Source: Vulcanimicrobiota bacterium (GTDB lineage Bacteria; Vulcanimicrobiota; Xenobia; Xenobiales; JADMJV01). Taken from it: a stretch of 64,000 bases of DNA. The notes under the pieces are model-generated. The model saw only the letters and a program-made list of their open reading frames with translations. It did not search any database and was not told the DNA's origin. A program made the position numbers and the translations under genes. Location of the stretch: contig JAHBVR010000006.1 in the NCBI GenBank assembly GCA_019637395.1, positions 248,001 to 312,000 on the forward strand, in the 5' to 3' direction. This document shows positions 1-64,000 of the stretch, piece after piece; the first letter of the stretch is position 1; every line of letters starts with the position of its first letter.

Positions 1-2
1 GC

Positions 3-125
3 ATTGCCTGCGTGGCTTCGGATAAGAAGGTGGCCGAGAAAATGCTCGACGAAGCCCGCCGGTTGATCGAAAGCTTTCCCCAAGTGGAAATAACCGAGGA
101 GGAACGCGATGTCGACGCCTGGTGA
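3..125 (+). CDS. C-terminal end of an unidentified protein (cut by window start)
   Basis: An open frame enters from the left edge and ends in TGA at 123-125. Only 40 residues are visible (start IACVASDKKVAEKML, end VDAW), charged and helical in look. The next gene starts at 109 inside it, so the two overlap by 17 bases and are probably co-transcribed. Too little is visible to name a family. Confidence 0.55.
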   Translation: MACVASDKKVAEKMLDEARRLIESFPQVEITEEERDVDAW

Positions 126-786
126 CCTAGGTTTTTTGCGCGCGGCCATCTTTGCCCAGCTAGAACGGCGTACGGAACCCCTCGCGCTGGAGGATGATCA
201 TCCCCTGCGGCCAGCGCTGGAATGGCTGGGAGTTCCCCTGTGCGGGGGCACATCCGCTTTAAGCGGCCCGGCCCTGGGCCTGCAGGCCGACGAAGTCAGA
301 GCAGCCGGCATTCTGCCCGAAGTGGTCTACAGCTGTCTGGTACAGACCTGGTGGCATCCCGGCCAGAGCGACTATGTGGCGCGCACCCGCTCGGAAATCT
401 ATGCCTGCTTCGATGCCTCCCAACTGGAACTGCCGGGCTGGAACTTGACCAGAGAAGCCCTGGAGCAGGTCAACGCATACCGACTCCAAGAACTCACGCC
501 TCACGAGCTACTCGAGTCCTCGCGTGAGTTCTGGCAGGGTGAGTGCTCCGAGCCTGAGCGTATGGAAGGGTGGCTGCTGCTCCATCTGGACCGACTGCAA
601 CGCCTGCAGGACGTGGCCGACTGCCTGTTTCCCTTTCACTACGCGGGAGATCCGCGCCTAGCCTTGAGTGACGAAGAGGCCCGCCAATGGCTGCGCATAC
701 CCGAGGAAGTGGCTTTCAGCGACGCCACCCAGATTCTTGGCCCGGAGCGAGTGGCCCGTTTGTTGGGCGAAAGGAGAAGTGCATGA
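109..786 (+). CDS. Hypothetical protein, 225 aa
   Basis: The ATG at 109 is preceded by GAGGAGG-like purines (ACCGAGGAGGAACGCG), a good ribosome-binding site. The product is an acidic soluble protein rich in Leu, Glu and Trp, with no signal peptide, membrane segment or metal motif that I recognise. It overlaps the gene on each side (17 bases upstream, 4 bases ATGA downstream), so it belongs to an operon with the secreted protein that follows. Function unknown. Confidence 0.75.
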   Translation: MSTPGDLGFLRAAIFAQLERRTEPLALEDDHPLRPALEWLGVPLCGGTSALSGPALGLQADEVRAAGILPEVVYSCLVQTWWHPGQSDYVARTRSEIYACFDASQLELPGWNLTREALEQVNAYRLQELTPHELLESSREFWQGECSEPERMEGWLLLHLDRLQRLQDVADCLFPFHYAGDPRLALSDEEARQWLRIPEEVAFSDATQILGPERVARLLGERRSA

Positions 787-1358
787 GACTCTGGTTGATA
801 AGCCTCACGTTGCTGTTCTTGAGCGGCTTGGCGGCGGCTCAGGAAGCCACTCCCGCACCGGTCTTTTCCGGAAAAACCCAGGTTTATGAGGACACCACCA
901 CCGGTTTCCGCCTGGAGGTGCCGGTCGAATTCCAGTTGACCGGACGGGGTGCCAACACTACCTGGGAAGGTCCCAAGGTCGAGGACTTCGCCACCAGTCT
1001 TTTTGTCAATGTAACCCCGATGCCTGGCGTTCATCCTCAAGCCATCTATGACGGTGTGGTGCGCTCCAAAAAGAACGACAAAAGTGCCAGCGACGTCCGC
1101 CAGATTAAGATGCCCGGCAAACTCAAGGGCAAGCCGATCTTCGCCTTCCGTTTCATGGAATCACCCAAAATGCCGGGCAGCAACGATGACAAAGGACCTC
1201 AAGATCACCATCGCTGGTTCCTCTACGTCTATGGCAACGATTCGTCCTACGAGTTATGCATGGCCGGCAGTTACAAAGCCCTGGGCCAGGGCAGAGAATT
1301 GCCCGAAGTTTACCTGAAAATTCTCAAATCGTTCCAACTCATCCCCATCAAGGGGTGA
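783..1358 (+). CDS. Secreted hypothetical protein, 191 aa
   Basis: I place the start at the ATG at 783, which overlaps the previous stop (ATGA) and has AGGAGAAG just upstream; a longer reading of the frame would run back into the previous gene. The first 20 residues (MRLWLISLTLLFLSGLAAAQ) form a signal peptide with an AAA/AQ cleavage region, so the protein is exported. The mature part has a pattern (YEDTTTGFRLEVPVEF, then a C-terminal YLKILKSFQLI) seen in small periplasmic proteins whose final helix follows a sheet. I cannot assign a family. No catalytic motif is visible. Confidence 0.75.
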   Translation: MRLWLISLTLLFLSGLAAAQEATPAPVFSGKTQVYEDTTTGFRLEVPVEFQLTGRGANTTWEGPKVEDFATSLFVNVTPMPGVHPQAIYDGVVRSKKNDKSASDVRQIKMPGKLKGKPIFAFRFMESPKMPGSNDDKGPQDHHRWFLYVYGNDSSYELCMAGSYKALGQGRELPEVYLKILKSFQLIPIKG

Positions 1359-1393
1359 AACTTTTCGAGGTTGTTCTTGGTTTGTTCGCCGGT

Positions 1394-2458
1394 ATGCAAC
1401 GAACCGTCTCTGTTTTTTGGGAGTCCTCCCAACCACCCACCCTTTTTTGGCGCCTTTCCGACCAACGAGAGTTTCAGCCGCTGAGCGTGGGGCGCTCCAG
1501 CGACGGCTGGTACCACTACGACCTGGAGGCCCAGGAAGACCAGCTCATCGCCTGCTATATCAGCGGCGGCACAAACCGATTTCCCGAAGTTGGCCACTGC
1601 AAGTTCCGTACGCGACACGCCTTCGTCAGCAACGGTGAAGTGTTCCACTATATGCCCGCTCTCGAAGTGGAAGGGCCGGCCCGCGACTACGCGGCCGGCG
1701 CGCCCCTGGAAATCCATTCGGAAATCCTCAAAGAAAAGCGCAAGGTGCGCGTCTACCTGCCGCGCGGCTACCGTCAACACACCGAGCGCCGCTATCCGGT
1801 GCTGTATGTCCAGGACGGGCAAAATATCTTCGAGCGCGGGGCCTACGGGAGCTGGCAGGCCCACCTCAAACTCGATCGTCTGATCGCCCGCGGCGAGATC
1901 GAAGAGGTCATCGTGGTGGCCGTGGACCACGGCCTGGGACGCTTCCAGGACTACGTGCCTCCCGAGGACGGCGGCAAAGCTCACCGTTACGCCGCTTTTC
2001 TGGTAAACGAACTGAAGCCATGGATCGACCTGGCCTATCGCACCAAACCCGGCCCTCAGGACACCGCCATTATGGGCAGCAGCCTGGGCGGACTGGCGGC
2101 TTTCTATATCGCCTGGAACTATAGCTACATCTTCGGGAAAGTCGCTTCCCTCTCGGGCTCCTGGTGGCTGCGCCGTTTCCGCGATCGTCTGCCCTTCCAG
2201 CGCCGGCGCAAGCTTAAAGTCTACCTGGACTCCGGGGACTCCGGTCCGAGCAAGGACTGCGTGCAGCACAGCCAGGCTCTCAACGAAATTCTGCAGCGAC
2301 TGGGTTATCAGGCTGGTAGTCAGCTACGCTACCGGGTAGCCCGGCGCCATACCCACACCGAAAGCGCCTGGGGCGAACGCACTGTGCAGGCTCTCCGCTT
2401 CTTATTTTCGGCCTCCTCCGGTGAGAGGGGGAGAGAGAATCGTCGATTGGCGGGTTAG
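1394..2458 (+). CDS. Alpha/beta-hydrolase esterase (esterase D / enterochelin-esterase-like)
   Basis: A 354-residue protein from the ATG at 1394; the frame is open further upstream but would overlap the preceding gene. The N-terminal ~120 residues resemble the beta-sandwich domain that precedes many enterochelin-type esterases. The core shows VLYVQDGQNIF, a lid region, the nucleophile elbow GSSLGG (about residue 235) and a late His in RRHTHTESAW. The acid is probably an Asp in YLDSGDSG. Members hydrolyse acyl or peptide esters; the substrate here cannot be read from sequence. There is no signal peptide, so it is probably cytoplasmic. It ends just before a bidirectional terminator. Confidence 0.8.
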   Translation: MQRTVSVFWESSQPPTLFWRLSDQREFQPLSVGRSSDGWYHYDLEAQEDQLIACYISGGTNRFPEVGHCKFRTRHAFVSNGEVFHYMPALEVEGPARDYAAGAPLEIHSEILKEKRKVRVYLPRGYRQHTERRYPVLYVQDGQNIFERGAYGSWQAHLKLDRLIARGEIEEVIVVAVDHGLGRFQDYVPPEDGGKAHRYAAFLVNELKPWIDLAYRTKPGPQDTAIMGSSLGGLAAFYIAWNYSYIFGKVASLSGSWWLRRFRDRLPFQRRRKLKVYLDSGDSGPSKDCVQHSQALNEILQRLGYQAGSQLRYRVARRHTHTESAWGERTVQALRFLFSASSGERGRENRRLAG

Positions 2459-2471
2459 ACCCTCCTGTATG

Positions 2472-2507
2472 AAAAAGCCCCAAGCTTTGGTAAGCCCGGG
2501 GCTTTTT
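2472..2507. terminator. Bidirectional rho-independent terminator
   Basis: Perfect 10-base arms AAAAAGCCCC (2472-2481) and GGGGCTTTTT (2498-2507) form a stem with a 16-base loop. There is an A run on one side and a T run on the other, so it can stop transcription both from the esterase gene and from the convergent pilus ATPase gene. Confidence 0.9.
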
Positions 2508-2527
2508 GATTTACGCTGGGAAACGCT

Positions 2528-4258
2528 CTATTCGGAGCCTTCCACGTAAACGACGCGCATACACTCTTCCATCGAGGTGACGCCTTCCAACACTTTGGAG
2601 ACGGCGTCATCCTGCATCACGCGCATGCCGTCTTCGATAGCGGCCTGGCGAATTTCGGCGGTGGAGGCGCGCATCAGCACCATGCCACGCACGCGCTCGG
2701 TGATCTGCAGCACTTCGTGGATACCGGTACGTCCGCGGTAGCCGGTTCCCTTACAGTGGTCGCAGCCGCGGCCGCGGAAGAAGTTGATGTCGGAATCGCC
2801 GTAGACGGTCATACCGAACTTACGGATGGCCTCTGGCGGTGGCCGGTAGCTTTCCTTACAGTTCGGGCAGATGTTACGGGCAAGTCGTTGCGCCAGCACG
2901 CCGATAAGCGCGGAGGACACCAGGAACGGCTCCACGCCCATTTCCACCAGACGCGAGATAGCGCCGCAAGCGTCGTTGGTGTGGAGGGTGCTCAACACCA
3001 AGTGCCCCGTAAGAGCAGCTTCGACGGCGATTTTAGCGGTTTCGCCGTCACGAATCTCACCGACCATGATGATGTCGGGGTCCTGTCGCAAAAAGGCTTT
3101 GAGGGCTTTGGCGAAGGTCAGACCGGCTTTGTTGTTGGTCTGCACCTGGTTGATGCCGCCGATTTGGTATTCGACCGGATCCTCTACCGTGGTGAGGTTA
3201 CGGTCTCCCTTGTTCAGCTTGTTCAAACACGAATACAGCGTGGTGGATTTACCGGAACCGGTCGGTCCCGTCACCAGCAACATTCCGTAGGGCTTTTCTA
3301 CGATGGACTCCCACAGCACCAGGTTGGAGTTAGAGAAGCCCAGCTTGTTCAGACCGAGCTGAACGGAGCCTTTATCAAGAATACGCATGACCGTCTTCTC
3401 GCCGTGCACGCAAGGCACGGTGGATACGCGCAAGTCGTATTCGCGACCGTCGTGGGTCAAGTGGATCTTTCCGTCTTGCGGGATACGCCGTTCGGCGATG
3501 TCCATCGCGGCCATAATCTTGATACGCGAGGTCATCGGGGCTTGAATGTGCTTGGGCGGGGTCATCACTTCGTGAAGCACGCCGTCCACTCGGTAGCGCA
3601 CCTTCACCGACTTGGCCTCGGGTTCGATGTGAATATCGGAGGCCTTATCGTTGATGGCCTGCGAGATAATCAGGTTCACCACGCGCACAATCGGAGCTTC
3701 GTCGACCATTTCTTTGAGCTTGTCGAGCGACAGCTCCTCGTCCGACGCGTCGTCGAAATCCATGGGACCGAAGTCGGTGGCCGAGATGTCTTTCATCGTG
3801 CCCTCCACCTCGGCGATGGCGGTAACGCCGAACTGTCCGTTGAGCGCCTTGGTAATCGAGTCGTCGGTGGCAATCACCGGGTCGATATCGAAGCCGGTGA
3901 TCAGGCGGATGTCGTCAAGTGCGATGACGTTCAGAGGGTCAACCATCGCCAGCGTCAGTCGGTTGTCTTGCTGGCCTACGGGGATTACCTTGTAACGTTG
4001 GGCCAGATGTTCAGGAATCAGGCGGGCCAGTTCAGGGTCGAGCTGCATCGCCTCCAGATCGACGAAGCGGACGCCCATCTGGCGACCCATCGCCTCCACC
4101 ACGTCTTTCTCGGTGACGAAGCCCAGAGAGATGAGCACCTTTTGCAAGGGCTCGCTGGTCCGCTCCGATTGCGTGGCCGCCTTCTCGAGTTGTCGGGTGG
4201 TGATGAGCTGCTCATCGACAAGCAGCTTTCCGAGATCATCTTTGGAGCGGCTAATCAA
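2528..4258 (-). CDS. pilB: Type IV pilus / type II secretion assembly ATPase (PilB/GspE family)
   Basis: Hexameric secretion ATPase that powers pilus or pseudopilus extension at the inner membrane. I choose the TTG at 4258 as start because GGAGG (4268-4272 on the complement) lies 9 bases upstream; the frame stays open further but without a site. It is 576 aa, usual for the family. The N-terminal ~130 residues are the MshEN (T2SSE N-terminal) domain (KLLVDEQLI ... LLTLAMVDP-type segments). Walker A is GPTGSGKST, Walker B MVGEIRDGETA, and a zinc knuckle has CPNC and CDHCKGTGYRGR. pilB and gspE cannot be told apart from one gene, and no other pilus gene is adjacent. The neighbouring divergent PilZ protein suggests c-di-GMP control of the pilus. 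Confidence 0.9.
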   Translation of the reverse strand: MISRSKDDLGKLLVDEQLITTRQLEKAATQSERTSEPLQKVLISLGFVTEKDVVEAMGRQMGVRFVDLEAMQLDPELARLIPEHLAQRYKVIPVGQQDNRLTLAMVDPLNVIALDDIRLITGFDIDPVIATDDSITKALNGQFGVTAIAEVEGTMKDISATDFGPMDFDDASDEELSLDKLKEMVDEAPIVRVVNLIISQAINDKASDIHIEPEAKSVKVRYRVDGVLHEVMTPPKHIQAPMTSRIKIMAAMDIAERRIPQDGKIHLTHDGREYDLRVSTVPCVHGEKTVMRILDKGSVQLGLNKLGFSNSNLVLWESIVEKPYGMLLVTGPTGSGKSTTLYSCLNKLNKGDRNLTTVEDPVEYQIGGINQVQTNNKAGLTFAKALKAFLRQDPDIIMVGEIRDGETAKIAVEAALTGHLVLSTLHTNDACGAISRLVEMGVEPFLVSSALIGVLAQRLARNICPNCKESYRPPPEAIRKFGMTVYGDSDINFFRGRGCDHCKGTGYRGRTGIHEVLQITERVRGMVLMRASTAEIRQAAIEDGMRVMQDDAVSKVLEGVTSMEECMRVVYVEGSE

Positions 4259-4294
4259 GTTTGGTTGCCTCCACGGTTTCACACTTATGCCAAG

Positions 4295-4311
4295 TGACAG
4301 TTTAACTGTCA
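4295..4311. promoter_or_regulatory. Dyad operator between pilB and the PilZ gene
   Basis: TGACAGT-TTA-ACTGTCA is a perfect 7-base inverted repeat with a 3-base centre. It lies in the gap between the divergent genes starting at 4258 (-) and 4408 (+). A second weaker dyad, CACTT-ATGCC-AAGTG, overlaps it. It is a likely regulator-binding site for one or both genes; the regulator is unknown. Confidence 0.5.
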
Positions 4312-4407
4312 GTGCATATTGGGCGGGCAATGCGCCGTCTCCTGCTAGATCGGATGGCACAATTCCTCAGAGGAAGATTAACGGGGGAATCAAGAAGGTC
4401 CTGCTAT

Positions 4408-6420
4408 ATGGCCATAGGTGAATTTTTCTCGCAGTTTCGCAGCCTGCTCTTCGGAAGTGAGGATTTACTGCGAAATCGACGTCATCAACCGCGGCTGGCG
4501 CTCGAATTACCGGTCATAGTAGATTTGGGCCATGGCAAACAAGCGGCCGAGGTACGCGACTTCGGACCCAATGGGTTGCGCCTGCACACTTCCCTCAAAC
4601 TGGCCAAAAATCGCAAGCTGAACGTCGAGGTCATGGGCGATTCGGGACTGGACGGCTCGGCCAGTTTGGGCTGCCGAGTGGCCTGGTGCCGCCCGGCCGA
4701 AAAAGGCTACAACATCGGCTGCCGCTACGACGACAAACCCGAGGCGCTGGCCACCAGTTGGGTGCAGATGCTCTTGCTGGAGCGGCACCACCGCAGCAAA
4801 GAGCGCCGGGACCGGCGGGTGGAGACGACCTTGCCGGCCATTCTGCTGGACAAAGTCAGCCCTCCTCACAACGTTTTCGTTATCGATCTGGGACTGGGAG
4901 GCGCCCGCGTATACTCGCCCCAGCCTTGGAGTCCGGTGGATTCGCCGCGCCTGAGCTTCTCGATGCCGGGCCAGGGTCCCTCGGTCGACTTCGCCGTAGA
5001 AGTGGTGGAAAGCCGACTGATGGACAACGCCGGCTACACTTATCGCCTGCGCTTCCGCGACCCTGACAGTAAGCGCATGGCTCTGCTGCGACGCATGCTC
5101 ATGCAACTCTTGGAAGGTGTGCGCAAGTCCGGTCGCAGCCGGCCCACCGACGTCATCCAGGCGGCTCCCCCGGCCAGGCCGGCGGCGGCCAAGGACTCTT
5201 CGCCTGGTCCCCTGGGAGCGGCCGTGCGCGGTCCGGCCAAAGCTCCCGGTGCCAAGGCCCGCGGCGTCTCCAAATACCTGCAGGCACCTGAGCTGCCCCC
5301 GCCCAAATCCCCCAAGGAAGCGACGGCCGCTCCAGCGCCGCCGCCTCCCAGCATCGACAGCGAACCAACCGGGCGCGTGCGCCAGAGCGCTCCCAATCGA
5401 ATGCAGCTGGGGCTATTGCCTCAGGAAGGACGAGAACGGCGCCGTGGCTGGCTGGCCGCCTCGCTGGAAGGCTGGTTTCCCCAGCACGAAGTGGTCAGCG
5501 ATTTTTTGCCCCGGCCCACCCATCAATTTTTACGCTGCCTGGGGCCACTTTTTCCCGGGATTCCGGCCATGCTGGCGATCCACCCGTGGAGTATCGACAC
5601 CGATCTGGATCGCGGCTTCGAAATTGGACCAGGCCTGCTCTGGACCGACCGCCGCACGCTGTGCCGCTGGTGGTTGGCCCGGCGGGCCATGATCGGGTGG
5701 TTTCGCCAGTCCCTTACCACTCGCGAGCGGCTGGAGCGCCGTTCCGGCAATTTGCGCTCACGGGCTTTTCAAATGCTCTCGTTGCTGGCCTGCGGGGGTC
5801 CGGCGGCGGTCCGCCAGATGCTGGTGTGCGCCCAGATCGCCGTGGGCCTGGCCCGCCATTACGGCATCGAAGACCCCATGGAGCTCAATCAGTTACGCCT
5901 TTCGGCTCTGCTCAAAGACGTCGGCGAAGCGCTGCTCTTCGTGGCCAGTCAGCCGCGTCCCGTACGTGACCGCTACACTCTGCACATCAACGGATTGGAG
6001 CACGGGGAACCGGACATTTCCGAGCTCACCAGCGACTGGAGCGGTTTTCACTGCCCCAATGACTTGCTGATCAATCGTTTGCGGCTGGACCCGGTTACCC
6101 TGGAATCGATGACCTGTCACGCCTGGATCGGTGATCGTCTGCTGGCCAAGCTGGGCTTTCCGCTGGAAGTGCGCACCACCATCCGCTACCATCACGAAGC
6201 CTGGGGCGGGCTGGGGTATCCGGAAGGACTGGGCGAGGAGGAAATTCCCTGGGGCTCTCGCTGCCTGGCCGTGGCGGATGGATTCGCCAGCGGCCTCACC
6301 TATCTGGGCACGCCCGAGCGGAGCTTCCAACAACTGGCTCAACTGGAAGGCAGTTTTTACGAGCCGGCCCTGGTGGCCGCGCTGCAAAAATATCTGGTGG
6401 AAGTAGGTGTCATGACATGA
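4408..6420 (+). CDS. Double PilZ-domain protein with degenerate HD-GYP domain
   Basis: A 670-residue protein from the ATG at 4408 (MAIGEFF), with AAGG about nine bases upstream. It shows two PilZ-like domains: the first has RRHQPRLALELPV and DFGPNGLRLH, the second RRDRRVETTLPAIL and DLGLGGARVYSP. These match the RxxxR and DxSxxG c-di-GMP-binding signatures in degenerate form. A Pro/Ala-rich linker follows (about residues 255-330). The C-terminal half is HD-GYP-like (HHEAWGGLGYPEGLGEEE and CLAVADGF), but the first metal pair reads KD instead of HD (LSALLKDVGEAL), so it may be a non-catalytic sensor. It is divergent from pilB and likely a c-di-GMP effector of motility or secretion. It overlaps the next gene by 4 bases. 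Confidence 0.8.
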   Translation: MAIGEFFSQFRSLLFGSEDLLRNRRHQPRLALELPVIVDLGHGKQAAEVRDFGPNGLRLHTSLKLAKNRKLNVEVMGDSGLDGSASLGCRVAWCRPAEKGYNIGCRYDDKPEALATSWVQMLLLERHHRSKERRDRRVETTLPAILLDKVSPPHNVFVIDLGLGGARVYSPQPWSPVDSPRLSFSMPGQGPSVDFAVEVVESRLMDNAGYTYRLRFRDPDSKRMALLRRMLMQLLEGVRKSGRSRPTDVIQAAPPARPAAAKDSSPGPLGAAVRGPAKAPGAKARGVSKYLQAPELPPPKSPKEATAAPAPPPPSIDSEPTGRVRQSAPNRMQLGLLPQEGRERRRGWLAASLEGWFPQHEVVSDFLPRPTHQFLRCLGPLFPGIPAMLAIHPWSIDTDLDRGFEIGPGLLWTDRRTLCRWWLARRAMIGWFRQSLTTRERLERRSGNLRSRAFQMLSLLACGGPAAVRQMLVCAQIAVGLARHYGIEDPMELNQLRLSALLKDVGEALLFVASQPRPVRDRYTLHINGLEHGEPDISELTSDWSGFHCPNDLLINRLRLDPVTLESMTCHAWIGDRLLAKLGFPLEVRTTIRYHHEAWGGLGYPEGLGEEEIPWGSRCLAVADGFASGLTYLGTPERSFQQLAQLEGSFYEPALVAALQKYLVEVGVMT

Positions 6421-7763
6421 ACTGGGCGGAGCATCTCGAGTCGCTCCAGGAATTTGTCAGCATTCCCAGCGTCTCCACCGACCCGGCCCACCGGCCGGAC
6501 ATGGACAAGGCCTGCCAGTGGCTGTGCTCCTGGGCTCGCCAGCAAGGATTGACAGCGGAAATCTGGCCCACCGCCGGCCATCCCTCGGTGTACGTGGAAA
6601 CTCGGCCCCTGCCCGACAAACCCGTTTTGTTGATTTACGGCCATTACGACGTACAGCCGGCGGAGGACGTAGAACTCTGGACCGACCCGCCGTTTCGGCC
6701 CACTGTCCGCGAAGACCGGCTGTATGGTCGCGGAGCCAGCGACAACAAGGGTCAGATCTGGACCCACTGCGCGGCCATCCAGTCGTTGCTGGCGGAAGGC
6801 CCGCTACCCTGCCAGATCAAAATCCTTATCGAAGGCGAAGAAGAAGTTGGCAGCCCCAACCTGCCACAGCTACTGGAAGAACGGCGCGACCGTCTTAACG
6901 CCGACCTGGTGCTGGTCTCCGACACGTCCACGGCCGTCAAAGGAGTCCCCACCCTGCACTACAGCCTTCGCGGCATCGTGATTTTCGAGGTTCACCTGCA
7001 GACGGCCGGCCGCGATGTGCACAGCGGAGTCTTCGGCGGGACCTCGCCCAATGCCACCCATCGGCTGGCCCAGTTGATCGCGCGCCTGCATGACGACCAG
7101 GGCCGAGTGGTCATTCCCGGCTTTTACAATCGGGTGCGGGTGGCCGATGAGCGGGAGAAGGAACTGCTGGAGCGCGTTCCTTTCGACGCCCAGGTCTACC
7201 AGGAGTTCATCGGCTGTTCGGAACTGGTCGGCGAAGCCGGCTACAGCACCAATGAGCGCCGCTGGTTTCGTCCTACTCTGGACTGTAACGGACTGGGGGG
7301 CGGCTTCCAGGGCGAAGGCAGCAAAACCATCGTGCCGGCCCGGGCCTGGGCCAAATTCTCGGCGCGCCTGGTGGCCGACCAGCGACCCGAAGAGGTGCTG
7401 GAATGCTGCCGGCGCTGGTTCGAACCCCAGACCTGGGCCGGCCGCATTGATTTTCGTGCCGATCACGGCGGTCCGCCCTACCTGCTGGACCCCTACGGAC
7501 CGATGTCGGGCTATCTGGACAAAGCGCGCGCGGCCCTGCGCCAGGCCTGGCAGCAAGAACCGCTATTGGTGCGCCACGGTGGAGCCATCCCCATCGTCAG
7601 CCAGTTTCAGACCATTCTCGGCCTGTCCACCCTGTTGATGGGCTTCGGTTCGCCCGACGACGCCATCCACAGTCCCAACGAGAAGTTCGAACTGGCCAAC
7701 TTCCGCCGCGGCCTGCACACCAGCCGCCTGTTTCTGAGCTCGCTGGGCAACCTCAGGGTCTAA
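6417..7763 (+). CDS. M20 family metallopeptidase (dipeptidase)
   Basis: A 448-residue cytoplasmic protein starting at the ATG of an ATGA overlap with the preceding gene. The family hydrolyses dipeptides or N-acyl amino acids with two zinc ions. Visible motifs are GHYDVQP (first metal His), GRGASDNKGQ (bridging Asp), EGEEEVGS (general base and metal Glu), and HSPNEKFE near the C-terminus (last His/Glu). A dimerisation domain with HSGVFGG lies in between. The length matches the M20 dipeptidases of the carnosinase/PM20D type. No signal peptide. Why it is coupled to a PilZ protein is unclear. Confidence 0.9.
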   Translation: MNWAEHLESLQEFVSIPSVSTDPAHRPDMDKACQWLCSWARQQGLTAEIWPTAGHPSVYVETRPLPDKPVLLIYGHYDVQPAEDVELWTDPPFRPTVREDRLYGRGASDNKGQIWTHCAAIQSLLAEGPLPCQIKILIEGEEEVGSPNLPQLLEERRDRLNADLVLVSDTSTAVKGVPTLHYSLRGIVIFEVHLQTAGRDVHSGVFGGTSPNATHRLAQLIARLHDDQGRVVIPGFYNRVRVADEREKELLERVPFDAQVYQEFIGCSELVGEAGYSTNERRWFRPTLDCNGLGGGFQGEGSKTIVPARAWAKFSARLVADQRPEEVLECCRRWFEPQTWAGRIDFRADHGGPPYLLDPYGPMSGYLDKARAALRQAWQQEPLLVRHGGAIPIVSQFQTILGLSTLLMGFGSPDDAIHSPNEKFELANFRRGLHTSRLFLSSLGNLRV

Positions 7764-8187
7764 GCAACAACACTTTCAAATCGCTAAACTGCTGGAAGGC
7801 AAGATCGAGCGTGACCAATCGATAGCGGCCAGCCACCGCGAAAGCTGCCAGGTAAGAGTCCATCCAAATTTTTGGGGAGGCTGTCTTGTGCGCCGCCAGA
7901 GCCTGCCAGATGCCTTCAAGACCAGGCGGCTCCTGGACAAATCCTATACGCTTATGTGCAACCAGTCCACAATAGAGCTCCCAGGCTTCTGCATTGGTCA
8001 GAGGCGGGTTGCCATAGAGTCTCATAAGAGACGCGGTTGTAAGAAGCCGCAGCAACGACTGCTGGGTCGAACGACAGAAAAGAACCTCTCCATCGTCCTG
8101 CTTTTGAAACCAGGTATTGACGCACTCGTAGTGTTCGTGCCCGCTCAAACATAACGCCAACCAGACGTTTGTATCAGCTAAGATCAC
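7753..8187 (-). CDS. vapC: VapC-type PIN-domain toxin (ribonuclease)
   Basis: I place the start at the GTG at 8187 (VILADTNVWLAL), which overlaps the antitoxin gene by 14 bases, giving 144 aa, the normal size. PIN domains cut RNA with a Mg/Mn site of acidic residues: here Asp in LADTNVW, an Asp in KIWMDSYLAA and a late Asp in LVTLDLAFQQF. In VapBC pairs the antitoxin binds and inhibits the toxin and both repress their own promoter. The 3' end overlaps the convergent M20 gene by 11 bases. Confidence 0.85.
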   Translation of the reverse strand: MILADTNVWLALCLSGHEHYECVNTWFQKQDDGEVLFCRSTQQSLLRLLTTASLMRLYGNPPLTNAEAWELYCGLVAHKRIGFVQEPPGLEGIWQALAAHKTASPKIWMDSYLAAFAVAGRYRLVTLDLAFQQFSDLKVLLLRP

Positions 8188-8449
8188 GCTGCCAGGCCTG
8201 CTCCTGCTCCAGCAAAATCTCAGCAACCTGCTCGGGGCTAAGGGGGCGAGAGAGACGGCACCGGACCACAGGCAATTGGGTCCTTTCATCGTAACCGAGG
8301 GCAGACTGGCCCGTCAGGCCGGATTCCGGAGCCTCCAGTCCTTTTTGGAGCAATACCGCAACCATATCCTTCAGCTTGCGGCCTTCTTGAATCGCCCGCA
8401 GCTTGATCTGGCGGACCAGGGAATCAGGCAACTCCAAGGTCGTCTTCAT
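8174..8449 (-). CDS. vapB: VapB-type antitoxin (ribbon-helix-helix)
   Basis: A 91-residue protein whose N-terminus (MKTTLELPDSLVRQIKLRA) is a typical ribbon-helix-helix DNA-binding strand and helix. The C-terminal half (RPLSPEQVAEILLEQEQAW) would be the toxin-binding tail. It lies directly upstream of the PIN toxin and overlaps it. Its start codon sits inside a perfect 10-base inverted repeat, which fits autorepression. Confidence 0.85.
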   Translation of the reverse strand: MKTTLELPDSLVRQIKLRAIQEGRKLKDMVAVLLQKGLEAPESGLTGQSALGYDERTQLPVVRCRLSRPLSPEQVAEILLEQEQAWQRDLS

Positions 8450-8471
8450 AAAACCAGGTTACTGGTTTTAT
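8448..8471. promoter_or_regulatory. Operator of the vapBC pair
   Basis: ATAAAACCAG and CTGGTTTTAT form perfect 10-base arms around the centre GTTA. The repeat overlaps the first bases of the antitoxin start codon, so bound VapB(C) would block transcription or translation start. Confidence 0.75.
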
Positions 8472-8480
8472 GTTTTTCCG

Positions 8481-9668
8481 TCAAGGCAGATTGGAATGAA
8501 CCATCACTTCGCCATTATTCAAGACCACGGCCATCAGCGTCTTTTCGACGGCGGGGTCGCTGGCTACGCCGGCGGACAGGGGCAGGCGGGAGAGAACGGT
8601 GCCGGTGGCCGGATCCAATTTGACGATGGCCGGTGAGGTGTCAGCCAGATAACAGCCGCCTTCCTTCCAGGCTACGGCGCTGGCGCAGCGCAACGGGAGG
8701 GTCCAGCGGCGGCGGCCGCCGGCATCCCAACTGGCCACCTGATGGCGGGTGGCCAGGTAGATGTTGCCGTCGTCGTCCACGGCGGGGCGGGCCAGGATTT
8801 CCCCGGAGCCCGAATAGCACTGACTCCAACCCGGAAAAGGCTTGATCCAGTTGCCACTGTTACTGCGCAAGGCCAGCAAGCCGCTGACCGTCACTTCGAC
8901 CACGCCCAGAGGATGCGGACTGGGCGGCAGCAGCGGCCGCGGCAGTTGAGTTCCCAGGGTAGCGCTGCGCCAGCCTGACTGCAAATCCACCTGATGGAGA
9001 TGGCCGCGAGCCGTGCCCAGATAGACGGTGGAACCGACCAACACCGGGGGCCCGAGCCACTGGTCGCCGCGCTGCAGGCGTAGATGACCGAGGTTCTTCC
9101 ATTCCGTCCACTCTTTATTGCCGGACAACAACTGCCCCCCGTCACCCAACTGAATCCACGATTTAGCATCGCGCGGCACGGTCCAGCCGGAGTGGTCGCG
9201 AGGAAGAATCTGCCGAGTTTCGCCCGTCTCCGGCTGCACCAGCACAGCCGGCTGGCCGGGCTGTTGAAATAAAAGCTGACCATTGACCAGACGCGGCGAT
9301 TCCGTCATAGGCCAGCTCATATCTCGCTTCCACATCAGTTTGCCGTCGGAACCGTAGGCGAATAAAAAATTGGAGTGCGGGGAGGTAACCAGCACGATGC
9401 CCTGGTATATGCGCGCCTGCCAATCGGCGGGACCTAAAGTTCCGGGAACTTTCCACGTCATCCAGGGTTGAGCCAGCGCATTCGGGGTACACAGAACGGC
9501 AAGGCAAAGCAGCCACCCGAAAAGACGTTCGCCAGGAACTTTTGTTTGCGAAACAAAGGTTTCGAACTTCCTGAAAGTGGAATTCTTTTCGGAAGAAAAG
9601 TGAGTATTTTTCAAGATCGTCAAAAGGGCGGCCTTCGAAGCGGAGAACATATCGCGACTTAGGCTCAT
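8481..9668 (-). CDS. Exported beta-propeller (PQQ-like repeat) protein
   Basis: Blade-like repeats recur through the protein: FAYGSDGKLMWKRD, YLGTARGHLHQVDLQSG, YLATRHQVASWDAGGRRRW, and YLADTSPAIVKLDPATG. These are typical of PQQ/quinoprotein-like propellers that bind partners or substrates outside the cytoplasm. A signal peptide (LFGWLLCLAVLCTPNALAQ) begins only around residue 49 if the ATG at 9668 is used. The AT-rich DNA at about 9541-9668 with a TTTGTTT-GCG-AAACAAA dyad looks more like a promoter than coding sequence, so the true start is probably shorter and may be a rare codon. Divergent from bamA. Possibly a BamB-like helper, by context only. Confidence 0.6.
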   Translation of the reverse strand: MSLSRDMFSASKAALLTILKNTHFSSEKNSTFRKFETFVSQTKVPGERLFGWLLCLAVLCTPNALAQPWMTWKVPGTLGPADWQARIYQGIVLVTSPHSNFLFAYGSDGKLMWKRDMSWPMTESPRLVNGQLLFQQPGQPAVLVQPETGETRQILPRDHSGWTVPRDAKSWIQLGDGGQLLSGNKEWTEWKNLGHLRLQRGDQWLGPPVLVGSTVYLGTARGHLHQVDLQSGWRSATLGTQLPRPLLPPSPHPLGVVEVTVSGLLALRSNSGNWIKPFPGWSQCYSGSGEILARPAVDDDGNIYLATRHQVASWDAGGRRRWTLPLRCASAVAWKEGGCYLADTSPAIVKLDPATGTVLSRLPLSAGVASDPAVEKTLMAVVLNNGEVMVHSNLP

Positions 9669-9739
9669 CTGAGATGTGCTTCTGGCTCGGTGAGGCCAGA
9701 TCCTCGATCATGACGATGAGTGACCGTGGGAGGTTTAGG

Positions 9740-12076
9740 GTGAAAAAACCGCGTTGGCGCAAATTTGCCATAGCCGTTTGCAGTTCGTTGGTGATGGCTT
9801 CGCCTACCTGGGCACAAGAAGTCAACCAGCAGCGTGGCAAACTGGTGGCCATTGAAGATCAACAACTGGTCATCGAGCAAAACGGACAGACCCTGCGTTT
9901 TGCCCGGAGCCCTGAGCAGGCCTGCGACCTTCCCGCCGGTTCCGAAGTGGTGGTCCAATACCGCCAGGGCGAGGAAGGCTTCGAACTGGTCCAGGTGGCT
10001 CGCGCCGAAGAGCCACCTGCAGCGGAGCAGCCCCCAGCCGCCGAACAGCCCGAACAGCCCGCCGAGCAGCCGGCTCCCGCCTCGCCCGCGCCTCAGCCGG
10101 AACAACCCACTCCTCCGGCCGAGCCTCCCGCCCCTCCGGCCGAGCAGCCCACGCTTCCTCCGTCCACGCCCACCCCGCCGCCCACCACCGGCGAGCCGGA
10201 TCAGAACACCCCCCGCATTGTCAACATCGAAGTCGAAGGCAATAACAACGTGCCCACCGACGAGGTGCTGCAGGTGGTCTCGACGCGTATCGGCGATCCA
10301 CTGCTGGAGCCGCGCCTGAAGCGCGACGCCCAGGCCATCTTTGACCTTGGTTACTTCACCGACGTGCGCCTCGATTACCGCATGGCCCCGGGCGGCCTGC
10401 GCCTGGTCTTCCGCGTGCTGGAAAACCCCATGATCAATGAGGTGCGCGTTTCCGGCACCAACGTGGTCGGCACCGACAAAATCGTGTCGCTGATGGAAAC
10501 CAAGCCCGGCAAAATCCTCAACACCCGCTACCTGCGCTCCGACATCGAAGCCGTCAATCAATACTACAATGAAGAACTCGGCTACCTGCTGGCCAACCAC
10601 GTGGAAGACCTGACCTTCGAAAAGGGCATCCTCTCCTTGAAGATCAAGGACGGCATGAAGATCAACCAGATCGTGGTCGAGGGCGTGACCGTCTTCCCCA
10701 TCGAGAGAGTGCAGTCGCTGGTGCGCCTCAAGCCCGGCGACCTCTTCAACCGCAAGACGGCCGAAGCGGACGGCACGGCCATCTCCAAACTATACGAGGA
10801 CAACGACTACATCCTCGACACCATCCGCCCCAGCATCGATCCGGAAAAAGGCATCGTCACCTTCCGCGTGCAGGAAGCCGTGCTCCAGGAGATCCGGGTG
10901 GAAGGCAACAGCCGTACCACCACCGATACGGTCATCCGCAACATGCGCTCCAAAGCCGGCGACGTCATGCAGAAGAAGCGCATCCAGAAGGACCTGGAGC
11001 GCCTGCAGAACCTCGGTTTTTTCAAAAAGGTGGAAATCAACCCCGAGCCCGGCACCGAGCCGGGCAAGGTCATCCTGGTGCTGGACGTGGAAGAGCAGAA
11101 ATCCGGTCTGGCCACCATCGGCCTCGGCTACGCCGGCGGCGGCACCGGCGCTCTGCGTCCGGGTGTAACCGGCTCGGTTTCGCTCTCCGACCGCAATCTG
11201 TTCGGCGAAGGCAAGACCTACCAGATTCAACTGCAGGCGGGCGGCCAGGTGCGTAGCGGCGGTATCAGCTACCTCGATCCCGCCATCAACGATAACCAGG
11301 ACTCTTTCGGCGTGTCCGTTTACTATAGCCAGTTGATTGGCATCCAGCAGAACGTGCTGGTCAACAACGTCAGCCAGCTGGCTTTCTACGACGACCAGCG
11401 CTACGGCGTCTCGGTGACTTACGGACACCCTTTCACCGATAATCTACGCGGCTTCGTCACGCTGCGCCACGATGACATCAACATCACCCGCAACTCATCC
11501 TCCGCCATCGAACCGCTGGGCACCGGCAAAGGCTCGATCAACGGCATCTCGCTCAACACCATCTACGACACCCGTGACGACCTCTTCAACCCCCACGTGG
11601 GCACCTACGCGTCCGGCGGCATCTCGCACGCCGGACTGGGCGGCTCCTTCAATTTCAACAAGTACAACGCCGAAATTCGCCACTATGTGCCGCTCTGGGA
11701 TCGCCACACGATTGCATTACGCGGCTGGTATGGTAAAGTCACAGGCGCCTCGATTCCCGGCTCGGAGTTCTTCTACGCCGGCGGCGTGGACACGCTGCGC
11801 GGCTATACTCAAAACCGCTTCGTGGGAACTGACTTTTTAGTATTCAATGCTGAATATCGCTTCCCACTGGGTAATATCAAATTCCTCAACGGCGCCATCT
11901 TCGCCGACTACGGTAACGCCTGGTTTCCCGGCATCACCGAATCGCGGTTGCGCTTCGACGGCGGTGTGGGCCTGCGTATCGTCTTCCCATCGCTGGGCCT
12001 GGGCGTAATCCGCGTGGACTACGCCATCAGCGAGGAAGGCGGCCGCGCCAGCATCGGTATCGGCCAATCGTTCTAA
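9740..12076 (+). CDS. bamA: BamA/Omp85 outer-membrane assembly protein
   Basis: Central pore of the machine that folds beta-barrels into the outer membrane. I choose the GTG at 9740 because GGAGG (9729-9733) lies 6 bases upstream and a signal peptide follows at once (ending MASPTWAQ). It is 778 aa. After a short N-terminal domain comes a Pro/Glu/Ala-rich linker (about residues 90-155), then POTRA domains (IVNIEVEGNNNVPTDEVLQV; EVRVSGTNVVGTDKI; INQIVVEGVTVFP; IRVEGNSRTTTDTVIRNM). The C-terminal half is the barrel, ending in a terminal Phe (IGIGQSF) as outer-membrane proteins do. A VDTLRGYTQNRF segment matches the conserved L6/RGF-type loop. It heads the envelope operon. Confidence 0.93.
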   Translation: MKKPRWRKFAIAVCSSLVMASPTWAQEVNQQRGKLVAIEDQQLVIEQNGQTLRFARSPEQACDLPAGSEVVVQYRQGEEGFELVQVARAEEPPAAEQPPAAEQPEQPAEQPAPASPAPQPEQPTPPAEPPAPPAEQPTLPPSTPTPPPTTGEPDQNTPRIVNIEVEGNNNVPTDEVLQVVSTRIGDPLLEPRLKRDAQAIFDLGYFTDVRLDYRMAPGGLRLVFRVLENPMINEVRVSGTNVVGTDKIVSLMETKPGKILNTRYLRSDIEAVNQYYNEELGYLLANHVEDLTFEKGILSLKIKDGMKINQIVVEGVTVFPIERVQSLVRLKPGDLFNRKTAEADGTAISKLYEDNDYILDTIRPSIDPEKGIVTFRVQEAVLQEIRVEGNSRTTTDTVIRNMRSKAGDVMQKKRIQKDLERLQNLGFFKKVEINPEPGTEPGKVILVLDVEEQKSGLATIGLGYAGGGTGALRPGVTGSVSLSDRNLFGEGKTYQIQLQAGGQVRSGGISYLDPAINDNQDSFGVSVYYSQLIGIQQNVLVNNVSQLAFYDDQRYGVSVTYGHPFTDNLRGFVTLRHDDINITRNSSSAIEPLGTGKGSINGISLNTIYDTRDDLFNPHVGTYASGGISHAGLGGSFNFNKYNAEIRHYVPLWDRHTIALRGWYGKVTGASIPGSEFFYAGGVDTLRGYTQNRFVGTDFLVFNAEYRFPLGNIKFLNGAIFADYGNAWFPGITESRLRFDGGVGLRIVFPSLGLGVIRVDYAISEEGGRASIGIGQSF

Positions 12077-12096
12077 AGAAAGAGGACAACTCGTTC

Positions 12097-12996
12097 ATGT
12101 TGCTACGCAAACTCAGCCCGGCCCTGCTGCTCTTGGGACTCAGTCTGTCGGTCGTCACCGGCTGCCAAAACCAGGGAAGCGGCCCGGCCGCCAACACCCC
12201 CGCGGCCACCCGTACGGTGGGTGCGGTGGACATGGAAGCGCTGGTGGGACTGGATGAGTTCAAGAAGGCCCAGAAAGATATCGACAAGCTGTCCGAAGAC
12301 TTCCGCAAGGAAGCGGAAGCCAAGCTCCCCAAGAACCCGCGGGACTGGCAGAAAAAAGACCAGGTCTGGCTGACCGAAAAGCGCACCGAAGTCCAGAAAA
12401 AGCAGAACGCGATCATGGAGCCGCTGCAGCAACGCAAGGAAGCGGCTATCTTGAAGATTTCCCGAGACCATAAACTGACCGTCATGCTGGACAAGCGCAT
12501 CGTCGTCTACGGCGTGGCCGACTACACCGACGAAGTCAAAAAGACGTTCCAGGGCAAGGACGAAATCAAGGTGGGCGACGAGGTCGATACCAGCAAGTCG
12601 CCCATCGGCTACTTCGACCAGGACGTGGTGCGCTCGCTCAAGGTCTTCCAACTGGTGGAGACCCAGGTGCAGCGCAAGCAGATGGAACTGATGAAGAAGC
12701 TTCAGGAAGCCAAGGACAAAGTCAGCCCGGCCGAACTCGAAGTGCTTCAGAACAACGCCAGCGGCGAACTGGAAGCCTACAAAGAGCAACTGGTCACCGA
12801 GCTGTTCTCCAAAGTCAACGACTCGGTCAAAGAGGTGGCCGAGTCTCAGGGCCTGGCCCTGGTACTGGACAAAACCCACGTGCTCCAGGGCGGCCGCAAC
12901 ATGACCAGCGAAGTGGTCGACACCTTCCTCAAGAAAACGGCCGACAAAGGCGGCGATAAGCCGCGCAAAGCCCCCAGCGGGACACCCACGCCGTGA
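12097..12996 (+). CDS. OmpH/Skp-like periplasmic chaperone, lipoprotein form (two OmpH-like units)
   Basis: A signal peptide ends in a lipobox, SVVTGC (Cys about residue 23), so the protein is probably lipid-anchored rather than soluble like E. coli Skp. Two OmpH-like units follow: the first starts VGAVDMEALVGLDEF and ends LTVMLDKRIVVYGVADYT, the second starts PIGYFDQDVVRSL and ends LALVLDKTHVLQGG. Each has the usual strand, charged coiled-coil arm, strand order. Skp holds unfolded outer-membrane proteins on the way to Bam, consistent with its place right after bamA. GAGGA lies about ten bases before the ATG. It overlaps the next gene by 4 bases. Confidence 0.8.
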   Translation: MLLRKLSPALLLLGLSLSVVTGCQNQGSGPAANTPAATRTVGAVDMEALVGLDEFKKAQKDIDKLSEDFRKEAEAKLPKNPRDWQKKDQVWLTEKRTEVQKKQNAIMEPLQQRKEAAILKISRDHKLTVMLDKRIVVYGVADYTDEVKKTFQGKDEIKVGDEVDTSKSPIGYFDQDVVRSLKVFQLVETQVQRKQMELMKKLQEAKDKVSPAELEVLQNNASGELEAYKEQLVTELFSKVNDSVKEVAESQGLALVLDKTHVLQGGRNMTSEVVDTFLKKTADKGGDKPRKAPSGTPTP

Positions 12997-14390
12997 AGGC
13001 CCGCCCCCTGATCTTGGGGGTGCTGAGCTTGCTGGTGGCCGGATGTAACTCAGGCCCCGGCGCCACCCCGACTCCGACCACGACACCCGGCACCAGCGCC
13101 GCTCTCAAGGAAGAGCTGGCCGTGGTGGAAGGGGCCAAGCTGCTCGAACAACACCCGGACTATTCCAAGCTGCGCGATCTGGAGCAGCAGATGCAAAAGC
13201 TCGAGACGGAAAAGAAAGAGGTTTCCGAAAAGGGCCAGCGCGACGCTTTCAAAAACACCAGGAGCACCTTTCTGCGCGCCCTGGAACAGGCCAAAGCCGA
13301 GATGCAGCAAGAACAGGCCTCCATCTCCGGCGAGATGGACGGCTTGGCCCGCGCTCTGCAGGGCCAGATGGCCGCCGAAATGACGGAAATCAAGGCCAAG
13401 CTGGACGCAGAACTGAAAGGCACCATCGAGAAGTATCGCCCGGCCGATACGGTCAAGCTCAATGACCGGGGCGTTCAGGCCGTGGGTGAGTACGGCGAAA
13501 ACCTCAAGCTGATGGCGGCGCGCAACCTGACCGCCCACCGCCTCGAGAAAGAAAAATCCACCCGAGCCGAAATCGACGCCGAGCGCAACCGGCTTGATCA
13601 GCAAATCGCCGCTTACGAAGACGAAGTCAGCATGAAGTATCAGGAAGAGAAGCTCAACCTGCAACTGAAAATGCAGAACAGTCCCAACGAAGAGACGGAA
13701 AAGATCACGCGCGAGCGCCTCAACGTCATTGATGATGAAGTCTCGGCCGCCAAAGCCGAGAAGCGCAAAGAAATCGACGCTCAGATGGTGGCCTTTCACG
13801 ACAAGAAACAGGCCGAGTTCGAAAGCGAAATGAAGGTTTATGAAGCGCGCTTGCGCGATGAAATCGCCGTCAAAGTCGGCGGGCGTCGCAGCGAATTGAT
13901 GAACCAGAGCAGCACTTCGGTGGCACCTCCGCCGGAAATCAAAGCTAAAATCGAGGCGGCCCAGGCTACCATGCAGTCGGCCATGGAAAGTCGCAAAGCC
14001 GAGCTGATGTCGGCCATGAAGGCCAAGGAATCGGAAGCCCGCGCCCGTCTGGAAGCCAAACAGGCCCAGATCAAGGAGCGCCTGCAACAGCTTGAAAAAG
14101 AACTGCAACAGCAACTGGCCAAGCGCACCGATTTCCTGGATCAGAAGAGCAAAGCTCGCCTGGCCGAGATCGACAAAAGCCTGGAAAAGTGCAAAGCCGA
14201 CTATAAGATCGTTTACGACAAAATGCGTGAAGATCTCGACAAGATGGTGGGCAAGGTGGCCGACAAGAAAAAGGTGCCCATGGTCATCAGCGTGTACAAA
14301 GGCAAATCCAGCTTCGAAGATCAGAATTTAGAACTGCAAGATCTGACCGACCTCAGTATGGTCGAGATCAAACAGATGGGAAATCACTGA
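12993..14390 (+). CDS. Coiled-coil lipoprotein (Skp-related, long arm)
   Basis: Starts at GTG 12993 in a GTGA overlap. The signal peptide ends in the lipobox LLVAGC (Cys about residue 18), followed by a Pro/Thr linker. The rest of the 465 residues is almost wholly charged alpha-helix with heptad-like Leu/Ala spacing, broken by short non-helical stretches such as SSTSVAPPPEI. The start of the mature domain (KLLEQHPDYSKLRDLEQQM) resembles the beginning of OmpH-type arms. I infer a periplasmic coiled-coil rod that may act as an enlarged chaperone arm or spacer. Function unproven. Confidence 0.75.
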   Translation: MKARPLILGVLSLLVAGCNSGPGATPTPTTTPGTSAALKEELAVVEGAKLLEQHPDYSKLRDLEQQMQKLETEKKEVSEKGQRDAFKNTRSTFLRALEQAKAEMQQEQASISGEMDGLARALQGQMAAEMTEIKAKLDAELKGTIEKYRPADTVKLNDRGVQAVGEYGENLKLMAARNLTAHRLEKEKSTRAEIDAERNRLDQQIAAYEDEVSMKYQEEKLNLQLKMQNSPNEETEKITRERLNVIDDEVSAAKAEKRKEIDAQMVAFHDKKQAEFESEMKVYEARLRDEIAVKVGGRRSELMNQSSTSVAPPPEIKAKIEAAQATMQSAMESRKAELMSAMKAKESEARARLEAKQAQIKERLQQLEKELQQQLAKRTDFLDQKSKARLAEIDKSLEKCKADYKIVYDKMREDLDKMVGKVADKKKVPMVISVYKGKSSFEDQNLELQDLTDLSMVEIKQMGNH

Positions 14391-14391
14391 T

Positions 14392-14886
14392 ATGAAATGG
14401 CTGCTGCCGCTGCTGGCCCTGGGACTGCTGGGCTGCAACAACGAGAGCCCCCAGACGCCGGCGGCCAGTTCCAAACTGCTGGTGGCCAAGCTGGATACCC
14501 TGCCTATCCTCCAGCAGGATCCGGCCTATCAGGAACTGGCCCAAAAATATACCGCCGAAAATATCAAGCTGCGCCAGAGCATGGAAAAGAAGCTGGCTGA
14601 CGGTGGAATCAAGGGCGATCCCAGAGAGACTTACCTCAAGGAACAGGCCAAACTCAACGACAAGTGGATGAAGCAAACCAACGATTTCATTCAGACTCGC
14701 CACACCAAAATGCGGGAAGTGGTCAAGGCTCTGTGCGAAGAGAAGAAGATCGACATGGTGCTCATCGACTCCAAGGCCTACCGCACGGTCGCCTATGGCG
14801 CCTTCGACATCACCCAGGATGTGTTGATGAAGATTTACGGCAGTCCCAACGGTCCGGCAGCCACGCCTCAAGGAACCCCCAAATGA
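14392..14886 (+). CDS. OmpH/Skp-like lipoprotein
   Basis: 164 aa starting one base after the previous stop. The signal peptide and lipobox (LALGLLGC, Cys about 15) are clear. The mature part has the Skp plan: strand (LLVAKLDTLPILQQDP), charged helical arm, then strand (KIDMVLIDSKAYRTVAYGAFDIT) and a final helix. Third of four related genes between bamA and lpxD, overlapping the next by 4 bases (ATGA). Presumed periplasmic holdase. Confidence 0.8.
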   Translation: MKWLLPLLALGLLGCNNESPQTPAASSKLLVAKLDTLPILQQDPAYQELAQKYTAENIKLRQSMEKKLADGGIKGDPRETYLKEQAKLNDKWMKQTNDFIQTRHTKMREVVKALCEEKKIDMVLIDSKAYRTVAYGAFDITQDVLMKIYGSPNGPAATPQGTPK

Positions 14887-15344
14887 AAAAATCCCTGATC
14901 TTACTGGTGGCTGGAGTCAGCCTGGCGGGCGGCTGCGGCGGCGGACAAAGCGGCGACGGCAAGATGCGCGTGGGCGTCCTGGACACCACCCGCATTCTGG
15001 CGGAAATGCCTAAGTACAAGGACCTCCAATCAAATCTGGCGCGCGAGCAGCGCGAATTCCAGACAAAGATACAGAGCCAGTTGCCCCAGCCCGGCGCCGA
15101 CATCAGCGACGAGAAGAAAAAGCAACTGGAGCAGGAAGTGAACAAAAAACGCTCCGAGTTCCAGACCCGCGTTAATCAGACCCTGCAGGCCGCCATTAAG
15201 GACATCAAAGATCTGACCACTCAGGTGGCTGAGGAAAAGCATCTCGACCTGGTGGTGGTATCCACGCCATTCAATCCCTCGGTGCACTACAACGGCGGTC
15301 AGGACGTGACCATCGACGTGCTCCTCAAGCTGAAGCGCATCTAA
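14883..15344 (+). CDS. OmpH/Skp-like lipoprotein
   Basis: 153 aa from the ATG at 14883, which overlaps the preceding stop by 4 bases; the frame is open upstream but would overlap the previous gene widely. The signal peptide has a Cys in SLAGGC. MRVGVLDTTRILAEMPKYKDLQ is the classic OmpH opening strand-helix, followed by a charged arm and LDLVVVSTPFNPSVHYNG plus VTIDVLLKL, the usual end of the family. Fourth in the series, immediately before lpxD, as skp-lpxD is in many Gram-negatives. Confidence 0.85.
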   Translation: MKKSLILLVAGVSLAGGCGGGQSGDGKMRVGVLDTTRILAEMPKYKDLQSNLAREQREFQTKIQSQLPQPGADISDEKKKQLEQEVNKKRSEFQTRVNQTLQAAIKDIKDLTTQVAEEKHLDLVVVSTPFNPSVHYNGGQDVTIDVLLKLKRI

Positions 15345-15345
15345 C

Positions 15346-16038
15346 ATGGCGGTACATCCCAAGGCCTGGGTCGATCCGTCTGCTCAGCTAGGCGAGGGCG
15401 TCGAAGTGGGAGCTTTTGCGGTGGTCGAAGCCGGCGCTCAAGTCGGCGCCGGCAGCAAACTGGGACCACATACCTATGTTGGCGCCGGCGTGCGCCTGGG
15501 GGCCGGCTGTGTGCTCGAAGCCGGGGCCGTGCTGCTAGCCGGCTGTGTGCTCGGCGATGAGTGCGTGCTGCAACCCGGCAGCGTTCTAGGAAGCACCGGG
15601 TTCGGCTTTGTCATCCACCAGGGAGAGCATCTGCACATTCCTCAGGTATCCGGCGTGGAGGTCGGTTCGCAAACGGTCATCGGAGCGGCCACCTGTGTCG
15701 ACCGGGGCACTCTGGAACCAACCCGGATCGGCTCTCAAGTGCGCCTCGGAGCCCAGGTCCAGGTGGCTCACAACGTCACCATCGGTGACCGCACCGCCAT
15801 CGACATGCAGTCGGGTTTTGCCGGTTCCTCCAGTATCGGCAGCGACTGCCGGATCGGCATGCAGGTCGGCATGGCCGGCCACTCCAGCGTGGGCGATCGC
15901 AGTCGCCTGGCCCCGCGCACCGGCAACCTGCGCAAAGCGCCGGCCGACAGTGATCTATGGGGATTCCCGGCCCGTCCGCGGGCCGAGGCAATGAAGGCAC
16001 AGGCGGCTCTGTCGCTACTCAGCAAACTTGATACGTAA
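15346..16038 (+). CDS. lpxD: UDP-3-O-acylglucosamine N-acyltransferase, short form (LpxD)
   Basis: LpxD adds the N-linked acyl chain in lipid A synthesis using acyl-ACP. The 230 residues are hexapeptide repeats of a left-handed beta-helix (for example VGAGSKLGPHTYVGAGVRLG). The family-typical STGFGFV segment and the HNV motif with the likely catalytic His (VQVAHNVTIG, residue about 144) are present, as is the MQVGMAGHSSVGD turn. The usual N-terminal uridine-binding domain of about 100 residues is absent: the gene starts straight in the beta-helix one base after the previous stop. Either this lineage has a reduced LpxD or it is a related acyltransferase; position between skp-like genes and lpxC favours LpxD. 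Confidence 0.8.
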   Translation: MAVHPKAWVDPSAQLGEGVEVGAFAVVEAGAQVGAGSKLGPHTYVGAGVRLGAGCVLEAGAVLLAGCVLGDECVLQPGSVLGSTGFGFVIHQGEHLHIPQVSGVEVGSQTVIGAATCVDRGTLEPTRIGSQVRLGAQVQVAHNVTIGDRTAIDMQSGFAGSSSIGSDCRIGMQVGMAGHSSVGDRSRLAPRTGNLRKAPADSDLWGFPARPRAEAMKAQAALSLLSKLDT

Positions 16039-17818
16039 GTTGATCCTGGGGGCAGGTGTGTGGTGCGCTCTTTCCATGGCGGGCTGGGCGCAAAATGTGG
16101 AGTTGGGCGGCCAACTGCTCTTCCGGGTGGATAACCCCAAGTTAGCCCAGGCCATCAACACGCGCTTGGAAAATCTGCTGCTGAACGGAGCCGATCCCGG
16201 CGAGCTGAAGCTGGTTACGCTCAAGGCCGGCATCGGCATCTACTGGGGCAAGTTGGAAATCGTGGTGGTCAGCAAAGAGCTGGCCGAAGCCAATTCCAGC
16301 CAGCCCAAGGCGCTGGCCAGCCTGTGGCTCAAGCGCTTGCGGGAAGTGGCCGAAGTCGGCTTGCTCAAACTCAATCCGGCTCGCCTGGAACTGCCCATCG
16401 ACGGGGAAGGCACCATTGCCGTCAGCGGCCTGGCCAGCGGACCTTTTTCGGTACAGGACAGCAGCGGGCGAGTCCAGGTCAGTGAAGACAACCCCTCCCA
16501 GTTGCGGGTGAAGGGGCGGGCGGTGGGCAAGACCAAGATTTTGATCACGCGCGGCAAGGCCAAAGCCTACCTGCTCGTGCATGTTAAAGACTGGGCCGGG
16601 CGCCTGCCCGACACCGTGCAGGTGCAGGTCAGCGGCCGTCCGGCGCCGGGCGAAATGGTGTTGGAAGCGGTGCTACGGGCTTTGCTGACGCAGGCTCGCG
16701 TCAATCCCGGTTGCAAGCTACAGATCGACGTCCCCAGCAATTACCAGGCCGGCCTTCCCAGCGTGCCCCAGGGACAGCAGATGAATATCTCCCTGGTCGG
16801 ACGCATCACCGGTTCGGAAGACTATTATCCGGTCCGCAAGGATATCAAGGCGGGCATCGAGTGTATCCAGGTCGAGCCGGTCGAGCCCAACCTCTTGTTG
16901 GTCAGTAACCGCCCGGAACAGGTGGACAAAGACGGAGTGCTGTTGAGCTATACACTCACTCCCAAGGAACCCAGCCGCCTCATGTACAGCCACATGAACG
17001 CCTCCACCGAGGACCGTAACCTCTGGGTCAATTTGTTCAATCCCAGCGATACCGAAGCCTCAGTTCTGGTCGATTGGAGCTTCTCCGGGCCCAGCCGCAA
17101 TGAAGTCAACGTGGGCCACACGGCCGCGCAACGCTTCCTGAATCGACTTGGGGTCGGAGCCGGCTACGTTCTGCAGATTCCGCCCAACACGCGCCTGGAA
17201 CTGGCCGAACACAGCCTGCAACGTAAAGAATTACTGAGCGGATTCGCGGGCTTGCGCATGCTGAAAGGCAGCAAACTGGAAGTAGAGGTGCTTTCCAAAG
17301 CCGACCCGGGACGCAATGACGGCTCCAAGATCGCCCACCTGGGGGCGCCCTTTAATCCTTTCAAGATTCATCCCCACGGCGTCTTCGCCCAGCCTTATTT
17401 TGAGGAGTGGTTGGAATTGGCGGCCGGGGCCCCTCCCCTGAGTTTCAACTTTGGCGAGAGTCCCTGGCTGATCGACTTCGAGACGGGCCTGCCCAACACC
17501 GGCAATTTCGGGGTGATCTACCGCTGGCATGTGGCCTTGAGCAATCCCACCAACCGCACCCGCTCTTTCGGGCTCTATTTTACTCCCAAGAACGGTGCGG
17601 CCGCTCTGAGCATGCTGCTCAACAACGAAGTGGTCAGCGTTCCCTTCACGCCGCGCAACGAACAGGTCGGCGTGCGCTCTTTTCAACTGGCCCCCGGTCA
17701 AGAAATGAACGTGGACCTGACTACTCTTCCCGAGGCCTCCTCGAGTTACCCGGCGACGCTGGAATTCCGCGAGCTGCAGCCCGGGGAGCCCGGACCGCCT
17801 GAACTGAGGGGGCCGTGA
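16028..17818 (+). CDS. Exported protein of unknown function, 596 aa
   Basis: Starts at TTG 16028, overlapping the lpxD stop by 11 bases. The signal peptide ends SMAGWAQ. Residues about 115-185 (ELPIDGEGTIAVSGL ... RVKGRAVGKTKILIT) have the pattern of the small beta domain seen at the N-terminus of secretin/pilus-formation proteins and bacterial Ig-like folds. The remainder is beta-rich with conserved-looking aromatic segments (NLWVNLFNPSDTEASVLVDW, FNFGESPWLIDF) but matches nothing I can name. Location inside the lipid A genes points to an envelope role. Confidence 0.7.
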   Translation: MIRKLILGAGVWCALSMAGWAQNVELGGQLLFRVDNPKLAQAINTRLENLLLNGADPGELKLVTLKAGIGIYWGKLEIVVVSKELAEANSSQPKALASLWLKRLREVAEVGLLKLNPARLELPIDGEGTIAVSGLASGPFSVQDSSGRVQVSEDNPSQLRVKGRAVGKTKILITRGKAKAYLLVHVKDWAGRLPDTVQVQVSGRPAPGEMVLEAVLRALLTQARVNPGCKLQIDVPSNYQAGLPSVPQGQQMNISLVGRITGSEDYYPVRKDIKAGIECIQVEPVEPNLLLVSNRPEQVDKDGVLLSYTLTPKEPSRLMYSHMNASTEDRNLWVNLFNPSDTEASVLVDWSFSGPSRNEVNVGHTAAQRFLNRLGVGAGYVLQIPPNTRLELAEHSLQRKELLSGFAGLRMLKGSKLEVEVLSKADPGRNDGSKIAHLGAPFNPFKIHPHGVFAQPYFEEWLELAAGAPPLSFNFGESPWLIDFETGLPNTGNFGVIYRWHVALSNPTNRTRSFGLYFTPKNGAAALSMLLNNEVVSVPFTPRNEQVGVRSFQLAPGQEMNVDLTTLPEASSSYPATLEFRELQPGEPGPPELRGP

Positions 17819-18633
17819 ACGCTAATCGTTTGACCCAAGAGGTCCACTTTGAGGGGGTCGGCGTCCACAGGGGAGAGAAGTGCCTGGTCAGCCTGGCGCC
17901 CGGTCCAGCCGGTTCCGGCTGCTGGATGCAGCGCGACGGCCAGCGCTGGCGCTGCCTGGCTGACTCGGTGGTGGAAGTGGAGCGTTGCACCGTGCTGGGC
18001 AACGGTCAGACCAGCGTCTCCACCGTGGAGCACCTGTTTGCCGCTCTGTCTTCCGTCGCCGTCTATGATTGCGAAATATCCGTCAAGGGCTCGGAAATTC
18101 CGATTATGGACGGCAGCGCTCTTCCTTTCGTGCAAGGCTTGAAACCTTTCTTAGAACCGGGCCCGGCCATTGAGCCCCTGCGCCTGAGCCAACCCCTCTG
18201 GGTGGGCAATGAACAGAGTCAAGTACTGGCCTTGCCCAGCCCTGTCTGCCGCTTCCATTACGCTCTCTACTATCCCAAGACCCCCATCGGCTACCAGGAA
18301 GCCAGCTACGAGCCTTTAAGTGACTCCTTCGAGCAAAAACTGGCCCCGGCCCGTACTTTTGCTCTGGAGCGCGAAGTGGAATGGCTCAGAGCCCAGGGGT
18401 TAGCTCGCGGAGGCAGCCTGAACAACGCGCTGGTGGTCCTGGCCGATGGGTTCAGCAGCCCGTTGCGCCTGGAGCAGGAGATGGCTCGGCACAAATGTTT
18501 GGATCTGGTGGGGGACCTCTATTTGTTGGGACGCCCCCTGCTGGCGCAGGTCTTTGCCGTCAAGGCGGGCCATCGCTGGCATGTGGAGTTGGCCCGAAAA
18601 ATGCTCAGGGAGTTGGCTGAAAATGCTGGATAG
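17815..18633 (+). CDS. lpxC: UDP-3-O-acyl-N-acetylglucosamine deacetylase
   Basis: Committed zinc-dependent step of lipid A synthesis, in the cytoplasm. Starts at GTG 17815 in a GTGA overlap. 272 aa, near the usual ~300. Motifs: VHFEGVGVHRG (opening strand), SVSTVEHLFAAL (zinc His), GSEIPIMDGSALPFV (family signature), HKCLDLVGDLYLLG (zinc His and Asp) and AVKAGHRWHVELAR (catalytic-side His). fabZ follows with an 11-base overlap, the same order as the lpxC/fabZ pairs and fusions known in other phyla. Confidence 0.93.
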   Translation: MNANRLTQEVHFEGVGVHRGEKCLVSLAPGPAGSGCWMQRDGQRWRCLADSVVEVERCTVLGNGQTSVSTVEHLFAALSSVAVYDCEISVKGSEIPIMDGSALPFVQGLKPFLEPGPAIEPLRLSQPLWVGNEQSQVLALPSPVCRFHYALYYPKTPIGYQEASYEPLSDSFEQKLAPARTFALEREVEWLRAQGLARGGSLNNALVVLADGFSSPLRLEQEMARHKCLDLVGDLYLLGRPLLAQVFAVKAGHRWHVELARKMLRELAENAG

Positions 18634-19081
18634 CAAAGAAATTCGCCGCAGATTGCCACACCGCTACCCGCTGCTGCTGGTGGACCGGGTTACCGAGGCG
18701 ACGGCGGAACGCGTCTTGGGCGAGAAGTACGTGACCGCCAACGAACCCTTCTTTCGCGGGCACTTTCCCAGCGCTCCGGTCATGCCCGGCGTACTCCTGA
18801 TGGAATCCATGTTTCAGTTGCTCTGGCTGCACTGGGGCGGCGAGCACGGCTTTCATTTGTGTGGAGTGAAGCGCTTGAAGCTGCGCCGTTCGGTCGTTCC
18901 CGGCGACGTGTTGGAACTGGAAGCCACTGTGGTGGAAATGAACGAACAACCGTGGCGTTTCAAATGTTACGGCCGAGTGGAAGGCAAAGTGGCGGTGGAA
19001 GGCGAGTTGATTGTGCGCTTGCGGGCGCCCCAGGGGGCACAAGAAAGTTCACTTGAGCAACGGGAGGTTGCCAAGACTTGA
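18623..19081 (+). CDS. fabZ: 3-hydroxyacyl-ACP dehydratase FabZ
   Basis: Dehydrates 3-hydroxyacyl-ACP in fatty acid elongation and so competes with LpxA/LpxD for the same precursor. The ATG at 18623 lies inside the end of lpxC. 152 aa, usual length. IRRRLPHRYPLLLVDRV opens the hotdog fold, and GHFPSAPVMPGVLLMES carries the catalytic His and Glu. The C-terminal tail (about 15 residues after IVRLRAPQ) is longer than usual and not conserved. Confidence 0.93.
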   Translation: MLDSKEIRRRLPHRYPLLLVDRVTEATAERVLGEKYVTANEPFFRGHFPSAPVMPGVLLMESMFQLLWLHWGGEHGFHLCGVKRLKLRRSVVPGDVLELEATVVEMNEQPWRFKCYGRVEGKVAVEGELIVRLRAPQGAQESSLEQREVAKT

Positions 19082-19138
19082 AGAACATTCACGGCGGTCG
19101 TTTCCCCAGAGAACGGGTAGGATACAGCCCTCTGGTGG

Positions 19139-19168
19139 TTGCGTGAGCACATGCACTTGTGATATAAA
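19139..19168 (+). promoter_or_regulatory. Sigma70-type promoter upstream of the oxidoreductase-lpxA-lpxB genes
   Basis: TTGCGT (19139-19144), an 18-base spacer and TATAAA (19163-19168) lie in the 186-base gap after fabZ. A GC-rich hairpin, CAGGCC-AGGGG-GGCCTG, sits just downstream in what would be the leader. This suggests that the second half of the lipid A cluster can be transcribed on its own. Confidence 0.55.
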
Positions 19169-19267
19169 CTCCGGGACTCAGGCCAGGGGGGCCTGGGGCT
19201 TGTCACAGAGCTTGCTCACGACCCGAAGTTGGCTCATCCGGTCCGAGGGGTCGAAGGAGGCGTGGTT

Positions 19268-20239
19268 TTGGAACCAGTCAAAGTTGGTGTAGTCGGAGCT
19301 GGAAATATGGGGGTTCACCACGCCCGTATCTATAATGAACTCCCCCAGACCGAGCTGGTCGGCATCGTCGACATCAGTGAAGTTCGCGGTCGTTTCTGCG
19401 CGGACAAATACCAGACCGAGTACATCAGTAACTATCAAGATTTGATCGGGCGCGTGGATGCCGTCAACATCGTCGTGCCCACCAGCCTCCACTACCCTCT
19501 GGCCATGGAATTCTTGCGCAACAACGTGCACGTGCTGGTCGAGAAACCGATCACCGTCGACCTGATTCAGGCCAAGCGCCTGGTCGACTACTCCAAGAAA
19601 GCCAATTGCATCCTTCAGGTCGGCCACTTAGAGCGTTTCAACCCGGCTGTGCGCAAACTGCGCGAAGTGGTGGGGCAGCCGGTTTACATCGAGACCAAGC
19701 GACTGTCGTTCCCGACTAACAGAAATCTTGATGTCGGTGTGATTTGGGATCTGATGATCCATGATATCGACATCCTCATCAATCTGGTCAATTCGCCCGT
19801 GGTGGATATTCACGCCATGGGCGTTTCCGTCTACTCGGACTTTGAAGACGTGGCCCAGGTGCAATTGATGTTCAAGAATGGCTGCATGGCCAATCTGGTG
19901 GCCAGTCGCATCAGCGGAGAAAAACTGCGCCAGTTGAAAGCGACCGAGGATAGCGGCCGCACTCTTTGTCTGGACTTCATTGACCAAACTCTGGTGGCCA
20001 TGCATCCGCCGCGAGGGGGACGAGTCATCTCGCCCGAAGTGTTCGACCTCGAAAAGGATGAGCCACTGCGCCTGGAACTCTCGCATTTTGCGGACTGCGT
20101 GGCCATGCATAGGACTCCGCTGGTGTCGGGGGAAGACGGCAAGCGAGCCCTGGAATTGGCCATGCAGGTTTTAGCTCGCATGAAATTGGTGAAGTCCAAG
20201 GCACCGCAAGGTAAAGCTTTGATCGCTCTGGCTGGTTAG
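19268..20239 (+). CDS. Gfo/Idh/MocA-family NAD(P)-dependent oxidoreductase
   Basis: I choose TTG 19268 because GAAGGAGG ends 7 bases upstream and it places the Rossmann strand right at the N-terminus (VKVGVVGAGNMGVHHARIY). 323 aa. EKPIT (conserved Lys-Pro of the family) and the GHLERFNP segment are present. The second domain has WDLMIHDIDILINL with the usual catalytic-region His/Asp. Members oxidise a sugar hydroxyl. Because it sits directly before lpxA, it may be a GnnA-like enzyme acting on UDP-GlcNAc to make 3-amino lipid A, but no GnnB aminotransferase is adjacent, so this stays open. Confidence 0.85.
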   Translation: MEPVKVGVVGAGNMGVHHARIYNELPQTELVGIVDISEVRGRFCADKYQTEYISNYQDLIGRVDAVNIVVPTSLHYPLAMEFLRNNVHVLVEKPITVDLIQAKRLVDYSKKANCILQVGHLERFNPAVRKLREVVGQPVYIETKRLSFPTNRNLDVGVIWDLMIHDIDILINLVNSPVVDIHAMGVSVYSDFEDVAQVQLMFKNGCMANLVASRISGEKLRQLKATEDSGRTLCLDFIDQTLVAMHPPRGGRVISPEVFDLEKDEPLRLELSHFADCVAMHRTPLVSGEDGKRALELAMQVLARMKLVKSKAPQGKALIALAG

Positions 20240-20271
20240 CCAGACAAGTAGGAATGGGAGAGTAAGAGGCG

Positions 20272-21108
20272 ATGGCAAAGGTTCACCCCACAGCGATCGT
20301 AGACGCCGGGGCTGAGTTAGCCGACGGGGTCACCGTTGGTCCTTTTTGTATCGTCGGACCGGGTGTTCGCCTGGGCGCCCGCACCAAGCTTCATTCCTCA
20401 GTCGTCATCGAGCAGACCACCATGGGCGAAGACAATGAAGTCTGGCCCGGCGCCATCATCGGCGTGGCTCCTCAGGACCTGCGCTACAACGGTGAAAAGT
20501 CCAGTGTGGTGATCGGACGCGGCAACGTTATTCGCGAATATGTCACCATCCACCGCGCCGTCAACGAAGGCTCGGTAACCCAGATCGGCAACGATAACCT
20601 GATCATGGCCTACGCCCACGTAGCCCACAACTGCTTGCTGGGGAATCAGATCGTCATCTCCAACACGGTCGGCCTGTGCGGCCATGTCGAGATCGAGGAC
20701 CAGGCCGTCCTGGGCGGCATGTGCGGCATTCACCAATTCGTGCGTATCGGCCGCCTGGCCATGATCGGCGGCATGGCCAAAGTGACTCAGGATGTGCCTC
20801 CCTTCGGCATGGTCGACGGACTGCCGGCTCGCCTGTTTGGCATGAACATTCGCGGCATGCAGCGCCGTGGCATCAGCAAAGAATCCCGCCAGGCTCTCAA
20901 GCACTGCTACCGCATGATCTTGCGTTCCGGCCTCAACCTCGGTCAGGCCCTGGAGGCCATTCGCCGCACCGTCGAGCCCTGCCAGGAGACCAATCACTTG
21001 CTGAGCTTCTTTGAATCCCCCTCGCGCATGGGATTTTGCGTGCGCGGTAGCGATGCGCGCCGCAACACCAATCAACCGGTCGAGGAAGTCGAGCTGGCCG
21101 GCTGCTAA
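20272..21108 (+). CDS. lpxA: Acyl-ACP--UDP-N-acetylglucosamine O-acyltransferase
   Basis: First enzyme of lipid A synthesis. 278 aa with the expected order: hexapeptide-repeat beta-helix (VHPTAIVDAGAELADGV onward), GVAPQDLRYNGEKSSVVIG, REYVTIHRAVNEGS, AYAHVAHNCLLGNQIVISN (catalytic His in AHVAHNC) and GGMCGIHQFVRIGRLAMIGG. A C-terminal helical domain (RGISKESRQALKHCYR) follows. It ends about 15-20 residues longer than E. coli LpxA. GAGAGTAAGAGG lies just before the ATG. The next gene overlaps or abuts its end. Confidence 0.95.
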   Translation: MAKVHPTAIVDAGAELADGVTVGPFCIVGPGVRLGARTKLHSSVVIEQTTMGEDNEVWPGAIIGVAPQDLRYNGEKSSVVIGRGNVIREYVTIHRAVNEGSVTQIGNDNLIMAYAHVAHNCLLGNQIVISNTVGLCGHVEIEDQAVLGGMCGIHQFVRIGRLAMIGGMAKVTQDVPPFGMVDGLPARLFGMNIRGMQRRGISKESRQALKHCYRMILRSGLNLGQALEAIRRTVEPCQETNHLLSFFESPSRMGFCVRGSDARRNTNQPVEEVELAGC

Positions 21109-22268
21109 AACTAGCGATCCTTTCGGCCGACCCCTCCGGCGACTTGCAGGCGGCCGCCCTGGTGGACAAACTCAAGCAACGGCATCCCGAATGGCACTTC
21201 GTTGGCGTGGGGGGCCAGCACTCGCGGCGCGCGGGCGTTACGCTCTGGGCGGATTCTTCTCTCTGGAGCATTGTAGGCGTCACCGAAGCACTGACCCGCC
21301 TGCCCCGCTTTCTCCTGGACTACTGGAAGATACGCACGGCTCTGTTGCGGGCGCGGCCCGCTCTGACCGTCATGATCGACTCTCCAGCCGTGCACATGCG
21401 TCTGGCCGGGGTGGCCCAGAAAGCCGGCTTGCGCTGCCTTTACTACTTTCCGCCTTCGGGCTGGAGCACCAATCCCAAACGTCTGCGCAGCATCCATGCA
21501 CGCGCCGAGGCCCTGATTCCCGCCTTCGCCTACTCGGCTGAACAATATCGCCAGAATGGCCTCCCGGTGGCCCATTTTGGCCACCCGCTGGTAGACCTGT
21601 GCCCCCCCATCCAGCGGCAGGTCGCCCTGGAACGCCTGGACCTACCCGAAGGGCGCTACGCCGCTCTGATGCCCGGCAGCCGCACCCAGGAAATTCGCCT
21701 TTTGTTACCGATTTTTCTAGAAACGGCCCGGCGCTTCCCGGGCTGGACCTGGCTGCTGCCCACCGCCAATCCCCAGCTTGATCAGCGCGTGCGTCGCGCC
21801 CTGTCCAGGGTGGCCAAGCCGGAGTGGCTGCATATCGTGCCCGGCCGTTCTCGTGAGGTAATGTCGGTGTGCCGGGCCGGCCTGCTGGCCTCCGGCTCGG
21901 CCACTTTGGAAGCCTGCCTGCTGGATATGCCGCACCTGATCTGCTACCAGCTCAACCCGGTGGACTGGCAGATCGCCAAGATTCTAAATTTTTTGGGTCT
22001 CTTCGATGTCCCCATGTTTGGCCTGCCTAACCTGGTCATGCAGGCGAAAGTAGTCCCGGAATACTTGCAGCACGAAGTCAATCCAGCCAATCTGACGCTG
22101 GCGCTCGCTCCTTTGCTCGAGGATGGTCCGGCTCGCCAACTGGCCCAAGAGCGGTTGGGACGGGTGCGCGAGCGCCTGGGACCACCGGGTGCGGTCGAGC
22201 GTATCGCTGATTTTGTGGAGAAAATGGCTCTGGGAAAAAGCCGAGACGAGGCTCTCCGTGAGCTTTGA
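21102..22268 (+). CDS. lpxB: Lipid-A-disaccharide synthase
   Basis: Glycosyltransferase (GT19) joining UDP-diacyl-glucosamine and lipid X. The conserved N-terminal strand and GxPSGD-type motif (LAILSADPSGDLQAA) is encoded from about 21108, yet no ATG, GTG or TTG precedes it in frame before the lpxA stop. The first TTG, at 21144, would cut through the motif. I therefore place the start at CTG 21102; this is an inference. The rest is typical: YYFPPSGWST near the acceptor site, GHPLVD, LMPGSRTQEIRLLLPIF and SGSATLEACLLDMPHLICYQ. Confidence 0.85.
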   Translation: MLKLAILSADPSGDLQAAALVDKLKQRHPEWHFVGVGGQHSRRAGVTLWADSSLWSIVGVTEALTRLPRFLLDYWKIRTALLRARPALTVMIDSPAVHMRLAGVAQKAGLRCLYYFPPSGWSTNPKRLRSIHARAEALIPAFAYSAEQYRQNGLPVAHFGHPLVDLCPPIQRQVALERLDLPEGRYAALMPGSRTQEIRLLLPIFLETARRFPGWTWLLPTANPQLDQRVRRALSRVAKPEWLHIVPGRSREVMSVCRAGLLASGSATLEACLLDMPHLICYQLNPVDWQIAKILNFLGLFDVPMFGLPNLVMQAKVVPEYLQHEVNPANLTLALAPLLEDGPARQLAQERLGRVRERLGPPGAVERIADFVEKMALGKSRDEALREL

Positions 22269-23403
22269 TCTGTGGATCACCAGTAACTCTCCCGGGGAGG
22301 TGAGCGCCTGGGTAGGCGGAGTGACTCCCAAATTGGCCCGGCTCCGTCCCGATTGGCGTGTGCGTCTGGCCCTGGTTCCCTGCCCTTACGCCAGCGGAGC
22401 CGAAAAGCGCGTGGCTCAGCAGTTGGAGGGAGTGCACGAAGTGCTCTCGCCCTGGGAAACGACACGTTGGTACTTGGGACTGGGGAAACTGGGCTGGCCG
22501 CGGGCCGAGCGCGGCCTGGTGATGTTCCTGGGTGGCGATCCCTGGCATGCCCTGCTGCTCAAAAGAAAATTGGGCTATCCGGTGGCCGGTTACTTCGAGC
22601 GGCCCAATGGGTGGAGTCGATTCTTCGACTTTCCCATCTACGCTCACGCAGGCGATCCGCGCGTGGGCAACTTGATGGTCGATCGGGTCGCGCCGGGTCT
22701 ACCCCTGCCCCGGCCGGTGCTGGGCCTGTTTCCCGGGTCCAGGCCCTGGCAGTTGCGACTCACGCTGGGACGCTATCTACTGGTCGCCCAGGAACTGAGC
22801 CGCCGCTGCCCTCAGCTGGACTTCATGCTGGTGCAGTCTCCTTTTGTTCAGGACGCGGACCTGCGTAAAGCCCTCGAGCAGCCCTTCCACCTGGGCCTGC
22901 CCTCGGCCCGGGCCCGCGTCGAGGCGAATCGACTGGTTTTAGAGGGGGGGCTGGAAATCCCCAAGCGGGTGGGCGGTGGGGCCATGAACGACCTGAGCCT
23001 GGCCATGACCGTGCCCGGCACCAACACCGCCGAACTGGCCTGCGCCGGGATTCCTTTTGTGGTCACGTTGCATCCGCTGGCTTTTCTAGGAGGCGGCGGC
23101 TTAGCGGGCATCATTGAAAGACTCCCGCTCCCCTCGGCCTGGAAGATCCCCCTGCGACGCCGCAAATTGCGCCGCCTGCGCTTCACCGCCCTGCCGAATC
23201 AACTGGCCGGCGAGGCCATCGCTCCGGAAGTGATCGTACACTCTTCCCTGGATCCGCTGGTCGAACAGGTGCAGCGCTGGGTCGAGGATCCCGAAGACGT
23301 TGCGCGAATCCGCCAGCAGCTTCAGGCAGTGATGGGCCAACCCGGCGCCACCACCCGCCTGGCCGAGTGGATCATAGGAATTGGTGATGCAGCGGATCGG
23401 TGA
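22258..23403 (+). CDS. LpxB-like glycosyltransferase paralogue
   Basis: Starts at GTG 22258 (VSFDLWITSNSPGEVSAWVGG), overlapping lpxB by 11 bases. 381 aa. SPGEVSAW replaces the SGD motif, LGLFPGSRPWQLRLTLG matches the UDP-sugar site, and TVPGTNTAELACAGIPFVV matches the SGSATLE region with changes. It is thus related to lipid-A-disaccharide synthase but probably acts on another substrate. The product and acceptor cannot be deduced. Confidence 0.8.
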   Translation: MSFDLWITSNSPGEVSAWVGGVTPKLARLRPDWRVRLALVPCPYASGAEKRVAQQLEGVHEVLSPWETTRWYLGLGKLGWPRAERGLVMFLGGDPWHALLLKRKLGYPVAGYFERPNGWSRFFDFPIYAHAGDPRVGNLMVDRVAPGLPLPRPVLGLFPGSRPWQLRLTLGRYLLVAQELSRRCPQLDFMLVQSPFVQDADLRKALEQPFHLGLPSARARVEANRLVLEGGLEIPKRVGGGAMNDLSLAMTVPGTNTAELACAGIPFVVTLHPLAFLGGGGLAGIIERLPLPSAWKIPLRRRKLRRLRFTALPNQLAGEAIAPEVIVHSSLDPLVEQVQRWVEDPEDVARIRQQLQAVMGQPGATTRLAEWIIGIGDAADR

Positions 23404-23965
23404 CTTTCTTTTTCGTCAGCGCGGCCTTTTAGTTGCCTTGCTGGCCTTGTACGGGTTATTCCACGCCCGACCCACCGCCGTAGGGCTCTGTCACGGCCTG
23501 AGCTGGGCCCTGCTGGGGGAGGCTCTGCGCCTGTGGGCCATCGGTTACAGCGGTGAACCCACTCGCGGCCAGGTGCTCGAGGCTCCCCAGCTGGTCACGG
23601 CAGGCCCCTACGCCTATCTGCGAAATCCCTTATACGTAGGCAACCTGCTCAACAGTCTGGGAGTCCTGACGGCCTCCTTTTTTCCCTGGGACATCCCGCG
23701 GATTTTGGTCCTCTGGCTGAGCGTGGTCTGTCTCTACCTGTTTCTCGGCAGTCACGAGGAGAAGTTTCTCGGTCGCCTTTTTGGCGCAGAATATGAGGAC
23801 TATCGGCGGCAAGTGCCGGCCTGGTGGCCGACACGCCAGGGTTATCCCAGGCCCAACGGGCAGTTCTGTCCCAGACGCTCGCTGCGTTTCGAACGCACCA
23901 GTCTGGTCTGGTGGTGCCTGATCTGGCTGGTGCTGGGAGTGAAGGGTTGGTTTTATGGGTCGTAA
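23387..23965 (+). CDS. Isoprenylcysteine/phospholipid methyltransferase-family membrane protein
   Basis: About 192 aa with several hydrophobic segments. The C-terminal half holds the family signature: GPYAYLRNPLYVGNLLNSLG (the PxRNPxYxG SAM-binding block), then HEEKFLGRLFGAEYEDYRRQVPAWWP, with the conserved EE and YxxY. Such proteins methylate isoprenyl-cysteine, phospholipids or other lipid head groups; the substrate is unknown. Overlaps the gene before by 17 bases and the one after by 11 bases. Confidence 0.8.
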   Translation: MQRIGDFLFRQRGLLVALLALYGLFHARPTAVGLCHGLSWALLGEALRLWAIGYSGEPTRGQVLEAPQLVTAGPYAYLRNPLYVGNLLNSLGVLTASFFPWDIPRILVLWLSVVCLYLFLGSHEEKFLGRLFGAEYEDYRRQVPAWWPTRQGYPRPNGQFCPRRSLRFERTSLVWWCLIWLVLGVKGWFYGS

Positions 23966-24428
23966 GAAAAAAAGTGGAAGTGAGCAGCCGACGGCCAGGG
24001 TGGCTCCCGGCAAGAAGGGGGCCCCTCCTTCGGCTTCCCAGTCGGCCGAGAAAAAAGTCGGGGCTTCGCCGCAGATCATTCTGGCCATGGGAGTGGCCGG
24101 TGCCCTGCTCGGATTTCTTTCCGGCTTGAACCTGTGGCCCCCGATACCCCAGAACTTGAATTCTCTGATCGCCAGCTCGGGCTGGCTGGCCGGCGTGCTG
24201 GGACAGCAGCATCTGGATTATCATCACGCTGTCGAAGGGTTATTTCTCGGCCTTTCCGTCGGATTGGGCAGCGCCTACAGTTTCAATCTGCCCATGCGCA
24301 AGATGGTCATGACCTGGCTGCTGGCCGGTGGCGGCCTGCTGGCCGGCGCCCTGATCATCAAGAGCGCCCCGGCCGCGGCACTGGGTTGGGTCATTGGCCT
24401 GGTCGCGGCCCAAGCCACCCCCGCCTAG
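23955..24428 (+). CDS. Small membrane protein of unknown function
   Basis: 157 aa: a Lys/Ser/Pro-rich cytoplasmic-looking N-terminus (about 40 residues) followed by three to four hydrophobic helices (IILAMGVAGALLGFLSGL; VEGLFLGLSVGLGSAYSF; MTWLLAGGGLLAGALII; ALGWVIGLVAA). No recognised motif. It overlaps the methyltransferase gene, so it likely acts with it in the envelope. Confidence 0.65.
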   Translation: MGRKKKSGSEQPTARVAPGKKGAPPSASQSAEKKVGASPQIILAMGVAGALLGFLSGLNLWPPIPQNLNSLIASSGWLAGVLGQQHLDYHHAVEGLFLGLSVGLGSAYSFNLPMRKMVMTWLLAGGGLLAGALIIKSAPAAALGWVIGLVAAQATPA

Positions 24429-24430
24429 TC

Positions 24431-25132
24431 TTGCACATCCTCTACACCAACGACCTGCATAACCAGGTAGCGCCCTTGTCACGAATCGGCGAGCTGAAGC
24501 GGCCAGACTCTTTGCTGCTGGACGGCGGTGACGCCATCGCGGGTTCAAACACGGCCTTTCGTTGGGAAGAACCCATCCTTCACTGGATGCGCCGGCTCGG
24601 TTACGCTGCCATGGCCATGGGCAATCGCGAATTTCATTACTGGCGCTGGGTGCATCGCTGGCGCGAGCAGGAGCGCGAGTTCCCTCTACTGGCCTGCAAT
24701 CTCGAAGATCTGCGCGATCATCGCACCTGTTTTCGCCCCTGGGTGAGCGTGGAACGCGGCGGAGTGCGGCTGGCGCTGCTCGGCACCACCCCGGTGCAGT
24801 ATCCATCAGGCTCCTTTTGGGAACGTCAGACCGGCTTTCGTTTTCTGGACCCTTTTCAGTGCCTGCCTCCCCTGGTGGAGGAGCTCAAAGCCCGGCACGA
24901 CGGGGTCTTTCTGCTGTCCCATGGAGGGCTGGAACACGACTTAAAGCTGGCCGACCGCGGCCTGGCCGTCGATCTGATTCTGAGCGCTCACAGCCACGAC
25001 CTGACCCCGGAGCCGGTCTGCCGAGGCGCCACCACCATTGTGCAGACAGGCAGCCACGGACGCTACCTGGCTGAAATGGAATGGGAGCCCGGGCGCGCGC
25101 GCCCGGGCTGGACGCTGCACGCCACCGCGTGA
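24431..25132 (+). CDS. Metallophosphoesterase (5'-nucleotidase/UshA N-terminal-like)
   Basis: Start at TTG 24431 (LHILYTNDLHNQVAPL), two bases after the previous stop. 233 aa with the calcineurin-like order: YTNDLHNQ (D, H), LLDGGDAIAGS (GD), AMAMGNREFHY (GN-E), LLSHGGLEHD (H) and LSAHSHD (HxH). The C-terminal substrate domain of UshA is absent and there is no signal peptide, so it may be a cytoplasmic nucleotide or UDP-sugar phosphatase. Located among lipid A genes. Confidence 0.8.
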   Translation: MHILYTNDLHNQVAPLSRIGELKRPDSLLLDGGDAIAGSNTAFRWEEPILHWMRRLGYAAMAMGNREFHYWRWVHRWREQEREFPLLACNLEDLRDHRTCFRPWVSVERGGVRLALLGTTPVQYPSGSFWERQTGFRFLDPFQCLPPLVEELKARHDGVFLLSHGGLEHDLKLADRGLAVDLILSAHSHDLTPEPVCRGATTIVQTGSHGRYLAEMEWEPGRARPGWTLHATA

Positions 25133-26283
25133 ACCTGCTCGTTCTTTCCAACGGGGCCGGAGAAGACGCCATCGCGGCAGCCATTCTCGAACACTTACCC
25201 CAACACACCGAGGTGGTGGTGTTCCCCCTGATCGGAGCGGGCTCGGCCTATGGTTCGCGCTGGCGCCGGCTGGGAGACGGCTCGGCCCCGCCCAGCCAGG
25301 GTCTTTCCAACCAATCCTGGCGCCTGTGGTGGCGCGACCTGCGCCATGGATTGCTGGGGCGCGTCTGGAGACAGTGGGGGCTGCTGAGGGGCTACCGGGG
25401 CTGGGCCGTGCTGGCCGTGGGCGACCTGGTGCCCTGCGCTCTGGCCGCCCTGGCCGGCCTGCGGCCCATCTACTTTGTGGGCACGGCTAAATCCGTCTAC
25501 CACCACGCCTACTCCTGGCCCGAGCGACTGCTCCTGAAGAAATGGGTGAACCGGGCGCTGGTGCGCGACCAGCCCACCGCCGACTTTTTGACCATGCACG
25601 GAATGCGGGCCGGCTACCTGGGCAACGCTATGCTGGACGAGACCGTGCCCTCCGGGTTGGATCTGGGATTTCACAAGGCACTGGCCTTGTTTCCCGGCAG
25701 TCGCTCAGAAGCCCCCCGGGAATTGCCCCGGCAGCTGCGCATCTGGCGGCGCCTGCAGGCCGACTTTCCCTGCCCGGCGGCGGTAGCGGTGGCTCCGGGG
25801 ATGGATTTACAGAGTCTGGTTCCTGAGGGATATGAATTGCGCCGCACCGGTCTGCAGCGCGGAGTGGTAGGCTGGTTGCAGGGGGCTTCCTGTGTTCCGG
25901 GGGGGGCTTACGCGCCCCCCCCCGCCCCCCCCACTTCTGTGGCGCTGGTGCAAGGCGCTCTGGGCGACCTGCTGGCCCACTCCTGGGTCGCTCTGGGCCA
26001 GGCGGGCACGGCCCACGAGCAGGCGGCGGGGGCCGGTGTGCCGGTGGTCACGCTGCATCCCGATTCTCAGGGCAAGCTGGGCTGGTATCGCGGACGCCAG
26101 AAAGGCCTTTTAGGCGAGGCTCTGCTGGTGGTTCCCGAGGATGAGGAAGTGGCCGCCCGGACTCTGGCCCGGCTGGCACTGGATGCGGACGAACGAGCGC
26201 GGCGCGCGGCCATTGGACGGGAACGCATGGGCGAACCCGGCGGAGCGGCTCGCATGGCCGCCTGGCTGGCAAACCAACTGTGA
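25129..26283 (+). CDS. Lipid-A-disaccharide synthase-related protein
   Basis: Starts at GTG 25129 in a GTGA overlap. 384 aa. VNLLVLSNGAGEDAIAAAIL is the opening typical of the LpxB-related family known from Cyanobacteria. LALFPGSRSEAPRELPRQL is the nucleotide-sugar site, and LGQAGTAHEQAAGAGVPVVTLHP parallels the SGSATLE block. It contains an unusual insert of small residues and prolines (about residues 257-272) encoded by long G and C homopolymers at 25899-25932. Role unknown; probably a glycosyltransferase. Confidence 0.8.
   Translation: MNLLVLSNGAGEDAIAAAILEHLPQHTEVVVFPLIGAGSAYGSRWRRLGDGSAPPSQGLSNQSWRLWWRDLRHGLLGRVWRQWGLLRGYRGWAVLAVGDLVPCALAALAGLRPIYFVGTAKSVYHHAYSWPERLLLKKWVNRALVRDQPTADFLTMHGMRAGYLGNAMLDETVPSGLDLGFHKALALFPGSRSEAPRELPRQLRIWRRLQADFPCPAAVAVAPGMDLQSLVPEGYELRRTGLQRGVVGWLQGASCVPGGAYAPPPAPPTSVALVQGALGDLLAHSWVALGQAGTAHEQAAGAGVPVVTLHPDSQGKLGWYRGRQKGLLGEALLVVPEDEEVAARTLARLALDADERARRAAIGRERMGEPGGAARMAAWLANQL
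25899..25932. repeat. G8 / C9 / C8 homopolymer tracts inside a coding gene
   Basis: A run of 8 G (25899-25906), then 9 C (25915-25923) and 8 C (25925-25932) within 34 bases; the G and C runs can also pair as a hairpin. In the frame used here they encode Gly-Gly and Pro-rich residues. Such tracts slip during replication and could switch the gene on and off; they are also a common site of sequencing error. Confidence 0.7.
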
Positions 26284-27113
26284 ACGCGGCCGGCAAGCTG
26301 ATTCTCGGGCTGCTGGGCCTGTGGGTGACTTGCTGGCTCAGCCTGGGTCTTTTGTGGGGGCAACCCCTGCTGTTGCTGCATCCTCTGGAAGCTCCCGAAT
26401 TCTTGCGCGTAATCTACCTGCTCATGCTGTATGGCGGCCTGGTGGCGCTTTTGCACTGGCGCTGGCGAGTGCAGCCGCCTTGCATCAGTTGGGGCCGTCT
26501 TTCCAGCGCTCTGCGCGCCGGATTGCTGGGTCTGGTGTTTATAGGCCTGCAGCGGATTTGCCTGGGAGGGGCCTGGCATCCCGAAAAACCCACGACAGCA
26601 GCCTGGTTCTCGGCGCTATTGCTCTCTTTTCCCATCGCGGCCGTGGAAGAAGCCGTCTTTCGAGGCTATCTCTACGGGTCGCTGCGCCATACGATGCGCC
26701 CCCTGCCGGCGGCTTTGCTGATCTCGAGTTTCTTTGCCCTGGTGCATCTGTTTCGCCCCGGCGACCTGGAGTTCAAGCTGGCCTACGGTTTCGGACTGCT
26801 GCTGGCGGCGCTGGTGCTGACGCTGCTGGCCGAACGAGCCGGCCTCTGGTCGGCCGCTGCCCTGCACGCCACCTGGATCATCGCCGCCGTGCTCGACCCT
26901 CCCGGCCACGTCGAGCCCGGCCTGTGGACCGGCCTGCGCGGCGAAATGGCGGCCGGGCTATGTAGCTGGATGTGGCTGGTGATTTTGGCCGGAGCAGCCG
27001 GCCTCCGCTCAGATAGACAGGAGCCCTATTCGGGGAAACCGAAGCAGAAAGAAGTGGACAAAGGCTCCGCTCATTGCAACCGAGGACGGTGCACACCCAA
27101 TGAAAAGGATTGA
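26280..27113 (+). CDS. CPBP-family intramembrane metalloprotease
   Basis: Starts at GTG 26280, overlapping the previous stop. 277 aa with about six to eight hydrophobic segments. CPBP/Abi (Rce1-like) motifs are visible in order: AAVEEAVFRGYLY (EExxxR), FFALVHLF (FxxxH) and LWSAAALHATWI (His). Family members cleave prenylated or membrane-bound substrates. The C-terminal ~30 residues after LRSDRQEP are polar and not conserved. Overlaps the next gene by 14 bases. Confidence 0.85.
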   Translation: MNAAGKLILGLLGLWVTCWLSLGLLWGQPLLLLHPLEAPEFLRVIYLLMLYGGLVALLHWRWRVQPPCISWGRLSSALRAGLLGLVFIGLQRICLGGAWHPEKPTTAAWFSALLLSFPIAAVEEAVFRGYLYGSLRHTMRPLPAALLISSFFALVHLFRPGDLEFKLAYGFGLLLAALVLTLLAERAGLWSAAALHATWIIAAVLDPPGHVEPGLWTGLRGEMAAGLCSWMWLVILAGAAGLRSDRQEPYSGKPKQKEVDKGSAHCNRGRCTPNEKD

Positions 27114-27585
27114 CAAAGAACTACAAGAGATTCGCAGGCAGATGGAAGAAGACTACATGCTGCATGCCGAGCGGCTCAGCGCCCTGAAACAATCGAACTC
27201 ACGGGTCGATCAGCAGCTTGTATTGGTAGGCTCGGATCTGACCGTAGCCAGGCTGGCTGTTGGAGAACTTCAAAGCGACGTGGGCGAACTCCAGGCCACC
27301 GTGGGCAAGCTGCAGACCGACGTGGGTAAACTCCAGGTCAGCGTGGGCAAGTTGGGGGATGGTCTGGGTAGCGCCCAGGGCAACATCGGCGGTTTGACTC
27401 GGGAATATCGAGAATTCGGACGACTCACGCAAACTTATCTTGAAACCTGGGCCATGGAGCGCAAGCGAAATCTGAGAACTTTTGATCTGATCCAGACAAG
27501 CCTGCTCACCAATGGGTTGAAAACAGATGCCCGCTTCGAGCGCCTCGAGAAACGCCTGGACCGCCTCGAGGATGGCGCAGCCTGA
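27100..27585 (+). CDS. Coiled-coil protein with heptad repeats
   Basis: 161 aa, no signal peptide. The centre is a run of 7-residue repeats (GELQSDV, GELQATV, GKLQTDV, GKLQVSV) encoded by imperfect 21-base repeats from about 27259 to 27360, so a rigid parallel coiled coil is expected. A C-terminal segment (ARFERLEKRLDRLED) adds another short coil. Resembles many small bacterial coiled-coil proteins of unknown role. Confidence 0.7.
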   Translation: MKRIDKELQEIRRQMEEDYMLHAERLSALKQSNSRVDQQLVLVGSDLTVARLAVGELQSDVGELQATVGKLQTDVGKLQVSVGKLGDGLGSAQGNIGGLTREYREFGRLTQTYLETWAMERKRNLRTFDLIQTSLLTNGLKTDARFERLEKRLDRLEDGAA

Positions 27586-27955
27586 GCGCGCACATCCCGC
27601 GTGCCCCGGACCTGCAAGGTCTGGCGAAGAGGATGTCCAAGCGCAGCTAATGGAAATGATCGGCTGCTGTCCCTGCCCCAGTTGCGGAGAAGGGCAAGTG
27701 GGTTATCGGCTCTGCTCCAACCGGGAGACGGTGGTGCTGCTTTGCGACAACTGCGCCCTGGTCTGGATGCATCCGAACAAGGTGGACGCGGATCAGGCCC
27801 GCGATCCGCTCCATCCAGACTTCGCTCGCCAGCATCCCCAGGTGGAATTGCGATCCTCACGCTGGGCAACCCGGCCGGAGATCGAAGCCTGGGGCTGGGG
27901 CATCTACCTGATGAAACCGGGAGACTTGTTCAAAGGCCCGGAGGATAATTCCTAA
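27572..27955 (+). CDS. Small zinc-ribbon-like protein
   Basis: 127 aa from ATG 27572, which overlaps the preceding stop; an ATG at 27650 (MEMIGCC) is a possible shorter start. CCPCPSCGEG and, about 20 residues later, LLCDNCALVWMHP form two CxxC knuckles of a zinc ribbon. The rest has no recognisable domain. Function unknown. Confidence 0.65.
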   Translation: MAQPERAHPACPGPARSGEEDVQAQLMEMIGCCPCPSCGEGQVGYRLCSNRETVVLLCDNCALVWMHPNKVDADQARDPLHPDFARQHPQVELRSSRWATRPEIEAWGWGIYLMKPGDLFKGPEDNS

Positions 27956-27965
27956 CAAATAAAGC

Positions 27966-27993
27966 TTGACGCCCGATAGCCACATCGGATAGT
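27966..27993 (+). promoter_or_regulatory. Possible promoter before the LytTR-like gene
   Basis: TTGACG followed about 17 bases later by ATAGTC/TAGTCT, in the 111-base gap between two same-strand genes. The -35 is good, the -10 weak. Short imperfect dyads (GTTAAC ... GTTAAC) follow at about 28006-28032. Confidence 0.35.
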
Positions 27994-28066
27994 CTCGGGG
28001 AGCGTTAACAAGTTGGCAACAATCTGTTAACGACAGTGACACACTTCGTCGATTTGGGAGGGGCCC

Positions 28067-28564
28067 ATGCATCGCGTTGAACCTGATCGTCACCCGGGAC
28101 GAAAGATCTTTTTTGCTCCGCTGGAAGAAACCATCGGGGGCCTGGAATTATCCGGCAAAGTTCGTCTCAAACCCCGTATGCTCCAGGTGGAACCAGACCA
28201 CTGGGTGCGCGTGGACACCCAGGAAGTCCTCTACCTGGAAGAAGACCACACGGGCCAAACCTATTGGGTAACCCTGCGCGGCAAGTTCCGTGACCTGGAA
28301 AAGCCTTCTCTCCCGGAAGCCTTAGCCAAGGCTTCGCGCGCCGGAGTCTTCATCCAGACCAGCCCCCATTACGCGGTAGCTCCCAGCCGCATCCTGGGCA
28401 TCCGTATGCGGCGCCGGGGTCCTCACAGCCTTGAAGTCGAAGGCCTGGGCGGCGAAATCGCCGACCTGCCCCTGGAACACCAACGTCTGGCCAGCCTGGA
28501 AGTTTGCCTGGACGCGATGGACCTGGGCGGCGGCTTTCTGTGCACTGAGCCGGAAGACGACTAG
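28067..28564 (+). CDS. LytTR-like DNA-binding protein, stand-alone
   Basis: 165 aa from the ATG at 28067 with GGGAGGGG just upstream. Residues about 50-150 follow the LytTR pattern: EVLYLEEDHTGQTYWVTL (the ILYIEAxxxYxxV strand pair), a conserved Lys/Arg and SLPEALAKASRAGVFIQTS (helix plus the FxRxHRS-like strand), then ILGIRMRRRG and a closing strand. The RxHRS signature is degenerate (QTSPHY), so DNA binding is not assured. No receiver domain is present. It is convergent with the next gene and shares its last bases. Confidence 0.5.
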   Translation: MHRVEPDRHPGRKIFFAPLEETIGGLELSGKVRLKPRMLQVEPDHWVRVDTQEVLYLEEDHTGQTYWVTLRGKFRDLEKPSLPEALAKASRAGVFIQTSPHYAVAPSRILGIRMRRRGPHSLEVEGLGGEIADLPLEHQRLASLEVCLDAMDLGGGFLCTEPEDD

Positions 28565-29028
28565 GCGACTTTACGTCCCCGCAGCCAGGACCAGCTACCG
28601 CGCACTTCTTTCAGCCAGCGCTGCACCTGCCACCAGCGAACCTTCCGTTCGATCTGGGGGATTTGTGACTCGTTGACACATTCGTAGCTGTGGATCAGAG
28701 TGCCGATTTGCTCGACTTTCTGGCACAAGGTGGCCCCATCGTGGCCGGGTTCGTGCAATTCGATATGCTCGAGGTCACCGCGCAGGCGGTAGTAGCAAAC
28801 CCGCTCGCGCTCGCTGTCGACGTGAAGCAGCCAGGTGCAGCGGCCGTTCTCGAAGACGCCCCAGGCTTTGCCCTGGGTGGTCGTCCAGCTCAAAAATCCA
28901 CTCTGGCCCAGACTCTGACGAGTGCACTCGCGTACCTGCTGAAGCACTTCGTCGGCGACGCGACGCCCACGGCGCAACACCATCGTCTTGACTTCCCGGG
29001 TCCGCTGCAAAGGTAGCACGTAGTTCAC
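28561..29028 (-). CDS. Hypothetical protein, 155 aa
   Basis: I choose GTG 29028 (VNYVLPLQRTREVK) because GAGGAG lies 6 bases upstream; an earlier TTG at 29070 lacks a site. The protein is Arg/Trp-rich with a central beta-strand region (WGVFENGRCTWLLHVD, RVCYYRLRGDLEHIELHEPG) and a basic C-terminus. No family recognised. Confidence 0.65.
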   Translation of the reverse strand: MNYVLPLQRTREVKTMVLRRGRRVADEVLQQVRECTRQSLGQSGFLSWTTTQGKAWGVFENGRCTWLLHVDSERERVCYYRLRGDLEHIELHEPGHDGATLCQKVEQIGTLIHSYECVNESQIPQIERKVRWWQVQRWLKEVRGSWSWLRGRKVA

Positions 29029-29178
29029 GACCGTCTCCTCTTCTAGTGGGGCTTGCTTAAGAGTAATCAATCAAAAGCAATCGAGGAGCAGCCTGAATGT
29101 AACCGAAGTACTGCCCTTGTTACAGTTCCGCGCCAAACTGTTGCAAAATTGTTTCCAACCCACCAAAGGAGTGCCACT

Positions 29179-29805
29179 TTGCGAATCGTCTGCCTTTCCG
29201 ACACCCATGGCCTGCACGGGCAAATCGAGGTCCCGGAAGGTGATCTTCTCCTGCACGGCGGGGATCTGACTCGGCGCGGGCGGCTGGAAGAGTTGGCCGA
29301 AGCAGCCGAGTGGCTGCGCTCGTTGCCCCACGGCCACAAGGTGGTGATCGGCGGCAATCACGATTTCTGCCTGGAACAGCAGCCCGATAAGGCCAAGGAT
29401 CTGCTGGTCGGCCTGACCTACCTCCAGGACGAATTCTGCCACTGCCAGGGCCTGAAAATCTACGGTAGCCCCTGGCAACCCTGGTTTCACGACTGGGCCT
29501 TCAATCTGCGCCGGGGAGAGCCGTTGCGCGAGGCCTGGGCCAAAATCCCGAACGACACCGACATCGTGGTCACCCACGGCCCGCCTCAGGGCATTCTCGA
29601 TCGGTGTTACGACGGTCGCGAAGTGGGCTGTCAGGACTTGCTGGAGCGACTGGAAACCATCCAGCCGCGCCTGCATGTCTTTGGCCACATCCACGAAGCC
29701 TATGGCCAGCGACAGGTGGGCGACACGCTTTACGTCAACGCCTCCAGTTGCACACTGCGCTATCAACCCATACAAAAGCCCATTGTGGTGGATATGGCGA
29801 TTTGA
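29179..29805 (+). CDS. Calcineurin-like metallophosphoesterase
   Basis: Start at TTG 29179, with AAAGGAG about ten bases upstream, placing the first metal motif at the N-terminus (LRIVCLSDTHG). 208 aa. The five family blocks are present: SDTHG, LLHGGDLTRRG, VIGGNHDF, VVTHGPPQG and HVFGHIHEAYG. Close to the small phosphodiesterases related to MPPED proteins; substrate unknown. Followed by fabI after a 77-base gap. Confidence 0.88.
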   Translation: MRIVCLSDTHGLHGQIEVPEGDLLLHGGDLTRRGRLEELAEAAEWLRSLPHGHKVVIGGNHDFCLEQQPDKAKDLLVGLTYLQDEFCHCQGLKIYGSPWQPWFHDWAFNLRRGEPLREAWAKIPNDTDIVVTHGPPQGILDRCYDGREVGCQDLLERLETIQPRLHVFGHIHEAYGQRQVGDTLYVNASSCTLRYQPIQKPIVVDMAI

Positions 29806-29882
29806 GGATTTTGACGGCCTGTCTCTTCCTCGAGCTTGACGAACCGGAGGATCTGAAAGGATCCTACCGAAGCCGCGCCCCT

Positions 29883-30647
29883 ATGAAACTCTTAGAAAAC
29901 AAGCGCGGTCTGGTGGTCGGGGTGGCCAACTCGCACTCCATCGCCTGGGGGATTTCCCAGGTTTGCCACCAACAGGGCGCGCAGCTCGCCTTCACCTACC
30001 TCAATGAGAGTCTGGAAAAGCGAGTGCGGCCTCTGGCCGAGAGTCTCGATTCCACCCTGATCTTTCCCTGTGACGTAAGCCAGGACGCTCACCTCGACCA
30101 GCTACGCGAAAAGGTGGAAAAGTGGGGAAAGCTGGATTTCGTGGTGCATGCCGTGGCCTTCGCCCAGCGCGAAGACCTGGATGGACGCTTTATTGATACT
30201 TCCCGTGAGGGTTTCCGCATTGCCCTGGACATCAGCGCCTACAGCCTGGTGGCTCTGGCCCGCGCCTGCGAGCCGCTCATGAACCCAGGCGGCTCGATCC
30301 TGGCGCTGACCTACTACGGCGCCGAGAAGGTGGTGCGCAACTACAACGTGATGGGTGTGGCCAAAGCCGCCCTGGAAGCATCGGTGCGCTACCTGGCCGC
30401 CGACATGGGCAAAAACAATGTGCGCGTCAATGCCATCTCGGCCGGCCCCATCAAGACCCTTTCGGCCAAAGGCATCCGCGACTTCAACGACATGCTCAAG
30501 CACGCCGGCGAGAAGGCCCCCCTGCAGCGCAATGTCGAATCCTTGGAGGTCGGTAAATCGGCCGCCTACCTGCTGTCCGACCTGAGTTCGGGGGTTACGG
30601 GGGAAGTTCATTACGTGGACTGCGGTTACAACTTGATGGGAATGTAG
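29883..30647 (+). CDS. fabI: Enoyl-ACP reductase (NADH), FabI type
   Basis: Last reductive step of fatty acid elongation. ATG 29883 gives 254 aa, the usual length. KRGLVVGVANSHSIAWGIS is the FabI-specific cofactor loop, HAVAFAQREDLDGRFIDTS matches the family, and the catalytic pair is seen as YYGAEKVVRNYNVMGVAKAA (Tyr...Lys with the Y-x6-K spacing). RVNAISAGPIKTLSAKGI and GEVHYVDCGYNLMGM close the protein. It is the target class of triclosan-like inhibitors. Confidence 0.95.
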   Translation: MKLLENKRGLVVGVANSHSIAWGISQVCHQQGAQLAFTYLNESLEKRVRPLAESLDSTLIFPCDVSQDAHLDQLREKVEKWGKLDFVVHAVAFAQREDLDGRFIDTSREGFRIALDISAYSLVALARACEPLMNPGGSILALTYYGAEKVVRNYNVMGVAKAALEASVRYLAADMGKNNVRVNAISAGPIKTLSAKGIRDFNDMLKHAGEKAPLQRNVESLEVGKSAAYLLSDLSSGVTGEVHYVDCGYNLMGM

Positions 30648-30650
30648 CGA

Positions 30651-32114
30651 ATGCCCGATCCGCCAGCCTCTGCTGAGCTCCCCCCTAAAACCAGAGCCCA
30701 ACTCTATTCGGTTCTGCCCACCCCGGACCGCCTGGATAGTCACCCCGATTACACAGGCAAAGGCATCACCATCGCCTATCTGGACTCCGGTTTCTTCCCG
30801 CATCCCGATCTGGTGGAGCCTAGCGACCGCATTCTGGCCTTTTTTGACGTCAGTGGTTCGGGTGACTTCCTTGATCGCACCCGCAAGCCCGAATTCTGGC
30901 ACTGGCACGGCACCCAGACCTCGGTGGTGGCGGCCGGCAATGGCACCCTCTCGGGTGGCGTTTATCGCAGCCTGGCGCCCGACTCCAACCTGGTGCTGGT
31001 GCAGGTGGGCCACAACGGCAAGATCCGCGATGAGTTGATCGCGGCCGGCATCCGCTGGGTCATCGAGCACCGCGAGCAATACAACATCCGCGTGCTGAAC
31101 ATCTCGGTGGGTGGTTGGGAAGAAAGTTCGCATGGCTCCTTTGAGGAGAGCGAGATCAGCCAGGCGGCCGAAGAGGCGGTGGGCGCCGGCCTGGTGGTGG
31201 TGGCCGCCGCCGGCAACGACGGCAGTGCTCCCACCGCTCCGGCCAATGCCCCCTCGGTGCTGACGGTGGGCGGCTTTATCACTCAGGACCTGAGCAAAAT
31301 CGACAACCTGGAGCTTTATAACTCGAACTTTGGCTTCACCATGGATCTGGTGGTCAAGCCCGAAGTCATCGCCCCGGCCGCCTGGGTAGCCGCTCCCATT
31401 TTGCCCAATACGCTCCAACAAGTTCGCACCGACTTTCTACTGGAAGTCTCCGACCTGCCCGATGAACTGCTGGCCGACAAAGTGCGGGCTCTGCCCAAGG
31501 AATTCGGCATGCCCGAAGATCTGGGTGAGAAACCCCCCGGAGAGATTCGCGAGGTGCTGCAGAAATGGCTGCGCCGCGACAAGGTGGTGGCGCGCGGTTA
31601 TCAGCACGTAGACGGCACTTCCTTCGCGGCGCCCATCGTTTCTTCGGTGGTGGCCCAGATGCTGGAGGCCAATCCCGACCTGTCGCCGGCGGCCGTGCGC
31701 CAGATCTTGATGTCGACGGCCGACCGCGTGCGCCACGCCTCGGTGCTACGCCAGGGCTGCGGCGTGGTCAACGCGCGCCGAGCCGTGGAAGAGGCTTCGC
31801 GGGTATGGACGCCCACTCAAATCTCGGAACTGCGCCCGCCCCGAGTGGACGGTGATCGGCTCAGCTTCATCTACGTCAATCCACTGGCCGACAGCGTGCA
31901 CCTGGTAGGCGACGTCAATGCCTGGAGCCTGACCACCCATCCCATGGAACAGATCCTGGACGGCCTCTGGCGAATCGACATCGAGGCGCCCACCGTCGGT
32001 CGCTATCGCTACAAATTTCTCATTGACGGCAACACCTGGGTGGAAGACCCCGCCAATTTGTTCAAACAGCCGAACATCTACGGTGGTTTTGACTCCATCC
32101 TGACTATCGCCTGA
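30651..32114 (+). CDS. Subtilisin-like S8 protease with C-terminal AMPK/CBM48-like domain
   Basis: 487 aa, no signal peptide. Catalytic residues are visible: Asp in ITIAYLDSGFFPHPDL, His in HWHGTQTSVVAAGNG, the oxyanion Asn in VVVAAAGNDG and Ser in VDGTSFAAPIVSSVVAQ. A large insert (residues about 250-310) precedes the Ser block. Residues about 400-487 (SVHLVGDVNAWSLTTHPM ... GRYRYKFLIDGNTWVEDP) match the glycogen-binding beta-sandwich of AMPK-beta/CBM48. This joining of an apparently cytoplasmic protease to a glycogen-binding-like module is unusual. Overlaps the next gene by 1 base. Confidence 0.85.
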   Translation: MPDPPASAELPPKTRAQLYSVLPTPDRLDSHPDYTGKGITIAYLDSGFFPHPDLVEPSDRILAFFDVSGSGDFLDRTRKPEFWHWHGTQTSVVAAGNGTLSGGVYRSLAPDSNLVLVQVGHNGKIRDELIAAGIRWVIEHREQYNIRVLNISVGGWEESSHGSFEESEISQAAEEAVGAGLVVVAAAGNDGSAPTAPANAPSVLTVGGFITQDLSKIDNLELYNSNFGFTMDLVVKPEVIAPAAWVAAPILPNTLQQVRTDFLLEVSDLPDELLADKVRALPKEFGMPEDLGEKPPGEIREVLQKWLRRDKVVARGYQHVDGTSFAAPIVSSVVAQMLEANPDLSPAAVRQILMSTADRVRHASVLRQGCGVVNARRAVEEASRVWTPTQISELRPPRVDGDRLSFIYVNPLADSVHLVGDVNAWSLTTHPMEQILDGLWRIDIEAPTVGRYRYKFLIDGNTWVEDPANLFKQPNIYGGFDSILTIA

Positions 32115-33652
32115 TGAAGAGCTCGTTGGAGCTCAAGCTGACGCCGGCGGAAGCCGCCGACGATCAATTGATCCGAGTTCGTTGTGCCGCCCGCTTGAAG
32201 TGCCCGGTAGAGCAGGTGCAGGTGGTGGTGAGGCGCCGTTCCGTGGACGCCCGCAAAGGGGACCCGAAAATGGTGCTGGTCATCGATGCTTATCGCAATG
32301 AGGCGCCTCCCGCCGAAGCCCGTTTGCTGGACCACGTGCCGGTGCCGAACGGTCCGCGCGTCCTCATCGTGGGAGCCGGTCCGGCCGGCTATTTCGCGGC
32401 CCTGGAGTTGATTCTGTTGGGCCTGCGGCCGGTCATTCTCGAGCGTGGCAAGGACACGCGCGCGCGCCGCTATGATCTGCGCAACTTGATGCAGGACCAC
32501 CTGGTGGATGTGGACTCCAATTATTGCTTTGGCGAAGGCGGGGCCGGCACTTATTCCGACGGCAAGCTGTACACTCGTTCCGACAAACGCGGCGAACCCA
32601 TGCGAGTGCTGCGCATGCTGGTCGAGTGCGGCGCGCGCTCAGACATTCTGTGCGACACTCACCCGCACATCGGCTCCAACAAGCTGCCGGGCGTGGTGGA
32701 GAACCTGCGCGCAACCTTGCTGCGCTATGGCGCCGAGGTGCATTTCGGACAGCCCGTCAGCGATTTTTTGCTCCAGGACGGGCGACTGGTGGGTGTGCGC
32801 AGCCCGTCCCGTGAGTTCTTTGGCGAGGCCGTCATCCTGGCCACCGGCCACTCGGCCCGCGATATTTTTGAACTGGTGCACCGCCACGGGTTACTCCTAG
32901 AGGCCAAGCCGTTTGCTCTGGGAGTACGCATCGAGCATCCCCAGGCTCTAATCGACCAGATCCAGTATCGCCAGTGCCCACGCGACCCGTTTCTGCCGGC
33001 TGCCAGTTACCGGCTGGCCACTCAAGCGGAGGGACGCGGAGTCTACAGCTTTTGCATGTGTCCCGGTGGCTTGATCGTCCCCGCCGCCACCGCTCCTGGC
33101 GAAATCGTGGTCAACGGCATGTCCATGTCGGGACGCAACAGCCGTTTCGCCAATTCCGGCATGGTGGTGGAAATCGGCCCGGCCGACTGGGCGCATTTGG
33201 GTGAGGACCCGCTGGCCGCCATGCGGCTGCAAAAGCAAATCGAACAGGCTGCCTGCGCAGGTGATCAGCGGGCTCCGGCCGCCCGCCTGACCGACTATCT
33301 GGCCGGCAAAGTCTCGCAGGATTTACCGCCCTCTTCTTACGTGCCCGGACTACGCTGCGGAGACCTGGACGCCATTTTGCCGGCGGCGGTGGCAGTCAGT
33401 CTGCGAGCCGGCCTGGAACACTTTGGCTCCCGCCTGCGCGGTTTCAAAACCGAGGAAGCCATCGTGGTCGGAGTGGAGTCGCGCACCAGCTCGCCGGTGC
33501 GTATTCCGCGCCACGAAGTGGGCCTGTTTCACCCGCAATGGACCAACCTCTACCCCTGCGGCGAAGGTCCCGGCTTCGCCGGCGGCATCCTGTCGGCGGC
33601 CATGGACGGCCAGCGCGTGGCCCGCCGGGTGGCAGAAGCCCTGGTCCCATAA
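32114..33652 (+). CDS. FAD-dependent dehydrogenase (COG2509-like)
   Basis: 512 aa. An N-terminal ~80-residue alpha/beta domain is followed by the dinucleotide site VLIVGAGPAGYFAALEL, then GEGGAGTYSDGKLYTRS (family-typical FAD contact), VILATGHSARDIF, ALGVRIEHPQALID, GMSMSGRNSRFANSG and a C-terminal YPCGEGPGFAGGILSAAMDG. This matches a widespread family of uncharacterised FAD oxidoreductases. Substrate unknown. Last core gene before the variable region. Confidence 0.9.
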   Translation: MKSSLELKLTPAEAADDQLIRVRCAARLKCPVEQVQVVVRRRSVDARKGDPKMVLVIDAYRNEAPPAEARLLDHVPVPNGPRVLIVGAGPAGYFAALELILLGLRPVILERGKDTRARRYDLRNLMQDHLVDVDSNYCFGEGGAGTYSDGKLYTRSDKRGEPMRVLRMLVECGARSDILCDTHPHIGSNKLPGVVENLRATLLRYGAEVHFGQPVSDFLLQDGRLVGVRSPSREFFGEAVILATGHSARDIFELVHRHGLLLEAKPFALGVRIEHPQALIDQIQYRQCPRDPFLPAASYRLATQAEGRGVYSFCMCPGGLIVPAATAPGEIVVNGMSMSGRNSRFANSGMVVEIGPADWAHLGEDPLAAMRLQKQIEQAACAGDQRAPAARLTDYLAGKVSQDLPPSSYVPGLRCGDLDAILPAAVAVSLRAGLEHFGSRLRGFKTEEAIVVGVESRTSSPVRIPRHEVGLFHPQWTNLYPCGEGPGFAGGILSAAMDGQRVARRVAEALVP

Positions 33653-34008
33653 AGGAGTGGTCAACACCGTGCCCGGCAGCCCTAATTCCTGGGAATCGGC
33701 CACCTGGCTAAGTATCATCAGACTGACGCGAGAGCCCAGTCCAAAATAGCGCTTGATGTTGTAGCCGTCCGTGCAATATGTATCGCAAAGTTTCCTCATC
33801 AGGGACTGGACCTGGCTCCCAACCCGACCGTTCCACATTTCAAGCCCTACGAAGCCGTGGCCCGCAAACATCTGAAGGACGGTTCTTGACCCGGAGCATC
33901 TTTCAGACAGTACGGGCTGAAAGACTTTGACATTGGCCATGGCAACTTCTGTCACATCCTGCTAGGCCCAGGTCGCACTTGACAAAAGCCTGCAGGGTTT
34001 TGTTGCCA
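33653..34008. other. Gene-free stretch, possible gene remnants
   Basis: 356 bases with no supported gene. Short open frames exist on both strands (for example a + strand frame ending near 33889 with HQGLDLAPNPTVPHF), which read protein-like but have no start or homologue I recognise. It may hold decayed coding sequence at the edge of the variable region. Confidence 0.3.
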
Positions 34009-34392
34009 TCATTCTTTTCCAGCAAAACTCTCGGCGCTGATAACCCCTGGGGGTGAGTATTCTAGATCGGCAACGGAGAAGGGATTCGTCGATAGCGTCC
34101 AGTTGATCGCGTTTACCGACAATGAGAAGTGTCGTTTCTGCACGTTTGAAGCAAATTCCTTGCCCTGCATCCGCAGGATTTCGCCCAGCGCCAGTTCGGT
34201 TGGAACTGAGGCAGACGGAACGACACAGAGCTTCGAGTCCCGGACCGATGTAACATTGTAGTCCAGGGATTTGGCCACGGTCTTGATAACGCGGACCAGA
34301 TCTTTATTCTGGAAATCCTGAGTCAGAGTTTTTCGTACCCAGTCCAGGGGGACGAGCGAAGCACATGCCTGATAAACAAAGAGTGAGGACAA
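34009..34392 (-). CDS. Hypothetical protein, 127 aa (uncertain)
   Basis: An isolated open frame with less GC-rich codon use than its neighbours. A middle segment (DLVRVIKTVAKSLDYNV ... LALGEILRMQGKEF) has the alternation seen in small secretin/TonB N-terminal (STN-like) domains, but the match is loose. No clear ribosome-binding site. It could be real or a remnant. Confidence 0.35.
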   Translation of the reverse strand: MSSLFVYQACASLVPLDWVRKTLTQDFQNKDLVRVIKTVAKSLDYNVTSVRDSKLCVVPSASVPTELALGEILRMQGKEFASNVQKRHFSLSVNAINWTLSTNPFSVADLEYSPPGVISAESFAGKE

Positions 34393-34451
34393 GGCTCCTG
34401 GCAGTCACTGTCTAACGGTTCGGGAGAGACGTGCTGGTTCCCGTCACGAGC

Positions 34452-34480
34452 TTGACGGAAATTTTGCCTCTGGCTACACT
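34452..34480 (+). promoter_or_regulatory. Sigma70-type promoter upstream of the ankyrin gene
   Basis: TTGACG (34452-34457), 17-base spacer and TACACT (34475-34480): the best promoter match in this stretch. It would give a leader of about 170 bases before the ATG at 34655. The 262 bases between the two genes otherwise hold nothing I can support. Confidence 0.5.
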
Positions 34481-34654
34481 CAGGTGATATTTATCGAACG
34501 GCTGGTGGCAAACATGCGGCAAACGAATTACACCCACTTCTTCCTGGCCGGTCTCGCCATCTGATTTGACGTTCTAGTTTTCTTGCGGTTGCGCCCGGCT
34601 TCATGGCCCCAGGCTGTGCTTTGCATTGCCTCTGCTCCTTGAAGAAAGGTTCGC

Positions 34655-37156
34655 TTGCCCATGCAATCGCTCAAAGGTCAATGTTTTTGTGGTGAAGTTT
34701 GTTTTACCATTTCGCGTCCGGAATCGGCGCCGCCAGTCCATTCTCTTCCCAATTACACGGCTGTCATTTACTCTTCTCAGTTGAAGTTCAAAAAGGGAAG
34801 GGAATCAATTCACACGCTGACCTGGGGTGAGGGCTCTTCCTGGCAGGAATGCGCTCGCTGCCGAAGTCGGCTGTTTTACCGACAGGCATCGGACGCTCCT
34901 ATCTATGTGGAGTTGGGGGCGATTCGAGAGCGGTTTCGCTGTCGCAATTTGCATCTGCCTGACTGGCTGCCGCTCGGACCGGAGCCAAAGCTATCCGTGC
35001 GGCAGTTCCACCGGGCCGCGCAGTTGGGACAATTTTATCGGATGCGTCGCTTGCTGGCACAGGGGGTGGAGGTAGATTGCGAGGTCGCAGGTCAGACGGC
35101 GCTCGAGATAGCCAGCCATTATGGGCGCTTGCGAGTTTGCCGTCTATTGCTGAGCCAGGGGGCGGATGTAAGACGGGCCCTACGTTACGCCTGGAACGGA
35201 CTCTCGGTGGACTGCATGGCCCCACTGTTTCGGCTACTGCTAGCCTACGGTTATCCAGCCCAGGATCTGCTGCTGCCGGCGATTGATTCGGGTTCGCCGA
35301 GGGCGCTGGCCGTTGTTTTGAAGGGACCCATCGATGTCGATCGAGAGGACGAAGAGGGCAAACTCCCGCTGGAACATGCTCGTTGCTGGCCTTCGCTGAT
35401 CAGGCTGCTGTTGCGGCAGGGCGCCGATGCTTCCCGGGTTGGGAGCGCGGGTTCGCATCTACTGGCCTGGTGCGCCTATTTCGGAATGACGCGGCGGACC
35501 AGGATGTTGCTGGAGGCCGGATGTCCGCCCGATTTACCCGAGTATGGAGTCTCGGGGGCTGCTTTGCGATATGCCTGCTCACGCGGACACGTGGAAACAG
35601 TTCGAGCGTTGCTGGAATTTGGCGCCGACCCGAACCTGACGCACGCAGGCCAAACGCCGTTGATGTTGGCCTGTCGGCAGGGGTCACTGGTAATTGTGGA
35701 GATGCTACTGGCGGCGGGCGCTTTTCGGGACAATGCCGTGGATTGTGCGCAAGTGTTTCTTCCGGACCTGGTGCAAGTTCTGCAGCAGCGGATTGGTGAA
35801 AGTCCGCTGCGTCATCGGTGGAGCTGGAATTCGGCTGGCGAATTGTGCGTGAAGGTTTGGAAGGGCAGCAAGTCTCGGCGTTGGACTGATGGCCACGCGG
35901 CCATCGTGCATTTGCTGGACCCTACCGCACCAGAGCCTGTCGCCCGGGTGATTGCCCAACCGCAAGTGCGTCCGGTCTGCTTCCCCGTGAATGGGGGCTG
36001 CGCTTGCGGCGGTCTGCGCTTCCGATTGCACGCTCAGGGTGGGGATGTTCCTGAGATACTCTGTAAGTCCCGGATGGTGGGGGTGCGGGATGTGAATATG
36101 GAAATTGTAAGCGGTCCGGATTCCATTCACATCCTCTGCCCCGACGAGGACTGCGCGAATTGGTGGCGCTGTTCGAAATGCCGACGACAGGAGGGAATGA
36201 TTTTTCAGACTCCCGAAGCGCCGGGGTTCTGCTACGTACGAGTGAAGAACCTGGATGATCCCGAGGTAGCGGGCGGGCTGAACGTGATTTCGCCGGTCAG
36301 GTATGGTCAGCAAGCATTGCACCGGGCCGCCCGGGAGGGCGACACGCGTCGAGCCGCCAGACTAATCGCAAGAGACTACCCGGTAGATGTGGAGGTCAAC
36401 GGCTACACACCCCTGCAGGAGGCCAGTCATGCTGGATGCTACCGTACGGCTCGGTTGTTGTTGAAGCACGGAGCGAACGCTAGAAAGGCCATCGTGCTGG
36501 ATGGTCATTCGGCTCTGGACGAGTTGCCCGGCTGGCTGCGGACTCTGCTGCGCTTCGGCGCGGATCCCCAGAAGATGTTGCCGGATGTCGTTGAGCGTGG
36601 AAACCCCGCCGGGTTGCGAGTCTTGCTCCGCGCCGGCGCAGACTTGCAAATTCCCGACGACGAGGGTGTGCACGCGCTGCTGCTGGCTTCTCATAACAGT
36701 TGCGCGATGGTGCGCTTTGTGATGCGGGCCGGGGGAGAAGCGACGGTGCTGCAAAGCGGAGGTCTGCACGCGCTGGTTTTTTGCGCGGTCTTCGGATTTT
36801 GGGGGAGGGCCAGGGCTCTTTTGCGAGCTGGCTTTCCGGTGAACCTGTGCGAAAGAGACGGCAGATGCTCAGCGCTCATTTCCGCGGTTGAGGCGGGGCG
36901 GATTCGTACGGCGCGCGTGCTGCTCGAGCACGGAGCAGACGTGAATCTAGGCCGGCCCGGAGTGACGCCGCTGATGAGGGCTGCTTATCGAGGGTCTTTG
37001 CCTCTGGTCGAGCTGTTGCTGGCATTTGGAGCCGACGCCGGGCTGCGCGACCAGGAAGGGAGGACGGCACTGGACTACGCGGACCTTCGAGGTCACGGAG
37101 TGTCCCCCCAGGACCGGGAACCGGTGAAAGCCCGGTTAGCGGAGGTCGTGAAGTAA
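34655..37156 (+). CDS. Large ankyrin-repeat protein with two GFA/CENP-V-like zinc domains (internal duplication)
   Basis: 833 aa, ATG 34655 with GAAAGG upstream, no signal peptide. The protein is two similar halves. Half one (about 1-415): a GFA-like zinc-binding domain (LKGQCFCGEVCFTI ... ECARCRSRLFYR) then ankyrin repeats (ALEIASHYGRLRVCRLLLSQGAD; ALRYACSRGHVETVRALL; PLMLACRQGSLVIVEMLL). Half two (about 430-833) repeats the plan: GGCACGGLRFRL ... CSKCRRQ, then PLQEASHAGCYRTARLLLKHGA and more repeats to DYADLRG. Ankyrins bind proteins, and GFA folds bind zinc and sometimes small thiols. No enzyme site is evident; function unknown. Confidence 0.8.
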   Translation: MPMQSLKGQCFCGEVCFTISRPESAPPVHSLPNYTAVIYSSQLKFKKGRESIHTLTWGEGSSWQECARCRSRLFYRQASDAPIYVELGAIRERFRCRNLHLPDWLPLGPEPKLSVRQFHRAAQLGQFYRMRRLLAQGVEVDCEVAGQTALEIASHYGRLRVCRLLLSQGADVRRALRYAWNGLSVDCMAPLFRLLLAYGYPAQDLLLPAIDSGSPRALAVVLKGPIDVDREDEEGKLPLEHARCWPSLIRLLLRQGADASRVGSAGSHLLAWCAYFGMTRRTRMLLEAGCPPDLPEYGVSGAALRYACSRGHVETVRALLEFGADPNLTHAGQTPLMLACRQGSLVIVEMLLAAGAFRDNAVDCAQVFLPDLVQVLQQRIGESPLRHRWSWNSAGELCVKVWKGSKSRRWTDGHAAIVHLLDPTAPEPVARVIAQPQVRPVCFPVNGGCACGGLRFRLHAQGGDVPEILCKSRMVGVRDVNMEIVSGPDSIHILCPDEDCANWWRCSKCRRQEGMIFQTPEAPGFCYVRVKNLDDPEVAGGLNVISPVRYGQQALHRAAREGDTRRAARLIARDYPVDVEVNGYTPLQEASHAGCYRTARLLLKHGANARKAIVLDGHSALDELPGWLRTLLRFGADPQKMLPDVVERGNPAGLRVLLRAGADLQIPDDEGVHALLLASHNSCAMVRFVMRAGGEATVLQSGGLHALVFCAVFGFWGRARALLRAGFPVNLCERDGRCSALISAVEAGRIRTARVLLEHGADVNLGRPGVTPLMRAAYRGSLPLVELLLAFGADAGLRDQEGRTALDYADLRGHGVSPQDREPVKARLAEVVK

Positions 37157-37179
37157 GATGAATAGCCTTGCGAATTCTA

Positions 37180-37494
37180 TCACGAGCTTCTTTCCGAGAA
37201 TTCCCTGAAGTGCCCGTCGTGCGCTTGCGGCCTCCGCCTGGTGAGCGAACTTTGCCCCTTTAACTCAGCGCCCAGATCGGCGAGACCACTGTGGATTGAG
37301 ACGCGACTCATACCCGTTAGCCTGGCAAGAAGCGTGATCCCACCGTATCCTATCTGATCGGCCTCTGCGGCGACGAAAAGGCGCTTTTGCCTCTCATCAA
37401 GGAGCGGTATCACCCTTTCCAGCTTCTTTAGCAACTTGGACTCGTCAGAAATCTGAATTCCCAGGCTTTTGTCGACTGCTCGAAGTAGCTGCAC
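37180..37494 (-). pseudogene. ISAzo13-family transposase fragment
   Basis: A 104-residue frame carries the N-terminal signature of ISAzo13-type transposases: LLDERQKRLFVAAEAD, IGYGGITLLARLTGMSRVSI and RRRPQAHDGHF (a decayed form of the usual RRPGGGR turn). The catalytic core is missing and the frame stops soon after. No intact ends were found, so this is a relic of an insertion sequence, lying against a truncated macro-domain gene. Confidence 0.7.
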
Positions 37495-37522
37495 TCAAAA
37501 AAGCGAAAATCGTACAAGTTAT

Positions 37523-37912
37523 TTATTTTGTCATCCTAAAGTCGCCTGGGAAATCATAAACGCCCGCCGCGATGCAGGGGAAGGCGATGTGGTCGAGTTC
37601 GTGCTCCCGAGCCAGTTCAAGCGAGGCGCGGTAGCACGAGCGAAGCACCACTTCCTCACCGAAGCCTCCGTCTTCCCAGACCGTGCCGACCGTATGAATA
37701 ATCTTCTTCACCTCCAGCCAGTGCCCGTTGGTGATGACAGCCTCGCCTGGATTGCAAATGCCGATTTTCACGCACTCTTGGAGCAAGCCGGGGCCGGCGG
37801 CACGGTGGACCGCTTTGTCTACGCCTCCACCGCCCATCAGTGATTCATCGGCCGAGGTGACAATGCTGTCGACCTTCAGTTGGGTGATGTCTCCCAGCAC
37901 AATACCGATCAT
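37523..37912 (-). pseudogene. Macro-domain (ADP-ribose-binding) protein, C-terminally truncated
   Basis: From the ATG at 37912: IGIVLGDITQLKVDSIVTSAD, GGGGVDKAVHRAAGPGL and CNPGEAVITNGHWLEVKKII are the hallmark blocks of macro domains that bind or hydrolyse ADP-ribose or its esters. After IAFPCIAAGVYDFPG the frame changes to a few unrelated residues and stops, so the last helices (about 35 residues) are missing. The first binding-loop Asn usual in catalytic members is replaced by Ser (TSAD). The break lies next to the transposase relic, suggesting disruption by insertion. Confidence 0.7.
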
Positions 37913-37950
37913 TGAGCATCTTTCTCCACCCTTCACCTCTTCGCACGGCC

Positions 37951-38367
37951 TTACTCAAAGCCGGGAAATTCATTTTCGTTGCTCAGTCTGGGCCGTGGAC
38001 CTGGGGGGCGACGCCGGGCCCCTACGCCTGAACCGCCGCCGTCGTTGAAGTCATCTGGTAGGTTCAGCCATTGCCTGGAAGAAATACGACCGGTCAGAAA
38101 GTTGAGCAGCCTGAGCATTTCCGGGTCTTTTTGCAGTTCTCCCTGGTTGCGAAGGAGCACCCAGAGGTTTACCCGCGTGGTCGGATTGTCCAATCCCAGT
38201 CGCACTGCCATTACGAAGACCCCGGCCAACTCCCAGATGGCCTGATCAATTCGCTCTTGGATACCACCTCGGCGAGCGTCGCGGACTGCGGCCAAGGCTG
38301 GATAGACATCTTTGTCCGGTAAGCTGATGCGGCAGACGACGCGCTCGACGAACTCCACTTCGTCCAC
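37951..38367 (-). CDS. Hypothetical protein, 138 aa (uncertain)
   Basis: Starts at GTG 38367. A helical N-terminal domain (VRDARRGGIQERIDQAIWELAGVFVMAVRLGLDNP) and a Gly/Pro/Arg-rich tail. No family recognised and no ribosome-binding site evident. It lies upstream of the broken macro-domain gene on the same strand and may be part of the same decayed operon. Confidence 0.4.
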   Translation of the reverse strand: MDEVEFVERVVCRISLPDKDVYPALAAVRDARRGGIQERIDQAIWELAGVFVMAVRLGLDNPTTRVNLWVLLRNQGELQKDPEMLRLLNFLTGRISSRQWLNLPDDFNDGGGSGVGARRRPPGPRPRLSNENEFPGFE

Positions 38368-38971
38368 ATCTGAAGTTTCGTCGGTTGTCGCACGCCACCT
38401 GGCGGAAGATGGTGGGTGAACCTAACTGGGCGGCGCTTTGGGCGGGTCTTCCAGACATCGCAGCAGACGAAAGCCCGAGGTCGCCTGGCCCTCGAGGTAG
38501 TAAGTGAGGAGCCGCTCCCTCCGGGCGGCCAACTGGGGCCACTCGAGCTCGGAGCCTTGCAGCGCCTCAGCGGTGAGGGCTCGGGCTGGGGGATACTTGC
38601 GGCTGCTGGCAGTAAGGCCTCTAGATTACCCTCAATTCTTTGGGCGCCGGCACAGACCGGAACATCGAGCCCGGATTTCGAGAATGGCCAAGTCAGCGGC
38701 GTAGAAGACCCAGGAGAACGGAGTGCCTTTCGGGATGTCCGGCTCTGTGCAGTTGTAGATCCGTCTGAGGGGAGTTCGATAGAAGCAACTATCCATCAGT
38801 TGTTGTAAAACCGGCGTTTTAAGGGATTGCGTGGCCTGAACCCTAAATAAACATTGGGAAAAAGCTGGCGCAATCGGGAGTTGAACAGCAAAGTTGATCA
38901 TGAGCCACGATTTAGCTTTACACCAAGCTGTCCAGATACCGAAAAATCCCGCGGTTGCGGTCTTTTCTCGT
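38368..38971. other. Non-coding or decayed stretch at the island border
   Basis: About 600 bases in which frames on both strands overlap without a convincing start, codon bias or family. I see no repeat, promoter or RNA that I can defend. Together with the neighbouring relics it looks like recombination scar DNA. Confidence 0.35.
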
Positions 38972-39025
38972 TGGTCGGAGTGCACGGATTTGAACCGTGG
39001 GCCCCTAGTCCCCCAGGAGCAGGTA
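38972..39025 (-). other. 3' half of a tRNA (probable attachment-site relic)
   Basis: On the minus strand there is a T-arm with a perfect 5-bp stem and tRNA loop (CACGG-TTCAAAT-CCGTG, 38983-38999), then an acceptor 3' strand CACTCCG, discriminator A and encoded CCA (38972-38974). Upstream a G-rich anticodon-like loop is framed by CTCCT/AGGGG, but the loop has 8 bases and no U33. No D-arm or matching 5' acceptor strand (CGGAGTG) is found in the next ~100 bases. It is therefore not a working tRNA. Integrases commonly use tRNA 3' ends, so this likely marks one end of the defence island. Confidence 0.55.
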
Positions 39026-39264
39026 CGGGGTTGAGGACAGGGTGGGGGAGGTCGCAGAAATGCTTATAAGATAAGGGTTTGCGCGTTTTTGGTTTTGCTC
39101 GAGTTGGGCCCAGTTTTGAAGAAAATGTGAGGGTCCGGTGATCAACCGGTGATCAGGTTTTTGGGTTTGGGTGTGCAGCGAGGGGACTACTCCAAGGCAT
39201 ACCAGTGCCATTGGACGACAATCCGAGTGAATCGAGAACTCCTTTTGCTTGGCTAAATCAGACC
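39026..39264. other. Gap between the tRNA relic and pglZ
   Basis: 239 bases without a gene. It contains a short tandem repeat (CCGGTGATCA twice, near 39135-39155) downstream of pglZ. No T-tailed hairpin that would end the pglY-pglZ transcript was seen. Confidence 0.35.
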
Positions 39265-41709
39265 TTAGCTCAGCAACCGCTTCACAGCGCTCTCATCCAA
39301 CCAGACCCCATGGTTATCCGCCCTCAAGGTCACCTGTCCGTTCACATTAAGCCAACGGGTCCACTGCGGTAAAAGCAAATTCAACTGACTACGTGTCTGT
39401 CCGAGTGCCTGAGCCAGGGCGAGCCGTTCCATCCGCCCACGCTCGGATAGCAGATCCACGACGCGCTCCAGGAAAGGTGGTTTGCCTTCCCTGTCCCGCA
39501 ATGCGAGAGAAGCCAGCAGACGTTCGGACAGGACTGTCTCGAAAAGCTGGCCCTGGCCCTTCCCGCCGCCTTCGAGCACCAGGGCGGGGCCAACTTCGCT
39601 CCACCAGGCCGGGGGGCGCCTACTTCCTTCGGTCCAGCCAGGTATGGTTTGGCCGGGGGAGGCGAGCAGAGCCAGGGCGCAGCACATTTCCTGCGGGCTG
39701 GAGCCGCCGTGGTAGCCGCGTTTGCGCGGGCCGTAGCGCACTTTCTCGGTATGGAGCAAGCGAGCCGATTCGGCCAGCTGCAGTCGCCCCCCCTCGATGA
39801 GCACCGCCCCGTCTTCTTCATGGCCACCTGGCTGCCAGCGGTTCCCGGCACCTACGCTGGGCCGTTCGACCGTTCCGAAATCCAGGGTGTGCCCGTGGTC
39901 ACTGACGATGAGCACGGAACGCTGCACCGCCCGGGCCGCCTCCAGTAGCGGAACGAGCGGGCCGATCAGGTCCTGAGTCCAGCGCAGATTGAGCTGCTCT
40001 TCCTTGGCCAGCGCGTCGTCCATGCTGTTGATCACCACCGCCACCAGCTTGTAGTCTGACGATTGAGTGCGCCGCAGTGCTTGTTGCATATCCTTTTTGT
40101 GAAATAGCTGCGGTCCGTAGTCCTTGCGGCAGGCGGAATTTAACCCACTATGTGACTTAAAGTGAGTGGCCTCATCGCGCGCGTCCCCCTGCATCAGCCG
40201 GCCACAAAGCAAGCTGGTTCGCGCCACTTCGGTGACGCTCGGCAGGGCGGAAAGCAGTCGAGTCTTCTCTTTTGCCTGCGGCAGATAGTGCGACCAGTTC
40301 CGTTGGTCCAGAGAGTCGAGCAAATCCAGCAGCGCGGCCTGACTGCAACCGTCCATCACCAGCACCAGCAGGTGAGAGCCTTTCTCTTTGACCAATGGGA
40401 CCAGCACTTGGTCGAGAAAACCCTCGACCGGCAGGGTATCCTTGTGGGTCCCGATAAGGGCTTGTGCAAAGCCCTTACTGTAGACTTCCCGCCATTCGAG
40501 GGCGCGTTCCAACAGGCGAGAGAAGGCTGCCCCCAATTGAGGGTGTGGGTGCTGCAGCCACAATCGGGCCCGGTCTACCCAGGCGACACGGTCCAGATAG
40601 TCGTCCATCCAGGCCGTTATTGCTCCGCCCGGACCAGGCCCGGGGGCGGCCAGAAAACGCTCCAGGCGCTGCGCCATTTGCAGCGGCTCCAGCTCCTCTT
40701 CTTTCTCGGTGAAGAGCCAGTGATCGCGAAAAGGCTGAGATTGGGAAAGGTCGACACCGGCCCTGGCCAACATTCCATCCCAACCTTCAGCCAGTATCAG
40801 GCTGAACTGGGCGAGGTCGAGAGCATTGAGTTCTATCAGCAGTTCCTTAGCCCGCGTCTGCACGGGTCCCAGCCATAGCAGGTCGCCGTTCAGCCGAACC
40901 AGCTCTCGGAAGGAACGGCCCAGGTGCTGGCCGAGCAAGACGGGCAGGCGGCGACCGGCAAAGAAGCGATCAAGGCTTCCCTGGGCCATCAGCGCGGCGG
41001 GCCCCGGAGGAGCCAGGAAGACGACCTCCAGCACCAGGCACAGGGCCAGGGCTTCCCGCGCCCCGCGCTCAAAATAGAGCTCTAAAACCTGGTCAACAGA
41101 AGGGCCACCGCCACGCTCGTCCAGCCACTGGCGAGCTTTGCGTTTCAGACTTTCGGACGCCGAAGGGAGGGCAGGCGGCGCCAGAGTGAGTGTGCGTAAA
41201 AGCTGCAGGAGGTCATAGCCTTCGTTGGTCAGGCCAAAGCGCTGGTGGAGTAGAGTCTCCCAAGCCAGTTCGCGGGTCAGAACTCCGCCAGGAGCTTTGG
41301 GAAACTCGCGGGGGTCGCACTCCAATAACCATTCGGCCAACTCTCGATGGCGCTGCAGACCCGAGTCAATGGATTCCGCGTCAAAAAGTTTGCGAATAGA
41401 TTCCCAGGGGTCCAGTTCGCGCAGGTCACGGTCGGGGAGCCGATCACGCAAATCCTGGGAGAGCCACGAGCGATCCGGGCAGAGCACCAGCAGATGTTGC
41501 CGGTGCTCTTCCGTGGCGGCGGCCAACCGGTGGAAATGTAGAGGACTGCGGGCCACCTCAATTTCGAAGGCCTGACCTTTCAGAAGCACCTGGGAAGATC
41601 CCTGATAGCCCTGAGGACAATAGAAGGCCAGCAGCCGGGCGTGAGGATGGCGATCCAGCAGCCGCTCGCCCTGAGTGCGCAATTGGAATTCGCTGGGGGG
41701 ACGAAGCAT
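39265..41709 (-). CDS. pglZ: BREX type 2 protein PglZ (alkaline-phosphatase-superfamily)
   Basis: 814 aa; its ATG overlaps the pglY stop (ATGA), so the two are translated together. PglZ is a signature protein of BREX/Pgl phage defence. The C-terminal half has the metal-binding plan of the alkaline-phosphatase superfamily: HLLVLVMDGCSQAALLDLL (Asp, about residue 452), SVTEVARTSLLCGRLMQGD (Thr/Ser nucleophile region) and VLIVSDHGHTLDFG (Asp/His, about residue 601). The extreme C-terminus (LAQALGQTRSQLNLLLPQW) looks like a winged-helix end. Its biochemical role is unsettled; PglZ homologues are needed for defence. Confidence 0.88.
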   Translation of the reverse strand: MLRPPSEFQLRTQGERLLDRHPHARLLAFYCPQGYQGSSQVLLKGQAFEIEVARSPLHFHRLAAATEEHRQHLLVLCPDRSWLSQDLRDRLPDRDLRELDPWESIRKLFDAESIDSGLQRHRELAEWLLECDPREFPKAPGGVLTRELAWETLLHQRFGLTNEGYDLLQLLRTLTLAPPALPSASESLKRKARQWLDERGGGPSVDQVLELYFERGAREALALCLVLEVVFLAPPGPAALMAQGSLDRFFAGRRLPVLLGQHLGRSFRELVRLNGDLLWLGPVQTRAKELLIELNALDLAQFSLILAEGWDGMLARAGVDLSQSQPFRDHWLFTEKEEELEPLQMAQRLERFLAAPGPGPGGAITAWMDDYLDRVAWVDRARLWLQHPHPQLGAAFSRLLERALEWREVYSKGFAQALIGTHKDTLPVEGFLDQVLVPLVKEKGSHLLVLVMDGCSQAALLDLLDSLDQRNWSHYLPQAKEKTRLLSALPSVTEVARTSLLCGRLMQGDARDEATHFKSHSGLNSACRKDYGPQLFHKKDMQQALRRTQSSDYKLVAVVINSMDDALAKEEQLNLRWTQDLIGPLVPLLEAARAVQRSVLIVSDHGHTLDFGTVERPSVGAGNRWQPGGHEEDGAVLIEGGRLQLAESARLLHTEKVRYGPRKRGYHGGSSPQEMCCALALLASPGQTIPGWTEGSRRPPAWWSEVGPALVLEGGGKGQGQLFETVLSERLLASLALRDREGKPPFLERVVDLLSERGRMERLALAQALGQTRSQLNLLLPQWTRWLNVNGQVTLRADNHGVWLDESAVKRLLS

Positions 41710-44700
41710 CAGGGTTCTTGCCAGACCTCGTAGTTCAAGCTCAAACGAACCTTGGGGTCTTCCAGCAATTCAAGGATTTTCCGCAGCTCCGCCATCGCCT
41801 CAGCCTGGCTGGCCGACTTGAGCTGTCCGGCTTTCAAGCGCTTGGCGCGCGCCGGGGCGGGAGCCACTGAGGGCGGTGTCTGGGGACGAGAACGAATGAG
41901 GTTGAAGACCTGCTTGCGACCCAGCTCGACCACAGGGCCGAGAGGTTGGGCCTGCTCGCTGCGCTGCATGGCCTCTTGCATCTCGTGCAACAAGTCTTCC
42001 CCGCTGGGCAACTGCGGAAGTTCCGCAAGCATTTCCAGGTTCTCCTGGCTCAATGAGGAGAGCATGGCGGGGGCCCCGCGGACAAAAGCCGCCAGCTCTT
42101 CGGGCACATCGCTCCAGCGGGCGCGCGCCAGCTGCTCTACCCGTTCGCGAGCATCTTTGGTGTCCAGTAGATTGACCAGGTCGGCGGCCAGACGGGAATG
42201 ACTGAGGCGGGGCGACTGGGCCGGGTCGACCTGGGTTGCCTGACACAGTTGGCGAAGCTTGGCCGGCAAGTCGAGCAGAGCCTGGCGGCGTGGCTGGATA
42301 GCCTCGCCCACACGCTGGCTGAGGAGTTCGACATTGGCCGTGGTGCAATTGAGCGGATACAGGTCAGGTAGTAACAGCCTGGCTCTCTCCCAGGCACGGC
42401 TCCACACCTCGTCTGTGGGCAGTTCCATCGGACACAGCTCAACGTCGGCGGCAAGGTCTGCCTCAAACTCGCGCAGTGCCAGACCCTGACGGACCAGTTG
42501 GCGCTGGGTCTGCTCGGCAAAGGTATAGATAATCAGAGCTTTCAGACGGGCGGGCAGCCCCATCGGTCTGGGCTGTTCCATCCATTCCTGGAGGCGCTCG
42601 ACCCGCACGGGGCCGCTGATCTGATGACGAGCCATCTCCTGCTCGAACTTGTTGCGCCAGTGGTCATTCAGTAAGAAATGAGTCTCGCCCATTTTGCCCA
42701 ACAGCAGCGGCTGCGCTACCTCGCGCAGACGGTCGCGCATGGTCTTATCGGGTATTTCCAGACGCTGGTCGTCGGTTTTGCAGGTCTCTTTGACTTCTTT
42801 CCAGACCTTGCGCACCGCATCCAGGCTGATCTCCTTGTCCACCGGGAAGGCCGGGTGGCCCGGATAATGGGCCTCCAGCTCTTTGGCCAGAATTTCGCGT
42901 AGCGCCTGTTCCAAATTGCTCACGGCGGGCATACGCGGCTGAAAGGCAGCGTGCAGAGATTGCAGCTGCTTGTCGGCAGGCAACTGTTTCTGGTCGCTTT
43001 CATCAAGAATTCCCGGCTCCGCCTTGAGAATTCCATACGCCATTTCCAGCGCCTGACGCATCCTTTCTTGCAAGGCACTGCGCTGGTTCTCCAGCAGGGC
43101 CTTGGCCGAGGGTCGGTCGGTGGGAGCCAGGTGACTGAGGAAAGCGGTCAGGCGATCGCCGGTCAGAATGTATTCAATCATGATCAAACGGCCCAGCTCG
43201 GTAAGAGTCCGCTTGGAGAGGAAAAAGGGAAGCCAGATGAGCGTGCGCGTTTCCGGGTGCTGGCTACGATAAGCCTCCAGCTTGACGAGGTCATCGCTGG
43301 GATGGCAGCCCTCTTCGTCAAAGGGGTAATCTAGAATCAACTTCGGGAATTGATCGGCCTGAAGCTCGCGCAGATTGCTTTTCTCGCGGATATTCAGATA
43401 TTGCACCTCAAAGCTACGTTTGGTTCCGCGCCAAACCAGATCGTAGGTGACGGTCATATTGGCCTGAGCGTCCTGGTCGATTTTGAGCATCTGAAAGAGC
43501 AGACGCCGCAGGTAGCCCTTGCGCTGGCCGGCATTGTCCTGGGTGCGGGCACCCTCCAGAATCTTTTCCAGGTCGACCGTGGTCAGATTCAAGCTGATCT
43601 CTTCAGAGTCCGGGTCTACCCGTAGCTCTCCAATGTTGGTTTGCCAATTCTTCAGTTTGGTCAGAACCAGAGCCGACTCGCGGCCGGCGATGGGGGATTT
43701 GAGTGTGCCGTGGTTGAGGGCGGCCAACTTTTGCGGGGTCAATTTGCGCAGGGCGGGAACTTCAGGCACCAAAGCCGCGAGCAAAATGGTCTTGATCAGC
43801 CGCAGGTCAGTGGCTTGAGTGGCCACCGGGTTGCCCTCGGAGTCTTCCAGCATCGGGGCGAAGCGCTCCTGAAGAATACGTTTGGCACTTTCGAAGCCGC
43901 GCCGCACCGAGTCGTCATAGGGCTCGTAATTGCCGGACACCAGGTCAAAGAGGTCGCCCACCGGGATCAATTGGCCAACGCTCAGGCTTTCTTGCTGGTC
44001 GACCAGCAACTCCATCAGAATGCGAATGGCCGTGCGATTGCGCTGCAAAAGGCTGGAGACGGCCACCAGCGTGTCAATCAAGGCGGGACTGAAAGGGTAA
44101 ACGCGGCGGCAAGAATCCAGGTCATAGTTGTGGGCCAGGATGTCGCGAATGTTGGGGTTGAGCTTGAGCCGATCGAATTGATCGTGCAGCTGGGTGCGCG
44201 CTGCCTCACTCTTGGGCTTAAGGATGCGCTTTTCGATGATCTCGGGCAGGTTGGCGTCTTCCAGGTTTATGGTATCAAAACGCTTCTCGAAGTGTTTGAT
44301 CTGGTCGTGGAAGTTGAACTGTTCAAAACCGCTCAGCGATTCGCCAATCAGGTCTTTCAGGTCGCGCTGGCGGGCTACAATCGAAATGATCGGAGCGGGC
44401 CGATCCGAATGCTCCGCTTCCACCAGTTTGACCAGCTTTTGAATCTCGCCGTGGACGAAATGAAGATTGGACGACATGTTGGCCAGCCACAAAATCAACT
44501 CGTCCAGAAACAGCACAATGCCATCGTAACCAAGTGATCTGGCGTGTTGACTGAGAACTTCCAGGGCCTGGTCAAAGGGCAGGTAACTTTCCTGATTGTC
44601 GCGCTGGACGTCCGAGTAGCCAGTGAAGTAGCTGCTCAGCAGTGCGCTAACCAACTGCTGGCGCTGAGGATGGCCGGGAGCGGCACCCGCAGCCTCCTCA

Positions 44701-45305
44701 AAGCGACTGCGGTCCCAGGCGACGGTGGCTCCACCCCGACGTCCCAAAGCCGTTTTGGCCGCCGGCGCCTGCGCGGCCAGTTGGGCAAAGAAGGCTTCTT
44801 CGCCCATTTTGCCCATGAGATTGCGCGCATCCTCAAACAGCTTCTCCCCTCGGTAAAAGGCCGGAACCGGCGCGCCTGGATGCTGTTCTGCGATGGTGCG
44901 GGCATAGCCACCCAGGATCGCGCTTTCCATCGAGCTGGCACCAATCATGTGGAAAGCCAGCAAAAGCAGCTTGCGCTCGCGCAGAGCACTGAAGTTGAGG
45001 GTCACCGAGGCCAGGTCCGGGTGACCCCAGGCCTTGGGGTTGCCCTTGAGCAAGAGATTGAGCACGGCCATAAAGTGAGATTTACCGGAGCCGAAGCTGC
45101 CGTGCAGAAAAGCCGCCTGGCTCTTGCCTTGCACCAGCGAATTTTGCACCAGGGACAAAGCCTTCTCATACTGCCGCTTGAGCTGGGCCGTGACCACGTA
45201 CTGGTCCAGCGTTTCTTCCGGCCGTTCAATCCCCTCCGTCAGTTTGATGACGAACTCGTTGGCGTAGATGCGCTCGGGGATGTTGATGAGGTCTTTGATC
45301 AGCAT
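41709..45305 (-). CDS. pglY: BREX type 2 ATPase PglY
   Basis: About 1,198 aa from the ATG at 45305; the frame is open to 45419 but the family begins as here (MLIKDLINIPERIYANEFVIKLTEG). The P-loop is FLHGSFGSGKSHFMAVL (about residues 67-83). FHMIGASSMESAILGGY and the HPGAPVPAFYRGEKL segment are strongly PglY-like rather than BrxC-like. DGIVLFLDELILWLA is the likely Walker B. BREX ATPases of this class are required for phage restriction. Divergent from the IetA-like gene; 150 bases between them must hold both promoters. Confidence 0.88.
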   Translation of the reverse strand: MLIKDLINIPERIYANEFVIKLTEGIERPEETLDQYVVTAQLKRQYEKALSLVQNSLVQGKSQAAFLHGSFGSGKSHFMAVLNLLLKGNPKAWGHPDLASVTLNFSALRERKLLLLAFHMIGASSMESAILGGYARTIAEQHPGAPVPAFYRGEKLFEDARNLMGKMGEEAFFAQLAAQAPAAKTALGRRGGATVAWDRSRFEEAAGAAPGHPQRQQLVSALLSSYFTGYSDVQRDNQESYLPFDQALEVLSQHARSLGYDGIVLFLDELILWLANMSSNLHFVHGEIQKLVKLVEAEHSDRPAPIISIVARQRDLKDLIGESLSGFEQFNFHDQIKHFEKRFDTINLEDANLPEIIEKRILKPKSEAARTQLHDQFDRLKLNPNIRDILAHNYDLDSCRRVYPFSPALIDTLVAVSSLLQRNRTAIRILMELLVDQQESLSVGQLIPVGDLFDLVSGNYEPYDDSVRRGFESAKRILQERFAPMLEDSEGNPVATQATDLRLIKTILLAALVPEVPALRKLTPQKLAALNHGTLKSPIAGRESALVLTKLKNWQTNIGELRVDPDSEEISLNLTTVDLEKILEGARTQDNAGQRKGYLRRLLFQMLKIDQDAQANMTVTYDLVWRGTKRSFEVQYLNIREKSNLRELQADQFPKLILDYPFDEEGCHPSDDLVKLEAYRSQHPETRTLIWLPFFLSKRTLTELGRLIMIEYILTGDRLTAFLSHLAPTDRPSAKALLENQRSALQERMRQALEMAYGILKAEPGILDESDQKQLPADKQLQSLHAAFQPRMPAVSNLEQALREILAKELEAHYPGHPAFPVDKEISLDAVRKVWKEVKETCKTDDQRLEIPDKTMRDRLREVAQPLLLGKMGETHFLLNDHWRNKFEQEMARHQISGPVRVERLQEWMEQPRPMGLPARLKALIIYTFAEQTQRQLVRQGLALREFEADLAADVELCPMELPTDEVWSRAWERARLLLPDLYPLNCTTANVELLSQRVGEAIQPRRQALLDLPAKLRQLCQATQVDPAQSPRLSHSRLAADLVNLLDTKDARERVEQLARARWSDVPEELAAFVRGAPAMLSSLSQENLEMLAELPQLPSGEDLLHEMQEAMQRSEQAQPLGPVVELGRKQVFNLIRSRPQTPPSVAPAPARAKRLKAGQLKSASQAEAMAELRKILELLEDPKVRLSLNYEVWQEP

Positions 45306-45469
45306 GGCCGAGACTACGTCATTTGCGCCGCAGGCCCTACCTGGACTTATCGCGACAAACTCCGTCGCGGCGGAGGCTAGAATACGTGCATGGCATCCAA
45401 ACAGAAGTTCTATTTTCACGCAGGCCAGCTACAATCAAGGGAAGTCGGCCGATTTGAATGAAGGATCTC

Positions 45470-46486
45470 ATGAATCGAGGAGAAGGGCCCGGTCCCGACA
45501 TGGCCAGCGCTGAACAACTGAAGGCTCTTATTTTGAGCCACGCGGAGGGCAATGAGACCCGATTCTATCGGGTTGCGTTGCAAGTTGCTGCCCATCACGC
45601 TCGCCTAGGCCACGAAGCGGTCGCCAAAGAGCTAAGGGAAGCGGTGGGAACTGCTCAGAAGAGGAGCCAGACGCCTTCGCGTAAGCCTATCCCCATTGCA
45701 CGTCCGTCTGGGGCCCTGGAGGAGCTGCTCAAAGCGAGTTACCCGAACGCCAGGCTGAATGACTTGATTATGCCTAACCAGAGTCTCCTCAGCCTGCAAC
45801 GAATTCTCAAAGAGCACAGACGCAGCAGTGAACTTATCAAGCACGGACTGCGGCCGCGCCGGAAACTACTCTTCTTTGGTCCGCCTGGTACCGGCAAAAC
45901 AGCTACCGCTCACGCCCTGGCCGGCGAGCTGCAGCTACCGCTTTTTGTGGTCCGGTTTGAAGGCTTGATCACTCGATATATGGGCGAGACGGCCGCAAAA
46001 CTGAGCCTGATCTTTCAGGCAATGAACGATACCTGCGGCGTGTATTTCTTTGATGAATTTGACGCCATCGGGAGCCAGCGCTCTTCGAAGAACGATGTTG
46101 GGGAGATTCGCAGAGTCCTGAACAGCTTTTTGCAGTTTATTGAAGAAGATGAATCGCAGAGCCTGCTTATCGCCGCCACCAACCACGGGGAAATGCTCGA
46201 CAAAGCTTTGTTCCGAAGATTTGACGACGTCATCTCGTACGAACTGCCCAGTCTCGAACAACTCACCGAGACCCTGAAGCGCTGCCTGGAACCTTTCGGA
46301 GCGACGGACCTGGACTGGCCAAACCTGGCCCACGAGGCGCAAGGGCTGAGCTACGCTGATGTCATCCGTGCTTGCGAGGATACCGCCAAAGATATGATCT
46401 TAGAAGACCGCGAAACTCTGAGCTCAGACACACTCTTGCAAACACTGCAGATGCGAAAACACTCTCAACGCGAATTCGGTAAGTAA
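45470..46486 (+). CDS. ietA: AAA+ ATPase, IetA-like
   Basis: About 338 aa. ATG 45470 has AAGGA just upstream; ATGs at 45458 and 45500 are alternatives. After a helical N-terminal domain (~100 residues) comes Walker A FFGPPGTGKTATAHALAG, Walker B YFFDEFDAIGSQR, sensor 1 LLIAATNHGEML, and the arginine-finger-like KALFRRFDD. The next gene, 6 bases on, is a subtilase: this ATPase-S8 pairing is that of IetAS, described on Agrobacterium Ti plasmids as an addiction/exclusion module and later as an antiviral system. The mechanism is not known in detail. Confidence 0.8.
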   Translation: MNRGEGPGPDMASAEQLKALILSHAEGNETRFYRVALQVAAHHARLGHEAVAKELREAVGTAQKRSQTPSRKPIPIARPSGALEELLKASYPNARLNDLIMPNQSLLSLQRILKEHRRSSELIKHGLRPRRKLLFFGPPGTGKTATAHALAGELQLPLFVVRFEGLITRYMGETAAKLSLIFQAMNDTCGVYFFDEFDAIGSQRSSKNDVGEIRRVLNSFLQFIEEDESQSLLIAATNHGEMLDKALFRRFDDVISYELPSLEQLTETLKRCLEPFGATDLDWPNLAHEAQGLSYADVIRACEDTAKDMILEDRETLSSDTLLQTLQMRKHSQREFGK

Positions 46487-46492
46487 GGGTAA

Positions 46493-48979
46493 TTGATGGG
46501 GAGCCAGTTACCGCATTTATTCATAACTCAAGGCAGCCAATCTTTTCCCTACACTTACCCTGGTGGCGGCGGGTCTGGCGGACGCCGCCTGCCGACCCGA
46601 GACCCGGTTAAACACGCTGCCAAGCTTCGGGGAGACCTGAAATCAGTCCAGCTCACCCAAGACACCATAGAGAAGGAACGGGCCCTGTTTCAGATTGAGG
46701 CCGAAGCCAGCCAAATTAATTTTGACCTCGATCCCAACAAGGGATTTAAGCCAGAATCCCTTGAGAACGCTACTGCTGGAATCGCATTGTCGCTGATTCA
46801 CACGAGAGAAGACGGCGCTGGGCACGCAATAGTTCGAGTTCCGAAGGGGGAGGTCACTACCTTTGTTCGGAAACTCGAGCAGTACGAGGACCCCACTCAG
46901 CAGACCCCAGCAGGCAAGCCAAAACATCAACCTCTCTTTGCGTGCGTCTCAGGGATAAGGCCTCCGACGATTCGGGACTTCTGGACAGGTCCAGAGGATG
47001 AATTTCCCACCGAGGAAAAAGTGTATCACTGGGAGGTCTGGGTCAGGCGTGATATAGGGGCAACCCATCTTAGAAACCAGGCGAATCGGCTGAGCCTCAC
47101 AATTGGCCAACAGACATTGACCTTCCCTGACCGCGAGGTTGTTCTCGCGAGGGCCACCATCCAGGCAATGACGAATCTGCTCCGACTCGTCGACTCGATT
47201 ACCGAACTACGGCCCCCCAACCTGGCACGAACCTTTCTGGAAATGAGACCGAAAGAACAGACGGATTGGATTGAAGATTTGCTCTTAAGGTCCCATCCGC
47301 TACCGACCCGGGCTCGGGTCTGTTTGCTCGATACAGGTCTCGACTATGGACACCCGCTACTTGCGCCAGCCATCGAAGAAGAGTCAGTGCTCGCCTACAA
47401 CCCGAGCTGGGGAAAACATGACCACGGGGGCCACGGCACCTTGATGGCAGGTTTGATTGTCTATGGTGAGCATCTCGGTACGCATCTGGAGTCCAATGGA
47501 GCTGTGCCCATCGAAATCACTTTAGAATCTGTCAAAATTTTGCCCCCGCCACCCGCCGAGAATGAACCTGCCCTCTACGGCGAGATCACTAAAAGCTGCG
47601 TTGCCTTGGTGGAGGCTCAGAGCGCGGAACAGCGGGTCTTTTGCCTGGCCGTGACGGCCAACCCCAGCCCGACTGGTGAACCCAGTTCTTGGTCAGCAGC
47701 AGTCGACCAGATCTGCTCAGGAGCCGAGGAACCCGATGACGTCACCCGGCTGGTCTTCATCTCCGCGGGAAACTCGGATTGGAACCACGGGAATTATGCC
47801 TATCCCGAGTGGAACCACGAGCTTTCTCCTATTCAGGAGCCGGCTCAAGCCTGGAATGCAGTGACGGTTGGCTCCTGCACCTACTTCCACGGGCTCATTG
47901 AAGGTTACCCCAACTACGCCTCTGTGGCCAGCTACGGCGACCTGAGTCCCTTTAGCTCGACTTCCGTCCCTTCCTGTGACGGCGTCTGGGCCTCCCAACC
48001 AGACATCGTCTTTGAGGGCGGCAATTTGCTGTTGCATCCCGAGGGGCTCAGGGAGGTTCCACCAGAGTTCGCTCTGCTCAGCACTCGTATGCGTCTTGGC
48101 GGCTTTGCCGGCTCTGCACTTCTGGAAATCATGTATGAAACCAGTGCATCGACCGCACTTGCCAGTCATTTCGCCGCCAAACTAATGGCTGAATACCCCG
48201 AGGCCAAACCCGAGACCATTCGTGGCCTGATGATTCATTCGGCCCGCTGGTCCGAGGCTATGCTCGAGTCCTTTCCCGAAGATACGGGCAGAACTCGTGT
48301 GCGTAAGCGCCAAGCCTGTTTCGGCATGGGGGTGCCCGATCTGGAACGAGCGCGTTATAGCCAAAGGAACGCTCTGACCCTGGTGGTAGAGCGAGAAATT
48401 CAGCCATTCACGAACGACGGAAAAACGAACGAACTTCATCTACACGATATTCCCTGGCCCACCCAGGTCTTGGAGTCGCTAGAGGCGACCCCCGTCGAGC
48501 TCCGTGTGACCCTGTCCTACTTCATTGAACCCAACCCTGGAAGCAGAGGATGGAAAGGGCGATACCGCTATGCGTCCCATGGCTTGCGCTTCGAAGTTTG
48601 CACAGCCTCAGATGATGAGGTGAGTTTCGCGAAGCGGATCAACAAAGCGGCGCGCGAAGAAGGCGAGACGGCTGGGAGTTCGTCTGACGTTGGCGAGTGG
48701 ACGATAGGACCCGACGCCAGACATCGCGGGTCGGTGCACAGCGACATCTGGAAAGGCACCGCCCGCGACCTGGCCGCCAAGCATCTGGTTGCAGTCTACC
48801 CGGCCAAAGGCTGGTGGTCAGAGCGTACGGCACTCGGACGCCAGGAGAGCAAAGCCTGGTATTCGCTGATCATCTCGTTGGAGACGCCCCCGGTGGTGGG
48901 GGCCGCCGAAATTGACATCTACTCGGCCGTGGCCGAGGTGGTGACCGAGGTAGAGGTCGATTGGGACCCGGGCGAATAG
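46493..48979 (+). CDS. ietS: S8 subtilase, IetS-like
   Basis: 828 aa, no signal peptide, so a cytoplasmic protease. N-terminal ~240 residues are a domain of unknown fold; then the catalytic Asp in ARVCLLDTGLDYGHPLL (about 280), His in HDHGGHGTLMAGLIV (about 314), oxyanion Asn in FISAGNSDWNHG and Ser in YETSASTALASHFAAKL (about 551). The usual GTS before the Ser reads ETS. A beta-rich C-terminal domain of about 230 residues follows. Six bases after ietA, and it ends 4 bases from the convergent membrane-protein gene. The ATPase presumably controls protease activity; substrates are unknown. Confidence 0.82.
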   Translation: MMGSQLPHLFITQGSQSFPYTYPGGGGSGGRRLPTRDPVKHAAKLRGDLKSVQLTQDTIEKERALFQIEAEASQINFDLDPNKGFKPESLENATAGIALSLIHTREDGAGHAIVRVPKGEVTTFVRKLEQYEDPTQQTPAGKPKHQPLFACVSGIRPPTIRDFWTGPEDEFPTEEKVYHWEVWVRRDIGATHLRNQANRLSLTIGQQTLTFPDREVVLARATIQAMTNLLRLVDSITELRPPNLARTFLEMRPKEQTDWIEDLLLRSHPLPTRARVCLLDTGLDYGHPLLAPAIEEESVLAYNPSWGKHDHGGHGTLMAGLIVYGEHLGTHLESNGAVPIEITLESVKILPPPPAENEPALYGEITKSCVALVEAQSAEQRVFCLAVTANPSPTGEPSSWSAAVDQICSGAEEPDDVTRLVFISAGNSDWNHGNYAYPEWNHELSPIQEPAQAWNAVTVGSCTYFHGLIEGYPNYASVASYGDLSPFSSTSVPSCDGVWASQPDIVFEGGNLLLHPEGLREVPPEFALLSTRMRLGGFAGSALLEIMYETSASTALASHFAAKLMAEYPEAKPETIRGLMIHSARWSEAMLESFPEDTGRTRVRKRQACFGMGVPDLERARYSQRNALTLVVEREIQPFTNDGKTNELHLHDIPWPTQVLESLEATPVELRVTLSYFIEPNPGSRGWKGRYRYASHGLRFEVCTASDDEVSFAKRINKAAREEGETAGSSSDVGEWTIGPDARHRGSVHSDIWKGTARDLAAKHLVAVYPAKGWWSERTALGRQESKAWYSLIISLETPPVVGAAEIDIYSAVAEVVTEVEVDWDPGE

Positions 48980-48983
48980 GCGC

Positions 48984-50132
48984 TCATTGAGCCTTCTCAA
49001 CCAGTTTTTCCAACGCTTCCTCATGGGTCTCGCCGAACTCCTCGATGTATCCGCGAAGTTCTTGGTCGGTAGTCGCATTGTGCAGGTCGAAGAGGCCGTA
49101 TGTTTCGACTGTTCCAACAATCTTGTCGCCCTCGTCGACGGTGCCTGAATAGAGTTCGATCACTCCGAAGCCCGTCGATGTCTCGACCATGCAATAGTCT
49201 CCGAGAACCTTCTCGACAATTGCCTCTCCGTTGTCTGGTACCGGCACACCCCGGGGTTGGGGCACAAAGTTGAAATCGGGTTGTCGAGGGATTTCTCGGG
49301 AAGGCTGGTGCGCAACTTGAGCGGGAGCTGATAACCGATTGCGATACATTTGCTCCAGCTCCCGATAGTTCTTTTGGTCCTTCAGCCTCCTGGCCTGGCC
49401 AATCAGCACCAGCGCCTGCTTCTCGTCGCCTGAGATGGCGGTGGCCACAGACCCGATCATCAGGGCCCGAGAAATCTGCTCGTTGGTCCCGCCAAAATCC
49501 TTAAACAGAGTTCGGGCGCGCTCCGATTTCGACCGAGCCTGTTCTAGGTCTTCCCCTTTACCCTGGTAGCCGCGAATCAGGTGGCCGGCCTCGCTGAGCA
49601 GTTGCTCCGCTTCCGTCCGGCGTTTTCGCGAGCGTTCCAGTCGCAAAGTCGAAAGTAGGCTGCGGTACTTGGGATTGCCAGGAGCCCGATGAACACAGGA
49701 GACCATTCGGGTGATTGCCCCTGACAAGTCTCCAGCTTTATAACGGCAAGTGGCCACCACGGAATCGGCCTCGGCCAGGATCAAAGGATCCTTGCTGCCG
49801 CAGAGCTCTTGGAAAGCGGCAACTTTTGCGAGCTGCTCTGCTCCACCAACATCGCCCTGAGCAGCTTTCTGCTTGGCATCGGCCAGTAATCTCGCAGAAG
49901 TCGCTGTTGGTTCAGAGGCCATCGTCTGAGCCGAATTCGAAGCTTCAGTGTTGACAACAGGATTGGTATGATACGGTAACGGCCGAGGCGAGTCCCGAGA
50001 AGTCCAGGCTAGCAGAACACCACAAACGACCGCCAGGATGAGCGTTGCTCCAAGCGCTTTAGCAAAAAAACTATCCGACCGAGTCCGCTGACTTGCTACA
50101 GGATAAGTTCTTTCAAAAAACTCTTGGCTCAA
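48984..50132 (-). CDS. Membrane-anchored helical-repeat protein linked to the silent pglX cassette
   Basis: 382 aa from a TTG at 50132 that overlaps the stop of the truncated pglX copy (TTGA), so it is translated only if that cassette is transcribed. One membrane helix (FFAKALGATLILAVVCGVLLAW, shortened: about residues 23-43) separates a short cytoplasmic N-terminus from a large outside domain. That domain has TPR-like helix pairs (AGDLSGAITRMVSCVHRAPGNP and SGDEKQALVLIGQARRL) and a C-terminal beta region (VLGDYCMVETSTGFGVIEL). Not a standard BREX protein. Function unknown. Confidence 0.7.
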   Translation of the reverse strand: MSQEFFERTYPVASQRTRSDSFFAKALGATLILAVVCGVLLAWTSRDSPRPLPYHTNPVVNTEASNSAQTMASEPTATSARLLADAKQKAAQGDVGGAEQLAKVAAFQELCGSKDPLILAEADSVVATCRYKAGDLSGAITRMVSCVHRAPGNPKYRSLLSTLRLERSRKRRTEAEQLLSEAGHLIRGYQGKGEDLEQARSKSERARTLFKDFGGTNEQISRALMIGSVATAISGDEKQALVLIGQARRLKDQKNYRELEQMYRNRLSAPAQVAHQPSREIPRQPDFNFVPQPRGVPVPDNGEAIVEKVLGDYCMVETSTGFGVIELYSGTVDEGDKIVGTVETYGLFDLHNATTDQELRGYIEEFGETHEEALEKLVEKAQ

Positions 50133-52864
50133 GTAGGGCTTTTTCTGGTTTTACGGGCAGCGCCCTTTTGGGCGGGTCGCCAGTTGCTCAAATCTTTGGA
50201 AGGCAAGTCGAGTTCACGAAGTTGCTCGCTCAAGAAGGACTCAAAATAGTCCCCCATCCGCTCACCGCTGTGGGGGTCGACCTCATTGTGCCATTGTTTG
50301 AGCCAGGGCAGGAGTTCGGCCAAGCCGGCCAGGAGCGGGGTGAGCTGGTCTTTTTCCCAGCCGTCCTGCTCGCGACGCTCCAAAGCGTACCCGGCGAGGG
50401 CCTGGGCACGCTGCAGGTAGTTCCAGCCGGCCCAGCCCAGCACCACAGAACCGTCGGCCTCCCGCTCGGCACCAGGGTAGCAGATGAAGCGCTCCTTGGG
50501 CACGTCCAATTTGCCGCGCAGGCTCCAATACTCGGGGCGAAGGAAGTCTTTCTGACCGAATTTGGGCGGAACGGGAATGTCACCAACGTTTTCGCCCGCG
50601 TCTTCCCGGCGCTGCAGTTCCCAGGTGCGCTCCCAGTCGGCCCGAATTCGCAAACCCGCCTCGCTGTAGCGCAACGCGGCCACATAAGCGACGGCTTGGG
50701 TCTGCACCAGTTTTTGGATGCTTTCTCCGGCCTCGAAATCGTTGGTGCCCAGATAGATCTGCAGCACCTGCTGGAAGTCCCCATCGTGGGCGAGCTGGTC
50801 GGCCAATTGTTGGACGGATTGTAAATGGTCGGATTTTTGCAGGGTGGACTCGATGCGGTCCTGCAGCCAGATCGTCAGGGCGTCCTTCAGACGCTCTTCC
50901 CAAGGACGCTGCTGCCAGCGCCGCTTGTGCTCCGGCCTTTCCAGGAGGGCTACTTCGGGATGGTTGGCGATCAGCTCCAGGCGTTTTTCCACCGTGGCCC
51001 GGTAGTCGGCAGCCCAATGGCCCGGCAGCTCCGTGATGGGGGTGGAGCCGTGGCGGCTGAACCATGTGGTTTCCTCTTCTGACCGCGCCATGGCGATCTC
51101 GAAGGCCCGCTCCCCCAACTGTAGCGGAGGCGGGTCGGTTGCGATGGGGGAGACGTCGAGGATGCCGTAGAGTTGGTAGGACAGCCAGTCCAGTTCTTCC
51201 TGGAGGGCGACCATTTTCTGGCGGACTTGGCGCTGCTGCGCCTGCTTTTCGGGAAGATTCCAGAGGCCGGGGGGGAGTTCATGAATGAAACCGGCGGCTT
51301 CCAAAGCGCTGTGCTCGGCGGCAAGTTGATCGAGCTGGCTGGCCAGAGTGAGCGTTTGCTGGTGATTTAGGGGAATGGGAAAATTCTGCAATTTGCTGCC
51401 ATCGCGCTCCAGTCGATCCTCCCACGGCGTCTTGATCACCCGGGCGCCCTCGGTTCCCACGTAATCCCCACCCTTGGAAAAGCCTACTTGGCGGACCCAA
51501 AAGTTTCCGACCGAACTATTGAGGATGCCAATAAGCGCCAAGTGCGCATCCTCAGAGGTGCCGTTTGGCAATTTAATAACCGGCGCCGTGCGATTAAAAA
51601 CTTTACCGCCCCGATCCAGGACGAAATGGTTGTGTGTGGCCACGAAGGCGAAGACGATTGAGAGAGCGGTTTTATATTTCGATGCAACCCAGCGATACCA
51701 ACCCCACCAAGGCTCGCCTATTTCAGCCTTTGTTTTGTTTCCAAAAGTTTTAATGTTGGCAAGGCTGTTGCGGTACGTCCAGAGGTAGCTTGCTATCAGG
51801 GGCACCGTCTGTAAAGAAGATAACTCGAGGCTAGAATCGTAGGGGACCAAGACTTGCTCGAACGGCTGGATAACGAAGTCGCGAACAGTGTCTCCCTCCA
51901 CGAGTCCTTGAATATGCTGCTTTGGTATCCCATGGCGTCCGAGTACTCCAAACGGGGCGGCGAAGACATCATCCTGGCCAGTGAAACTCGCGAATCCGAT
52001 ACTGTCGCACAATGTTCCAAGGCAACCTTGGGCGGCTGACTCGATCTTTTCCTTGAGCTCACTGGCTCCACCGCCACCGATACTCCACGGATGCTTGGCA
52101 AAAGTGGCCCTATCAAACTCGGTCACGCTCACAAACGCACTGGATTCCCCCGGTCGCTCCAGAAGCTCCAAAATCGACCGCCATACCAGCCCCTGGGCCG
52201 GATCGGCCGGTGTGGAAGGCTCTCCGCGGATGCCCAGCACGGCCCGCACCTTGTCGGACACGGGGGCCCGATTCCGGCCCAGCAGGATAATGGTCGGAGT
52301 CCCGTGGCCCGGAATGTAGGCTCCTGATGTGTCGATTACATGTGTCAGGTCCACCCGTGGGAAAAACTCCTCAATCACCCGGGACCCAAACTCCCGCTTC
52401 ATAAACGAGTTGGCCGTGATCATCCCCACAAATCCCGCCCGCTGCTGCCCCTTGCCCTCCACTGCCAGATCCCAGAATTTCTCTTTGAACGGCACGGCGA
52501 GCGAATACTTCATATAAGCCGTGCGATATCGGCTCCGCACCTCATTGTTGTGCGCCTTGTCTCGTGCCGTGATGTACGGTGGGTTGCCCACCACCGCTTC
52601 ATAGCGCTGGGTCAGAATCTGGGAAGCATCTTCAAAGTCGCCAGCGGCAAACGCATCCGGCAGCCAGTCGGACAGCTCCTGGACCCCCCAACCTTTGGCT
52701 GAGCAAATCGCGTTGCCGTGCAGTAACGAGTCGCCAGTGGCCACCCGAACCTTGACGTCGGGCATTTCGCGCAATCGAGACAGCCCGCAGGCCTTCACAA
52801 AGGCGATCACCAGGCGAAAACGGGCAATGGCCACGGCGAAAGGGTTGATATCGACTCCGTGCAC
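50129..52864 (-). CDS. pglX: Silent, N-terminally truncated pglX cassette
   Basis: A 911-codon frame matching residues ~268-1179 of the complete PglX at 54359-57898. Homology continues upstream to about 52938, where an in-frame TGA precedes it. It keeps the catalytic NPPY block (AVVGNPPYITARDK) but lacks the SAM-binding motif (DPTCGSGHF), the start region and a promoter, so alone it cannot be an active methylase. Two segments differ wholly from the full copy: about 52040-51690 and 51540-51370, the expected target-recognition parts. Elsewhere most base changes are synonymous (for example GTCGATATCAAC versus GTCGACATCAAT), so selection has kept it intact. I read it as a storage cassette, not a dead gene. 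Confidence 0.85.
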   Translation of the reverse strand: MHGVDINPFAVAIARFRLVIAFVKACGLSRLREMPDVKVRVATGDSLLHGNAICSAKGWGVQELSDWLPDAFAAGDFEDASQILTQRYEAVVGNPPYITARDKAHNNEVRSRYRTAYMKYSLAVPFKEKFWDLAVEGKGQQRAGFVGMITANSFMKREFGSRVIEEFFPRVDLTHVIDTSGAYIPGHGTPTIILLGRNRAPVSDKVRAVLGIRGEPSTPADPAQGLVWRSILELLERPGESSAFVSVTEFDRATFAKHPWSIGGGGASELKEKIESAAQGCLGTLCDSIGFASFTGQDDVFAAPFGVLGRHGIPKQHIQGLVEGDTVRDFVIQPFEQVLVPYDSSLELSSLQTVPLIASYLWTYRNSLANIKTFGNKTKAEIGEPWWGWYRWVASKYKTALSIVFAFVATHNHFVLDRGGKVFNRTAPVIKLPNGTSEDAHLALIGILNSSVGNFWVRQVGFSKGGDYVGTEGARVIKTPWEDRLERDGSKLQNFPIPLNHQQTLTLASQLDQLAAEHSALEAAGFIHELPPGLWNLPEKQAQQRQVRQKMVALQEELDWLSYQLYGILDVSPIATDPPPLQLGERAFEIAMARSEEETTWFSRHGSTPITELPGHWAADYRATVEKRLELIANHPEVALLERPEHKRRWQQRPWEERLKDALTIWLQDRIESTLQKSDHLQSVQQLADQLAHDGDFQQVLQIYLGTNDFEAGESIQKLVQTQAVAYVAALRYSEAGLRIRADWERTWELQRREDAGENVGDIPVPPKFGQKDFLRPEYWSLRGKLDVPKERFICYPGAEREADGSVVLGWAGWNYLQRAQALAGYALERREQDGWEKDQLTPLLAGLAELLPWLKQWHNEVDPHSGERMGDYFESFLSEQLRELDLPSKDLSNWRPAQKGAARKTRKSPT

Positions 52865-52938
52865 CGCCTCCAGCGCCCGCCTGGCCAGCGCCCGGGCGTT
52901 GCTAATCGAACAGGCGTTCTGGCCTGAGCAACCGGCGT
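52788..52938 (-). repeat. Left inverted-repeat end of the pglX switch
   Basis: The inner end of the inverted pglX homology. It contains an 18-base block (52921-52938) matching 55131-55148 on the other strand with one mismatch, and a 32-base block (52788-52819) identical, by eye, to 55232-55263 in inverted orientation. Either could be the crossover site. Confidence 0.7.
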
Positions 52939-53330
52939 GTCCACCCGTCCATCACAAATTCAGGCAGGCCCCAGCCTCAGTCGCTGGTAATTGGAGGGCT
53001 TCTTCCCCCGGCGGTCAAAGAGGCCCGATTGTGAAGGGCATAGCTGGGCTTGAACTTCCAGGCTTTACCCCCAAATCAAAAAGATGGGCCAGCTGCCAGG
53101 GTCCCCTCCTAATAGAGAGGAAGCTCAGCACCAGCCCATTGCAACATTACAATCGGTCTCTGGCCGGCCCCACCGGGGTGGGGGGCACGGCGAGGGTCGG
53201 TTCTTGCTCCAGACGACGGCTCTCGGGCCCGCCTCACCGGGCGGCCTAGCTCAACCGGGAGAAGTCCTGAAAGCTCGCAGATTATCAGGAGAAGCCAGGT
53301 GGCCGACGCATTGGCTCCACTTGTGAAATA
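52939..53330. other. Gene-free spacer inside the invertible segment
   Basis: 392 bases between the silent cassette and the recombinase with no supported gene. A GC-rich hairpin, CCCCACC-GG-GGTGGGG (53168-53183), and other purine-rich stretches are present. It may act as a recombination enhancer, a terminator for the recombinase transcript, or simply a spacer. Confidence 0.45.
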
Positions 53331-54197
53331 CTATTCAAGCTCGTCCAGCACCGCCACTGTTGCGCGGAGCTGCTCAATGCCGATGTGACAGTAGGTCATG
53401 GTCTGCGTCGGAGAGGCGTGCCCCAGCAGGCTTTGCACTTCGAAGACGGGTTTCCCGGCGCGAATGAGGTCGCAGGCGAAGGTGCGTCGGAGATCTCGCC
53501 GTTGCACTCCCTGGATACCCGCCTCCCGACAAGCTTTTCGCCACACGTGTTTGACGTGGCTCCCGGCCACCACGAGCCGGTCAGGATTGCGCTGGTCGGG
53601 CCAGAAGACATAGCCAGAGCCACATTCGGTGGCCCATGCGAGCTGAGTCGCGATGATGGTTCGGGCGCCTTTGCAGAGTGGAACGAGGCGACTCCCGGTC
53701 TTTCCGTCTTCCGGGATTTCTAGAATGTCACCCTGTATGTGCTTCTGCTGGATCCGAACCTGCTCGCCGATGCGGCATCCGGTCAGCAGGGCAAACTTCT
53801 CGGTCCTCCAGTGTGCAGCCCCTCGGCGAAAAAGCTTGAGGTAAACCTTCTCCAAAGCTCGCTCGTTCTCGCGAGTCAAGATCTGGTGGCGCCTGTGGGG
53901 TTTCATTCTCACTCGAACGCGCGCCAACGGACTGTAGGGAAGTCGTTCTTCGTCAACCGCCAAATTGTAGGCTCTCTGGAGCAGCCTAATTTCGTGCAGA
54001 ACCGTGCTGGCCGAATGGTCACGCCGTCTTTGGATGGCCCATTCCTCGACTTCGCGGCGATTGAGGCTTGTGGCCGCGCGGTCTCCCCAAAGTGCGGTAA
54101 ACATGCGCGTATGACATTCACAGGCGTGCCAGGCGGCAGGCCGCGTACGCCGATGGATATCGTCCAAATTGTACTCCAGCAGTTGCGATATGGTCAT
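53331..54197 (-). CDS. Tyrosine recombinase, probable invertase of the pglX switch
   Basis: 288 aa. ATG 54197 has AAGGAGGA (complement of 54206-54213) 8 bases upstream. An N-terminal SAM-like arm (TISQLLEYNLDDIHRR ... LQRAYNLAVDE) precedes the catalytic domain: Arg in LLTGCRIGEQV (about 141), Lys in PEDGKTGSR (about 165), Arg in RDLRRTFAC (the usual His two places before is Arg), His in LLGHASPTQT and nucleophile Tyr in MTYCHIG (about 267). It lies between inverted pglX copies and is divergent from the full pglX, so inverting them is the likely job, as reported for BREX loci in lactobacilli. Confidence 0.88.
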   Translation of the reverse strand: MTISQLLEYNLDDIHRRTRPAAWHACECHTRMFTALWGDRAATSLNRREVEEWAIQRRRDHSASTVLHEIRLLQRAYNLAVDEERLPYSPLARVRVRMKPHRRHQILTRENERALEKVYLKLFRRGAAHWRTEKFALLTGCRIGEQVRIQQKHIQGDILEIPEDGKTGSRLVPLCKGARTIIATQLAWATECGSGYVFWPDQRNPDRLVVAGSHVKHVWRKACREAGIQGVQRRDLRRTFACDLIRAGKPVFEVQSLLGHASPTQTMTYCHIGIEQLRATVAVLDELE

Positions 54198-54358
54198 GAC
54201 AAATGTCCTCCTTGTTCTTTAGATAGGATAGCAAGTGGGTGGAGAGGACGGTCGGCACGATTTGCTTTTGGAGCCTGAGGGTCAGGGCACCATGCTGTCC
54301 AGAAACGGGAGCGGCTGTATACGGGAAATGCCGGTTGTGGGTTGAATAACCGGCGCCT

Positions 54359-57300
54359 ATGACCAGGACCATGCCCACACCACAACCGGCCAAGACCCAA
54401 TCTGACCTTATCAGGCTTGTCCGCGCTCTCCAAGAAGATCTGCGCCAACGCTGCGAGGAATACGCGGACGTTGCCGCGCCTTTGCGTGCTGAATACTCCG
54501 CAGCTCTCGCAGCCCAGAGCACTCAGGAAACCTATCAGGCCTGGAGCAGCAACTATCTCAACCAGGTAGCGGTAGCCTGGGTGCTGGCCGGTGTCTTTGT
54601 CCGGTATTTGGAGGACAACGACCTGATCGAGGAGCGCTGGTTGGCGGGCACCGATAACCGGCGTGGTGAGCCTCGGGAGCGCTACACCGCATTTTTCCGC
54701 AAGCATCCGGAACTGAGCGACCGTGAGTATTTTCACGACATCTTCGACCAAGTGGCCGAACTGCCGGGCTGCCACGACCTCTTTGCCCGAGATCGTAACC
54801 CTTTATGGAAAGTCGGCATCTCGGGTGATGGAGCTAAGGTTCTAAGGGAATTTTTTGCTGAGGTGGATGCAAATACGGGTGGCCTACTACGCACCTTTGA
54901 GGGAGATACCCGCTTTTTGGGTGACCTGTACCAGAACCTATCGGAAGAGGCACAGAAGAAATATGCCCTGCTTCAAACGCCTGAGTTCGTCGAGGAATTT
55001 ATCCTGGATCGGACGCTGGAGCCCGCTCTGGCAGAGTTTGGCCTGGAGAATGTAAAACTGGTCGACCCCACGTGTGGGTCCGGACACTTCTTATTGGGTG
55101 CCTTCCATCGTCTCTTTCGTCGCTGGGAAAACGCCGGTTACTCAGGCCTGAACTCCAGGGTTTGGGCTAAGCGGGCTCTGGAGGCGGTTCACGGGGTCGA
55201 CATCAATCCCTTTGCGGTTGCCATTGCCCGCTTTCGCCTGGTGATCGCCTTTGTGAAGGCCTGTGAGCTATCCCGATTGCGCGAGATGCCCAACGTCAAG
55301 GTTCGGGTGGCCACCGGGGACTCGCTGCTTCACGGCAACACTATCTGCTCGGCCAAGGGCTGGGGAGTTCAGGAATTGTCGGACTGGCTGCCGGACGCGT
55401 TTGCCGCCAGCGATTTCGAAGATGCCTCGCAGATCTTGAGCCAGCGTTATGAAGCGGTGGTGGGCAATCCGCCGTACATCACGGCGCGAGACAAGGCCCA
55501 TAATAGCGAGGTTCGGAGTCGATATCGCACGGCCTATATGAAGTATTCGCTGGCCGTGCCGTTCAAGGAAAAATTCTGGGACCTGGCGGTCGAAGGCAAG
55601 GGCAAACAGCGAGCAGGGTTCGTGGGAATGATCACGGCCAACTCGTTCATGAAGAGAGAGTTTGGCTCGCGGGTGATCGAGGAGTTTTTTCCCCGGGTGG
55701 ACCTGACGCACGTGATCGACACTTCCGGAGCCTACATTCCCGGGCACGGCACTCCAACGGTTATCCTCATGGGCCGGAATCGGGCTCCCGTGACCGAGAC
55801 GGTGCGAGCGGTGCTGGGCATTCGGGGCGAACCTTCGACGCCAGCGGACCCCGCTCAGGGGCTGGTGTGGCGCTCGATTGTGGAGCTGCTGGAACGACCG
55901 GGGGAATCCAGCGCGTTTGTAAGTGTGACCGAGTTCGATAGAACGACCTTCGCCGAACACCCGTGGAGCATCGGGGGTGGTGGCGCGAGTGAACTAAAGG
56001 ACAGAATTGAGGGGAACAGCCCACAGCGACTCACGGGAATTTGCCACGAGGTTGGTGTGCTCGGAATGACGAATGCTGACGAGATTTTTCTTCTCCCCAA
56101 AGAAGTCCCCAACCGTCTCAACTTGGCGGAATTCTTTGTCCCCCTTGCTCTTGGCGATGAGCTTCGTGACTACCAGTATTTGGGTGATACTTCGGTGTTT
56201 CTGCCCTATCGGGACGAGGAGCTGTTGTCTATCTGTGATATAGAACCGGTACTTCCATATTTGTGGTCGTTCAGAACTATTTTAGGCAGCAGGGTGACTT
56301 TCTCCAGGAAAACCTATTTTGAGGAAGGCCTTCCTTGGTGGAAATGGCATCAAATCGCTCTCTATCGCCTGAGAACGCCACTAACCATCGCTTTCGCTTT
56401 TGTAGCCACCCATAATCACTTCGTCTTGGACCGGGGCGGCAAGGTCTTCAACCGTAGTGCGCCGGTTATTAAATTGCCAAACGGCGCTTCGGAAGAGGAG
56501 CACCTGGCATTGTTGGGGCTTCTGAACAGTGCAGCGGTCTGTTTCTGGCTGAAACAGATTTGCCATAACAAGGGAAGCACCGTCGATAAGGCGGGAGCGC
56601 GACAAACGACGATAGAATTTGAGAACTTTTGGGAGATTTCCGGCACCCAACTTTTGGAATGCCCCATCCCACGCCTACATCACCAGACGCTACCCCTCGC
56701 CAGCCAGGTCGACCGGCTGGCCTCCGAGCACAGCGCCCTGGACCCGGGCAATATAATGCGCAAATCCCCGCCCGGCCAGTGGAATCTTCCAAAAAAGCAG
56801 GCGCAGCAGGACCAGATCCGCCAACAAATGATCGCACTCCAAGAAGAGCTGGACTGGCTGTCTTACCAGCTCTACAGCATCCTGGACCCAGCCCCCCTGT
56901 CCGCCGATCCCCCTCCGCTGCAGCTCGGAGAGCGGGCCTTCGAAATTGCCCTGGCCCGCAGTGGTGAAGAAACCACCTGGTTCAGCCGCCACGGTTCCAC
57001 TCCGATCAAAGAACTGCCGGCCCACTGGCCTGCCGATTATCGGGCCACCGTGGAAAAACGTCTCGACCTGATCGCCAATAATCCCGAAATAGCCCTCCTG
57101 GAGAAGCCCGAGCACAAGCGGCGGTGGCAGCAGCGCCCTTGGGAAGAGCGATTGAAGGAGGCCCTCACGACCTGGCTGCAGGACCGCATCGAAGTCGCTG
57201 TCCAAAAATCGGATCATCTACAATCCGTGCAACAATTGGCCGACCAGCTTGCCCACGATAGTGACTTCCAGCAGGCGCTGCAGATTCACCTCGGCACCAA

Positions 57301-57898
57301 CGACTATGAGGCGGGAGAGAGCATCTACAAGCTGGTGCAGCCTCAGGCCGTGCCCTACCTGGCCGCCTTGCGCTACAGCGAATCCGGGCTGCGCATTCGG
57401 GTGGACTGGGAGCACACCTGGGATTTGCAGAGGCTGGAAGATGCGGGAGAAACTGTGGCCAACATCCCGGTCCCACCCAAATACGGCCAGAAGGACTTCC
57501 TTCGTTCTGAATACTGGAGCCTCCGGGGTAAACTCGACGTGCCCAAGGAACGGTTCATCTCCTACCTGGGCGCGGAACGCGAAGCTGACGCATCGCTGGT
57601 GATCGGTTGGGCGGGGTGGAACCATCTGCAACGGGCTCAGGCTCTGGCCTCTTACGCGCTGGAGCGGCGCGAACTGGACGGTTGGGAGAAAGACCGACTG
57701 ATCCCGCTGCTCGCGGGCCTGGCCGAACTGCTGCCCTGGCTGAAGCAATGGCATAACCAGGTTGACCCGGACACCGGAGAACGGATGGCTGACTATTTCG
57801 AGGCCTTTCTGCAGGAGCAATTGCGCGAGCTCTCGGCTACGCCGTCCGAGCTGGCTACGTGGCGCCCGGTGGCCAGGATGGCTCGTTCCAAGAAGTAA
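54359..57898 (+). CDS. pglX: BREX type 2 adenine-specific DNA methyltransferase PglX (expressed copy)
   Basis: 1,179 aa, ATG 54359 (or ATG 54371; no strong ribosome-binding site). PglX methylates host DNA so that BREX spares it. SAM-binding motif VDPTCGSGHFLLG (about 235-246), AVHGVDINPFAVAIARFR, and catalytic NPPY in VVGNPPYITARDK (about 370). Two variable target-recognition segments lie at about residues 545-680 and 715-775, divided by the conserved block THNHFVLDRGGKVFN. A conserved C-terminal helical domain (YQLYSILDPAPL ... YGQKDFLRSEYWSLRGKLD) follows. It runs against the direction of pglW, pglY and pglZ. An ASCH gene follows 38 bases downstream. Confidence 0.92.
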   Translation: MTRTMPTPQPAKTQSDLIRLVRALQEDLRQRCEEYADVAAPLRAEYSAALAAQSTQETYQAWSSNYLNQVAVAWVLAGVFVRYLEDNDLIEERWLAGTDNRRGEPRERYTAFFRKHPELSDREYFHDIFDQVAELPGCHDLFARDRNPLWKVGISGDGAKVLREFFAEVDANTGGLLRTFEGDTRFLGDLYQNLSEEAQKKYALLQTPEFVEEFILDRTLEPALAEFGLENVKLVDPTCGSGHFLLGAFHRLFRRWENAGYSGLNSRVWAKRALEAVHGVDINPFAVAIARFRLVIAFVKACELSRLREMPNVKVRVATGDSLLHGNTICSAKGWGVQELSDWLPDAFAASDFEDASQILSQRYEAVVGNPPYITARDKAHNSEVRSRYRTAYMKYSLAVPFKEKFWDLAVEGKGKQRAGFVGMITANSFMKREFGSRVIEEFFPRVDLTHVIDTSGAYIPGHGTPTVILMGRNRAPVTETVRAVLGIRGEPSTPADPAQGLVWRSIVELLERPGESSAFVSVTEFDRTTFAEHPWSIGGGGASELKDRIEGNSPQRLTGICHEVGVLGMTNADEIFLLPKEVPNRLNLAEFFVPLALGDELRDYQYLGDTSVFLPYRDEELLSICDIEPVLPYLWSFRTILGSRVTFSRKTYFEEGLPWWKWHQIALYRLRTPLTIAFAFVATHNHFVLDRGGKVFNRSAPVIKLPNGASEEEHLALLGLLNSAAVCFWLKQICHNKGSTVDKAGARQTTIEFENFWEISGTQLLECPIPRLHHQTLPLASQVDRLASEHSALDPGNIMRKSPPGQWNLPKKQAQQDQIRQQMIALQEELDWLSYQLYSILDPAPLSADPPPLQLGERAFEIALARSGEETTWFSRHGSTPIKELPAHWPADYRATVEKRLDLIANNPEIALLEKPEHKRRWQQRPWEERLKEALTTWLQDRIEVAVQKSDHLQSVQQLADQLAHDSDFQQALQIHLGTNDYEAGESIYKLVQPQAVPYLAALRYSESGLRIRVDWEHTWDLQRLEDAGETVANIPVPPKYGQKDFLRSEYWSLRGKLDVPKERFISYLGAEREADASLVIGWAGWNHLQRAQALASYALERRELDGWEKDRLIPLLAGLAELLPWLKQWHNQVDPDTGERMADYFEAFLQEQLRELSATPSELATWRPVARMARSKK
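55131..55263 (+). repeat. Right inverted-repeat end of the pglX switch
   Basis: Counterpart of 52788-52938. It contains the 18-base block 55131-55148 (one mismatch) and the 32-base identical block 55232-55263. The first lies just after the SAM-motif codons, so a crossover here would leave that motif always with the promoter side. Confidence 0.7.
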
Positions 57899-57936
57899 GC
57901 GAGGAGTTCCGGCCCAATTCTCGCAACTTGAAGCCG

Positions 57937-58338
57937 ATGGAGATCGTTGCTCTTCCCCGCCGCGCCTTGAGCGTGCGCCAGCCCTGGGCCGAACTCATTC
58001 TGGGCGGCCAGAAAAGCCTGGAAATTCGCTCTCGCCCGACCAAAGTGCGGGGCTGGGTTCAGATTTACGCGGCAATTCGTCGAGAAGACGGCCCCTGGCA
58101 GTTGGGCGCTGCCCACGACCATGGCCTGGATCTGGGTACGCTGCAACGCGGCTGGCTGCTGGGGATGGCCGAAATCGTCGGCTGCCGCCGCGTCAGTCCG
58201 GCCGACAGTCGCGAAGCCTGCTTCGCTATCCCGGCCGACCAGGAACTCTATGGATGGCAAATGGCCAATCCGCGCCGCCACGCGACGCCCCGCAAGCCGT
58301 CAGGACAACCTCAGCCGTCCTTCTTTTTCGTCGACTGA
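57937..58338 (+). CDS. ASCH-domain protein
   Basis: 133 aa from ATG 57937 (MEIVALPRRALSVRQPW); a TTG-type longer frame would overlap pglX. The ASCH hallmark is the opening ALSVRQPWAELILGGQKSLEIRSRP, followed by RGWVQIYAAI and LLGMAEIVGCRRV. ASCH folds are related to PUA, bind RNA or modified nucleosides, and some are ribonucleases or amidohydrolases; they occur often in defence islands. It lies 38 bases after pglX and is probably co-expressed with the right-hand version of it. Confidence 0.8.
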   Translation: MEIVALPRRALSVRQPWAELILGGQKSLEIRSRPTKVRGWVQIYAAIRREDGPWQLGAAHDHGLDLGTLQRGWLLGMAEIVGCRRVSPADSREACFAIPADQELYGWQMANPRRHATPRKPSGQPQPSFFFVD

Positions 58339-58369
58339 ATCGTTCTGCCCACACCACTCCCAGGCGGGC

Positions 58370-59440
58370 TCAATCGCCCACCGAAAGCCAGACCATCTGC
58401 AAATCCTGAGATGCTCGGACGCAAAGGGGCTCACAGTAATTGGAACAAACGACGCGGGACCAGGGCTTCAGAGCGGCAGCTTTGACCCCGGCCAACTTCG
58501 TCAAGAGCCATTCGCCAACGACGCTCTCAATCGCTCGATGAAGCTTCACAATCGTCATCTGGTCGCGGGCGACCAGTTCCTCCTCAAATCGGGCCAACAA
58601 CTCCTCCGTATTCATTTCATTGAGTTTGGTCTGCAGCTCTTTAAGATTAGCGCTCAGACCACCCAGGTGATCCATCGCACTCAATTCCTTCAGTAACTCC
58701 AGAAAGTAGTCTTCCAAAGCCTTCCGTGGTGGCCCTTTGGGCGCCCTCAAACGAAGGAGCAGACTGCTGCCGATGTAGGTTGCAGCCACGCAGTAACGGA
58801 TCCAGTCTTTCATAACCGCCAGGTCTGTGGTTATGGCCAGGAAACTGGGAACGAGTTCTTCCGGCCCCTGGGCCGCGAAAGCCATGCTGGTAGGGATTGG
58901 CAGTCGACCGCAAATTCTCGCTCGTTCCGACTCACCACTGGAGGCAGGAGGGCCACCCTTTGTGGGTTGCGCCGAAATCGTCTTCTGCCCAGACCCGCTC
59001 CAAGTCAACAGGCCGTGCTGCTCCATGGCCACCTTGATATTGTCGGGTAAATCGTCGAAGCGAAGCCTGACACGAGCGAGAAACGTCTCCAGTTTGTCAG
59101 GCGAACAAGTCCACAAGGTGCTCCAAATGCCAAAGCGAGCAACGTTTGTAACCATGGACCAAAGGACGCCAACCAATCCGGACAAACACCCACCCATTTT
59201 GACCGTCGAAAGTGAGAAGCATTTTCGACAGAAGAGCGACTCGGCTTTATCCCCGGAGGAGTGGATGAAGGGATGTTTTACGAAAGTGACGCCCTCTCGC
59301 AGCAAGGGGCTTAATGTCACGTAACCCACGGTTCCACAGGCCGGACAGACCCTCTGCACATGTTCTTTGTGGCCTCGTTCCCATGAATCCTCGAACTGGG
59401 GGCGTTGAATAGACGCTACTGGGCCGTTTTTGTAACGCAT
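58370..59440 (-). CDS. Uncharacterised protein in the Pgl operon, 356 aa
   Basis: Lies 9 bases after pglW on the same strand, so in the same operon. ATG 59440. The N-terminus has a zinc-ribbon-like pair: VCPACGTVGY and, about 40 residues on, LFCRKCFS. A hydrophobic stretch follows (GGCLSGLVGVLWSMVTNVA), possibly a membrane helix. The C-terminal half is helical (YFLELLKELSAMDHLGG ... LARFEEELVARDQMTIVKL). I do not recognise a family, and standard BREX type 2 lists contain no such protein. It may be a zinc-binding accessory or cargo gene. Confidence 0.7.
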   Translation of the reverse strand: MRYKNGPVASIQRPQFEDSWERGHKEHVQRVCPACGTVGYVTLSPLLREGVTFVKHPFIHSSGDKAESLFCRKCFSLSTVKMGGCLSGLVGVLWSMVTNVARFGIWSTLWTCSPDKLETFLARVRLRFDDLPDNIKVAMEQHGLLTWSGSGQKTISAQPTKGGPPASSGESERARICGRLPIPTSMAFAAQGPEELVPSFLAITTDLAVMKDWIRYCVAATYIGSSLLLRLRAPKGPPRKALEDYFLELLKELSAMDHLGGLSANLKELQTKLNEMNTEELLARFEEELVARDQMTIVKLHRAIESVVGEWLLTKLAGVKAAALKPWSRVVCSNYCEPLCVRASQDLQMVWLSVGD

Positions 59441-59449
59441 TCGTCTCCT

Positions 59450-62400
59450 TTACTTGAGCCAGCCGGCCGCGCTCCACTCCAGGGGCCGGGTGGCCGGGGG
59501 CATGGGCAGTGGCTGGTTATCGATGGTGGGCAAGCCTTCGGAATAGGGTGCGAGTAGCCACAGGGTTTGGGGTCCGCCGGGGCGGCCGGCACGGTCGATT
59601 ATGTTCTGAACCAGATCGAGCAGGCCGAAGCGGGACCACAGGCTGAAGCGCTTGAGGGCCACCACCGGCTCCAGTTGCGCGACCACGTGCCCGCCCGCCT
59701 CACGAGCCAGATCTTTGAGACCCTGCCAGTCCTCGGGGGAGTCGGCGCCCAGCTGGTCGGCCGCCCAGAGATCGGCTTCGTCAATCTGTTCCGCTGCGGC
59801 CATCGAGAGGAGTTGCTCGACCAGGCGGTCCTCCAGCGAGACGGTGGGAATGTCAAAGGTTTGGCGCAGCCACTCCTCGGCCTGAAGGAGTTCATGGGAG
59901 CGCACCTTGATGACCTGAGGCTCACCGCCGCGCAGGGCGTCGCGCAGGCGGGCCTCGGCTTCGGTGAAGGGCATGCCCGTGACCGCTCCCAGGCTGCTGC
60001 GGCTGCGCCCGCTGTGCGAGGTGGCCAGGGTGCTGCGAAAGCGGTGTTTGCTATCATCCCAGCGCATCATTAGGTTGAGCTCGGCAAAAAGCGCGTCGAT
60101 GGCCGGCTCCTCGGCGGGCAAGGGGGCGGCTTCTGGGTAGCGAGTTTGCACCAATTCCTGGAGTTGCACCAGGGTGAGCTCGCGACCGGCCAGCAAGCCC
60201 GAGACCAGACGGAGGGACTGTCCCGGAGGCATGCCCACCGGGTAAAGCTCGCCTCGGCTGGAGAGTCGGGCTCGCTGAGCCAGGGCCACAATCAAGCGCA
60301 GCAGGCGGCCCTCGGTCAGGGCCTGCTCCGACTGCACCAGCTGAGACAGTTCCTGGAGCGTGCGCGACAGAGATGGTATGGGTTCTTGCGTGACCAGTTC
60401 GTCAGCGCGTTGCGCGGCCTGCCAGAGGCGTTCGGCCTGGCCCAGGTCGGCGCACACCAAAGGCTGCCGGCCCAGCCGGACCAGGTCAAAGCGCGGTAGC
60501 GATTGCATGCCCTCCCGCTCCAACAAGGCGCGCAGCACTCCACGTGCGAGTCGGCGCCTGGGTTCGCGGCGAGTTTCCAGGGCTCCCCGCAAGGAAAGCA
60601 AGGTGTCGCAAAGCTCGTCCACTGTGGCGCCGCCGCCCATCTCGGTGATAGCCTGATCGAGGTCGTGCCCCAGTCCCTCCAACTCCGGGTGGCGGCCCCA
60701 TTGCTGGCGGGCCCTCAGGGTGACCTTGTTGGCATCCACTTTGGGGGGCGTGGAGGCCAGCCGCGCCGCCTCTAAAGGCAGCGGCCATTCTTGCTCCGCA
60801 GTGCCACAAAGATAGAGCTCGACCAGGCGAGCTTCCTCTGGTTTCGCCGGCAGAAGAGTTTGCAGCAGCGTTTCCAGGGCCTGTTCCGGCACGTGCTGGT
60901 AGGGCTGGGGGGCGCCCACCAACCGCTCCTTTAGAAGATCATAGAGGTCGCGCAGTTGTTGGCGGGTGAGTCCGCCCACATTGCTCAGGCGCAATAGCGT
61001 CGAGCGGGGCACTCCCATCAGGGCGCTGGCGGTGGTCAGACGCAGGCGATCAAAAACCTGCAGAAGCTGAGGATTGTGGGTCAGGCTGCTGAGAGCGGTC
61101 TCTCCCGGAACATGTTCGGGGATGGCGATAGCACTGGGGCTCTCGTCCAACTGGGCATTGGCAAAGAGCTCCCGCCAGGCGGAGCGCATGACGTTGGCGC
61201 TCTCAAAGCGTTGCTGAGCCTGGCGCTGAAACGCCTTCTTGAAGAATTCCTCGAAACGCTCGCGCAGGCTCGGTTCAAAGTCGCCGCTGGGAAACTGCAC
61301 CTCGATGGGGGAGGCCGCCGGGTTCACGCGGCCATCGCCCCATTGGGGCAGTCGCCCGGTGGCCATTTCATACAGCGTGACGGCCACCGCATAGCGTTCG
61401 GCAGCTTCGTCCCACGGTCGCTGGCTGGTGTGTAAAAAAGGATCGCGGTAGCCCGGTGTGCCGGCTTCCACTTTGCGCCGATCCTCGCGGGCCAGCGAGA
61501 AGTCGAAAAGCACCAGATGCAAATCTTGATTCTTGCCCAGGGGGCGCACGCCCAGGTTGGCCGGTTTAATGTCGCGATGAGCCATGCCCACATGCTCGAG
61601 ATGTTCCGCCAGTTCTAGCAGGTCGTCGCCGAATCGTTGCAGCAACTCCAGGCCCAGTACCCCGTCACGTCCCAGCCTCTCGGCCAGGGTCTCGGGGCCG
61701 GCGCTGCTCAACAGTAGAGCCTTTTTAACCCCTACCTGGGTAACAGCGCGTAACTCGACGATTTTGCGGTGGGAGAGCTTTTGCAGCACCTCGGATTCTT
61801 GCACCAGGCGCTCATCAGTCTGGCTGGGCAGGGGCACTTTGAGAACAAGCTCCTCGCCCTCTCCATTGCGTACCAAAAAAGCCACCGAGCTACTGCCCTG
61901 GCCCAGGCGGCGCAGCAACTGATGGCCAGGCAAAACCAGGTCACCGGGTTGAGCCGTGAAGGGATCGTGGCAGTCGTCCTGGGCCTCGTCCTGATGACGC
62001 CATTCGGTTTCGACTTCCGCCAGGCGCTGCAGAAATGCGTTGGCGCTCTCGGGGCGGAAGTAATGAACCGGATGGGTGAGATCGCGAATCAGCTGCACCA
62101 GCTTAGGCGGTGCCTGATCCAGAACCGCCAGAAGGTTCAAGCCCTCTTGTTGCAATAACTTCTCCTGAAGTTCGCTCTGATTGCTGGCCGGGTCCTGGCC
62201 GGTGAACAGGAAATAGCCCAGACAGCCGAGCGAAAACAAGTCGACCGAATGGTCGGCCTCGTTGGGAGCGGTCAGCATTTCCGGCGCCAGATAAGCGGTG
62301 GCCCGTTCTTCTACCCACTCCGCCAAATGGACGGTGCCACTGGTGCGCTCCTCGGCACTCACTGTCTGCCAGTTGATGACCTTGGCGTCGGGCGGGTCAT

Positions 62401-63430
62401 TCCAGAGCACGAGCACGGTCTGAGGGGCCAGGGTGCGATGGTAGATGTGTCGCTGGTGAGCATAGCGCAGGGCCTCGCCGACCTGACCCCAGAGCCGCAG
62501 CCGATCGGCAAAACCCAATTTTTGGGAGCTCTCGGCCGTAGCCAGGGCCAGGTCCAGCCGGCTGGCCTTGGGGTAAAAGGGGTAAAGCAGGGCCGGGCCC
62601 AGCTCCCATTCCTTGTAGCCTTCCGGGCTGAGAATGTGATCGTGGCGAAGTTCGCGCAGCAAGGTAAATTCTCGATTGGCCGTGCGGCGAGCGCGTTCTC
62701 GCTCCAGGGGATCCTTGCCGACAAAGGTGCGCACCCGCACTTCCACCGAGCCCAGTTCGGAGTGAACGGCCCGATGGTCCTGATAGTTGGGGCCTTCTCC
62801 GAGCAACTCTTGAATGAGATATTCGCCCACACGCAGTTCACGCCGGCGGTTCTGTCGGATGCCCAATTTCTCGAGAGCTGCAAGCAGTTGCGAAAGAAAA
62901 GGGCGAGGCAAGGGATCGCGTTGGTAAGCCCCCTGGGCGGCGTTGACCATTTTCGCAAGGGAGCCATTGTCGCAAATTGGCTGAAAGCGGGCCGGTTGAG
63001 CGAAGCGCAACTGCACATCGGGGTGACTCAGGTAGACGACCGGCTCCACGCTGAGGCGCGGGCCACCATACACACTGGGCAGATGGCGGCGCACCAAACC
63101 GGCCAGCACTTTACACTTGAGATTGGCGCCGCTGAGGGGGCTTTTTTCGCTGTAGCTGGCGGAGTTGGGGTGGGTTCGGCGCACCCAATTGAGCTCATCC
63201 ACCACCACCTGACCGCGATAATGCTTCAGTTCCAATAAGGTCAGGCCATAGACGGTCAACAAGAGAGCGTCTACCTCATACAACTTGCCCTGGTCGTCGA
63301 GGAACTCAAAATTGGTGAAAGCCTTCAGCACCGTTGCGGGGTCGCAGGCCTGGCGTAACGAGGCCAGGCCTTCCTTTTCGTGAAGAAACTGTGACTCGGT
63401 CACCTCGTGCCAATTTTTGGCGTCAAGCAT
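59450..63430 (-). CDS. pglW: BREX type 2 protein PglW: NERD domain, two kinase-like domains, C-terminal helical region
   Basis: 1,326 aa from ATG 63430, which overlaps the upstream stop (ATGCTTGA). Residues ~15-120 are a NERD nuclease-like domain (FLHEKEGL, YEVDALLLT, LLELKHYRG: the D...ExK core). Residues ~205-460 form a first kinase-like domain with a damaged catalytic loop (YHRTLAPQTVLV, VINWQ instead of DFG), so a pseudokinase. A second kinase (~500-760) looks active: GQGSSSVAFL, LVLKVPL (Lys), AHRDIKPANLG (about 618) and LFDFSLAR (DFG as DFS). The C-terminus (LWLLAPYSEGLPTIDNQPL) matches PglW. In Streptomyces Pgl, PglW is a Ser/Thr kinase needed for defence. Confidence 0.88.
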   Translation of the reverse strand: MLDAKNWHEVTESQFLHEKEGLASLRQACDPATVLKAFTNFEFLDDQGKLYEVDALLLTVYGLTLLELKHYRGQVVVDELNWVRRTHPNSASYSEKSPLSGANLKCKVLAGLVRRHLPSVYGGPRLSVEPVVYLSHPDVQLRFAQPARFQPICDNGSLAKMVNAAQGAYQRDPLPRPFLSQLLAALEKLGIRQNRRRELRVGEYLIQELLGEGPNYQDHRAVHSELGSVEVRVRTFVGKDPLERERARRTANREFTLLRELRHDHILSPEGYKEWELGPALLYPFYPKASRLDLALATAESSQKLGFADRLRLWGQVGEALRYAHQRHIYHRTLAPQTVLVLWNDPPDAKVINWQTVSAEERTSGTVHLAEWVEERATAYLAPEMLTAPNEADHSVDLFSLGCLGYFLFTGQDPASNQSELQEKLLQQEGLNLLAVLDQAPPKLVQLIRDLTHPVHYFRPESANAFLQRLAEVETEWRHQDEAQDDCHDPFTAQPGDLVLPGHQLLRRLGQGSSSVAFLVRNGEGEELVLKVPLPSQTDERLVQESEVLQKLSHRKIVELRAVTQVGVKKALLLSSAGPETLAERLGRDGVLGLELLQRFGDDLLELAEHLEHVGMAHRDIKPANLGVRPLGKNQDLHLVLFDFSLAREDRRKVEAGTPGYRDPFLHTSQRPWDEAAERYAVAVTLYEMATGRLPQWGDGRVNPAASPIEVQFPSGDFEPSLRERFEEFFKKAFQRQAQQRFESANVMRSAWRELFANAQLDESPSAIAIPEHVPGETALSSLTHNPQLLQVFDRLRLTTASALMGVPRSTLLRLSNVGGLTRQQLRDLYDLLKERLVGAPQPYQHVPEQALETLLQTLLPAKPEEARLVELYLCGTAEQEWPLPLEAARLASTPPKVDANKVTLRARQQWGRHPELEGLGHDLDQAITEMGGGATVDELCDTLLSLRGALETRREPRRRLARGVLRALLEREGMQSLPRFDLVRLGRQPLVCADLGQAERLWQAAQRADELVTQEPIPSLSRTLQELSQLVQSEQALTEGRLLRLIVALAQRARLSSRGELYPVGMPPGQSLRLVSGLLAGRELTLVQLQELVQTRYPEAAPLPAEEPAIDALFAELNLMMRWDDSKHRFRSTLATSHSGRSRSSLGAVTGMPFTEAEARLRDALRGGEPQVIKVRSHELLQAEEWLRQTFDIPTVSLEDRLVEQLLSMAAAEQIDEADLWAADQLGADSPEDWQGLKDLAREAGGHVVAQLEPVVALKRFSLWSRFGLLDLVQNIIDRAGRPGGPQTLWLLAPYSEGLPTIDNQPLPMPPATRPLEWSAAGWLK

Positions 63431-64000
63431 CCAGCAAAGCCTCAAGAGCGGAATGGGCGGAGCGGCGTTGCAGACCCTCGGAAATTTGCTCCTGGATGGA
63501 ATAGGTCAGAATGCAATCCAGACAACCCGTCTCGCAGCGGCGATGGTGTTCCTCGTCGCGGAAGAGCACCCGTTTGGCATTCTGCAGCCATTTGCGCGTC
63601 AGAGTCATCAGCTCAAAGACGTGGGCCGCCCCGCCGGGCACGTTGTCAAACAGCAAGGTCGCCCAGCCTCCGCTCCGGGTGGGAGTGACCAGCAGGCCAA
63701 TCTCCCGCGAGTCCAGCTCAAGGATTTCGGCCCCGGCCAGGCGCAGGGCTTCCCCGAGCGTTGCCACCAAGCCCTTGGCTGGTCGACTGCCCAGAGCTTT
63801 TTCCCAGTCGATCAAGACGCAATCGGTGCGTTCCCAGGCGGCCAGCCACTGTTGTCGCATGGCGTGAATATCCTGAGAGCATTGCTTTTGACCGCGTAGG
63901 CGACGATGGGTGCTAAAGCCGGTGGGGGGCTCGTCAGGGTTTTGCTTTTCCGAATCGGCATAACCACAGTTCAAGCAAATGGCAAATCCGGTATTTTGCT
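63423..64000 (-). CDS. DUF1998-type protein, C-terminal part (cut by window end)
   Basis: The frame enters from the right edge and ends at 63423, overlapping pglW by 8 bases. About 191 residues are seen. TGFAICLNCGYADSE is a zinc knuckle; LLVTPTRSGGWATLLFDNVPGGAAHVFEL is the core DUF1998 block; and CETGCLDCILTY is a second Cys cluster. This C-terminal architecture is found in DEAD-box helicases of the MrfA/MrfB type and in DrmB of DISARM. With the N-terminus missing I cannot say whether a helicase precedes it or whether it corresponds to BrxHI or DrmB. Confidence 0.75.
   Translation of the reverse strand, partial: QNTGFAICLNCGYADSEKQNPDEPPTGFSTHRRLRGQKQCSQDIHAMRQQWLAAWERTDCVLIDWEKALGSRPAKGLVATLGEALRLAGAEILELDSREIGLLVTPTRSGGWATLLFDNVPGGAAHVFELMTLTRKWLQNAKRVLFRDEEHHRRCETGCLDCILTYSIQEQISEGLQRRSAHSALEALLDA

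Follow-up and report, generated by a model that had tools for sequence, protein, structure and literature searches.

A BREX type 2 locus in a Vulcanimicrobiota bacterium very probably encodes a recombinase-driven specificity switch of its methyltransferase, PglX. The locus lies in a window of 64,000 nt (GCA_019637395.1, contig JAHBVR010000006.1, 248001-312000; assembly of 7.66 Mb), the stretch of DNA that we analysed and to which positions refer below. In the mechanism that we propose, a tyrosine recombinase would pair two inverted hinge sites, S1 and S2 (GCCGGTT-N11-AAC, with the centre TCAGGCC), and recombination between them would flip a 2.2-kb segment that holds the recombinase gene together with the promoter region of pglX and its first ~262 codons, to just past the SAM motif. 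The N-terminus would then be joined in frame either to body A (rightward, the present state) or to body B (leftward, toward pglW-pglY-pglZ). The two bodies share a catalytic core and a C-terminal domain and differ in their recognition segments, and a flip would change the motif that is methylated and sensed. Support for an N-terminal inversion that swaps specificity comes from the anatomy of the locus, the repeat at the edge of the homology, the in-frame products, selection on body B, the divergent recognition segments, and the membership of the locus in type 2. We counted against it the single orientation in the assembly, an Arg in box II of the recombinase, the mismatch of S1 and S2 at 4 of 25 positions, and the option that body B was truncated recently.

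The locus is BREX type 2, with a PglX above its curated cut-off (NF033451) and pglW, pglY, and pglZ in an operon. The pglW gene (NERD/Ser-Thr kinase; 59450-63445, -) scored 1034 bits against NF033442 (cut-off 990; PADLOC PDLC02512) and pglZ, the BREX-2 phosphatase (39265-41709, -), scored 453 bits against NF033446 (cut-off 200). The pglY/brxC ATPase gene (41709-45419, -) matched PADLOC PDLC02488 (E-value 0) and NF047891 (2e-262), the latter under its NCBIfam cut-off. These profile matches, with that of PglX, bore out the type 2 (PglW/PglY) membership proposed in a first-pass annotation of the sequence, and its description of the host as lipid A-making fits the presence of lpxA (20272-21108) and bamA (9674-12076). 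The contig also carries brxD and brxHI (PDLC02494 and PDLC02503), on the strand of the other genes and in canonical order, 73 kb past pglZ and outside the window (G000:C33:211.5-215.0 kb). The complete set of type 2 components is present, in an interrupted operon. The spacing of brxD and brxHI is what insertion of a large block into the type 2 operon would leave. Two ORFs flanking the pglX region, one of 356 aa between pglW and pglX copy A (58370-59440, -) and one of 382 aa overlapping the end of body B (48984-50132, -), had no PADLOC, Pfam, or NCBIfam match, and no homologues of either were found in the type 2 loci that we fetched.

Several neighbouring genes resemble other defence systems. 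An IetAS-like pair (45458-48979, +) lies between pglY and body B and consists of an AAA ATPase (IetA, 2e-73) and a subtilisin-like protease (IetS, 1.5e-37), both detected with PADLOC; in a same-order genome (G011), an ietA homologue and the large ORF that follows it sit between pglW and pglX. Directly upstream of pglW is a Druantia DruE3-like helicase of 1706 aa (L123:424-5544, -; PDLC00037, 1e-204); the BREX genes thus belong to a defence island. An 833-aa protein (34655-37156, +) with an ankyrin-repeat match is similar to the candidate defence model PDC-M72A (6e-43).

Two copies of pglX face each other at the locus. Copy A (54359-57898, +) is full length, with 1179 aa, 1509 bits against the NCBIfam profile BREX_2_MTaseX (NF033451; cut-off 400), a PADLOC match (PDLC02529), the SAM motif DPTCGSGHF at residue 236, and NPPY at residue 370. 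Body B (50129-52951, -) is N-terminally truncated and corresponds to BREX_2_MTaseX positions 269-1183. Its open frame begins shortly before the hinge site and runs for 940 codons to the C-terminus, with no stop or frameshift; counted from the first GTG it would encode 911 aa (50129-52864, -), and the frame reaches back to 52951. It is without the first ~258 residues, including DPTCGSGHF, and retains NPPY. The copies are arranged head to head, with a tyrosine recombinase between their facing 5' sides. The first-pass annotation was correct here in both coordinates and description, having noted a full pglX on the forward strand, a truncated pglX lacking the start and SAM motif on the reverse strand, and the recombinase between them. 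A genome-wide search found no further pglX pieces elsewhere in this genome.

The similarity of the two copies is unevenly distributed. Copy A and body B are ~84% identical in nucleotides and 93% in amino acids across the MTase core (an earlier estimate by eye was ~85%), and amino acid identity over the whole body (against residues 263-1176 of A) is 73-74%. The inverted homology falls in two arms of 861 and 1191 nt with 78-83% identity. Strong differences are confined to the recognition segments: in copy A, segment 1 (residues 552-671; 56012-56371, +) and segment 2 (residues 724-770; 56528-56668, +) have 29% and 33% amino acid identity to B, respectively, in agreement with the earlier view that the target-recognition segments are unrelated. 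The recognition segments of body B resemble those of a same-order relative, whereas those of copy A do not. The locus contains two inverted copies with divergent target-recognition segments. In its AF2 model, copy A is similar to CamA, M.BseCI, MmeI, and type 1 BrxX/PglX, which fits a single-chain methyltransferase with its recognition domain placed after the catalytic core. For type 1 PglX, specificity resides in the TRD (PMC11341690), and by analogy the choice of body would set the recognition segments and with them the methylated motif.

The edge of the homology coincides with a pair of related inverted sites. Hinge site S2 (GCCGGTTACTCAGGCCTGAACTCCA; 55133-55157, +) lies in copy A and codes for the loop AGYSGLN (residues 259-265), while hinge site S1 (GCCGGTTGCTCAGGCCAGAACGCCT; 52912-52936, -) marks the 5' boundary of body B and has the same 7-bp centre, TCAGGCC. 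The two sites differ at 4 of 25 positions and share a 21-bp inverted repeat, GCCGGTTRCTCAGGCCWGAAC (52916-52936, -, and 55133-55153, +), a pattern with exactly two matches in the window against 0.05 expected. Homology between A and B begins exactly at this repeat, after the SAM motif and before NPPY. Sites of this type cluster at the locus: the pattern GCCGGTT-N11-AAC has 29 matches in the 7.66-Mb assembly, four of them within 2.2 kb of the locus.

Inversion in silico at the centre TCAGGCC gave an in-frame pglX of 1193 codons on the minus strand, and the junction repeats preserved the reading frame in both orientations. The inner invertible segment so defined (52925-55144; 2220 bp) comprises a ~390-bp spacer, the recombinase gene, the intergenic region, and the first ~262 pglX codons. 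An invertible piece had been proposed earlier with a length of ~2.4 kb; the piece itself is supported, with a size of 2220 bp. The related proposal, that a fixed promoter and ~260 codons are joined to either body, agrees with our junction in the number of codons (~262) but needs correction in what moves: the promoter, N-terminus, and recombinase would move and both bodies are fixed, the reverse of the Lactobacillus geometry discussed below. We sought the alternative junction, N-terminus to B, in the assembly and found none; one orientation is present, and the genome has a single copy of the N-terminal end.

To tell a remnant of protein homology from a DNA site, we compared the hinge loop with that of 36 other type 2 PglX proteins in an alignment. 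The loop in these relatives mostly has the form WxxxE-PGxN, with a length of 17 residues in 30 proteins, 18 in five, and 16 in one. Only A and B have AG(Y/C)SG(L/Q)N there, and the sequence that follows it is unlike and of different length in the two, with extra residues in B. In the AF2 model the loop (residues 260-265; mean pLDDT 83.7) connects helices 243-259 and 266-275. Apparently, a DNA site has been placed in a tolerant loop of PglX, and A and B carry the same foreign sequence at this position.

This result bears on whether body B is simply a relic, that is, the remnant of an ancestral operon pglX that was left silent, and does not flip, after a second pglX (copy A) arrived with an integrase. 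Such a history would account for the single orientation seen in the assembly and for the ancestral direction kept by B, and an integrase beside a truncated gene can be the scar of an insertion. It does not, however, predict a non-native sequence that both hinges share at one position. We also found no integrated element, and no attachment repeats besides the hinge sites; B is open over its 940 codons, and its departures from conserved residues are not significantly above those of A. We thus regard a relic as quite improbable.

The gene for the tyrosine recombinase (53331-54197, -) is intact, encodes 288 aa, and lies within the invertible segment (Pfam Phage_integrase, 3e-17; NCBIfam Xer-like). 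Five of the six catalytic residues (Arg, Lys, Arg, His, and Tyr) could be aligned, and the box II His is replaced by Arg. The closest relative, with 37% identity, is in a genome of the same genus (G001, L117:9506-10417) and has the same box II Arg; we found no pglX nearby and no repeat of the hinge kind at its locus. The genes adjoining this relative are ORFs without a family match. For the present locus, we infer that the recombinase acts on S1 and S2, that cells exist in either state, and that the methylated motif changes between the states.

Between A and B, the MTase core (residues 268-551) has a Ks of 1.04 and a Ka of 0.033 (dN/dS 0.03), and the C-terminal domain has a Ka/Ks of 0.10, although a low dN/dS is also expected if B was truncated only recently. 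The changes are mostly synonymous outside the TRDs, as had been noted from the first reading. Among columns with conservation in 70% or more of the relatives, departures in the core numbered none in A only and one in B only, and those in the C-terminal part five in A only and 11 in B only (p = 0.21). Judged by these substitution patterns, body B is under strong purifying selection and not decayed relative to A, which argues that it is expressed, or was until recently, within a working protein.

The same divergence values speak to the role of B as a sequence archive, in which B would supply sequence to A by RecA-dependent gene conversion or by homologous recombination and the recombinase would be incidental. 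Long inverted homology (arms of 861 and 1191 nt) around divergent recognition cassettes suits this arrangement, and a 27-bp identical run at the S4 sites described below could be a conversion tract. With a core Ks of ~1 and few long identical tracts (the longest being 32 nt), however, there is no sign of recent conversion, and an archive leaves both the shared non-native hinge and the position of the recombinase unexplained. We find it scarcely credible.

The direction of the two copies relative to the operon provides a further line of evidence. Among 80 other type 2 loci, pglX was co-directional with pglW in all 70 loci with a match and with pglY in 62 of 62. Body B runs in the direction of the operon (pglW, pglY, and pglZ), while the present full-length copy A opposes it. 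By this comparison, flipping the N-terminal segment would bring back the gene arrangement usual in type 2. An on/off switch must be considered at this point, since pglX would be co-directional with pglY-pglZ in the B state and is not in the A state: one joined form alone would make a working PglX, and a flip would silence methylation or couple pglX to the operon and leave specificity aside. There is a precedent for on/off control of pglX in type 2, where phase variation in Streptomyces works through a G tract (PMC4365076). However, the catalytic core and C-terminal domain of both bodies are under purifying selection, and the promoter region travels with the N-terminus, so expression is expected in both states. 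These points make an on/off function unlikely, and a change of specificity remains our preferred reading.

The locus contains further sites of related architecture. Site S4A (GCCGGTTATTAAATTGCCAAACGGC; 56461-56485, +) separates the two recognition segments of copy A, where it encodes part of APVIKLPNG (residues 701-709), and S4B in body B (51560-51584, -) has the same 25 bp, or 27 bp with the flank. A palindrome, S3 (GCCGGTTGTGGGTTGAATAACCGGC; 54330-54354), is located 4 bp before the pglX start and is a perfect GCCGGTT-N11-AACCGGC, found as an exact match to the 7-11-7 pattern. GCCGGTT and the 11-bp spacer are common to S3, S4, and the hinge sites. The centre of S3 is unlike that of the other sites, and S3 is perhaps an operator bound by the recombinase, for autoregulation.

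We asked whether S4A and S4B might also be recombined, as an extension of the S1/S2 switch and not an alternative to it. Inversion of the putative outer segment (S4B-S4A, 51573-56472; 4900 bp) would be a 4.9-kb flip that swaps recognition segment 2 and the C-terminus. In silico, the outer inversion gave a pglX of 1185 codons and the inner and outer inversions together one of 1187 codons, so that the four predicted products (1179, 1193, 1185, and 1187 residues), representing the combinations A1-A2, B1-B2, A1-B2, and B1-A2, are all full length. The pair has the 7-11-7 architecture and GCCGGTT arms of the other sites, and GCCGGTT-N11-AANNGGC occurs at nine places genome-wide, three of which are in this 5-kb locus, although two of the three are homologous copies of each other. 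The centre, TAAATTG, is the same within the pair and unlike that of S1/S2, as mutually exclusive pairs should be. Nine codons here are identical in A and B, against 18 of 55 among flanking codons for the same residue (local chance ~4e-5); even so, a run of at least nine codons arose somewhere in the gene in 45% of whole-gene shuffles of synonymous identity. None of the 36 relatives has Asn708, and codon choice at the site is unusual, but the site falls in a conserved protein motif, APVIKLP. Moreover, the two recognition segments of B appear to have been inherited together, with no trace of a past outer inversion. The use of several IR1-like repeats by PsrA is a precedent in favour (PMC7096588).

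On balance, recombination at S4 is a real possibility that falls somewhat short of probable. The recombinase may, tentatively, use two nested and mutually exclusive site pairs with GCCGGTT arms (centres TCAGGCC and TAAATTG) to yield four PglX specificities from a single BREX type 2 operon. Such a system would mix two first and two second recognition segments as the promoter moves between two fixed bodies.

Recombinase-associated variation of pglX has a counterpart in type 1 BREX. An integrase separates a full from a partial PglX in Lactobacillus rhamnosus (GG, LRHMDP2/3; PMC7513527), in line with the precedent in lactobacilli cited in the first-pass annotation. That system is type 1 in a Gram-positive host, whereas ours is type 2. 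The geometry differs as well: read from the printed coordinates for GG (partial pglX 2158636-2160858, +; full pglX 2161973-2165527, -; PMC6256098), the copies there are tail to tail and the bodies would move, whereas the head-to-head copies here would have a moving promoter, N-terminus, and recombinase. In Streptococcus pneumoniae, PsrA flips hsdS (cod) through several IR1-like inverted repeats, and other invertible type I hsdS loci are known (PMC7096588, PMC7394358). As at our locus, a tyrosine recombinase lies by target-recognition genes, and recognition segments are exchanged through several pairs of related inverted repeats; what is shuffled there is HsdS, a separate subunit, whereas here a single-chain methyltransferase would be split between the SAM motif and NPPY. 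The Pgl system of Streptomyces coelicolor is of the same BREX type and has pglX as its variable element, but its phase variation is ascribed to G-tract length in pglX and acts as an on/off control, with no inversion or change of specificity described (PMC4365076). This kind of switch is therefore already known; new are the type 2 context, the moving N-terminus, the fixed bodies, and the possible second site pair.

Irregularities of pglX were reportedly first listed by Goldfarb et al. in 2015. Our own search found no second invertible type 2 pglX in about 100 loci (80 type 2 loci, ~15 from the phylum of Singulisphaera, and three from the order of Aromatoleum), in keeping with the earlier impression that the arrangement appears new in type 2. 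A sample of 149 genomes of the phylum, plasmids, and viral contigs likewise yielded no other such locus. An integrase-like ORF was present in three of the 80 type 2 loci, at a distance of several kb from pglX; none of the three has a second pglX copy. Split or partial pglX genes in four genomes (G770, G874, G933, and G857) and in Ca. Thiodictyon were same-strand interruptions, insertions, deletions, or contig ends, and none of them is an inversion. In a 2026 survey of BREX diversity covering 1309 type 2 taxa, the terms 'recombinase', 'integrase', and 'phase varia' are absent from the main text (PMC12839542).

The switch is directly testable by PCR and methylome sequencing. A sequence search of the PDB found only type 1 PglX/BrxX structures, and two natural PglX bodies on one N-terminus would provide material for mapping type 2 recognition. 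If the switch is real, it shows that a single-chain methyltransferase can be divided for shuffling at a point between SAM motif and catalytic motif. BREX type 2 defence could then reversibly change, within a clone, which DNA sequence marks 'self', and this would explain how populations survive phages already carrying the resident methylation.
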